From Opitutaceae bacterium (GTDB lineage Bacteria; Verrucomicrobiota; Verrucomicrobiia; Opitutales; Opitutaceae), in the NCBI GenBank assembly GCA_025360455.1, contig JANYCF010000037.1, forward strand, positions 1-41,662: DNA of 41,662 nt. The letters run 5' to 3'. The translations under genes and the position numbers were made by a program. The notes beneath the pieces were generated by a model. The model was given only the letters and a program-made list of their open reading frames with translations. It ran no database searches and was not told where the DNA came from. The first letter of the stretch is position 1. The number at the start of each line of letters is the position of its first letter. Positions 1 to 41,662 of this stretch are shown here, piece after piece.

Positions 1-324
1 CACGAAGCGGCCTTTCGTTTGGCGTGCGCGGCGATTCAGCAGACCGCATTAGTGCCCGAGCTGCTCGAATTTCCCATTTGGTCGTTATGGCATATGCGCG
101 AAGAAAATCGCCCGAGGGCCGAATCGTCGACGCTGCGCCAGTTGGACATTACGGCCGTGCACGAGGCGAAGCTCCGCGCCGTAACCTGCTTCCAGTCCCA
201 ACTCAGTCCCTCGCTCTTCGGTAAACGCGGTTTTCTGCCGCCACTGCTCGTGAAGCGACTGACGGGCCGATCGGAAATTTTCTTTGTCGGGCAACGTCCG
301 TCCGACGAGCCGCTCCCCTTATGA
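1..324 (+). CDS. PIG-L/LmbE-family deacetylase, C-terminal part (5' truncated by window edge)
   Basis: Frame 1 is open from base 1 (HEAAFRLACAAIQQT...LLEFPIWSLWHMREEN...LDITAVHEAKLRAVTCFQSQLSPSLF...FLPPLLVKRL). The HxAA, 'EFPIW' and 'K.RA..CF.SQ' pattern resembles C-termini of PIG-L deacetylases. Confidence 0.7.
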   Translation, partial: HEAAFRLACAAIQQTALVPELLEFPIWSLWHMREENRPRAESSTLRQLDITAVHEAKLRAVTCFQSQLSPSLFGKRGFLPPLLVKRLTGRSEIFFVGQRPSDEPLPL

Positions 325-340
325 TCGGGCCCGGGGTTTG

Positions 341-1615
341 CTAGACCGAAAGGCTGGCGTAGAACGCTTCCAACCGGTCCAAATGCCGGTCTAATGAAAA
401 TGGATTCGCCCAGTAACCGTTGTAGGCGTTTTCGCCGAGTCGCGCCGCAAGCGCCGGGTCTGCGAGCAGACGCATCTTTGCTGCAAGGTCGGTCACTGAG
501 CCCGGTTCGAAGAGCAGTCCATTGACGCCGTCCTGCACGAATTCCCGCGCAGCCGTTCCGCTGGAGGCGATCACCGGTATCCCGTGCGCCAAGGCTTCGG
601 CGGCGGAGAGACCGAACGTTTCCGGCACAATGGAAGGAAACACAAATGCGCGTGCCGCTCTTAATTCGGTCTCAAGCGCAGCGCGCTGCAGCCATCCGGT
701 GTAGCGCGCTTGGGGCAGGAGCTGGCGCAGCTCCGCTTCCATGGGGCCGGTTCCGCAGTACACAACCGGCAAGGCTGTTGCCGCGCCGGCTTGGGCCAGC
801 AGCTGCGGCCCTTTATACTTTTCCAGCCGCCCGGAGAATACATACGCGCGGTTGGCGGTGACATCCACGCGCAACGGCTGCGGTGTGCTCACCACGTTGG
901 GTATGACTTCGATCCTCACGTCTTTCGGCAAATGGGGTTGGATGGTTTGCCGGGAGATTTCCGATACCGCGATGAGCGCAGTCAGTTTCCGGGGCAGGTC
1001 GATCACTTTATTCTGAACGATTCCGCGCAGCACTCGCCAAGGCTTGTGCAGACGCGTGCGTGAGTCGCAGTTCGTTGACAGGCATCCGGCGCCCAACGGA
1101 GTGTGTGGGCACACGTGATCGTGGGGAAAAATAAAATAAGCTCCGTTGGGACAGGTGAGAAAATAGTCATGCAAGGTCAGCACGGTGCGAAAGCCCATCC
1201 GCGCTGCGGCATCGGGCACCGAGGGGGAAAGCGCGCCCATGTAAAGATGCACATGGACCATGGTTTCAGCCGGGTTTAATCCCGCTAAGACCCGGCGCAA
1301 GGCCGCGGCGGCCGAACGATTCCATACGCCGCGCAAAAAGGCGCCGACGCGATTTTTATCCGCGAGCAAGCCGGGTGCTTCCAGGCAGATTACCTCGATG
1401 CCAGGATTTTCGCTCAACTCGGGTGTGACCGGCCCCATGGCGGCAAAGAGCACCACTTGATACCCGCGGGCCGCGAAGCCTGCGGCGCAATCGAAGACGA
1501 TGCGATCGGCTCCGCCGCGAACAAACGCCGCGTCGTTCACCAGAACGATCGTGCGCAGCCGAGGTCCGTTTGAAACCGCTCCGGTCGGTGGCGTGATGGC
1601 GGCGCCGGTATTCAT
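341..1615 (-). CDS. Glycosyltransferase family 4 (GT-B)
   Basis: 424 aa; N-terminal 'GGADRIVFDCAAGFAARGYQV' and C-terminal 'FVFPSIVPETFGLSAAEALAHGIPVIAS' GT4 E-x7-E type motif. Its start overlaps the upstream stop (1612-1615). Confidence 0.9.
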   Translation of the reverse strand: MNTGAAITPPTGAVSNGPRLRTIVLVNDAAFVRGGADRIVFDCAAGFAARGYQVVLFAAMGPVTPELSENPGIEVICLEAPGLLADKNRVGAFLRGVWNRSAAAALRRVLAGLNPAETMVHVHLYMGALSPSVPDAAARMGFRTVLTLHDYFLTCPNGAYFIFPHDHVCPHTPLGAGCLSTNCDSRTRLHKPWRVLRGIVQNKVIDLPRKLTALIAVSEISRQTIQPHLPKDVRIEVIPNVVSTPQPLRVDVTANRAYVFSGRLEKYKGPQLLAQAGAATALPVVYCGTGPMEAELRQLLPQARYTGWLQRAALETELRAARAFVFPSIVPETFGLSAAEALAHGIPVIASSGTAAREFVQDGVNGLLFEPGSVTDLAAKMRLLADPALAARLGENAYNGYWANPFSLDRHLDRLEAFYASLSV

Positions 1616-2985
1616 GTCCGCTGGCCAACGTCCGCAATGAGCGTGCGCTGTGCGATGGCCGCAGCATACAGCGCCTCGTAGTTGTCTACCATCCTGCGCT
1701 CGTCGAAGCGACTCTCGGCCGAGAGACGCGCCTGCCGGCGAAATTCGCCGTTCTGCGTTTCCGCATCGATGAGCTGCTGCATCGCATTTTGCGCTCCAGC
1801 GAGGTCGCCAGACGCATAGAGAAAACCGTCAAGGCCGTGGCGGATCTGCTCGGGAATTCCGCCGACGTTGCTGCCGATCACCGGCGTCCCGCACGCCAAG
1901 CTTTCGAGGATAACCGTGGGGAAGTTATCGGTCTTCGCCGGGTGCAGCAGTGCGGTGGAAGCCTGCAGTACGTCGCGCACGCCTTCCCGGGTGAGCACAC
2001 CCGTACCGATAATCCGGCCGTGCGCAGTTGTCCGTTCACCTTTTTCGCCGCCTACCTCGAACACCACCAACCGGTCGCGGATCCCGCGGGAACGCCAGTT
2101 TTCCGCCAGCTGCTCGACGAACCGGTAGTCGCGATAGGGCGTGTTGCGTCCGAGATCAGAGATGAAGGCCAACCCACGTTCGTCGTCTTTCAACCCCAGG
2201 GATTTTCGGACGGCAACCGGATCAGCAGCGGGAGAGAAAAAATCAAGATCGATGCCGTTGGGAATGACGGATGATGTTGCCATTCCACCGCGCAGGATCG
2301 ATTCCCGGGCGCACTGCACGACCCAATTGCTCGGTCCCGTAAGGGTGTAGTTTAGTTTTCTGTAGATCTCCGCCTTGATCTGCAAATTTTCCCTCGTGCG
2401 ATCATGGTTGATCGCCGGATACATCGCGAGGTCCGGGCAGGTTCCGCAACCTGTCCGCCAACGCTCGCAACCAAAAAAATACGCGCAGTGGCCCGTGAAC
2501 GCCCACGTATCGTGGAGCGTAAGTACGAGCGAGCGGCCAGCCGCGAGGTGGGGCAGCGCGCGCAGGTCGAAGTGCGTTCGCCCGACAAAGGCGTGCAGGT
2601 TGTGCGCATGGATGAGGTCGGGCTTGAACGGAAGCTGGCGGATCGCATCGCGACAGCCGCGCAGCTCGAAATCTTCAAAACCGCGGCGCTGGTTGAGTGC
2701 CGAACGCCACTCCGCGAGATGCAGGGCGCGGCGGGTCCAATGCCGCGTGCTCGGGTTACTCGCAGGCTGACGGGTTGCCCAGCCGATGCCATGGGCGAGG
2801 GCCTTTTCCAAGATGGTCGCCGAGCCGGGAATCGGCACTTCGTAAACCCAGGGCAGGGTGGTGCGTTTGATGCCGACAATCATCGCCACCTCGTGGCCCC
2901 GCTCCAGCAATCGTTCGCCGAGCGAGCGGGCAATGCCGGCCGCACCGCCGCCGAAGTCCTGACTATTGATGAGAGCGATACGCAC
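1612..2985 (-). CDS. Glycosyltransferase family 4 (GT-B)
   Basis: 457 aa; 'GGGAAGIARSLGERLLERGHEV', 'LTLHDTWAFTGHCAYF', 'LLHPAKTDNFPTVILESLACGTPVIGSNVGGIPE'. Confidence 0.92.
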   Translation of the reverse strand: MRIALINSQDFGGGAAGIARSLGERLLERGHEVAMIVGIKRTTLPWVYEVPIPGSATILEKALAHGIGWATRQPASNPSTRHWTRRALHLAEWRSALNQRRGFEDFELRGCRDAIRQLPFKPDLIHAHNLHAFVGRTHFDLRALPHLAAGRSLVLTLHDTWAFTGHCAYFFGCERWRTGCGTCPDLAMYPAINHDRTRENLQIKAEIYRKLNYTLTGPSNWVVQCARESILRGGMATSSVIPNGIDLDFFSPAADPVAVRKSLGLKDDERGLAFISDLGRNTPYRDYRFVEQLAENWRSRGIRDRLVVFEVGGEKGERTTAHGRIIGTGVLTREGVRDVLQASTALLHPAKTDNFPTVILESLACGTPVIGSNVGGIPEQIRHGLDGFLYASGDLAGAQNAMQQLIDAETQNGEFRRQARLSAESRFDERRMVDNYEALYAAAIAQRTLIADVGQRT

Positions 2986-2996
2986 GATCAGGAAGT

Positions 2997-4403
2997 TTAT
3001 TTGTCGGTGGAGTCATCGGCCGATTCGGCGGCAGCCGGCGCGGAGCGGATCAGCAGAGGGATCCCTGCGAGCACCCGAGGCAGACGAAGCGGAGCGCTGA
3101 AGGCGCGCCATTGACTGTGCGAAGCCAGACGAAGCGAAGGAAAAAGCAAAGCCACCCCATAAATGCCGATCCATTGGGAAGCGCACATGGCAACCGCCGC
3201 GCCGATTGCGCCGTAGCGGGGGACCAGCAGAAACACGAGAGCGAGCAGGCTCGTGGCGATGGAAAGAACCATCGGCAGATCGAAGTGCAGACGTCGGTGC
3301 AAAACGAAAAGTTGCGAACGAGCGACCCCGGGATAAATCGCCGGTCCTGCCCAGAACAGGATGACGAGGACGAGGGCGGAAGGGGCGTAAACCGGACCGA
3401 ATAACAATGGAATCAGTACCGGGGCGAGCAGAGATACGCCCAGGGCAGCCGCCAGGCCGATCAAGAAACTCAGGTCGGCGTAGGTTTGGCTGGCGGCAGG
3501 GAAATCCTCTTCGTGGTCCCGCAAGATCGTGACGAGCCGAGGGAGGAGAATAGACGCAACAATCGCGGATAACGACCACCAGATTTCCGTGATGCGCAAG
3601 GCGGCATTAAGATAGCCGGCTTCCTGACTCGTGGCCAGATGCTGGACGAGGACGACCATGATCCGATCAGCGGTGGCACCGATCACGACCATGACCAGCG
3701 CCGGCCAGCCTTCGCGCGCCCATCCGGCCGCCTGCTCGCGAGAGAAGGACAATTGGATCGGATGGGATAATTTTTTGAATAGAGTCCAAACGACGGCATA
3801 CGTCACGGCCCATTCCACGAGGGCAAACACGGCGAAGCTAAAAACAGAATTGCCACGCCACACCATGCAGCCCCGGGCAATGATCGATGCGCCCCACACG
3901 AGATTGCGGGCCCAGACCAGCGGACGGGTATTGCAGGTGCTTTCGAACCAAAGCTCGGCTGAAAAGAAAGCCTGCGGGAGCGCCATCCAGACGACAACCA
4001 AGGTAAGTCGGCGAGTGAGCGGATCAGCAATCGTCGTGAGCGCCAACGCCGACAGCATGAATGCAACGAAAAATGCCACGCCCATGGCGACCGTAACACT
4101 GGTGCCCACCAGGGCGCCGGTTTTCTCCGGATGCCGCGCCAGATCACGCCGGATCAGGCGATCAATGCCCAGCATGACGAGCTCTTTGGCGAGCGTCGCC
4201 AATCCGATCGCGGCTCCGTACCGACCATAATCATCGGGTCCCAGCAAACGGGCGATCGCGATGCCGATGCCCACGCCGCCGACGGCCTTGAGGCTTCGCT
4301 CGCCGATCAGCCAGACAATGCTGTTGCCGGGCGAAGGGCGGGGAACAGGATTGCTTGCGGAATCCTGGCGGGAAAGCGCCGGTGAGACGGACAGAGTAGT
4401 CAT
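2997..4403 (-). CDS. Polysaccharide flippase, Wzx/MATE-like
   Basis: Hydrophobic multi-TM protein with 'ERSLKAVGGVGIGIAIARLLGPDDYGRYGAAIGLATLAKELVMLGIDRLIRRD', typical of Wzx. The ORF is open to 4469; the start at 4403 gives an ATGA overlap with the upstream stop. Confidence 0.88.
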   Translation of the reverse strand: MTTLSVSPALSRQDSASNPVPRPSPGNSIVWLIGERSLKAVGGVGIGIAIARLLGPDDYGRYGAAIGLATLAKELVMLGIDRLIRRDLARHPEKTGALVGTSVTVAMGVAFFVAFMLSALALTTIADPLTRRLTLVVVWMALPQAFFSAELWFESTCNTRPLVWARNLVWGASIIARGCMVWRGNSVFSFAVFALVEWAVTYAVVWTLFKKLSHPIQLSFSREQAAGWAREGWPALVMVVIGATADRIMVVLVQHLATSQEAGYLNAALRITEIWWSLSAIVASILLPRLVTILRDHEEDFPAASQTYADLSFLIGLAAALGVSLLAPVLIPLLFGPVYAPSALVLVILFWAGPAIYPGVARSQLFVLHRRLHFDLPMVLSIATSLLALVFLLVPRYGAIGAAVAMCASQWIGIYGVALLFPSLRLASHSQWRAFSAPLRLPRVLAGIPLLIRSAPAAAESADDSTDK

Positions 4404-5575
4404 GGTTTTATCCGCCCGGTCTCGGCGAGATTTTTCTCCGGCGCCAGCCATCCAAGATCGTATAGCCAATCAAGAAATGTCGCGGCCCGCCGATCCCAGG
4501 TGAGTGATTCCAGCGCGATGCCGTTGGAAAATTTTTCGCGTGAGACCATCGCCCGTCGGCACGCGTCGGCCATGTCTTTGATATCGGCCTCGCGATAGTA
4601 GAAGGCGGTTTCGCCCAGCAGTGCTTCGACTTCGCCCAAGCGGTTGGTCACCACCGGTCGGTTTGCCGCTGCATAATGAAACGCTTTTGTTGGGCAGCGG
4701 GAGACGTTAAAGGGTGTGTTGTGAAAGGGGAAGAGAAGGACGTCGGCCGCTGCGAGGTACGAAGCCAGTTGCTCCCGCGCGATATGGCCGGCAAAGCCGA
4801 TCCAGTTCGTCACCTTCGCGGTCACGGCGGAGGCCCGCAAATAGTCCAGATCCGGTCCGCCACCCAAGACACTGATAAAGGCGGTTGATTGCTCGGCCCG
4901 CAGAATTTTAGCGAGTTCGATCAGTTCGTCGATTTGATAGAAACGATTCATTGATCCGACATATAAGTAGAGCGGCCGGTCCTGGTCTTGGTGGCGCAGG
5001 GCGGTCGCGAGGGCTGGCTCGGCCTGACACTCTTCTGGCGCAATTGCCACGGGCAGCGCAAGGATGGCGCGGTCGAGTTCGGGTCGGCGTCGGTGGGCTT
5101 CATTAACAAGAAACCGGCTGGCGCAGACGAAGCCGTCGGCCCGACTCCAGAGGAAATTTTCGATTGCCTGCAAATACTTGCGGCGAAGGGGACTAAAGGT
5201 ATCGATCAAGGAGGGCAGTTCGTCGAAGTCCTGGATGATTTTAGGACGACCGCGTAAACGCCGCCGGGATATCAAGCTGCGGACGCCGACGCCCACGATG
5301 TAGACGCAGGACCATTCACCGCGACCGCAGAGGATGAACTTCGTCCACATTTCCTGCCAGGGGGAGCAGGGTGGAAAGAAAATTGTCTCAATGTCCTGAC
5401 CGTGTTGTGGGAAGAAGGCGACGTTCTCCGGGTGACTCGGGACCAGCACACTGACCTTGAGCCCGCGACGGGCCAGCGCGGTGGCGAGGAAATACAGTTT
5501 GTGTTGGGACGCATCGGTCTCAACCGAAGCGATGCCGACAAACAGGATATCTCGCTTATTCATGAACGTATTCAC
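4400..5575 (-). CDS. Glycosyltransferase family 4-like
   Basis: 391 aa; 'YVGSMNRFYQIDELIELAKILRAEQ', 'LLFPFHNTPFNVSRCPTKAFHYAAANRPVVTNRLGEVEALLG'. An alternative start is at 5563. Confidence 0.88.
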   Translation of the reverse strand: MNTFMNKRDILFVGIASVETDASQHKLYFLATALARRGLKVSVLVPSHPENVAFFPQHGQDIETIFFPPCSPWQEMWTKFILCGRGEWSCVYIVGVGVRSLISRRRLRGRPKIIQDFDELPSLIDTFSPLRRKYLQAIENFLWSRADGFVCASRFLVNEAHRRRPELDRAILALPVAIAPEECQAEPALATALRHQDQDRPLYLYVGSMNRFYQIDELIELAKILRAEQSTAFISVLGGGPDLDYLRASAVTAKVTNWIGFAGHIAREQLASYLAAADVLLFPFHNTPFNVSRCPTKAFHYAAANRPVVTNRLGEVEALLGETAFYYREADIKDMADACRRAMVSREKFSNGIALESLTWDRRAATFLDWLYDLGWLAPEKNLAETGRIKP

Positions 5576-6779
5576 GATCGCTTCCGTGGCGATGTTCCTG
5601 CCACAGCAGGAGGCAGAGCGCCACGGCGACGCAAATCCAGACGCGGCTCGATCCGGAGAAGGGGCTCATGGCGTAGTTCCACAAAGCATCGCACAAAAGG
5701 AGGAGCACGAGCGCGCGGCGCGGCGCGGGATTGAGCCATGCGCAACGAAACGCGGTGAGCAACAATGCGCCGAAGACAAAAAAGAAAGCTCCGCCCAAAA
5801 TGCCGCCTTCGGCCAAGGATAGGAGAATTTGCGAGTGAATGGTGAACTCGTTGATTTGCTCCTGCGTATACTCACCAAAAGATTCGTCCGTGCGGGCGCG
5901 CTTTTCCTCTACTTTGGAAATCATCCGGGTCGTAAACCAAGACCCTTGTCCGACCAAGGGGGATTCGAGGAAAGCGTCACTGGAGACCTCAATCATGCTC
6001 TGGCGCTCGAGATTGGAGCCGCGGTGCGCATCCTCTTCTTCAAACCTGGACTGCACCAAGGTGATCGCGCTCCAAACCACGGTCAACGCGATGAGCGTGA
6101 GCGGCCAGCGCCAGCGACTCTGGGCTTCGCGCAAATAAAGGATAGCGGCGATCAGCAGACAGATGCCGCCCATACTGCGATAGGAGAGCGCAAGATGGAG
6201 CACGCCCATAGCGAATGCGGTCATGATCTGGATCCAGCGTCCGCGTTCGGCAATGGCGTAAAGCAGGAGAACCGTGAGAGGAAACCCAAAGCAAAACTTC
6301 CAGTATTCCCCCGCGAGCGGACCGGCAATAACGGCCTGCGTTACCTGGCCGGCGGCCACGCCCAGCGCGAAAATCCAGAGACGCTTCCACGATCCGCCGA
6401 TCAGGCCGGTAACCGCCACCAAGTCGACGCCAAGAAACGCCACGCGCGCCCAACCGCGGAGAAGGTTGCCGGTGGGTGAACTGCGGTAGAGATCGGAGAT
6501 GACATAGCCGACGGCCATCACGATTACACCGAAGAGCAGCGTGGTGAACCAGCGATTCTGTTGTACTAATGCCGGCCACTCGCGGCGATAGATACGAAAA
6601 AAAACGACCACAGGAAAAACCGCGAGCAGGACCAATTCACCCACCGGCAGAGAGCCGACAAACTCAATGGTGAATTGTGAGAGTAGCCCCGTCAGACCGC
6701 AAAGGATCGGTACGGCCAAGCGGGCAAGCTTGGCCGGTTGCTTCTCAGTTGGTGCGTAATCGTGCGCAGGGTTATTCAT
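5556..6779 (-). CDS. O-antigen ligase/polymerase-like membrane protein (Wzy/WaaL type)
   Basis: 407 aa, multi-TM; 'FTIHSQILLSLAEGGILGGAFFFVFG' resembles the H-x-x-x-L...E-x-G-x-x-G region of O-antigen ligase-like proteins. Confidence 0.82.
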   Translation of the reverse strand: MNNPAHDYAPTEKQPAKLARLAVPILCGLTGLLSQFTIEFVGSLPVGELVLLAVFPVVVFFRIYRREWPALVQQNRWFTTLLFGVIVMAVGYVISDLYRSSPTGNLLRGWARVAFLGVDLVAVTGLIGGSWKRLWIFALGVAAGQVTQAVIAGPLAGEYWKFCFGFPLTVLLLYAIAERGRWIQIMTAFAMGVLHLALSYRSMGGICLLIAAILYLREAQSRWRWPLTLIALTVVWSAITLVQSRFEEEDAHRGSNLERQSMIEVSSDAFLESPLVGQGSWFTTRMISKVEEKRARTDESFGEYTQEQINEFTIHSQILLSLAEGGILGGAFFFVFGALLLTAFRCAWLNPAPRRALVLLLLCDALWNYAMSPFSGSSRVWICVAVALCLLLWQEHRHGSDREYVHE

Positions 6780-7333
6780 GCGCGCTTTCGTGGCTCCGCA
6801 ATCGGCGCACCCGATCTTACCGGATTATTTTGGCAAAAAAAAGTTCGCCCGGAGGAGCTGGGCCGGGGCGCACCTGCGAGCGACGCCCGGCGTGAATTCC
6901 AGCGGTGACGTGCCAGCCTGGCGACGATTTCCATCAGGCCCCACATGAGGGCGAGACCGAGCCAGCCACTGGCGATATCAAGAAGATCAAAAAACCGACT
7001 GTGGAGGGCGAGCTGGCCGAATTCGCTCACCAGAATAAAAAGCGCGAGAGCTGCCGCCGTGCGGCGGCGTTGGCGGCGTCCGCGAGCCAGCAACAGGAAG
7101 GGCAGTGCCAGCAAGGCAAACGCGGGCACGTTGCGGAGCTCGCCATGCTCGTCAATCCAGCGAAAAATTGCCCATGGCGGGAGCGGCAGCGTGCGGATAT
7201 CGCTCGACTCGCGGAAGAGAAGAAACAGTGCGACGCCCAGACCAATCAGGGCGATCGCCGCAACGGCCAGCCGCCAAAACCGGATGGGTTCACGCGGCGC
7301 ATAGAGGGCACGGGAGGGGCGAATGAGGGACAT
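6776..7333 (-). CDS. VanZ-like family membrane protein
   Basis: From Met at 7333 (MSLIRPSRALYAPREP...): 'GELRNVPAFALLALPFLLLARGRRQRR...ALFILVSEFGQLALHSRFFDLLDIASGWLGLALMW' VanZ-like layout. ATGA overlap with the following gene. The ORF extends to 7579 but that overlaps the upstream GT gene. Confidence 0.7.
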   Translation of the reverse strand: MSLIRPSRALYAPREPIRFWRLAVAAIALIGLGVALFLLFRESSDIRTLPLPPWAIFRWIDEHGELRNVPAFALLALPFLLLARGRRQRRRTAAALALFILVSEFGQLALHSRFFDLLDIASGWLGLALMWGLMEIVARLARHRWNSRRASLAGAPRPSSSGRTFFCQNNPVRSGAPIAEPRKRA

Positions 7334-7358
7334 GTTCAGAGGATTGATTCGCCCGAAT

Positions 7359-9872
7359 TCAGTGTGTGTACTGGCAGGGGAACGCGAGGGGAGTGACTTG
7401 GCGGCGGTAAAGATCCAGTACGGCACCAAAGCACGCCTCGACCGCGAAATGTTTAATGGCATGGGCGCGATGATTGCAAGGGTGGGCGGCCTGCCGTTGC
7501 GCGAGCCATGCTTCGATGGCCCCGGCGCAACCCGGGCGATCCTCCGGTGCAAACATATGGACGTGGGACAATCCTGCATTGCCGAAATCCGACATTCCCG
7601 GGCAGGTGGTGCCGATCACCGGCAGATTACAGGCCAGAGCCTCCAGCGCGACGAACGGCCAGCCCGCTTCGTAGCGCGAACTTATCATCAGTGCATCAAT
7701 GGCGTGATAAAATACCGTGGGGTCTTCCAGATAGTCGATGATCTGGACACGATCGGCGATGCCATTTTCCTGCGCCATGCGCAGGAGGTAGTCTTTCCAC
7801 TTGCCCCAGCCGATGTGCACGAAGTGAAGATCGGGGTTGTGTCGTGCGGCGTGCGCAATCCCGAGGTAGGCGGTCTCCGGGTCCTTCTGCCAGCACATGC
7901 GGGCCACCAAACCGACGACGGGAAGCTGCTCGGCGAGTCCGAAGCGTGCCCGCGCGGCCTTGCGCTGTTCGGGCGTTGGTGGTTGAAACCGCGTCGTGTC
8001 TACGGGATTGGGAATAATTTTCGCCCGATGCAATGGAACGTGATGAACGCGGTGGCCGAAAGCGGCTTCCTCGGCAGAAATATTAATGGTGGTGCCGATC
8101 CGGGCCAGGACGGTCTCGACCGTGTTGTAGATCAGCTTGGCCGTGTGGGGTTCACGCGACATCCCATAGTAGGCATGGGGCGTATAGAAAACAGCCGTGC
8201 TGGGAGAGATCAGGCTGGCCGTTCTCGCCAGAACACCGGCTTTTGAGCTGTGCCCATGAATGATATCCGGCCGCAATTCACGGACGAATTGGCTCAGCAC
8301 CCGAACAGCGTTGGCATCGCGAATTTCCGGGACGTTCATCACCTCCAGATTTAAAACTCGCCCGCCGGCGCGACGCACCGATTCGGTGAGTGCAATCAAT
8401 CGCCGGCTGCCCCGCCGGCTGGAATAGGCCAGATGCACACGCACCCCTCGATGCAACAAAACCCGAACCAAACCCTCAACGTGGCGAAACACCCCGCCTT
8501 CACCTGGCTCGAAAACCTGCAGGACCGTCAGCTCGCGTGATCCCGCTGCAGCGAGCGGCGCGGTCGTCGGAGTGGCAGTCGGTTTTTTTGGGGAATTCGG
8601 AGAGACCGGTGGATCAAGGTGAAGGGCGATGGCCGAACGGTTGTGATTTGTTTTGGTGGGCGCAGTCGCGGGCGGCTCGTCGTCCGGCCACGCATAGTTT
8701 GCAAATAAATCCGGATATTCTGTGGTGATGAAATTCCGCATCTCTGATCGGAAGCGTTCCGGTCCGAGACCCAGCACATTGGCGCGGCAATCCATCGGAT
8801 CAAAAGCGGGCATGGCTTCGAACCGCTTGATCGTGGCGGTGAGAGCCTCGGTGGTTTGTTCGGTGAAAAACAAACCGCTGACACCATCCTGCACGGTCTC
8901 CAGGGCGCCACCTTCCCCAAAGGCTATGACCGGTGCACCCGACGCCTGGGCTTCGCACGGCGTGATGCCAAAGTCTTCGATGCCCGGAAAGAGAAACGCT
9001 TGGCACCGTTCATAGTGATCCTTGACCGCTTCGTTTGACTGCCAGCCAAGAAAGGTGACGGATTTTCCGGCGCGTTGGCGAAGGTCGGGTTCCTCCGGGC
9101 CGGTGCCGATTACCACCAGCCGGCGATTAAGGCGGGTACATACATCCACGGCGATTTGTACGCACTTGTAGGGTACAAGGGCCGACACGATCAGGTAGAA
9201 GTCTTCCCTTGGTCTCGTCGCGTTAAAACGCTCCAAGGAAACGGGAGGATGGATCACCACCGATTCGCGTCCGTAGCATTTTAGAATGCGATCCTGGACA
9301 CAGCGGGAATTGGCGATAAATCGGTCAACCCGCTGCGCCATCCGGTGGTCAAATTTGCGCAAACGCGGGAGTGAGGCTGAAAACAGCGCGCGCCCAAAGC
9401 GGTTATTATGAGAGGAGGATTCGAGGTAGGCCTCTTCCAAGCCCCATAAATAGCGGGGAGGGGAATGACAGTAACAGATGTGCGGCACGCCATCCGGCAG
9501 ACGGATACCTTTGATCATCGCGGCGTCGGTGCTCAGGACGAAGCGAGTATCCGGCGGGACCCTGAGAGTGCGCACGATCTCGGGGAAGAGCGGCAAGAGC
9601 TTCCGAAAATGTCGTTTCAGGAACGTATGCTCCTGCAAAAAGCTGGTGTGATAGGTGTGCTGCTTCAGCGATGCGGAAAGATTCATCTCATTATAAACGA
9701 GAATGGAAATCGGTGCTTCCGGGAAAAGCAGACCGAACTGTTCCAGCACCGCTTCGCCGCCGCGAAAAAATTCCATCCAATGATGGACGAGGGCGGTCTG
9801 CTTAAGGCCGAGAGGCTGAACAGAAGCAGTCGGAGCCGGAAGATCTGGGGGCGCTAATAGGGTTGATTCCAT
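7359..9872 (-). CDS. Fused double-domain glycosyltransferase (two GT4/GT-B units)
   Basis: 837 aa. N-terminal half 'HHWMEFFRGGEAVLEQFGLLFPEAPISILVY...CYCHSPPRYLWGLEEAY...FLFPGIEDFGITPCEAQASGAPVIAFGEGGALETV'; Pro/Thr-rich linker; second GT 'LTVLQVFEPGEGGVFRHVEGLVRVLLHRGVRVHLAYSSRRGS...SSRYEAGWPFVALEALACNLPVIGT'. Confidence 0.9.
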   Translation of the reverse strand: MESTLLAPPDLPAPTASVQPLGLKQTALVHHWMEFFRGGEAVLEQFGLLFPEAPISILVYNEMNLSASLKQHTYHTSFLQEHTFLKRHFRKLLPLFPEIVRTLRVPPDTRFVLSTDAAMIKGIRLPDGVPHICYCHSPPRYLWGLEEAYLESSSHNNRFGRALFSASLPRLRKFDHRMAQRVDRFIANSRCVQDRILKCYGRESVVIHPPVSLERFNATRPREDFYLIVSALVPYKCVQIAVDVCTRLNRRLVVIGTGPEEPDLRQRAGKSVTFLGWQSNEAVKDHYERCQAFLFPGIEDFGITPCEAQASGAPVIAFGEGGALETVQDGVSGLFFTEQTTEALTATIKRFEAMPAFDPMDCRANVLGLGPERFRSEMRNFITTEYPDLFANYAWPDDEPPATAPTKTNHNRSAIALHLDPPVSPNSPKKPTATPTTAPLAAAGSRELTVLQVFEPGEGGVFRHVEGLVRVLLHRGVRVHLAYSSRRGSRRLIALTESVRRAGGRVLNLEVMNVPEIRDANAVRVLSQFVRELRPDIIHGHSSKAGVLARTASLISPSTAVFYTPHAYYGMSREPHTAKLIYNTVETVLARIGTTINISAEEAAFGHRVHHVPLHRAKIIPNPVDTTRFQPPTPEQRKAARARFGLAEQLPVVGLVARMCWQKDPETAYLGIAHAARHNPDLHFVHIGWGKWKDYLLRMAQENGIADRVQIIDYLEDPTVFYHAIDALMISSRYEAGWPFVALEALACNLPVIGTTCPGMSDFGNAGLSHVHMFAPEDRPGCAGAIEAWLAQRQAAHPCNHRAHAIKHFAVEACFGAVLDLYRRQVTPLAFPCQYTH

Positions 9873-9880
9873 TGAGGTTT

Positions 9881-10966
9881 TTATAGTGAGCGGTCTGCTG
9901 ACGCGGTGATCGCAACCGAGACGGATTGGGCCGCAAAGTGACGCAAGGCCTCGGTGGTCTCTTGGGCGCAGCGATCCCAGCTGTACCGGTTCGACTGCTT
10001 GCGACCGGCAGTGATCATGCGTTCTCTGCTTTTAGTCGGAAGGGAGGCGAAAGTCGTCAGTGCATGGGTGATGGATGCGGTGTCGTGCGGAGAAAAATAA
10101 AGACAAGCTCCGCCCAGTTCGAAAGCCGGGCCGCAAACCTCGGGCAGGCAGCTGGCATCGGAGCACAAGACCGGACAACCACGGGCCATGGCCTCGAGTG
10201 GGGGCAGACCAAAGCCCTCATAGAGCGAGGGGAAAATAAATCCTTCCGCCAAGGCGTAGAGGGCTTCGAGATCTGGATCGGTTACTTGGCCGAGCCTCTG
10301 CACCCGACCGGCGAACACGGCGGGCAGGGCGGCATTAAACAGCTGACGATTGCTGCCGCCGGCGAGCACCAGATGGAGGTCGCCCAAGTCAGCCGCCCCA
10401 AATGCGGCCAGCAAACGTGCAACATTTTTTCTGGGATCGTGGGAGCCGACAAACAGTAGAAATCTTTTCGGCAGATTGAACTTTGACCGGGTCGCGGCAA
10501 GGGCAGTGGCCCCCGGCGAGACAGGCGGCTGGGTGATGCCATTGTACACAACCGCAATCTTGCCCACTGGGATATCAAGAGCGGCGGCCAGGCGGACGCG
10601 GGAGAAATGGGAAACAGTTATCACGCCCAAGCTCCGCCGGGCCAGTCTTGGCAGCAGCCAGCGATACCAGTGGCCGAAGAGTCCGGTGAACGCGTCACGC
10701 TGATCGAAAGTTGCGGCATCATGGATTGTGACCACCTGCTGACGATGGAGCAGCGGCCCGGTATTCCCCGGACTGAACAACAACTGGTCCCGGCAGCGTA
10801 GGGGCAAAATAAATTGTTCCCAGCAATGGCCGATGATGCCCTGAGCTTGTTTTGCCAATGTGACGCGAATCACATTCTTGCCAAAGCGGGTATCCAACTC
10901 GCGAGCGTACCGCTGTACGCCCGATAGTGGGGCGTTAAGTGTGCGCAGGTTAAAAATAAATTTCAA
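9881..10966 (-). CDS. Glycosyltransferase family 4
   Basis: 361 aa; 'LSGVQRYARELDTRFG', 'FLLFVGSHDPRKNVARLLAAF', 'FIFPSLYEGFGLPPLEAMARGCPVLCSDASCLPEVCG'. Confidence 0.93.
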   Translation of the reverse strand: MKFIFNLRTLNAPLSGVQRYARELDTRFGKNVIRVTLAKQAQGIIGHCWEQFILPLRCRDQLLFSPGNTGPLLHRQQVVTIHDAATFDQRDAFTGLFGHWYRWLLPRLARRSLGVITVSHFSRVRLAAALDIPVGKIAVVYNGITQPPVSPGATALAATRSKFNLPKRFLLFVGSHDPRKNVARLLAAFGAADLGDLHLVLAGGSNRQLFNAALPAVFAGRVQRLGQVTDPDLEALYALAEGFIFPSLYEGFGLPPLEAMARGCPVLCSDASCLPEVCGPAFELGGACLYFSPHDTASITHALTTFASLPTKSRERMITAGRKQSNRYSWDRCAQETTEALRHFAAQSVSVAITASADRSL

Positions 10967-11091
10967 GAGAGGGAGGGGCGGACGGTGCCTTGATCGTTTA
11001 AATCCGGTACCAAAGCCATGCCGTGCGGTGGAAGCCGATTACGTTTAATGGGATAATTACACCCACTTCGCTATTCGCTGGACGCGACATT

Positions 11092-12621
11092 TCAGGGTAC
11101 AGCCTGTATATTGACCCTGACGTCGGTAGGCTTGGCGAGTCCGAGGTTCGTCGTATAAATGCTGGCGAGCGTAATGTTGGCGGTGTTACCCGTGAGCTCC
11201 GTTATGGGACTCAGAGCTTCGACAAAGCGGTCAACGCGTAGATCGGCTGGTTGATTCAGTTGATTATCGGTGATAAAAGTGGAGACGAACGATCCATTTT
11301 TCGCGATGTTGATCACATCTATGGAGCCGAGATTATTGGTATTCACCGACTGGAATAGAACTCCCCTGATTTGCAACGTGCCTTGGCTGCCGGATGGATC
11401 CACCTGAATGCCATATTGGCCGCACGATTGGACGCGGTTCTGCGCTGCACCGGTTGCCGTCGATCCGATGGCGATATCGGTGACGAGCGGACCAACAGTG
11501 ATGCCATTTTTGCTCACACCGACGATGACGTTGCCGGTGAGATTGATGCCGGAGGAGTAAGCCCCGAGGTAGAGGCCATGGCCGGCTGAATTTGAAATCC
11601 GATTGTTTTCAATGATGATATTTTTGATTTCAAAAGGTGATCCACCCGGCAGGGAATTGGCCCGGCCGAGCAAGGTCAGACCCGCATGTCCGGCAAGGAG
11701 AGTCTTGGGGCAGCGATCAATGGTGTTGTTCGAGATCGTCACCCCGTTCACGCCGTAGGTATCGTAACTTGATTCTGAAGCCAGGTAGATGCCGGAACCG
11801 GTGGTGTTCATGACATGGTTGTTTGAGATATTCAGCGTTTGGGCGCCAATTGCAGTGATGCCGCGACCGGTCAGTTGACTATCACCGGTGTTGTCGTGAA
11901 TCAAAATGTCCGAGCAGACTGCGCCGTTTGTACGGTAGGAAACGACGGCAATAAAATCATCGCCGGTGTTTTTGAGCGTATTGTCATGCACTTCAATATG
12001 GGCACTCACTTCTGTGACATGAATGCCGTCAGCCAGGTTGTTTGATATCACACAGTTTTGGATCTGAGCATAGCCTCCACTGATTGGGCCGGCTGACTGT
12101 CGGACGAGAATGCCGGCCGAGGCGACCTGGGTGATATTGAGATTGGATACAATGAAGCCATTGGCTTTGTAGATATGGATGCCGGTGGCGGCTGGATTGA
12201 TGTTGCGCACGGTCGGCGCGGTCTTGGTTCTGATCGTGAGACCGGTGGCAGACGGCGAGGCCCCGGTCAGGGTCAGCGAAGAATTGTTGGAATCGATGGC
12301 GATGAGCGTGGTCGAAGCAGTGGCTGCGCCCTGGGCCACCATACGGTCGAAGGTGAGCGTGGTGGAGTAAAGGTAGGTGCCGCCGGGAAAATAGACGATC
12401 GATCCGTTGCCCGCAGCCTTGGCTGCGGTGATCGTTTTTTGGATGGCGATGGTATCGTCGGTCACGCCGCCACCGGTGGCTCCGAAGGTGAGTACGTTGA
12501 AGGTGGCCCCATCGGCTCGGCTGGCCGCGGTGAGTCCAGCCATGGTTAAGCAGAAAAGTATCCGGCACATGGCGGATTGGGCGGCGAGGGCAGCGGATTT
12601 GTTGGCAGAGTGGTTCAGCAT
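11092..12621 (-). CDS. Secreted right-handed parallel beta-helix protein (pectate-lyase-3 / GH28-like fold), paralog 1
   Basis: Hydrophobic N-terminal signal-like region, 'FNVLTFGATGGGVTDDTIAIQKTITAAKAAGNGSIVYFPGGTYLY', then repeating short beta-helix turns (ISNN, IHDN, IENNRIS). Confidence 0.88.
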   Translation of the reverse strand: MLNHSANKSAALAAQSAMCRILFCLTMAGLTAASRADGATFNVLTFGATGGGVTDDTIAIQKTITAAKAAGNGSIVYFPGGTYLYSTTLTFDRMVAQGAATASTTLIAIDSNNSSLTLTGASPSATGLTIRTKTAPTVRNINPAATGIHIYKANGFIVSNLNITQVASAGILVRQSAGPISGGYAQIQNCVISNNLADGIHVTEVSAHIEVHDNTLKNTGDDFIAVVSYRTNGAVCSDILIHDNTGDSQLTGRGITAIGAQTLNISNNHVMNTTGSGIYLASESSYDTYGVNGVTISNNTIDRCPKTLLAGHAGLTLLGRANSLPGGSPFEIKNIIIENNRISNSAGHGLYLGAYSSGINLTGNVIVGVSKNGITVGPLVTDIAIGSTATGAAQNRVQSCGQYGIQVDPSGSQGTLQIRGVLFQSVNTNNLGSIDVINIAKNGSFVSTFITDNQLNQPADLRVDRFVEALSPITELTGNTANITLASIYTTNLGLAKPTDVRVNIQAVP

Positions 12622-12696
12622 GGAATGCTCTTTTCCTTTTATATGCAGGAAGGAGGCCAGAAAACGGCGGAGTTGAATTCACCAACCCGTGCGAGG

Positions 12697-14148
12697 TCAG
12701 TTGGGTTCAATAAAGCTGCCCAGTTCGATATTGGCCGTGTTTCTCACGGCAATGAGCGGCGTCAGTGATTCAATGTATTGCCGCGGGCGTGGTCCCGCCG
12801 GTTGTTCCAGCCGGTTGTCACTGACCAAGATTTGATCAAAGGTCCCTTTGCCGCCGATGCTGATAACATTGATGTGATTCAGATCCTTGGCGTTCACCGA
12901 TTGGAAATTCACCCCGCAGATGCGCAACACGCCGCGACTGCCTGCGGGATTTATTTGAATGCCGTGCTCGCCACAGGATCGGATGATGTTGGGCGGCGAG
13001 TTTATTTCTCCGGTACCGACGCTAATATCTGCGACCTTCGCGTAGATAGAAATACCGCAGGCCTGGGTGTGGGCAATCTCGTTGCCGACGATGGTGACGG
13101 TCGAGGAAAAGGCACCGATGAAGAGTCCGCTCCGCGCGGAGCCATCAATGTGATTACCGGAGATGGTCACGTTTTTTATTTCGAAGGGCTCGGCCGGGTC
13201 GGAGGGATTCGTTCGGCCGAGAAGAAGAATCGCTCCATGGCCCCGCGAACCTGACGTCACCAAGTCTGACAGAATGTTATCCAACACCTGTATGTTGATA
13301 TCGCCATACGTATCATAGCTGATTTCGGAGGCCAGGTAGATACCGGCGCCGGAAGTTCTTTTGATCACGTTGGCCGAGATCGTCACGTCGCTTCCGCCCA
13401 CTACACTGATTCCGCGACCATGGGACTGGTTCTCCACCAGATTGTCGTGAATGTTGATGTCATGGCAAAGCCCGCCATCCGCCCGATAGGAAACCACGGC
13501 GATGAAATCATCGCCGGTTTCGCTGACCTTGTTGCCTGAGACTTCAATATGGTGACTCGTTGCTGTCATATGGATGCCGTCGGCCAGGGTCTGGTTGACG
13601 ATGCAATCGCGAATCTGGGCGTATTTTCCGGGGTGGCCGCCTGATTCACGGATCAAAATGCCGGCACTGTCCACGGGGCCGATTTTCACGCGCAACAGGG
13701 AGAAATGGGCGGCCTGCTTAACCTCCAGGCCAACGGCTGCGCCATTGGTGTTACGTTTTGCATGCGAGCTCAGCGCGTGAATCGTCAGATCCGCGATTGC
13801 GGGGGATTCTCCGGACAAGACCCAGGCGGAGTGCTGGCTATCGGTCGCCTCAAAAATCGTCTGGTGCATTCCTGCGCCGTAAACGACGATTCCGGGCAAG
13901 TGGATATTTCGCGAATAGCAGTAGGTTCCAGCCGGGAAGAATACTGCTTTGTCTTTTGGATTTGTCTGGGCGGCCAGCAAAGCCGCTTCGATTGCCCTCG
14001 TGTCATCCGCTTTTCCATCACCGAGCGCACCGTATTGCCGGGCATTGATCCACTGGTAGGGGAGGGAGGTGTCTTGGGCGTGAGTGATGACGCCGAGAGC
14101 GGTCACGGCCACGTAGGCAAGGAGAAGGCGGATGACGGCGGAGCTCAA
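12697..14148 (-). CDS. Secreted right-handed parallel beta-helix protein, paralog 2
   Basis: 483 aa; signal-like N-terminus, 'INARQYGALGDGKADDTRAIEAALLAAQ...AVFFPAGTYCYS', shared 'AGILIRESGGHPGKYAQIRDCIVNQTLADGIHMT...TGDDFIAVVSYR'. Confidence 0.87.
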   Translation of the reverse strand: MSSAVIRLLLAYVAVTALGVITHAQDTSLPYQWINARQYGALGDGKADDTRAIEAALLAAQTNPKDKAVFFPAGTYCYSRNIHLPGIVVYGAGMHQTIFEATDSQHSAWVLSGESPAIADLTIHALSSHAKRNTNGAAVGLEVKQAAHFSLLRVKIGPVDSAGILIRESGGHPGKYAQIRDCIVNQTLADGIHMTATSHHIEVSGNKVSETGDDFIAVVSYRADGGLCHDINIHDNLVENQSHGRGISVVGGSDVTISANVIKRTSGAGIYLASEISYDTYGDINIQVLDNILSDLVTSGSRGHGAILLLGRTNPSDPAEPFEIKNVTISGNHIDGSARSGLFIGAFSSTVTIVGNEIAHTQACGISIYAKVADISVGTGEINSPPNIIRSCGEHGIQINPAGSRGVLRICGVNFQSVNAKDLNHINVISIGGKGTFDQILVSDNRLEQPAGPRPRQYIESLTPLIAVRNTANIELGSFIEPN

Positions 14149-14266
14149 TGTCTTCCTTGATCGGTTGAAAATTTCACGGGTGCATTGCGGAGTGAGCCGA
14201 TATTTTTATGGCGATGTTCCGAGATTAGACTGCTTGTCCCATTCAAGTCTGACCGGTCGGACCGAT

Positions 14267-15823
14267 CTAGAGCAGGGTATAAATACTCGGCAGGACGACC
14301 ATGGTCGTGTTGCCGGAAACCTGGGTCAGCGGCGTGCTGATCGCTTCGATGAGCCGTTCGACCGGGCCGTTGGTGGAATTCAGATAACGATTTTTTTGGA
14401 TCGAAATCTTGGCCCCGGGGCCGATGCCACTCACATTGATGACATCGATATAACTCGTTTTTTTCTGATTTACCGAATCGATGATATTCTCGGTGATGTC
14501 GATCGTGGCCGTGCTGGCGGTGGCATCGACATAGATGCCATAGAGGCCCGTGTTGCAAATGGTGTTGCCGAATCCGGTCACGGGATCGGCGACGATTGCC
14601 ACGTTGTTGGCGCCGGATTGCACGGAAATTCCGTTGCCCCCGGTTTGCATAACGGTGTTGCCGGTGCAGGTGGTGAACGACGAACCTTTGGCCAGCACAA
14701 TCCCGTCGTAGGTGGTGAACGCGACATTGTTCAGGGTGAGGGTAACGGAGCGGGAGCAAGCGCCGACCACCATGCCGTAGGTGGCGCTATTCATGACGGT
14801 GTTGTCATCCACGGTCACGTTGGTCACCCACAGGTCGGTGGCGGTGCTGTTGGCGGGGTTCACCCGACCGGAGAAGGTCATTCCGGCGTGGCCCGCGATG
14901 ACGGCCTTCGGACAATTCTTGATCAGATTATTGTAGACCTTTACTCCGTCGACGCCGTAGGTGTCGTAATTTGCTTCCGACGCCAGGTAGATTCCGGAAC
15001 CGGAGGAATTAATGACTCGGTTGTGGTATATCTCGACATTGCTGCCGCCGACGAGGCCAATGCCGCGGCCGTTGGTCTGACGTTCGCAGGTATTGTTATG
15101 GACCAAAATTGTTGAACAAATGCCGAGGTCGCCACGATACGACACAATCCCGACAAAGTCGTCACCGGTGTCGTGAACGTAGTTGTCGTGAATTTCGATG
15201 GAGCTGCTCACTTGGGTGACATTGATGCCATCAGCCAAAGTGCGCATGATTTCGCAGTTTTGAATCTGGGCGTAGCCGCCGCTGGCGGGTCCGGTTGACT
15301 GCCGGACGAGGATGCCGGCCGAGGCGATGTGGTTGATTTTGATGTTGGAAATCGTGAAACCGTTGGCCTTGTAGACATGAATACCCGTCCCGGCGGGATT
15401 GGTATTGCGCGCCACGGGGGCGGTCTTGGTGGTGATGGTCAGGCCGGATGCTGCCGGATTTGTTCCGGTCAGGGTCAGCGCCGAGTTGTTAGAATCGGCG
15501 GCGATCAGAGTGGTTGAGGCTGAAGCCGCGCCCTGAACCGCGATGCTGTCGAAAGTGAAGGTGGCGGAATAGAGGTAATTTCCGCTGGGAAAGTAGACAA
15601 CCGAACCGGCACAGGCGGCCTTGGCGGCAGTGATGGTCTTTTGGATGGCGATCGTATCATCGGTCACACCTGTGCCGGTGGCTCCATAATTTGCCACGTT
15701 AAATACGGCGGCCGTCGCCAGATTTGTGGCGAGAAGTCCGCTCAAGGTGGCGCAGAAAAACAGCCAAGCTGAGGTGGGTCTTGGTCGAGAGCCAAGAGAA
15801 GTAATCGAAGAAGGCCAATTCAT
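14267..15823 (-). CDS. Secreted right-handed parallel beta-helix protein, paralog 3
   Basis: Met at 15823 (MNWPSSITSLGS...), signal-like region, 'FNVANYGATGTGVTDDTIAIQKTITAAKAACAGSVVYFPSGNYLYS', same conserved core as the two neighbours. The ORF is open to 15862. Confidence 0.87.
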   Translation of the reverse strand: MNWPSSITSLGSRPRPTSAWLFFCATLSGLLATNLATAAVFNVANYGATGTGVTDDTIAIQKTITAAKAACAGSVVYFPSGNYLYSATFTFDSIAVQGAASASTTLIAADSNNSALTLTGTNPAASGLTITTKTAPVARNTNPAGTGIHVYKANGFTISNIKINHIASAGILVRQSTGPASGGYAQIQNCEIMRTLADGINVTQVSSSIEIHDNYVHDTGDDFVGIVSYRGDLGICSTILVHNNTCERQTNGRGIGLVGGSNVEIYHNRVINSSGSGIYLASEANYDTYGVDGVKVYNNLIKNCPKAVIAGHAGMTFSGRVNPANSTATDLWVTNVTVDDNTVMNSATYGMVVGACSRSVTLTLNNVAFTTYDGIVLAKGSSFTTCTGNTVMQTGGNGISVQSGANNVAIVADPVTGFGNTICNTGLYGIYVDATASTATIDITENIIDSVNQKKTSYIDVINVSGIGPGAKISIQKNRYLNSTNGPVERLIEAISTPLTQVSGNTTMVVLPSIYTLL

Positions 15824-16010
15824 AGTGAGTGCAGTTACTCGTGTGCATCGGCGCAGGTGCAAAAAAATTCGCTTCTGTCAGGCTGGGTCGCAATGGATTT
15901 ACCCGGTTATGGAAAGAAGGCATCATTGAATTAATAAGACCGATGAATTCGGTTCATTGAGTGACTCATGGTTTTGAAATGAGTGATCGGCTGTGAGGAT
16001 AGGGAGGGAT

Positions 16011-17306
16011 TCATGTTTGATCTTGCTCCATCGCTTCCTCGTCGGAGTCGACGCGTGGCAGCAGGAGAGAAACAATCAGGAGGGTGATAATGGAGAGGAA
16101 TATCCGCTCATGGGACCAATAAAGCAGACGAGGACATTCCGCCAAACCGATCAGAAATATAGGAAAACCGAAAACGCCCAGCGTCAGTCCGCGCCGGGCT
16201 GAGGCAAGTAACGTTCCGCCTACTGCTCCGAAAAAAGCCGCCAGGAGCAATCCGCCCCAACCCCAGTCGAGGAACGCGACACCGAAGCAGCCAAAAAGAT
16301 TAAATTCCGGATTGAGCCCGTACTGAGGGTCCAAGAGAAATTGCCACATCCCGTCGCTATTCGCGATCATCGTGTGAAACGCAGGGATGGAATTTGAAAG
16401 TGTCTTTCCAATGACCGGTGTGTTCAGCATAAAACGAAACGTATAATAGCCCCCGGTCCGGTGGCCGAAGTTTTCCCGGACCAGCATGCAGAGGTGATTG
16501 ACCGGGGTAATGTAATAACCTGTCAGCCGATAAAAGATGAACTCAACGAAGTCCCCGGGAGTGTTTTGATAAAGTCCGCTTCTGACGTAGTCGGGCCAGC
16601 TGCGAAAATACTCGGCGAGAGAGAACATGCTGACAAAAATAAAAATTCCCGCCGTGGCAAAAATCAGCAGTGTCCGGGTCTTCAGCTTGCGGAAGAGAAA
16701 CCAGGCCACAGGCAGGCCCAGTTCGAAAAGGGGCAGTCGCTCAAAGTAGAGAAAACGAATACCCACGCAGCCAAGGACGAGCAATCCGAGGAAAGCCGCG
16801 ATGAACTTTATCCTCCGGGAGGTTTGGCCAAAAAAACTATACCCAAGCAAGCCGGCAAAAAGCGGGGTCAGCGCCATAAGAAACAGCGGAGCTCCCGTTC
16901 CCGTCAGCAAAACTTCCTGCTTCGCCGCAGTCGCACCTTCCAAGCTTTTCATGATGGCATGACCGGCATAAAATAACGACAAGTGCCCGATAATCGCCAG
17001 AGCTGCGCAACCGAAGAGGAGAACCTGGAGTCGCGCCGCCGTCAGAATTCCGCGGCTAAAGGTAGAGAGTGCGGTGACGAGATGCACGCCGAAGGTCGCT
17101 CCGATGATCAGTGCGGCCGAAAATAGCGCCGCAAAAGCCATCAAATACTGAAGAGCCGCCTCCGAATAGAATTTCTGGGCCCCAAAAAGCCGGGAGAAAC
17201 TGACCGGGCTTATGGTGAGGAATCCCAGCAACAACACGCCGTGGACAGCCAAGATGTAGGAGAAATAGAACCACTTGTTCTCAATCAGTTTTTGTTGTCC
17301 GGCCAT
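16011..17306 (-). CDS. Oligosaccharide repeat-unit polymerase-like membrane protein (Wzy type)
   Basis: 431 aa, multi-TM; 'FRSWPDYVRSGLYQNTPGDFVEFIFYRLTGYYITPVNHLCMLVREN' long loop and C-terminal TMs typical of Wzy-like proteins. Confidence 0.75.
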   Translation of the reverse strand: MAGQQKLIENKWFYFSYILAVHGVLLLGFLTISPVSFSRLFGAQKFYSEAALQYLMAFAALFSAALIIGATFGVHLVTALSTFSRGILTAARLQVLLFGCAALAIIGHLSLFYAGHAIMKSLEGATAAKQEVLLTGTGAPLFLMALTPLFAGLLGYSFFGQTSRRIKFIAAFLGLLVLGCVGIRFLYFERLPLFELGLPVAWFLFRKLKTRTLLIFATAGIFIFVSMFSLAEYFRSWPDYVRSGLYQNTPGDFVEFIFYRLTGYYITPVNHLCMLVRENFGHRTGGYYTFRFMLNTPVIGKTLSNSIPAFHTMIANSDGMWQFLLDPQYGLNPEFNLFGCFGVAFLDWGWGGLLLAAFFGAVGGTLLASARRGLTLGVFGFPIFLIGLAECPRLLYWSHERIFLSIITLLIVSLLLPRVDSDEEAMEQDQT

Positions 17307-17314
17307 GCGGCAGC

Positions 17315-18460
17315 TTAATTTTGTGTCTGCGGCACCGGGCTCGCGACCGGGCGAAAACCACGCAGGACGGATTCAAAGGCGACCGCGGATTGTTCCCAGG
17401 AAAACTCGGTGGCGCCTAGCAGAGCGACCCGATCATCATGGCTTTCGCGGCGAGCGGCGACGCGGAGTGATGCGATCAGCGCCTCGGGCGAATTGATGGG
17501 AAAATAGGTCACGAGATCTTTTCCGATTTCCCGAAACACCGGGATATCCGAGCAAATCACCGGTGCGCCGCACGCGAGAGCCTCGATCAGGGGAATGCCG
17601 AAACCTTCGTAGATCGACGGAAAAATAAAAGTATGGCAGCTGGAATAAAGAGACGGGAGGTCTTCGTCCGCGACGTAGCCCAAATGGACAATACCCGGAC
17701 TTTGCAGCAGCTCGGTGAATTCCGGGTCTTCGTTGAAGGTGGAGAATTTCCCGCCCGCGAGAACCAAGTGGATTCCCGTTTGCGCGAAAAGACCGCTGTC
17801 CACGTAGGCGCGGATCAGGGCCTTGTTGTTTTTTCTCGGGTCCAGTGAGCCCACCGTGAGAAAGAAACGGTCGGGCAGCTGATACTTGAGCCGGACCGCC
17901 GCTAGGTGCGTTGCGGATTGCGGCGAAAATTTTTCGGAAACGCCGTTGTACACCACATTGATTCGCCCCCGGAGCCGCGGATACTTTTGTTCGATCTCTC
18001 CCTTGACCGTGTGGGACACGGTGGTCAGGCCGCGCACCCAAGGCAAGGTGAGCGCGCAAGACAGCTGGTGTTTATAACGGAAGACACGGGAAAAAAACTG
18101 GGGATAATGGTGAAAACTCAGATCGTGCAGGGTGATGATCTGATTGGGAATGTGTGGTGCCCCGATATTGGATGGATTCCAAACCAAGGTGTCACCGACG
18201 CCTTTCAGCCGAAGATAAAGCGGTGCATCAAGGAAGGCCCAGCCGGGCAGATGCCGGCTCAGCCGGGGCCAACAGCTACCGATGTGCACGGGAACTTCGG
18301 CCAGCCGCGATGGAATAGTCACGCCCGGCTGAGCGAGGAGAGTGACCCGGCCGGGATTCCTTGCGGCCAAAACCCGCGTCAGCTCGATGGCGTAGCGCTG
18401 CACACCGGTCGGGCGCTGCTTCAGGAAGTTTCCGAGAACAATCAGTTTTGGGATCGGCAT
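17315..18460 (-). CDS. Glycosyltransferase family 4
   Basis: 381 aa; 'PTGVQRYAIELTRVLAARNPGRV', 'FFLTVGSLDPRKNNKALIRAYVDSG', 'FIFPSIYEGFGIPLIEALACGAPVICSDIPVFREIG'. Confidence 0.93.
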   Translation of the reverse strand: MPIPKLIVLGNFLKQRPTGVQRYAIELTRVLAARNPGRVTLLAQPGVTIPSRLAEVPVHIGSCWPRLSRHLPGWAFLDAPLYLRLKGVGDTLVWNPSNIGAPHIPNQIITLHDLSFHHYPQFFSRVFRYKHQLSCALTLPWVRGLTTVSHTVKGEIEQKYPRLRGRINVVYNGVSEKFSPQSATHLAAVRLKYQLPDRFFLTVGSLDPRKNNKALIRAYVDSGLFAQTGIHLVLAGGKFSTFNEDPEFTELLQSPGIVHLGYVADEDLPSLYSSCHTFIFPSIYEGFGIPLIEALACGAPVICSDIPVFREIGKDLVTYFPINSPEALIASLRVAARRESHDDRVALLGATEFSWEQSAVAFESVLRGFRPVASPVPQTQN

Positions 18461-19719
18461 AGGGCCAGGATTTCGGTGACTTTCTTTTCCCAGGTCTGTT
18501 CACTTGCCGCAGCGCGCAGGTTTTTTAAAACATTGGCCTGATCCGCAGGTGATAGATCGGCCCATTGGGACCAGGCCGTGCCCAAGGTTTGGGCCAGGGC
18601 TGCGCCCCCGAAAGTTTTGCTCAAGTGTACTCCGGGATGGTCCTTCAATTCCTGCAGTGAACGCAACGGCGGGGCGATCACCTGCACCCCGCTGCCAATC
18701 ATTTCGAACAACTTCATGGGGAAGCGCCCATGGTTGGACGAGCAGTTGGTGAAGGGCAGTAGCGCGAAATTGTACTTCGACAGTATGCGGGGCAAATCTT
18801 CGTAGCGAATTGGTCCGTGCCAATGAACGTTGGCGGGGAAATCCGCCGGCGTCGCCCAAGATGACGGTGTGTATATATCGAACGCTTGCGCCGGCAGCCG
18901 GGTGGCGAGATCACAGAGCGCAACCAGATCGATGCGATCATCCAAGGCGCCGTAGTAAATCACCCGCTGCAGGTCGCGCTCGCCGGATTCCAAGGCATGG
19001 TGCAGGAAAAACGAGTCCACCCCGTTGGTAACCACCGAGGCGGTTCGGCCGGACATTATCTTCACGTAGCGGGCCAACGGTGCGCTGGTCGTGATCACGG
19101 CATCGCACTGCGCGAGTGCCTTGCGCAGCATGCGGAAATTCGTCTCGCGATCGGGTGAGGGGATTTGTCCGGGCATCCAATCGGTCAGCCGCACGATAAA
19201 GCGAAAGCCTTGGGTTTGCAGCCAGCAGGCAATATCCACCGCATAGGGATTATCCAGTATCACGTAGCGTTCCCGGGGGAAATGCTTGATCGTTTTGGCC
19301 AATTGCCGTCGGAACAACCGGGCGTTCAGCGTGAGAATTTGTTCCCGCATGAGGGGACTCTTGGCGCGAAGCGGAATCCACAATCGTGGAGCGAGCGAGG
19401 ACGAGTTGTTCTTTTTCAGCTTTGATGATCGCCAGCCTGCAAAAGGTTCTATGCCCACTACCACGATGTCGCGTGCACGTTTCAGAATGCGCAGGAGATG
19501 GTGGCTTCCCACCACAAAGGGCGAACTGAATTCGGTATGCGCCAAGAGCAGCACCCCCAGTGACGGTGAATCGGGCGGTGTCATGGACGGCTTGGCAATG
19601 GTTGCCTGTGCAGTCATGGACAAAGGGAAGGGGCGGGGCTGGAGTGGCTGTCCGCGCAAGGTGGTCGTGTCAAATGTTGCAACAGTGCCGGGATTACCTG
19701 GTGGTGGGAAGGTTTCCAT
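18442..19719 (-). CDS. Glycosyltransferase (GT-B, GT4-like)
   Basis: 425 aa; 'DLPRILSKYNFALLPFTNCSSNHGRFPMKLFEMIGSGVQVIAPPLRSLQEL'. Overlaps the downstream GT by 19 nt. Confidence 0.82.
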   Translation of the reverse strand: METFPPPGNPGTVATFDTTTLRGQPLQPRPFPLSMTAQATIAKPSMTPPDSPSLGVLLLAHTEFSSPFVVGSHHLLRILKRARDIVVVGIEPFAGWRSSKLKKNNSSSLAPRLWIPLRAKSPLMREQILTLNARLFRRQLAKTIKHFPRERYVILDNPYAVDIACWLQTQGFRFIVRLTDWMPGQIPSPDRETNFRMLRKALAQCDAVITTSAPLARYVKIMSGRTASVVTNGVDSFFLHHALESGERDLQRVIYYGALDDRIDLVALCDLATRLPAQAFDIYTPSSWATPADFPANVHWHGPIRYEDLPRILSKYNFALLPFTNCSSNHGRFPMKLFEMIGSGVQVIAPPLRSLQELKDHPGVHLSKTFGGAALAQTLGTAWSQWADLSPADQANVLKNLRAAASEQTWEKKVTEILALCRSQN

Positions 19720-19740
19720 CTTGGTCGGCTGAAGTGCCCG

Positions 19741-20706
19741 CTAGGTCTGGCCTAAAAACGATCGGGTCTTCCGCAGCAATCGTTTCGACATCGTTGCGAC
19801 AAACCAACGCGAACGGGCGGTTGCCCTTGGCTGAATCATCTGGCGGGTGTCGGTGCAAAAAACGAATTTGCCCGTGCGATTGGCGATTTCTCGCGCCTGC
19901 CCGATGGAGCTTTCATAAAACATGACGGTTTCGGTGCTCCGGTAGACCGAGGCCTTGAACGAGCCATAGCAGCCCAGGCGCCGGCGTTCTTGGGCGTTCG
20001 GCAGATCGAGCATCCGCAGTTGCCCATAAGGAATCTGGTGCTGCGCGAGCCAGGCTTCGGTTTGCGGCCGATATTTTTCCAAGCGCGAAGTCACGAGGTA
20101 AGCCACCTTGTAGGTCGGGATATACCGGGGCGGAACCTCGGTCAGAAATTTCACGTAGCCGGCGCCATCGTCGTTTTCCGTTTCAAGAGGATCCCGGCAA
20201 AGCACCCCGTCGATATCCATGCAGCAATTCGGAATCAAATTCCGGTGGTGCATGATGTTCCACTCAAACGCCCGCGGCTGTGCGACCTCGCTGGCAAAAT
20301 AATCGACTGCGGAGCCTGTGCCGGGCGACACGTAGATGGCGGCAAAATAGTATGCGCAATTTCGGTTCGAGGTGCTGAGCAATTGGCGCGCCGTGGCCAT
20401 GGCCGTGCCGCGGTCATAGCTGTCATCGACGATCAGGACTTTCGGCCGGCTGCTTGCGCCGCGAACGGTTCGTTCGCCAATTCGCTCCCCTCCGCCCAAG
20501 GTGCGGTTGGCAATAAATCCGTCGAGATCGGCGAGCGGAAGATTGAGGTGGAGGGCAATCAGGTTCGCGGCGAGTAATCCGCTGCGCGGGATGCCCACGA
20601 CGAGGCTAAGGTCGCGCGGCAAGGTGGGCAACCACGCCACAATATCGGCGTTGAGCTCGGCGACGCTGCGGTACTGCATGGTCATGTCTGGGAGGGCGAC
20701 TTTCAT
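19741..20706 (-). CDS. Phosphoribosyltransferase-HAD hydrolase fusion-like protein
   Basis: PRPP-binding-like 'KVLIVDDSYDRGTAMATAR' and 'LVVGIPRSGLLAANLIAL' in the N-half; HAD motif-I-like 'CMDIDGVLCRDP' and 'YLVTSRLEKYRPQTEAWL' in the C-half. Met at 20706 gives an ATGA overlap with the upstream flippase. Confidence 0.78.
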   Translation of the reverse strand: MKVALPDMTMQYRSVAELNADIVAWLPTLPRDLSLVVGIPRSGLLAANLIALHLNLPLADLDGFIANRTLGGGERIGERTVRGASSRPKVLIVDDSYDRGTAMATARQLLSTSNRNCAYYFAAIYVSPGTGSAVDYFASEVAQPRAFEWNIMHHRNLIPNCCMDIDGVLCRDPLETENDDGAGYVKFLTEVPPRYIPTYKVAYLVTSRLEKYRPQTEAWLAQHQIPYGQLRMLDLPNAQERRRLGCYGSFKASVYRSTETVMFYESSIGQAREIANRTGKFVFCTDTRQMIQPRATARSRWFVATMSKRLLRKTRSFLGQT

Positions 20707-22001
20707 ACGGGATTGGTTCGTTTCAGGTTCCACCAACTAAGAGACATGCTGCCGGCCAACACTCCAAATTCGCTGAGACAGGCGACACTGCTGGCAGCAA
20801 TCGCACCGTAATGCGGAATAAGCACGAGGTTGAAACCCAAACTGAGCAGGGCCACGGCGCTCGTGATGGCGAGCATCGATTTGTCGCGTTGCTGAGCCCA
20901 GAGTCCCCAGGTGAAAAGGCTGTTGAGAACGACAATACCCTTGGAGGAAAGCAGGATCGCACAGGGCAGGGCGCCGCCCGCGAAGGCTTGCCCAAACACT
21001 TTGGGGAAAAGCCAGGGCAGGACAAAAAATGCCGCTGCCACCGCCGGGATGAGCAGAAGAGAAAAGGCAAGCATCAGCTGCAACTGGCGACGGAAGAGCA
21101 CATGCGGGCCTTCCTTGGCCCAATCGATGAGCCGTGGATAGAGAATCGCCGGAATCAGGGCGAGAAAAGGGTAGACGGCCTGCACCACTTGCAGGGCGGG
21201 ACGATACAGGCCCAGTTCGCTGACGGAGCACAGGCTGGCGATCAACAATTGTTGAAAACTGACGTAAGTATAAATGACCACGGCGCTCAAAATCAACCAA
21301 TGGTGGCTGAAGGAGCGCACGAGATAATTTTTCCACCGGCCCCGCGTGCAAACGGAAATCGTGTGCCGGCGCCAAGCGTATCGCCAGGTAAGAAACCAAG
21401 CGGCCGCACCGGCCAGCGCCTGTGCGATCATATCCATGCCCGCTACCGGGAATGGCACCAGGAGGATCACGATCATCACGGTAACCAAACCGGCCTGCAA
21501 GGCCACGAATCGCTGTTGGGCGGGAACATCGTCGGTCGCCTGAAAAATCCAGGTCGGCGACGTCGCTTGTAACACCAGCAGGACAAACCCCGCGCAAGCG
21601 GCGATGAGGAATTTATGGTCGTGGTCACCAAAAAATTCGACCGCGAAAAGGAGAACGCCGAGCAGAAGGCTCGTGAGCAATCTTCCCCAGAAGACGTCGT
21701 TGACGAGATCGTCGCGTTTTTTTGAGTCAGCTTCGGTGCGATAACTGCGGACGAGCGAAATATCCTGGCCAAGGGTGACAAAGAGAATGGCCGTCAGCAA
21801 AAGAGATTGTACCACGCCCGAGATACCCAGCTTTTCCGGTCCCAGCCAGCGGGCCGCCAAAATGGCGCCGATCGCCCCGGTGCCGGCTCCGCCAATTCGC
21901 CACACGGCGCTGCTCAGATATTTTTGGGCGGACAGTTTCCACGCGTAACCTGATTGGATCACCGGTGGAGATATGCCGGCACTGGCAACAGCCTCAGACA
22001 T
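20703..22001 (-). CDS. Polysaccharide flippase, Wzx-like (second in locus)
   Basis: Multi-TM; 'LSSAVWRIGGAGTGAIGAILAARWLGPEKLGISGVVQSLLLTAILFVTLGQDISLVRSYR'. Probable Met at 22001 (MSEAVASAG); the ORF is open to 22148. Confidence 0.85.
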   Translation of the reverse strand: MSEAVASAGISPPVIQSGYAWKLSAQKYLSSAVWRIGGAGTGAIGAILAARWLGPEKLGISGVVQSLLLTAILFVTLGQDISLVRSYRTEADSKKRDDLVNDVFWGRLLTSLLLGVLLFAVEFFGDHDHKFLIAACAGFVLLVLQATSPTWIFQATDDVPAQQRFVALQAGLVTVMIVILLVPFPVAGMDMIAQALAGAAAWFLTWRYAWRRHTISVCTRGRWKNYLVRSFSHHWLILSAVVIYTYVSFQQLLIASLCSVSELGLYRPALQVVQAVYPFLALIPAILYPRLIDWAKEGPHVLFRRQLQLMLAFSLLLIPAVAAAFFVLPWLFPKVFGQAFAGGALPCAILLSSKGIVVLNSLFTWGLWAQQRDKSMLAITSAVALLSLGFNLVLIPHYGAIAASSVACLSEFGVLAGSMSLSWWNLKRTNPV

Positions 22002-22173
22002 CGGAATGAATCGGTTGCGGTGACTGTTGGCGGCATAGCTTCGCCTCGTCACTTCTGTTCCCGTTTTGAGTGGGAAGGAGTGAACCAGCATAGCGATTGG
22101 ACTGTGGGTCTGCCTGAAACAAAATTGGTCCGTGTTTTTTACCGCCACGGCTCAGGCGGTATTTCGGGGGCGC

Positions 22174-24471
22174 TCAGCCCTTGGCCGGAATCGGTTTTGG
22201 GACGGCCGGTTGGCTTGAGGACTTGGCCTTGGTCGGCGCGCCGTAGGAGTAGCCCTTGGCGGCCGCCTTGTAGCCATAAGCGAGCTTCTTGTTCGCATGG
22301 CGCGGGACAAAGCCATTCAAAACCAAGCCAAGAAAGGGCAGGTTGGCCTTGGCGAATTCCTCGATCACTTGTTTGACCTGCACAACCGGGGCGACGTTTT
22401 CGCGGGCCACGAGTATACGCGCAGCCGCGTAGCGGGCGAGCATGAGTGCGTCCTGAAAGACCCCGGCTGGTGGCGTGTCGAGAATGATCACATCATAACC
22501 GCTCTTCAGGCCTGCGATGAGCTGTTGCATTGAGGTGGACACGAAAAACTGGCTGGGTTGCGGCTCGGCCCCGCCCGCGCAGATCAGGTCAGTGCCGTCG
22601 ACGAGCTTGCGCACGCCCAGCGGTCTGGCGGGATCCAGCAAGTTGTCGGTCGGACAGCCGGCTCTGGCCCAGACGAGAAATCCTTTTTCCTGGGTGACGC
22701 CGTGAAGGTCATGTTGCGTGGGGCGGCGCAAATCCAGGTCCACCAGCACGGTTTTCTTGCCCATTTGTTGATAGGTGCTCGCGAGATTTGAGGCGACCAG
22801 TGATTTTCCCTCGCCGGGTAAGGCGGAGGTGACCACGACTACCTTGGGATAACCTTGGGCCGACCCGATCTCGAGCTGGCCCATGATACCGACAAATGAT
22901 TCGGCGATGACGAGGTCCGTTTTATTGCGCACCACGTGAGCCCGTTCTTCCGGACGGATTTTCAACGAGTGAATTCCGCCGAGCAGACCGAGACCGAGGA
23001 CTTTTTCGACATCGGCCGTACCGGTAACCCGCTCGTCCAGCACGCTGGCGATGAGCGGACTGGCCAGGAAGGCTCCGATGGCCAAAAAGGCTACGATTAA
23101 GCCATAGAGCACTTTCTTCGGTACCCGTCGCTTGACCAGATAGGCGGGGTCGACGATTTGCATAAAATCGGTGGGCAGCTTGCTGGAGACGGAGGCCTCG
23201 CCGATTTTTTTCTCCAGGGCGTTCAGCGTGATGATTTTCGAATCCACTCCCGCGCTGAGAATCTCATAATTCGAAGCGAGTTTTTCTATTTCAATCGAGC
23301 TGTTGAAGGCATCGTCGAATTCTTTTTTAAGAAGTTTTTCGTTTTGGGAGGCGACGTCCAGCTGGGCTTCCAGATCGCGCACGGCGACGTCGAAATTGCG
23401 CTGCAGGCTGCTTTCGATGCCGGTGATCTGGGAGTCTACTTCCCGCATTTTCGGGTGGTTCGGGCCATACCGACTGGCGAGCACGGCGCGTTGGGCCATT
23501 TGTTGGTCGAGCGTTTGACGCAACAGTTCGTTGTTGGCAAAGCCTGCCAGATAGGAGTTTTCCCAAGGGTATTTTGAGCGGGCCCGGTCGACTTTGGCCT
23601 GCTTCGCCAAGGTATCGAGCCCGCTTCGTTTGACGCGGATATCGGACAGGCTCGCGTCGAGGCGCTTGAGCCGTTCGGTCAGAATGCTTTGGTTGTCGGC
23701 ACGGGAGATGATGCCGTTCTTTTTCCGGAAATCCAACCGCTCTGATTCGACTTTAGCGATTTCGGTGCGGATCGATTCAGCCTGTTTTTCGAGCAGGGTG
23801 TAGCCTTCGAGATTGGCGGTCTTATATTCCTGTTGGACGTAGTTGAGGTATTCACCAGCCATGCGGTCGGCCACCAAAATGGCTATCGTTGGCTCCTGGT
23901 GGGTCACCGAGATCGTGTAGTACTCGCGGCCTCGCTCGCGCTCGATGGCGATCTTGCCTTCAAAAAAATCCTGAAAGAAGTCATCGCTGATGGTTTCTCC
24001 GGGCTTCAGGTACGGACCCGCAATCAGAGTTTTTTCATTCGGAGTGAAGGAGGCGGTCAACCGGGTCCCAAATTTCCGGCTGGTCATCATGGAAAGATGA
24101 TTGCGCAGATTATTCTCACGCGATTGATCCGAGCTGCCGCCGGATTCGGCCTGTGTCCCGATGACTTTATCCAGTGTGCTTTGCGCCAGCAAGGCGGTTT
24201 GCGCCGTGTACTCGACGGGGCGCTTAAACAAATACCAACCGACCGGACCGGCGAACAACAGGGCGCCGAGCACGCCCCAATACCACTTGGCCCTGATGAC
24301 CCGGAGCGAGTGACTGATGAGCTCGATCAATTCCTTGAACGAAAAATCGTCATTCGCCGCGGGGCGTCGCCCGTTGCCGGGTGGGAAAGGAGCACTCGTG
24401 GCCGCGAACGGCGCGCCAGTGGTGAAGTAGGGCGGGCGGGTATCCCCTGAGAAAGGTGGCGTCGGTTCCAT
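22174..24471 (-). CDS. Polysaccharide copolymerase / bacterial tyrosine kinase (Wzc-like, PCP-2a)
   Basis: Wzz-type N-terminal region, coiled-coil, then Walker A 'SALPGEGKSLVASNLA', Walker A' 'TVLVDLDLRRPTQ', Walker B 'DVIILDTPPAG', and a Tyr-containing tail 'LAYGYKAAAKGYSYGAP'. Start Met at 24471 (MEPTPPF). Confidence 0.93.
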   Translation of the reverse strand: MEPTPPFSGDTRPPYFTTGAPFAATSAPFPPGNGRRPAANDDFSFKELIELISHSLRVIRAKWYWGVLGALLFAGPVGWYLFKRPVEYTAQTALLAQSTLDKVIGTQAESGGSSDQSRENNLRNHLSMMTSRKFGTRLTASFTPNEKTLIAGPYLKPGETISDDFFQDFFEGKIAIERERGREYYTISVTHQEPTIAILVADRMAGEYLNYVQQEYKTANLEGYTLLEKQAESIRTEIAKVESERLDFRKKNGIISRADNQSILTERLKRLDASLSDIRVKRSGLDTLAKQAKVDRARSKYPWENSYLAGFANNELLRQTLDQQMAQRAVLASRYGPNHPKMREVDSQITGIESSLQRNFDVAVRDLEAQLDVASQNEKLLKKEFDDAFNSSIEIEKLASNYEILSAGVDSKIITLNALEKKIGEASVSSKLPTDFMQIVDPAYLVKRRVPKKVLYGLIVAFLAIGAFLASPLIASVLDERVTGTADVEKVLGLGLLGGIHSLKIRPEERAHVVRNKTDLVIAESFVGIMGQLEIGSAQGYPKVVVVTSALPGEGKSLVASNLASTYQQMGKKTVLVDLDLRRPTQHDLHGVTQEKGFLVWARAGCPTDNLLDPARPLGVRKLVDGTDLICAGGAEPQPSQFFVSTSMQQLIAGLKSGYDVIILDTPPAGVFQDALMLARYAAARILVARENVAPVVQVKQVIEEFAKANLPFLGLVLNGFVPRHANKKLAYGYKAAAKGYSYGAPTKAKSSSQPAVPKPIPAKG

Positions 24472-24481
24472 AGTAATGGGA

Positions 24482-25132
24482 TTAAAATATACGTTCAGGC
24501 ACGAAAACAATGTCGTCGGGCTGCAAGCGGAATTGGGCTTCCTTGGCTGTTTCGTTGAGATAGGAGGCTACGTTGACGGTGAAGGAAACTTCCTTGCCAT
24601 CGACTATGCGCATGACTTTGACGGCGTCCGTCCGGGCCACACGGGTAAAACCACCGGCGCGGGTGATGGCGTTGACGATACCCATCTGGCTGCGCTCGAT
24701 CGAAAATTCGACCAAGAACGGTGCGTTGACCTGGCCCAGTACCGACACCGTGCGGGGCGCATAGGATTCGAAGGAGAGAATAACCTGCGGGTCGATATAG
24801 TACCCTTCGTCGTGATAACGTTTTTCCATCAAGACTTCGGTCTCGCGCAAAGTAAGCCCACCGACCTTGACCGTGCCGAGCAAAGGTACGGAAATTTCCC
24901 CTTGGGAGGAGACACGCTGGAACAACGTTTCGTCCGCTTCCCCGGTAATGTGAAACCGGATCTGATCATTTGAAACGATGCGGTAGTCGGGATTAGCAGG
25001 TTTGGGGGCCGGATTTGCCGGGGTGGTTGGTTCCGAAAAAAGCGTCACGACGAGCAGGCCGGCGCATCCAGAGACAAGCCGGCGCAAGCGACTCACGGTC
25101 CGGTGGACGGAAAAGGAAGGATGCGGTTTCAT
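24482..25132 (-). CDS. Wza-like polysaccharide export protein (Poly_export + SLBB)
   Basis: 216 aa; 'YRIVSNDQIRFHITGEADETLFQRVSSQGEISVPLLGTVKVGGLTLRETEVLMEKRY' then an SLBB-like 'VSVLGQVNAPFLVEFSIERSQMGIVNAITRAGGFTRVA'. Confidence 0.92.
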   Translation of the reverse strand: MKPHPSFSVHRTVSRLRRLVSGCAGLLVVTLFSEPTTPANPAPKPANPDYRIVSNDQIRFHITGEADETLFQRVSSQGEISVPLLGTVKVGGLTLRETEVLMEKRYHDEGYYIDPQVILSFESYAPRTVSVLGQVNAPFLVEFSIERSQMGIVNAITRAGGFTRVARTDAVKVMRIVDGKEVSFTVNVASYLNETAKEAQFRLQPDDIVFVPERIF

Positions 25133-25138
25133 GTGATT

Positions 25139-26299
25139 TTAGAAATGATAGGTTGAGCCCAAGGTGAAGAGGTCTCGTTTGTACTCGGCGAAATCTTTAC
25201 TGGAATTTTGTGAGGTGTGGTGCCAGGCGAGGGAAACGCGAAAACGGAGCGAGGGTTGGTAGGCGAATTCTGTCCCCACATCCCAACTCTCGTCGCTGCG
25301 GTCCTGTACCGTACGGCTGTAGATTGCATGTGTCGTGCCGATCTGGAGATTATATTGCCAACGCTCGATGATTTCGTGGGTGAAGGTCAGGGAAGCACGG
25401 CTGCTTTTTTCGGTTTGCCCGTCGGGTGCATAGTTGGCCCCGCTGTAGGCGGTCAGGGTGAGCCGGCGGTGGGGATCGGCCGTCCAAGTGAGATCGGCGC
25501 CGCCCACCGGGAGATTGATGCGGTTGACATATCCCCGGGTGTAACTGACCCGCCCGAATCCGACATAAACGCTGCCGGTGAGCTTGGCGGTTACTTCACC
25601 CCGCAGCCGGATGGTGGCATAATACTCCGTGCTGTCGACCAGGTCAAAGGTTCGGGCCGGATCATTCGGTTTGGAATGGCCCAAGGCGGCGCCAACATTC
25701 AGGGAAAGTTCGGTGCGCTTGTCGTGCTGGAAGGCGAGACCGAGGAAGGCCTCGCCGCGGTTGCTTTGGTTGAGCTTGACCGAGTCGAATTTTTTTTGGT
25801 CGAAGGCCGCAGTGCCGCGCAGACCGAGTTTTCCCGTGAGCGGGAGGTAACCTTCGGAGTCGAAGAACAGTTGTTTGGTCTGAACGCGTTCCCCGAGGTA
25901 GATATTCGGCTGGGAACTTTTCAGCCAGAAAGCTTCCGCCCGGTACACGGGCAGGACGTCGTTGGCATTTGGGTAAGCGTAGATGGCATCGAGCTTCAAA
26001 TCGGTTTGGTTGGGCTGCCGTTCATTCATGAACACGGTGTGCGTCACCCCGCCGTTGATTCTGAAGTCCGTGCTGGAATTGTGGCGGGCGAAGGTCAGGT
26101 AGGGATTCGCACTGACGAACATATCACCCAAACCGTCATGACTGACGGTTAGGTTGGAATCATAGCCCAGCGAACCGCTCAGCGCACTGGTCAAGGCCCA
26201 ATCGTTGGATTCCCAAAGGGAGCCATAGGCGATTGGGGCCAAGACCAACAGGACGAACGCACTCGGATAACCGTGAAGTCTTTTGGCGGATCGGGACAT
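25139..26299 (-). CDS. Outer-membrane beta-barrel protein associated with EPS export
   Basis: 386 aa; signal-like N-terminus, alternating amphipathic strands, C-terminal aromatic 'LFTLGSTYHF' typical of a BAM-recognised last strand. Confidence 0.8.
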   Translation of the reverse strand: MSRSAKRLHGYPSAFVLLVLAPIAYGSLWESNDWALTSALSGSLGYDSNLTVSHDGLGDMFVSANPYLTFARHNSSTDFRINGGVTHTVFMNERQPNQTDLKLDAIYAYPNANDVLPVYRAEAFWLKSSQPNIYLGERVQTKQLFFDSEGYLPLTGKLGLRGTAAFDQKKFDSVKLNQSNRGEAFLGLAFQHDKRTELSLNVGAALGHSKPNDPARTFDLVDSTEYYATIRLRGEVTAKLTGSVYVGFGRVSYTRGYVNRINLPVGGADLTWTADPHRRLTLTAYSGANYAPDGQTEKSSRASLTFTHEIIERWQYNLQIGTTHAIYSRTVQDRSDESWDVGTEFAYQPSLRFRVSLAWHHTSQNSSKDFAEYKRDLFTLGSTYHF

Positions 26300-26305
26300 C
26301 TTGGA

Positions 26306-27874
26306 CTAGTGAGCGTTCTTAATCTTAAACATCGTCGCTACGATACAGTAGAGATCGAGGAGCGGACTCCAGTTCTCTAAATAGTATAGGTCGGCCTCGA
26401 TGCGTTTTTTCAAGTCGGTATCTCCCCGTAGGCCATGGATCTGAGCCCAGCCAGTGATGGCGGTGCGTACTTCATGGCGGGCGTTGTAGTTTGGGATGGT
26501 GTCCTTGAATTTTTCTATCAGTTCCGGACGCTCGGGCCGGGGGCCCACCAAGCTCATGTCGCCGACCAGCACATTCCAGAACTGCGGGAGTTCATCGATG
26601 TTGGTCTTGCGCATGATGGTGCCGATTTTAAGGCGACGCGGATCTTCTTTTTGGCACCAGACGGCACCGGATTTGGCTTCGGCATCGACACGCATGCTAC
26701 GGATTTTTAAAATGTAGAAGGTGCGGCCACTGCGGCTGGTGCGCAATTGACGATAGAATATCGGACCGGGTGATTCCAAGTACACCAGCAAGGCAAACGG
26801 CGGAATGATGAACGAGCAAAGTACCAGTCCGACGATGGAACCGGCGATATCCATGCCTCGTTTGAAGACGCGATTGATGGTCCGGTCCAGTGGCAATTGA
26901 CGGACGCCGAGCAACGGTACACCGCTGGCGGTTTCTACTTGCAGTCCGGAGTTCAAAGCCGGGAAGTATTCCGGCACCAGCTGGAAATTAAGCATCTCCC
27001 TTTGGCAAAAAGTGATGAGGTGTTGGATCTCACTGGATGAGCATGAGACTTCGGAAAGAATCACCGCATCGGCATGGCAATCGGCGACCAATTGAGGCAG
27101 GGAGGAATAATCTCCGAGCACGGCCACCTCGTTCGGCGGGGAAGTGGTGAACTGCCCATTCGGCATCGGGACGCAGCCGATGATTTCTTGGAGCTGGGCG
27201 AGATCTCCGCGCATGGCCTTGCGCAGATGGGTGGCCCGGTCATTCCATCCGACCAAAATCACGCGTGCGCTGGCCGCTTCTTTAACCCGGGGTTGAATCA
27301 ACAGGATGAAGGAAACTAGCCGCCACATCATGAGGAATACGACCAGGGTGATCATGCAGTACATGACACCGATGCGCGGTGAGAAATCCGTTACGCGAAA
27401 AACTCCAATGAATGCCCAGATTAGAATGGACCAAATAGCTGCCGCTTTAAGAATGTTTTTCATCCAGCGTTGCACGCGGTATAGGTTCGCGGTTTCGTAG
27501 GTCTTGAACAACATCATCAGCCAGACGAAGGCGGCGCCCCCGCCGATGCTCCAAGTGGCGAGTGAGGCATTGAGAATGGGCTGATGGGCAGAATTTAGCA
27601 CGCCGCCGAGGCGTTGCCATTCGCGCAATTGCAGGCCGGCAAAAATCGATCCGCAGGCGACCAGCAGATCGCCCGCCATGATGATCGCAGCCAGCATGAA
27701 GGCGTATTCACGCGGCACGATCTGCGAGTGGCCTGATTGTGCTTGGTCGGTACCAACAGGTGTTGCTTGCGCACTGGAGCTGCCTGCGCTGGTTGAGCGA
27801 GGGAAAAGCAGCAAATTGGCGGGCGAAAATCCAGCCGAAGCTGAGCGCACGTCAGAAGCGATTGTCGAGTTCAT
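26306..27874 (-). CDS. Undecaprenyl-phosphate glucose phosphotransferase-like (polyprenyl glycosylphosphotransferase)
   Basis: 'RVFKRGMDIAGSIVGLVLCSFIIPPFALLVYLESPGPIFYRQLRTSRSGRTFYILKIRSMRVDAE...NIDELPQFWNVLVGDMSLVGPRPERPELIEKF' WcaJ-type signature. Met at 27874 (MNSTIASD); the ORF is open to 27937. Confidence 0.95.
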   Translation of the reverse strand: MNSTIASDVRSASAGFSPANLLLFPRSTSAGSSSAQATPVGTDQAQSGHSQIVPREYAFMLAAIIMAGDLLVACGSIFAGLQLREWQRLGGVLNSAHQPILNASLATWSIGGGAAFVWLMMLFKTYETANLYRVQRWMKNILKAAAIWSILIWAFIGVFRVTDFSPRIGVMYCMITLVVFLMMWRLVSFILLIQPRVKEAASARVILVGWNDRATHLRKAMRGDLAQLQEIIGCVPMPNGQFTTSPPNEVAVLGDYSSLPQLVADCHADAVILSEVSCSSSEIQHLITFCQREMLNFQLVPEYFPALNSGLQVETASGVPLLGVRQLPLDRTINRVFKRGMDIAGSIVGLVLCSFIIPPFALLVYLESPGPIFYRQLRTSRSGRTFYILKIRSMRVDAEAKSGAVWCQKEDPRRLKIGTIMRKTNIDELPQFWNVLVGDMSLVGPRPERPELIEKFKDTIPNYNARHEVRTAITGWAQIHGLRGDTDLKKRIEADLYYLENWSPLLDLYCIVATMFKIKNAH

Positions 27875-28271
27875 GTAGGTATAGCATTGGGTTGGCTCGG
27901 ACTGTATCCGGACCGAGTTGTTCCGGGGGGGAATCACCTACTACTGCTTGGGTAAAAAGAACGGGTGCAACTTGTCACTGCACTGTCCACCCGTAATTGC
28001 ATGAAGGGTGCCACAAAAAATGAATATTTCTTCACATCTTTGTTATGTAAGCCGAGCTGTTGCTCGGTGAGAAATAAGATGCCCGCGCCTAATAGGACAT
28101 GGGCGGTTCACGAGACAGCCTCTATAATATGAAGCGTGAAATCGAACTTGCCGTTAAAATATCGTAATCAGCGCACAAGACATTCTGGTTTTTTGCGCGG
28201 TCTTTGTGCTGCGCGAGACAACGAATTTCACGAAGCCCGCTGAGCAATGGGCCCAGTTGCGATCTGGCCAG

Positions 28272-28295
28272 CAGAATATTTAAAGCAATATTCTG
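28272..28295. other. Perfect 9-bp inverted repeat downstream of dciA
   Basis: cagaatatt-taaagc-aatattctg. Confidence 0.55.
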
Positions 28296-28304
28296 ACCGA
28301 ATGA

Positions 28305-28688
28305 TTAACCCGTTCTGAGCGCCAGACCTTTGATGCCTTCGCAGCCGGGGAGTTTTTTCACTTTGGCCAAAATACTCAGGCGGTGCATGAAGAGTTCGTT
28401 GCGGACCACGGCGTGCGAGACGAGGACGATGAGCTGCGCGCGCTCGACGACGAGCGGGTGCGAGTAAGTGGCGTTCGCGACGCCGACGAGCTCGGGCCAT
28501 TGATCGCGGATGCTGTGCTCGAGTGAATCGTGGCTGATCCGGTATTTGACGAGCAACGTATCGATGAGCGCGCCGAGTTCGGTGGCTTGGCGCTTTTTCG
28601 AGCGGCCACGATCCCCGGGGAGTTCGCGCAGATCGGCGATCAGGTTCTCCACGGTGCGGCTGAATTCTTTGGGCTCGGTGGACATCAA
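28305..28688 (-). CDS. dciA: DUF721 / DciA-family protein
   Basis: 127 aa; 'LIDTLLVKYRISHDSLEHSIRDQWPELVGVANATYSHPLVVERAQLIVLVSHAVVRNELFMHRLSILAKV' fits the DUF721 pattern (W..lVG..ia.hs.p......L.V.v.s....NEL). Confidence 0.8.
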   Translation of the reverse strand: MMSTEPKEFSRTVENLIADLRELPGDRGRSKKRQATELGALIDTLLVKYRISHDSLEHSIRDQWPELVGVANATYSHPLVVERAQLIVLVSHAVVRNELFMHRLSILAKVKKLPGCEGIKGLALRTG

Positions 28689-28733
28689 AGAAAATTAATC
28701 ACGAATTTTCCGGATGGACTCGGATGAGACAGA

Positions 28734-28802
28734 GTAGCCGCGTTGGAGCGAAGCGACAACGTGGTGATGACCACGCTTTCGCGCACGCTCAAGCGCGGCT
28801 AC
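28734..28802. repeat. Intergenic palindromic repeat, copy 1
   Basis: gtagccgcgttggagcg ... cgctcaagcgcggctac, near-perfect terminal inverted repeats; shares ~30 nt (gtagccgcgttggagcg-aagcgacaacg) with 32884. Confidence 0.8.
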
Positions 28803-28855
28803 TGGTGGTTGGTCATCCGTGAACATCCGTGAAATCCGTGGTTAAAAGACTTGGT

Positions 28856-30724
28856 TTAACTCGCGCCCTGCTGCCGATCATAGAGCGATTTATAGAGGGC
28901 GTTGCCGGCGTAGAGCGAGGCGTGGTTACCTTGGGCGACAATCTCGCCTTGGTCGAAAACCAGAATCATCGACGCGTCGCGGATGGTGCTGAAACGGTGG
29001 GCAATGATCAGCACGGTTTTGCCGACAACGAGTTTTTTCAACGCGTCCTGCACGGCGGCTTCACTGTCGGAGTCGAGGGCGCTGGTGGCTTCGTCCAGAA
29101 TGAGAATAGGCGCGGCGCGGAGGAAGGCACGGGCGATGGCGATGCGTTGCTTTTGGCCACCGGAGAGAAGAGTGCCGCGTTCGCCGACCATGGTGTCGTA
29201 GCCTTGGGGCAGTTTGCTGATGAAATCATCGGCGTGAGCATTGCGGGCCGCAGTCATGATTTCGTCGCGCGTAGCGCCCTCGCGACCGAGGGCGAGGTTC
29301 TGATAAATAGTGTCGTTGAAGAGCACAGGTTCCTGGGAAACGAGGGCGATATTCCGGCGTAGGTCGGTGAGCCGCATGGCGCGGAGATCAATGCCATCAA
29401 TCGTGACGCCGCCGCTGGTGACCTCGTAGAAACGCGGCACAAGATTGGCGAAGGTGCTTTTGCCGGCGCCACTGGGGCCGACGAGCGCACAGATCGTACC
29501 GGCGGGAATGCGGGCGGTGATCGTTCGCAACACGGGCTCATCGGGCCGGTAGGCGAAGCCGACGCCGCTGAAGTTAATATTGCCCTGTAACCGGTCGACT
29601 TTTGCCGGGGTGGTTGGATCAGCAATGGTAAGCGGTGTGTGGAGGATTTCTTCGATCCGGTTGAGGGAGGCGGTGCCCTTCGTAAACTGGCTGTGCAGAT
29701 TGCCTAGTTTTTTCATCGGTTCGTAGCATACAAAAAGCGCCCCCACAATCGACACGAACACTGACAGGGTGATACCGGCGTAATAGGCAGAGTAGAGCGA
29801 GAAGGCGATGCCGAGCGAGGCGATGACCTCGATCGACGGGGATAGCATCTGCGAATACTTGACCACCTTGAGCTGAACCCGAAAAAGTTTCTTGGTGGTT
29901 TGCTGGAACAGGCCGATTTCCCGTTCCTCCAGGCTGAAGGCGCGTACCTCCCGGGCGGCTGAAAGGTTCTGGTTCGCAAGATCGGAGATGTCACCGAGCA
30001 GGCGTTGATTTTCCTCAGCGCGGCGCAATAGTTTTCGCCCGATGAACCGCACCGGGAAAACGCAGATCGGGACGGCGGCCAGCGATGCGAGAAATAGTCC
30101 GGCTTCGTGGTTCTTTAGGGAGATCCGGGCCAGAAAGTAAACGGCACTGGCGAGGGTCAGGGGTTGGATAACGAGATCGCTCGCACTGCTGGTAATTACC
30201 TGCTGAATCACTTGAGTATCTGCGGTGAGACGGGAGAGCAGATCGCCGGTGCGGTTCTTGCCAAAATAGCTCAAGGGCAGGTATTGCAAATGGCGGTAGA
30301 GTTCGACTCGCACAGCCTCCAGCACGCCAATGCCGCAATAGCTCATCAGGAAGTTGTTGAAAAAACCGCTGATGGCACGAATGAGAAAGATCAGCGGAAG
30401 CAGCAGCGCGAATAAGGCGACATCCTGCGGAGGCAAGGTGCGGTGGGCCTTGATCTGCTCGGTGCGCGCAGCTTGTTCTGCGATTTCTGCTTGGCTCGGA
30501 CCCGGCTTGCTGGAAAACCAAAATTTCGGCATGCCGCCGATTTTGGCTACGGGAGCAACTTCGTTGCCCGCTGCGTCCGTGAAGATTCTTGGGAAAATCT
30601 CATTCATAACGGTCGGGAGACCGTAGCCGTAAACGATGGCGCTCATCGCGCCAAAAATCAGCGCGAAGGTCAGGGCCAGGCGGCGGCCCCGCAGATAGCG
30701 CAGGTAGGGAAGAAATCGTTTCAT
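28856..30724 (-). CDS. ABC transporter, fused TMD-NBD, MsbA-like lipid/multidrug exporter
   Basis: 622 aa; Walker A 'GPSGAGKST', 'LLSGGQKQRIAIARAFLRAAPILILDEATSALDSDSE', and H-loop 'IIAHRFSTI'. Confidence 0.95.
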   Translation of the reverse strand: MKRFLPYLRYLRGRRLALTFALIFGAMSAIVYGYGLPTVMNEIFPRIFTDAAGNEVAPVAKIGGMPKFWFSSKPGPSQAEIAEQAARTEQIKAHRTLPPQDVALFALLLPLIFLIRAISGFFNNFLMSYCGIGVLEAVRVELYRHLQYLPLSYFGKNRTGDLLSRLTADTQVIQQVITSSASDLVIQPLTLASAVYFLARISLKNHEAGLFLASLAAVPICVFPVRFIGRKLLRRAEENQRLLGDISDLANQNLSAAREVRAFSLEEREIGLFQQTTKKLFRVQLKVVKYSQMLSPSIEVIASLGIAFSLYSAYYAGITLSVFVSIVGALFVCYEPMKKLGNLHSQFTKGTASLNRIEEILHTPLTIADPTTPAKVDRLQGNINFSGVGFAYRPDEPVLRTITARIPAGTICALVGPSGAGKSTFANLVPRFYEVTSGGVTIDGIDLRAMRLTDLRRNIALVSQEPVLFNDTIYQNLALGREGATRDEIMTAARNAHADDFISKLPQGYDTMVGERGTLLSGGQKQRIAIARAFLRAAPILILDEATSALDSDSEAAVQDALKKLVVGKTVLIIAHRFSTIRDASMILVFDQGEIVAQGNHASLYAGNALYKSLYDRQQGAS

Positions 30725-30869
30725 GCGTGGACGAAGTGGGCTCGGGGTAATTGCACTGACGAGCTATGACGAGTCGCGACCGCTGCGTCGAGCGCGTCCC
30801 TTGCGTCACGATAATCCGCCGTGCCGTACGACGGGAAGGGCTGGAGAGAACGTGGAGGGGGAAAGGGCA

Positions 30870-31769
30870 TCAGTCTTTGGCGGAACGCACATCCAAAGCG
30901 TCCCGCAGGCCGTCGCCGAGAAAATTCAGCGAGAGCAGCGTGAGGGAAAAAAGCGAGCCGGGGAAGACGAGGAGCCACCAGGACTCTTCCATTTTCTCCG
31001 CACCATCCTTAATGAGCGTGCCCCACGAGCTCATCGGTATTTGGACGCCCAGGCCGAGAAAACTCAGGAAAGCCTCCAGCAGCATGACCGCAGGAATGGT
31101 GAGCGTCGCGTACACGATTACGGGGCCGAGCAGATTGGGCAGCAGGTGGCGGAAGATAATCCGCTGATGGGAATAGCCGAGGGCACGGGCAGCCTCGATG
31201 AATTCCATTTTCTTCAGCGATTGGATTTGTCCACGCACGATCCGGGACATCGTGATCCATTCCACCGCGCCGATGGCGACGAAGAGCAGGTAGATATCCC
31301 GGCCAAAAAAAACCATGAGCAGAATCACCAATAACGTGAGCGGGAGAGAGTTGATGATGTCGGCCAGTCGCATCATAAAGCTGTCCGTTTTCCCGCCGGC
31401 GTATCCCGCCACCGCGCCGTAGACGACGCCGATGGTGAGGGCCACGGCCATGGCGCATACGCCCACGCCGAGAGAAATGCGCGCGCCCATCATGATTCGC
31501 ACCAGCAGATCGCGGCCCAGCTGATCGGTGCCGAGCCAGTGGGTGAAGCTGGGGGGAGCGAAAGCATTGTTCAGCTCCTGCTCATTATAGGAATAGTGGG
31601 AGAACCAAGGACCAGCGATGCCCAACACCGTGAGGGCGAGTAATATTCCTCCACCGAAAACTGCCAGTCGGTTACGACTCAGCCGGTGCCACGCATCAGT
31701 CCACAACGAATGGCCGGGCTCGATGTTGGCGGGCAGGGAGGGTGGAGTGAGTGTGGAGGTGGATGCCAT
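30870..31769 (-). CDS. ABC transporter permease, DppC/OppC-like
   Basis: 299 aa; 'HWLGTDQLGRDLLVRIMMGARISLGVG', 'EFIEAARALGYSHQRIIFRHLLPNLLGPVIVYATL' EAA loop. Confidence 0.94.
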   Translation of the reverse strand: MASTSTLTPPSLPANIEPGHSLWTDAWHRLSRNRLAVFGGGILLALTVLGIAGPWFSHYSYNEQELNNAFAPPSFTHWLGTDQLGRDLLVRIMMGARISLGVGVCAMAVALTIGVVYGAVAGYAGGKTDSFMMRLADIINSLPLTLLVILLMVFFGRDIYLLFVAIGAVEWITMSRIVRGQIQSLKKMEFIEAARALGYSHQRIIFRHLLPNLLGPVIVYATLTIPAVMLLEAFLSFLGLGVQIPMSSWGTLIKDGAEKMEESWWLLVFPGSLFSLTLLSLNFLGDGLRDALDVRSAKD

Positions 31770-31865
31770 CAGAAAGAATTGACCACCGAGAATATTGAAA
31801 ACACGGAATGGTTCGTTCGTAGTACGCGAGCCTTCTGACTTTCGGTGTATTCCGGGGTGATCATC

Positions 31866-32783
31866 TTATTCAAATCTTAGCTTGGGGTTGAGCCACACTT
31901 GCACGATGTCGGCGGCAAGATTGCAGAGTACGGTCATCGTGCCGTAAAGGACGGCCAATCCGGTGATCAGGCCATAGTCGCGGCTGGCCACGCTGTTGAC
32001 GAATTCGCGACCGAGACCGGGGATTTGGAATATGGTTTCGATGATGAAAGAACCGGTGAGAATACCGGCGATGGCGGGGCCGAGAAATGAAACCACCGGG
32101 GCCAGCCCGCCGCGCAGCGCGTGGCGGAAAATAATGCGGCTCTCACTCGCCCCTTTGGCGCGGGCGGTGCGGATATAATCGAGGTTCAACACTTCCAGCA
32201 GACCGCCGCGGGTGAGCCGCATCAGGTAGGCGGCATAGACGAAGCCGAGGGTGAGCGAGGGCAGGACACGATCATCAGCGTATTCCCAGCCGGAAACGTT
32301 GAACCATTTGAGGTAGATGCCGAAGACCAGGGCGAGGATCGGGCCGAGCACGAAAGTCGGTACGCAGATTCCGATCAGGCCGGTGACGGAGCAGAGATAA
32401 TCGAGCCAGGTGTTGCGTCGCGCGGCGGCGAGGATGCCGAGAGGCAGGCCGAGCAGGAGGGCGACGCTGAGGGCGAGGCCACCGAGTTCAAGCGAGGCGG
32501 GGATTTTGGCGGCGATGATTTCGTTGACCGTGCGGTTGGTGAATTTGAACGATGGACCGAAATCGCCTTGGAGCAAGTGGCCAAGGTAGGTGACGTATTG
32601 CCGCCAGAGTGGTTGATCGAGGCCGTAGTGTGCGTTCAGGTTTTTGAGGATTTCCGGCGAGACGGCTTTTTCCGCAGTGAAGGGGCCGCCCGGTACGAAA
32701 CGCACCATGAAGAAGGTGAGCGTCACAATGACGAACAGCACCGGGACAAGTTGCAGCAGACGGCGGAAGACGAAACGTAGCAT
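31866..32783 (-). CDS. ABC transporter permease, DppB/OppB-like
   Basis: 305 aa; 'RRLLQLVPVLFVIVTLTFFMVRFVPGGPF', 'DYIRTARAKGASESRIIFRHALRGGLAPVVSFLGP' EAA loop. Confidence 0.94.
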   Translation of the reverse strand: MLRFVFRRLLQLVPVLFVIVTLTFFMVRFVPGGPFTAEKAVSPEILKNLNAHYGLDQPLWRQYVTYLGHLLQGDFGPSFKFTNRTVNEIIAAKIPASLELGGLALSVALLLGLPLGILAAARRNTWLDYLCSVTGLIGICVPTFVLGPILALVFGIYLKWFNVSGWEYADDRVLPSLTLGFVYAAYLMRLTRGGLLEVLNLDYIRTARAKGASESRIIFRHALRGGLAPVVSFLGPAIAGILTGSFIIETIFQIPGLGREFVNSVASRDYGLITGLAVLYGTMTVLCNLAADIVQVWLNPKLRFE

Positions 32784-32851
32784 CGGCCCGAAGTGAGAGT
32801 GAAAGTGAAAGTGACCGCAAGCCCGGCGGTGGGGAGGTCACTTGCCGTACG

Positions 32852-32874
32852 GTAGGAGCGGCTTTATGCCGCGA
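32852..32874. repeat. REP-like palindrome
   Basis: gtaggagcggctttatgccgcga: GTAG head followed by GCGGC/GCCGC stem. Confidence 0.6.
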
Positions 32875-32883
32875 GGTGTATTC

Positions 32884-32968
32884 GTAGCCGCGTTGGAGCG
32901 GAAGCGACAACGCGGTGCGCGTAGAGGCGCAGACCGCGTTTTCGGGCTACGCCCTCAAACGCGGCTAC
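32884..32968. repeat. Intergenic palindromic repeat, copy 2
   Basis: gtagccgcgttggag ... ctcaaacgcggctac, same family as 28734-28802. Confidence 0.8.
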
Positions 32969-32987
32969 TCGGCTGCTGGGATTGACG

Positions 32988-33009
32988 GTGGGAGCAAGCA
33001 CGCTCCCAC
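32988..33009. repeat. REP-like hairpin / possible 3' end of rmlA transcript
   Basis: gtgggagc-aagcac-gctcccac, perfect 8-bp inverted repeat 20 nt past the rmlA stop. Confidence 0.6.
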
Positions 33010-33029
33010 AAAATAACGAATCAATCGAC

Positions 33030-33908
33030 CTACGCCAGCAGTCGCTTCAGGTATTCGCCGTAGGAGGATTTACCGAGCTTTTTGATGTTCGCTTCCAAGC
33101 CAGCACGGTCGATCCAAGTTTTCTTGTAAGCGATTTCTTCGAGGCAGGCGATCTTCAGGCCGGTGCGATTTTCCAGTACATGGACAAATTGCGCGGCTTC
33201 GATGAGAGAATCGTGAGTGCCGGTATCAAGCCAGGCGGTGCCGCGACCGAAGAGTTCGACGTGGAGTTTATTGCACTCGAGGTAAAGTCGGTTGAGATCG
33301 GTGATCTCGAGCTCGCCGCGGTGGGAAGGCTTGAGGGAGCGGGCCATGGCGACGACGTCTTGGTCGTAGAAATAAAGTCCGGGGACGGCGTAATTGGATT
33401 TGGGTTGCGCGGGTTTTTCTTCGAGAGAAAGCACGCGGCCGTCCTGGGCGAATTCGACCACGCCATAGGCGGTGGGATTGGCGACGTGATAGCCGAAAAT
33501 CGTGGAGCCGTCAGTGCGGGTACTGGCTTCGGCGAGGGAATTGACGAATTCGGCGCCGTAGAAAAGATTGTCACCGAGGACGAGGGCGGAGGTTTCCTTG
33601 CCGGTAAGAAAACCGGTGTCGCCGGCGATGTGGAAGGCTTGGGCGAGGCCGTCGGGGCTGGGCTGCTCGGCGTAGCTGAACTTCATGCCGAGATTGGTGC
33701 CATCGCCGAGGAGTTTCCGGAACAGCGGTAAATCCTGCGGGGTGGAGATGATGAGGACTTCACGAATGTCGGCGAGCATCAGCACGGACAGCGGATAATA
33801 AATCATCGGCTTGTCGTAAACCGGCATGAGCTGTTTCGAGACGGCGATGGTCAGGGGGTAGAGCCGGGTGCCGGAGCCACCGGCGAGGATGATGCCTTTG
33901 CGATTCAT
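33030..33908 (-). CDS. rmlA: Glucose-1-phosphate thymidylyltransferase
   Basis: 292 aa; '[70 protein letters not shown]'. Confidence 0.97.
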
Positions 33909-33956
33909 AGGGAGAAATGATGGGGGAAAGCTAAGACTGAGCGCGCGATATCACGA

Positions 33957-35009
33957 TTACGTTTTACCTAGCCGTTCCAATTTGTACGACCCGTCGAAGA
34001 TGCCTTTGCACCAGGCTTCGTTATCGAGGTACCATTGGACGGTTTTGTGGAAACCTGAGGAATGGTCCTGCTTCGGCGTCCAACCGAGCTCGCGTTTGAT
34101 CTTCGTGGCGTCGATCGCGTAGCGGAGATCGTGGCCGGGGCGGTCGGTGACGTAGGTGATCTGGGAATCGTATTGCTTGCCGTCGGCGCGGGGGCGGAGC
34201 TCATCGAGCAGCGAACAGAGCAGGCGGACGAGATCGATGTTTTTGCGTTCGTTGTTGCCGCCGATGTTGTAGGTTTCGCCGAGTTTTCCATGGGCGATGA
34301 CCGTGTGCAGGGCCTCGGCATGATCCACGACGTAGAGCCAATCGCGGATATTTTCACCCCTGCCGTACACCGGAATCGGATCGCCGCGCAGCGCTTTGAG
34401 GATGACGACAGGAATGAGTTTTTCGGGGAACTGGTAGGGGCCGTAGTTATTCGAGCAATTGGTGACGAGCACCGGCAGCTTGAAGGTGTCGGCCCAAGAG
34501 CGCGCGAGGTGGTCGGAGGCGGCTTTGCTGGCGGAGTAGGGCGAGTGCGGATCGTAGGGTGTATGTTCGGTGAAGAAACCGGTTTCGCCGAGAGAACCGT
34601 AAACCTCGTCAGTCGAGACGTGAAGGAAGCGAAAGCGGTCTTTGGCCGGGCCGGTCAGTTTATCGAAGTGTCCCCGGGCGGCTTGTAACAAGGTGAAGGT
34701 GCCCACGACATTCGTCTGAATGAAGGCGCCGGGACCGTCGATGGAGCGGTCCACATGACTCTCGGCCGCGAGGTGCATCACCCAATCGGGGGAGAAATCG
34801 GCGAAGATTTTCGCCATGGCGGTGGCGTCACAGATATCCGCCTTGGCAAAACGGTAGCGCGGATTGGTGGCGAGGTCGTCGAGCGAGTGCCGGTTGCCGG
34901 CGTAAGTGAGGGCATCGACATTCAGCACCGTGTGCTCCGTGGTGGTGATAAGCAGACGAACGAGATTGCTGCCGATAAAGCCGGCGCCGCCGGTAACGAG
35001 GATATTCAT
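33957..35009 (-). CDS. rmlB: dTDP-glucose 4,6-dehydratase
   Basis: 350 aa; '[20 protein letters not shown]', '[15 protein letters not shown]', '[12 protein letters not shown]', '[15 protein letters not shown]'. Confidence 0.97.
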
Positions 35010-35020
35010 AAACGAGAGGA

Positions 35021-35896
35021 TCAGGCAGTGGCTTTGACCCAGCGACGCAGGTCGCGTTCGACGGCTTCGTGGACTTCGGTCATCTTGATGCCGACGGAGG
35101 CGAGCTTGGTGGAGTTCATGGTGCAGTTGGAACGGGGCGTCTTGGCCGCGAGCGTCATGAACTGGGATTCGTCCTTAAAGAATTGGAAATCCTTGTTCGA
35201 GACACCGGTTTTTTTGATCAGCTCGACGACACCGCGCGTGGTGACGTAGCCGGGGTTCGTTATGTTGTAGATGCCGAACGGTACGCGTTTCTCCCAGCAC
35301 GCGAAGGTGGATTCGACAAATTCCTCCAGTTGGGAAATGGAGTTTTCCGCTTCGAGCAGAGTGTTGTAGCGAAGAAGCTTGGTCAGGTAGTTCCGGGGAT
35401 TATCGATCTGGTTGAAAGGAATGCGCAGGCGCCAGATAAAGAGATTGGAATAGCTGGACAGTACTTCTTCGCCGAGCGCTTTGGTGCCGGAGTAGAAACT
35501 GCAGTTGTTGGTGCGGAAACTGAAATTGGGCGTGTCCGTTTCAGTGAAGCCCGAGCCATCGGGCCGAGAGCCGGTGAAGATGCAGCCGGAGGAAACGTGG
35601 CCCCAAGGTACGCCAGCGTCGGTGCAGGCTTGGGCGATGATCCCGGGAAGGACGGCGTTACCCATGACGCAATCGGCCTTGTGCAGCTCGCAGGCATCGA
35701 CATTGGGTTTGCCAGTGTAGCCGGCGGCGTTGATGAGGAAGGCCGGCTTTTCGCGACGGAGGAGCTCGGTTAACGCCGCTTGGTTGGTGTAGTCGAAATC
35801 AGCCCGGCGCAGATTGCGAAAGGGCAGGCCTTTGCGCTGGAGCATGGCCTGATAAGCCGCACCCACATAACCGGAGCCACCTAGAAGGTATATCAT
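35021..35896 (-). CDS. RmlD-like NAD(P)-dependent sugar-nucleotide reductase/epimerase
   Basis: From Met at 35896: '[16 protein letters not shown]', '[16 protein letters not shown]', '[10 protein letters not shown]', '[10 protein letters not shown]', C-terminal '[19 protein letters not shown]' resembling RmlD/NRS-ER-type proteins. Confidence 0.75.
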
Positions 35897-35953
35897 AGAG
35901 GCGCTACTAGGGACATGATTCCGCAACGGGTCAAAGCCCGATTATAGGACAGA

Positions 35954-36730
35954 CTATTTTCGCCGATAATCCCCGCGGCTGAAATATTTTTCCAACCAGA
36001 GGTAGGCGCAAATAAAGAAGTAACGGCTGCCCATCTCCTTGATTTTAAGTTTGGCTTCGCCGTATTTGCGGTTGCGCCAGGAAATAGGGATGACGGTCCA
36101 CGAGTAGCCGCGGACAATCGATTTCAAGGGAATTTCCACGGTGAGATTGAAGTGCGGGGCCAGAAACGGCTTGCAGCCATCGATGACGGTGCGGCGGTAG
36201 GCTTTGAAGGCGTTGGTGGTGTCATTTAGCGCGATGTTGAAACCGAGGCGCACGAGAAAATTGGCAAGACGGTTCACCAGCAATTTTATCCGCGGGTAGT
36301 CGATCACTTCGCCGCCTTTGATGAATCGGCTGCCGAAGACGCACTCCCAGCCTTCATTGAGCAGTCGCCAGTACTTGACGGCATCTGCCGGAGAGTCCGA
36401 GGCATCGGCCATCATGATAACACAGGCATCGCCCTTCATGTGCTGGAGGCCGTAGGTCACAGCCCGACCAAAACCGTGCAGTCCGAGATTTTGCACCGGA
36501 GCGAGGGTGGGGATTATCTCCCGCAACTCCTGTAACACGGCCCAAGTTCGATCACTGCTCCCATCATCCACGACGATGATTTCGTGAGGCACGCCTTCGC
36601 GGGTGAACGTGGAAAAAATATCCGCCAGGGTGGACGGCAATGAATCCTGTTCGTCGCGGGCCGGAATAATGACCGAGTACAGATCGAGAGTCGAAGGGGC
36701 GAAGGGTGGTCGGGAACGGGGCGTCAACAT
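35954..36730 (-). CDS. Glycosyltransferase family 2 (dolichol-phosphate-mannose-synthase-like)
   Basis: 'YSVIIPARDEQDSLPSTLADIFSTF...HEIIVVDDGSSDRTWAVLQEL...GLHGFGRAVTYGLQHMKGDACVIMMADASDSPADA'. Likely Met at 36730. Confidence 0.92.
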   Translation of the reverse strand: MLTPRSRPPFAPSTLDLYSVIIPARDEQDSLPSTLADIFSTFTREGVPHEIIVVDDGSSDRTWAVLQELREIIPTLAPVQNLGLHGFGRAVTYGLQHMKGDACVIMMADASDSPADAVKYWRLLNEGWECVFGSRFIKGGEVIDYPRIKLLVNRLANFLVRLGFNIALNDTTNAFKAYRRTVIDGCKPFLAPHFNLTVEIPLKSIVRGYSWTVIPISWRNRKYGEAKLKIKEMGSRYFFICAYLWLEKYFSRGDYRRK

Positions 36731-36769
36731 GAAGGTTTCCTGAGAAAGGGTAAATCGCGCAGTCAAAAC

Positions 36770-37843
36770 TCAGAGTGGAGCCGAGAGGTCAAGCCAGCCG
36801 GGATTTTTTTCGGCGTGGAGCGCGATTTCTTCGAGAATGGCGGTCGTCGTCGTGGCGGGTTGCCAAGCCCATAAACGCGTGGCTTTGGCGTGGTCGAGCA
36901 CGATCCACGGGATGTCGAACGAGCGCGGCGTCCCATCCTGCGCGACGGTATGCGGACCCAAACGAACGGTGCACCAATTGCTGAGTTGCTTGAGTGACAT
37001 GGCAGAGCTGCTCCCACCTGAGATATTGGCGAGACGATCGGTCGCGGGAATCTTGGGCGAGGCAAATTGCTTTTCCAAGAGCGGGACGAGGTCGCGCGGA
37101 TGCAGGCAATCACGCACTTGGTGGCCGAGGCCGCCAAAGCCCAGATATTTGAGCGGGCGTTTCTGCCTCCACGCATTGATCCAATACGCAAAAATCCCCT
37201 GATCGGCGCGACCGAACTGACCCGCACCCGCCAACACCCCGCAGCGGTTGATAAACACCGGAAAACCGAAGGTCTCGCCGTATTCGAGCGCGAGCGCTTC
37301 GGAGGCGAGCTTGGTGGCACCATAGAGTGAGATCGGGGCGGTGGTGGCGAAGGTTTCGTCGAGCCCGGCGACGCTCAAACCGGAAGGAAGGCTTGCTTTG
37401 TTATCCGGGATGAACGCTTCGTTCACCACCGTCACCGGCAGGGCGGCGAGCGGCGTGATGGCGTACACCCGGCTGGTGGATAACAGGACGAAGCCCGCCT
37501 TGTGGGTTTTGCAGTATTCGAGGAGGTTGACGGTGCCGCTGAGATTATGCTCCACGAGCTGGCGCGAACTCGTTTTGCCGTCGACGCCGGCGAGCACGCT
37601 GGGGTTGGCGGCGGCATCGATGACGAAATCGACGGCGGGTAACGTCTCAAGGTCGCTGGCGGCGCGCAGGTCGGCATGATATAATTTTACGCCCAGCGCT
37701 TTTAGTTCGGCACGATTGCTTTCGCTGCCGGGACGGATGAAATTATCGAAGCCGAAAATGTGATGGCCGCGACCCGAGGCGAGGAGAGATTTGGCGAGCG
37801 TGCTGCCGACAAAACCGCAAATACCGGAAATCAGGATGCGCAT
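36770..37843 (-). CDS. NAD-dependent epimerase/dehydratase (CDP-paratose 2-epimerase-like)
   Basis: 357 aa; 'MRILISGICGFVGSTLAKSLLASG...FGFDNFIRPGSESNRAELKALGVKLYHADLRA', 'YGATKLASEALALEYGETFGFPVFINRCGVLAGAGQFG'. Confidence 0.85.
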   Translation of the reverse strand: MRILISGICGFVGSTLAKSLLASGRGHHIFGFDNFIRPGSESNRAELKALGVKLYHADLRAASDLETLPAVDFVIDAAANPSVLAGVDGKTSSRQLVEHNLSGTVNLLEYCKTHKAGFVLLSTSRVYAITPLAALPVTVVNEAFIPDNKASLPSGLSVAGLDETFATTAPISLYGATKLASEALALEYGETFGFPVFINRCGVLAGAGQFGRADQGIFAYWINAWRQKRPLKYLGFGGLGHQVRDCLHPRDLVPLLEKQFASPKIPATDRLANISGGSSSAMSLKQLSNWCTVRLGPHTVAQDGTPRSFDIPWIVLDHAKATRLWAWQPATTTTAILEEIALHAEKNPGWLDLSAPL

Positions 37844-37919
37844 GTTGAGGGAGACAAACAGAGCCGGCTCAGCAGGTGAAGCGGGAAATTGCGCCAGTGT
37901 GGTGCAAGCAAAGTTGCTT

Positions 37920-38005
37920 CACTTGTAGGAGCCTGTTTACAGGCGATGGGTGGTGCGAGAGACAGAGGAAACTCCGAGTCGCCTGTAAACAGGCCCCTAC
38001 AAGTG
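37920..38005. repeat. REPIN-like inverted pair of palindromes
   Basis: Left arm cacttgtaggagcctgtttacaggcga (37920-37946) pairs with right arm tcgcctgtaaacaggcccctacaagtg (37979-38005), one mismatch; each arm also holds its own gcctgt/acaggc hairpin. Confidence 0.85.
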
Positions 38006-38604
38006 GAATTCCGAACGATGCCATTATAGCTCGAACTTAGCGTACCCCGCGCCAGTGACTTGAGTGGGCGCATCACAGTTTTTGGCTTATCCTCAATTCC
38101 CTCCTGGGTAGGTGGCGCACTGGTCGCGCACGGACCCGCTTGATCGTTCCCTTCTCTCATTCGATTGCGCCCTCGTGCCGCGCTGACACAAAGCCAAGCC
38201 ACGCGAAAAAACAATCACTCGAACTTATGTGTTAAGGAACGCCCCGAAACTCGGTGCCGAATGCCGTTGCCGTATTCTCAGTCAAGAGTGAACTCGTGAC
38301 CTCTGCTGAATTTCCCAGTCATGTTTTTTGAGCGGTTAGGCGTTGGGAAAAAATTCCTTCGGCTGAGTACGAGATTTAGCTCTCGTTATCAGGAATAGGG
38401 AAAGTGTCGAGAGCAGGAAGGTTTCTTCTGTCGCTTGGCCTCGAGCGGCGAGCGCAAATCATAACGCGGCCGGGCTGAAACTGAATCCAGGGGCGAGAGC
38501 CGGCCCCGTGCGAATGAGCGAATGGTGAGTTTGGCCGAGTGGGTGCGTTTTTCGGCAGACTGCCTTACCCGAGCCGATGCGATGGGAGGAGGTTTAAAGG
38601 CCAA

Positions 38605-39270
38605 TTAGCCCGGCACAAATCGAGAAAAAGGCGCCCGACTGGGAATTCGGGTAAAGCCATGGCTGATGGCATAGGCGATTAATTTCGGCGTGCCCTTCAC
38701 ATTCAGTTTTTGGAGGATGTTGCTGCGATGGGTTTGCGACGTGGTAGGTGAAATTCCGAGCCGAGCGGCGATTTCCTGATCATTCAAACCTTCGCCCACG
38801 AGTGAGAGCACTTCCTGTTCACAGACCGAGAGTACTTTTTCAAAGGAGTTGGCATTCGTGCGCATGGCGATCCGCGCATTGTGAAAAGCTGGCGAGTAGT
38901 AAGTCTTTCCTTTGGCGAGAGCGTTGAGTGCGGCCTTTAACTGGGTGATGGCATTTGAACCTTTGTCCAGAAAGCCATGAATGCCTGATTTGACGACGCG
39001 ATGTACGGTGTAGTCATCGAGCGAGGCCGTGATCATCAGGAATCGGGTAGCCGGAGCCATTTTCAAAACGGTCTCAACCACCGCAAAGCCGTCCATATCG
39101 GGCAAGCTGAGATCAAGGATCACGACATCAGGCTTAATTTGGCCAACCAATCGAATGGCTTCGGCCCCTCGACCCGCCTCACCTACTACTAAGTGGTCAA
39201 AGTCATCGGCACAGGCATAGCCAATCGCTTCACGCATCAGCAAATGGTCTTCAACGATGACGATTCTCAT
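38605..39270 (-). CDS. NarL/FixJ-type response regulator with LuxR HTH
   Basis: 221 aa; receiver 'IVIVEDHLLMREAI...DVVILDLSLPDMDGF', HTH 'LSVCEQEVLSLVGEGLNDQEIAARLGISPTTSQTHRSNILQKLNVKGTPKLIAYAISHGF'. Confidence 0.94.
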   Translation of the reverse strand: MRIVIVEDHLLMREAIGYACADDFDHLVVGEAGRGAEAIRLVGQIKPDVVILDLSLPDMDGFAVVETVLKMAPATRFLMITASLDDYTVHRVVKSGIHGFLDKGSNAITQLKAALNALAKGKTYYSPAFHNARIAMRTNANSFEKVLSVCEQEVLSLVGEGLNDQEIAARLGISPTTSQTHRSNILQKLNVKGTPKLIAYAISHGFTRIPSRAPFSRFVPG

Positions 39271-39628
39271 GGAGTCGGGCGGTACGGTAGGTGTCAGTCA
39301 GGGGCGAAGGCGAAGGTGAAAGCTAAATGTAACCTCTAGTTGGGGTCAGCAAAATAGTGGAATTCCAGGCAACGATTCGGTTACATTGGTCAGTGCGATC
39401 CGTTTCGATATCGATTAACGCTGCAAAAATCATGCCGGCGCATCGGAACATTCATCCCAAGCCCCGCCTACTTACATTTAAGTATTCGGCGAGCTTCCTA
39501 TCTGTGGGTGAAGACTTTGGCTTCGCTGGTACAAGAGTAGACCGCATCCAACGGAATTTTGGTCAAGCTATACGATATTGAGTCTGTGTTTGGTCCTTCA
39601 TCAATCGTTCTTCCAACCCATAAAAGCC

Positions 39629-39901
39629 ATGCCCCCATCGATAAAACTCCATCAACTAGACACCACGATCATCGACGCAATACGCAACATTCGAGGAGGT
39701 CCCCTTCCCGGCGTTAAAGGACCCATCATCAATGGAATCATTCTTAAGGACGCGGCCCTAAAAGGCCGTAGCGCCCTGTCCGTCGCTAAGCAAATAACCG
39801 CGTCGATCCCAGTCGGGTCAGGTGCCGATCTCAAGCCTGTCGCTCAATCCATTGGCGATGGGAAATGGTTTGTCGGATTCAAGATCAAGTCATCGCTTTG
39901 A
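39629..39901 (+). CDS. Small hypothetical protein
   Basis: 'MPPSIKLHQLDTTIIDAIRNIRGGPLPGVKGPIINGIILKDAALKGRSALSVAKQITASIPVGSGADLKPVAQSIGDGKWFVGFKIKSSL'; plausible composition, tight spacing to the next ORF. Confidence 0.55.
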   Translation: MPPSIKLHQLDTTIIDAIRNIRGGPLPGVKGPIINGIILKDAALKGRSALSVAKQITASIPVGSGADLKPVAQSIGDGKWFVGFKIKSSL

Positions 39902-39913
39902 TTTCGCCTACCC

Positions 39914-40372
39914 GTGTATCCTGTTCGCGAGTTATCATGTCCGAGCGGACAACCGGAAATGCCGGATGCCCGTGTGTTTGGCATCGTGACAGGTGCAGAG
40001 GCAAATGCACAGGTGGTGTGGCTGGAGAAGACGATTCCCGTGACGCCTGAACTTTTGGCAAAAACAGGAGATGTTGAGCCACAGCGTATTTTTCGAATCG
40101 TGGTGAAGTGCCAGGAAAATGCCTGCGTTCATTTCGATGGTTCCCGTTGTCAGCTCGCCCAAAGGATTGTGGACCACTTGAAGCCAACAGTGGAGGAACT
40201 GCCTTTGTGTTCGATTCGCCCGACCTGCCGGTGGTTCGCCGAACACAAACGCGTCGCTTGCTTCCGCTGCCCGCAAATTTCCACTCACACGTATGATCCG
40301 CCGGCGGTGTTTAAAACTACCGCCGGTGGAAGCATGAAATACGAAAGTTCCAGCCCAATGACGCAAAGCTAA
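39914..40372 (+). CDS. Cys-rich hypothetical protein (possible Fe-S/Zn binding)
   Basis: GTG start at 39914 or ATG at 39959. Cys-rich core 'KCQENACVHFDGSRCQLAQRIVDHLKPTVEELPLCSIRPTCRWFAEHKRVACFRCPQ' with Cx4C, Cx7C, Cx5C, Cx2C spacings. Confidence 0.65.
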   Translation: MYPVRELSCPSGQPEMPDARVFGIVTGAEANAQVVWLEKTIPVTPELLAKTGDVEPQRIFRIVVKCQENACVHFDGSRCQLAQRIVDHLKPTVEELPLCSIRPTCRWFAEHKRVACFRCPQISTHTYDPPAVFKTTAGGSMKYESSSPMTQS

Positions 40373-40379
40373 ATTTCAC

Positions 40380-40541
40380 ATGGCACACGCAACCCCTGAT
40401 GATCTCGCGATGATCCTTGATCGGCTTCATAACGATAGTGTGAGCCCGCAACCGTGGAACCGGTGGAACGACGCGTTTCGAGCGGAATGGGTCGATCAAT
40501 GTTCACCCCGAACAACCGGATGGAATAGAGCTTCTGTCTAG
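40380..40541 (+). CDS. Small hypothetical protein
   Basis: My translation: MAHATPDDLAMILDRLHNDSVSPQPWNRWNDAFRAEWVDQCSPRTTGWNRASV*, starting 7 nt after the preceding ORF and co-directional. Confidence 0.35.
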   Translation: MAHATPDDLAMILDRLHNDSVSPQPWNRWNDAFRAEWVDQCSPRTTGWNRASV

Positions 40542-40600
40542 GATCATGAAACACACCTCCTTCGACTGCTCCGTCATTTTATTCAGGACGGCAAAATACC

Positions 40601-40684
40601 CCGACCCTTGGGTCGGCGATGGATGCCGCCCGCTCTTATCGGAGCGGAGCTCCTTTCGGGGATACCCCGCTGCTTGCGGCGGGG
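40601..40684. other. Array of three consecutive hairpins
   Basis: ccgaccc-tt-gggtcgg (40601-40616); ccgctc-ttatcg-gagcgg (40630-40647); ccccgctgc-tt-gcggcgggg (40665-40684, one G-T pair). Confidence 0.65.
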
Positions 40685-40698
40685 AGTGTTCATTTTCC

Positions 40699-41380
40699 AT
40701 GAAACACATTATTCTATTCACCCGCCATATACGGGAGTGCTATTTTGAAACACGACTCAGTGTGGCAAGGAAGTTTCTCTCAAGGATCACCTTTTATCTG
40801 CTCCTGCCGATACTGAGTTCCTCAGAGCTCTTCGCCGGCTGTGCTCGCCGGAGTCGGTGGCGTTACCTTGCTTGGAAGTACGATCGCCTCAAACCGGCTC
40901 GAACAGATTTACTATCTCGGCACCTTTGATCCAGATAATCGCGTGCCGCCGACTTTTTTCCGTCTGCGCGTCCGTGGGCAGGCCAGCCTGCTCAGTCAGA
41001 TGAAATTTGGATCCGGTTGGGTTCCTGCTGCTGTCGTCGATAATCTTTCGGAAGATGCTTCGACGATTGGAAAACCGGCCTTGCCTGGGGCGACAAGCCC
41101 GCTCAAGCGCCCCTATGGCGCGCATTTGCAGCAATACGGACCTGAGGGATTTCGCACCGTGCCCGACGACAGCCGCCTCGCCATTGTCATGGGGAGCAGT
41201 CCGGAAGCCTTTTTCTCCCTCGTCGATCAATTTACCGCATCGATGACTGCGGGCAAATCCCCCGAGGCTACCGCCGCGCCGGACCAAGTCTTGCTTAAGA
41301 GCAAACTCGACGCTGTCACTGCGGAAAGGACTGCCCTCGATAACCTCAAGGCCGCGTACGCGAGCTTGATTAAGCCATGA
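40699..41380 (+). pseudogene. Possible frameshifted lipoprotein gene (signal/lipobox in one frame, body in another)
   Basis: Met at 40699 gives 'MKHIILF...ITFYLLLPILSSSELFAGCA', then the plausible body continues in another frame from 40841 as 'VLAGVGGVTLLGSTIASNRLEQIYYLGTFDPDNR...'. The body frame has a TGA at 40814 and no ATG before 40841 (GTG). Confidence 0.4.
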
Positions 41381-41553
41381 AACGATCACGCTGCATCTGC
41401 ACTTATTTGAAACGCCTGACGCTGGTTTCCCTATTGGCCCTCACCGGCTGCGCCGTTCTCACTATTGAGGTCGATGTCTATAAAGGCGTCCTGTCGGATG
41501 AAAAGAGTACGCAGATTAATTACTTGAGAGTGCCGGATTCGTTGGGCGATTAA
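41377..41553 (+). CDS. Small lipoprotein
   Basis: MKRSRCICTYLKRLTLVSLLALTGCAVLTIEVDVYKGVLSDEKSTQINYLRVPDSLGD*; classical lipobox LTGC; ATGA overlap with the preceding ORF stop. Confidence 0.65.
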   Translation: MKRSRCICTYLKRLTLVSLLALTGCAVLTIEVDVYKGVLSDEKSTQINYLRVPDSLGD

Positions 41554-41662
41554 GCGGCGGCGGCGAGGCTGGTGCCCTCGATGCGGGATAGATCAATCCG
41601 CGAGCGGAGGAATATCGCGAAGGTTGGGTCTTGAGGTAGAGCGGCGAGATATTCCGGCAGGC
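41550..41662 (-). CDS. C-terminal end of an unidentified CDS truncated by the window edge
   Basis: Minus-strand frame open from the window end to TAA at 41550-41552: ...LPEYLAALPQDPTFAIFLRSRIDLSRIEGTSLAAAA*. Confidence 0.45.
   Translation of the reverse strand, partial: LPEYLAALPQDPTFAIFLRSRIDLSRIEGTSLAAAA

Follow-up and report, generated by a model that had tools for sequence, protein, structure and literature searches.

Arg-type beta-helix proteins in an exopolysaccharide cluster of an Opitutaceae bacterium: predicted glycosidases related to family GH87

Enzymes that are encoded together with the polymer on which they act, such as PslG, PelA and WceF, set the chain length of that polymer and are useful against biofilms. 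WceF is a beta-helix glycosidase of the stewartan cluster of Pantoea stewartii, whose knockout results in longer chains (PMC7949094), and a further precedent is the GH16 enzyme PrmQ, encoded in the promonan cluster of Sphingomonas (PMC11340318). In family GH87, the replacement of D1067, D1090 or D1091 of the Bacillus enzyme Agl-KA by Ala or Asn nearly abolishes activity, with the activity of D1067A, D1090A and D1091A undetectable at 30 min, and the authors pointed out that GH28 and GH49 share the three Asp (PMC6814745). The GH110 enzyme PdGH110B, with D321, D344 and D345, carries out an inverting reaction on alpha-1,3-galactobiose (PMC7939477). A beta-helix protein is also encoded in the Bep exopolysaccharide (EPS) cluster of Burkholderia cenocepacia, which contains Wza (Bcam1330), Wzc (Bcam1331), a 12-transmembrane protein (Bcam1332) and an acyltransferase (Bcam1333), then GT4 glycosyltransferases, and a parallel beta-helix protein, Bcam1339, directly before ManC, Bcam1340 (PMC3584217); BerB is Bcam1342 in the same cluster (PMC5552954). 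The published Bep repeat, [3)-a-Gal-(1->3)-a-Glc-(1->3)-a-Gal-(1->3)-a-Man-(1->], which comes from a Bep-overproducing strain, is neutral and entirely alpha-(1->3)-linked (PMC7084887). In the literature that we searched, no trimming enzyme was assigned to Bep, and Bcam1339 appeared just as a hypothetical beta-helix protein of unreported function.

The window analyzed here, a stretch of 41,662 nucleotides of the Opitutaceae contig JANYCF010000037.1, contains three tandem beta-helix genes in an EPS region (Table 1). Their location in an EPS operon, as proposed in the initial annotation, agrees with their position, flanked by a Wzy-like and a GT4 gene, and the intergenic gaps of 75-148 bp among the three genes and to these two neighbors are compatible with a single operon. 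An alternative internal ATG start of protein 3 is found at 15823, which is the end given for this gene previously. An N-terminal hydrophobic segment of the signal-peptide type, identified as a hydrophobicity peak rather than by a signal-peptide predictor, is present in all three proteins, which are thus predicted to be secreted. Wzx-type flippases are encoded at 2997-4469 and 20703-22148 and Wzy-like proteins at 5556-6779 and 16011-17306 of one same-strand block, which suggests two polymer pathways side by side. Between a glycosyltransferase gene and a Wzx gene of the same region, a protein with a phosphoribosyltransferase domain (PF00156, 27.6 bits) is encoded at 19741-20736, and the presence of RmlA and RmlB in the window suggests rhamnose.

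Table 1. Features of the window discussed in the text.
Feature	Position	Strand	Remarks
Beta-helix protein 1	11092..12621	-	509 aa; D198 / D221 D222 / R253 / E283; PF13229 and PF12708
Beta-helix protein 2	12697..14148	-	483 aa, TTG start; D190 / D213 D214 / R245 / E275; PF22816 above cut-off
Beta-helix protein 3	14267..15862	-	531 aa from TTG; D211 / D234 D235 / R266 / E296
Same-strand EPS region	341..27937	-	GT4s, two Wzx, two Wzy-like, Wzc-like kinase, Wza
Further members of the same EPS region	341..27937	-	Outer-membrane beta-barrel, polyprenyl glycosylphosphotransferase
Wzy-like repeat-unit polymerase, directly upstream of the beta-helix genes	16011..17306	-	TIGR04370 25.3 bits, below cut-off 40
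GT4a glycosyltransferase, directly downstream of the beta-helix genes, recurrent partner	9881..10966	-	Pfam
GT4b, recurrent partner	7359..9872	-	837 aa, two GT4 regions; Pfam, two stretches
RmlA and RmlB (dTDP-rhamnose precursor supply), outside the main block	33030..35009	-	TIGR01207 463 and TIGR01181 481 bits, above cut-off

The three proteins had been described as beta-helix proteins with an ordered signature in common, and this description stands. The motifs LADGI(H/N)(V/M)T, TGDDF(I/V)..VSYR, GRGI and G(S/A)GIYLASExxYDTYG occur in this order in each of them exactly as quoted, including the YDTYG block, with identical spacing in all three: 23 residues from the first Asp to the Asp pair, 32 from the pair to the Arg of GRG, and 30 from this Arg to the Glu of ASE. 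Among the Pfam families named earlier, PF12708 and PF13229 match all three proteins, and PF00295 (GH28) is below the cut-off or absent. The three proteins are 37-52% identical in pairwise alignments and group as one clade in the tree (support 95/88); being homologous, they do not provide independent evidence by sharing motifs among themselves.

The closest described family is GH87. PF22816, the GH87 catalytic domain D2, matched protein 2 with 42.2 bits (cut-off 27), protein 3 with 24.2 bits and protein 1 with 14.5 bits, and protein 2, which also matched GH87 structures in the PDB, is the nearest to GH87 of the three. When the alignment of ten clade members was compared with that of five GH87 proteins by HHalign, the E value was 1.8e-42 (score 327, 318 columns), with Arg facing His, and GH87 was also the first match when the PDB was searched by sequence with the protein 2 core. 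In the window proteins, the Asp of DGI and GDD align with the three mutationally proven catalytic Asp of GH87; the PDB alignment includes two structures of GH87 Asp mutants, 6k0p and 6k0s, and it is exactly there that they differ. The 23/24 spacing of the Asp in all three proteins is that of GH87 and GH110. With GH87 (Agl-KA, Agl-FH1; PF22815 and PF22816) the window proteins have in common the beta-helix catalytic domain, this spacing and the TxADGI(N/H) and TGDD blocks. However, the window clade lacks PF22815, has Arg where GH87 has His or Asn after GDD, contains VSY and E-x-x-Y-x-T blocks, and is found mostly in an EPS-biosynthesis or phage-tail context. The Pfam scan detected the galactose-binding-like domain PF22815 in none of the three window proteins, and both PF22815 and PF22816 in each of the four GH87 proteins, of the five, that were scanned (L086, L087 at 9661-12114, L088 and L089). 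In a 39-row tree, the five GH87 proteins were split from the rest with support of 100/99, and the Arg-type clade was their sister, outside the GH87 branch; this tree was rooted at the midpoint and has several long branches, which makes the relations within the Arg-type clade unsure. GH110 alpha-1,3-galactosidases, which are inverting, share the D/DD spacing and the beta-helix but differ in domain layout, in their exo pocket and in their low sequence identity: no GH110 Pfam match was obtained for the three proteins, and GH110 was seen among fold matches at 11-12% identity only.

The residue after GDD distinguishes the clade. In a 55-row alignment, the three Asp were kept in all 54 relatives covering those columns, which bears out the proposal that the DGI and GDD carboxylates are retained, and the position one turn later was Arg in 49, His in 4 and Asn in 1. 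The rows with His or Asn are exactly the five GH87 proteins, and all covered clade members have Arg. The window genome itself encodes a two-domain GH87 protein with Asn in place of this Arg (L089, contig C381), as well as a protein that passes the GH28 cut-off (L091, contig C227), and the Arg-type proteins are thus additional to both. The replacement of the GHG His by Arg, which had been proposed from the sequence, is therefore real and lies one turn after GDD; it marks a clade beside GH87 and not a broken GH28 site, since the solved GH87 enzymes have no GHG His there (ANGI in 7c7d, RRAAAFAVYGG in 6k0m). This Arg/His switch provides a simple sequence rule separating the Arg-type clade from the GH87 enzymes sampled. 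In a ten-row alignment (25-42% identity of the rows to protein 2), invariant columns cluster on the signature blocks, and the identity of the sequence around the Asp triad drops to 25-30% among relatives.

The AlphaFold2 model of protein 2, for which ten rows of window and viral-contig sequences were used as input, had a pLDDT of 85.3 and a pTM of 0.87, with block means of 89-98 in the motif region (residues 191-290). D190, D213/D214 and R245 are located just before strands 192-195, 216-219 and 247-250, respectively, and E275 directly follows strand 270-273. The strand positions and the fold matches together describe a right-handed beta-helix in which one turn bears D and the next DD, as in the clan GH-N type, and by the strand positions D, DD and Arg would stack at equivalent positions of consecutive turns. 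The top PDB fold match was GH87 7c7d, followed by AlgE epimerases, GH110, RbmB and tailspikes. The GH87 matches, at 16-18% identity, had TM scores of 0.53-0.57 and, over the long solenoid, an rmsd of 8-10 A, and therefore support the fold and not the detailed geometry.

These results suggest, with a probability of roughly two in three, that the three proteins are secreted inverting glycosidases of the GH-N type that trim the EPS of their own cluster, probably at alpha-1,3 bonds, the activity and the linkage being read from relatives. The biological role that we infer for them is as follows. They would be right-handed beta-helix glycoside hydrolases beside GH87, without the galactose-binding-like domain, in which the three Asp on consecutive turns may form an inverting acid/base site, one serving as the acid and the others activating water. 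The target would be alpha bonds of the EPS made by the same operon, most likely alpha-(1->3) ones, and action during or after export could set the chain length or allow remodeling and release of the matrix. The invariant Arg one turn further and the E-x-x-Y-x-T block probably shape a substrate subsite. Because GT4 enzymes are retaining, they form alpha linkages when using NDP-alpha sugars, which fits the GT4-rich cluster of the window. Since all three copies keep the site, each is expected to be active, and it is possible that they cleave different linkages or act at different stages of export. WceF is similar in being a beta-helix glycosidase encoded within the EPS cluster of its own polymer, but it is a tailspike-type trimer and the sequence match to it is marginal (6tgf, E 0.61). 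In the literature searched, no clade member with a measured activity was found.

Other readings differ on the family or on the activity. The initial annotation had used GH28 as its frame, and homology to three GH28-like proteins is detectable by HHalign (E 8.8e-15), with D and DD carboxylates and a similar block order; however, the score of 116 is far lower than the 327 for GH87, PF00295 reached 17.5 bits on protein 1 (cut-off 22.9) and did not match proteins 2 and 3, and all three proteins have GRG instead of GHG and no R-I-K block, the latter being consistent with a neutral-sugar substrate. GH28 was thus ruled out as the parent family by Pfam and HHalign, and a canonical pectinase-type enzyme is the most improbable of the readings considered. 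Hardly more credible is a C5-epimerase that acts on the nascent polymer in the manner of AlgE or AlgG, because the high rank of AlgE4 and AlgE6 in fold and N-terminal sequence matches reflects mainly, for the sequence match, the shared N-terminal capping motif GDGVTDD, and epimerases act on uronates. DPHE is the catalytic motif of AlgE-type enzymes, and no DNA pattern coding for it is present in the window; the AlgE-type assignment was rejected on these grounds.

It was also suggested that the proteins trim or modify the polymer as a hydrolase, lyase or epimerase; modification is likely, and the last two activities are less so. In a polysaccharide lyase, the Asp cluster would bind calcium and the invariant Arg would be the base in beta-elimination, as in calcium-dependent beta-helix lyases. 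The contrast between Arg in the clade and His or Asn in GH87 would suit this, the fold matches include the VPS lyase RbmB, and Agl-KA binds Ca2+ at D1067 and D1090 and was called lyase-like by its authors (PMC6814745). Nevertheless, beta-elimination requires a uronic acid, whereas the Bep polymer, linked to the clade by synteny, consists of neutral Gal, Glc and Man; no Pfam uronate-forming dehydrogenase was present in the scanned subset of window ORFs, although such genes may lie elsewhere; and the spacing of the Asp triad is exactly that of GH87 and GH110, all of which makes a lyase unlikely. Alternatively, the enzyme scaffold could have been retained as a non-catalytic factor for polymer binding or export, since the beta-helix surface adhesin PfbA is among the fold matches and three tandem copies could be structural binders. 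Conservation of the catalytic Asp in the window, solo, Burkholderia and phage-tail copies is instead what would be expected of a selected active site, and a binder, the least improbable of these four alternatives, is also considered unlikely.

The glycosidase reading is further informed by eleven Burkholderia loci, in which ManC is the neighbor of the beta-helix gene and a sigma-54 activator is close by. One of them, L218, has the order Wzc, Wzy, acyltransferase, GT4, GT4, GT2, beta-helix, ManC and VpsR-domain activator. It does not correspond to the Bep cluster gene for gene, as L218 has no identified Wzx and a different third glycosyltransferase, but the beta-helix protein, ManC and activator agree. 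The beta-helix protein Bcam1339, whose neighbors in a cluster with Wza, Wzc, Wzy and GT4 genes are ManC and BerB, has the gene order of the homologs found here (PMC3584217), and by this synteny it probably belongs to the Arg-type clade. GH87 and GH110 cut alpha-1,3 bonds, the linkage type of the published Bep repeat. In the Burkholderia clusters (L079, L207-L210, L212, L213, L215, L216, L218 and L222), the beta-helix protein is 57-89% identical to the L218 copy, and its neighbors vary less (ManC, 83-93%; sigma-54 activator, 90-99%). The beta-helix protein varies with the glycosyltransferase and Wzy content of these clusters, hinting at co-evolution with the polymer. A link to the rhamno-mannan of B. 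multivorans was considered and dropped, because no paper ties that polymer to this cluster.

The Arg-type clade was found in EPS clusters of five lineages, repeatedly with similar kinds of GT4 and Wzy: the window, two genomes of its family (G013 and G089), a Sphingomonas paucimobilis plasmid, Cupriavidus and the eleven Burkholderia loci. For high-GC loci, genes were read from six-frame BLAST matches together with a GC score by codon position. In each cluster, one GT4 had GT4b as its highest-scoring counterpart in the window, with 144-336 bits in most clusters (next window glycosyltransferase at most 55) and 51-62 bits in L210, L212 and L218, and in several clusters a GT4 scored highest in the window against GT4a (103-244 bits). 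The proteins of other clusters that match the two-region GT4b are single-GT4 proteins. The Wzy of most carrying clusters also matched the Wzy-like protein upstream of the beta-helix genes (BLAST, 28-32% identity, 47-69 bits). In the family of the window, the distribution is patchy, with 6 of 100 genomes positive at E 1e-20, a count that includes GH87 proteins; 31 of 250 sampled Burkholderiaceae were positive at E 1e-25 or better, and in the phylum-wide search the clade was near-absent, this count being a lower bound as at most four candidates were scored per genome. A contig scan with a three-row alignment was set aside, as it returned mostly proteins sharing just the GDGVTDD cap. Two clade members (L083 and L084) are encoded in catabolic loci, where sulfatase or GH4 and LacI genes also occur, so that context and the Arg/His residue agree largely and not perfectly. 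The neighbors of the GH87 proteins L086 and L087 are FAD oxidoreductases, with a GntR-type regulator close to L086 as well.

Tail beta-helices of phages commonly cut surface polymers, and the occurrence of the clade in tail proteins therefore supports a depolymerase role. The tail protein gp29 of Arthrobacter phage Peas, which is recorded as a glycosidase, contains YADGMH, GDD..VSY, SRG and ESSYSTYG and was the best viral fold match (TM 0.70). The DGI, GDD and RG blocks were present in at least six further IMG/VR contigs, and a search with a core-only alignment gave eight viral loci, seven of them with this signature; the first viral scan had recovered mostly proteins with just the shared GDGVTDD cap. 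On a broader view, which is tentative and which we rate somewhat below even odds, these proteins may constitute an undescribed Arg-type glycosidase family for all-alpha-(1->3) biofilm polymers, encoded beside their GT4/Wzy makers, shared with phage tails and including Bcam1339, in which the triplication in the window would correspond to separate cleavage sites per repeat unit. Gene order, fold, catalytic residues and the published Bep linkage converge on a function that is directly testable.

Solo copies away from EPS genes were observed in Burkholderia (L214, L217, L223, L224, L226 and L227), with the catalytic residues kept where scored. A prophage-like tail region on a Deinococcus radiodurans plasmid encodes a weaker member with variant residues. 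Phage and prophage tail proteins with the signature were found in L228 (2961-4703), L229-L236 and L205 (11866-13044).
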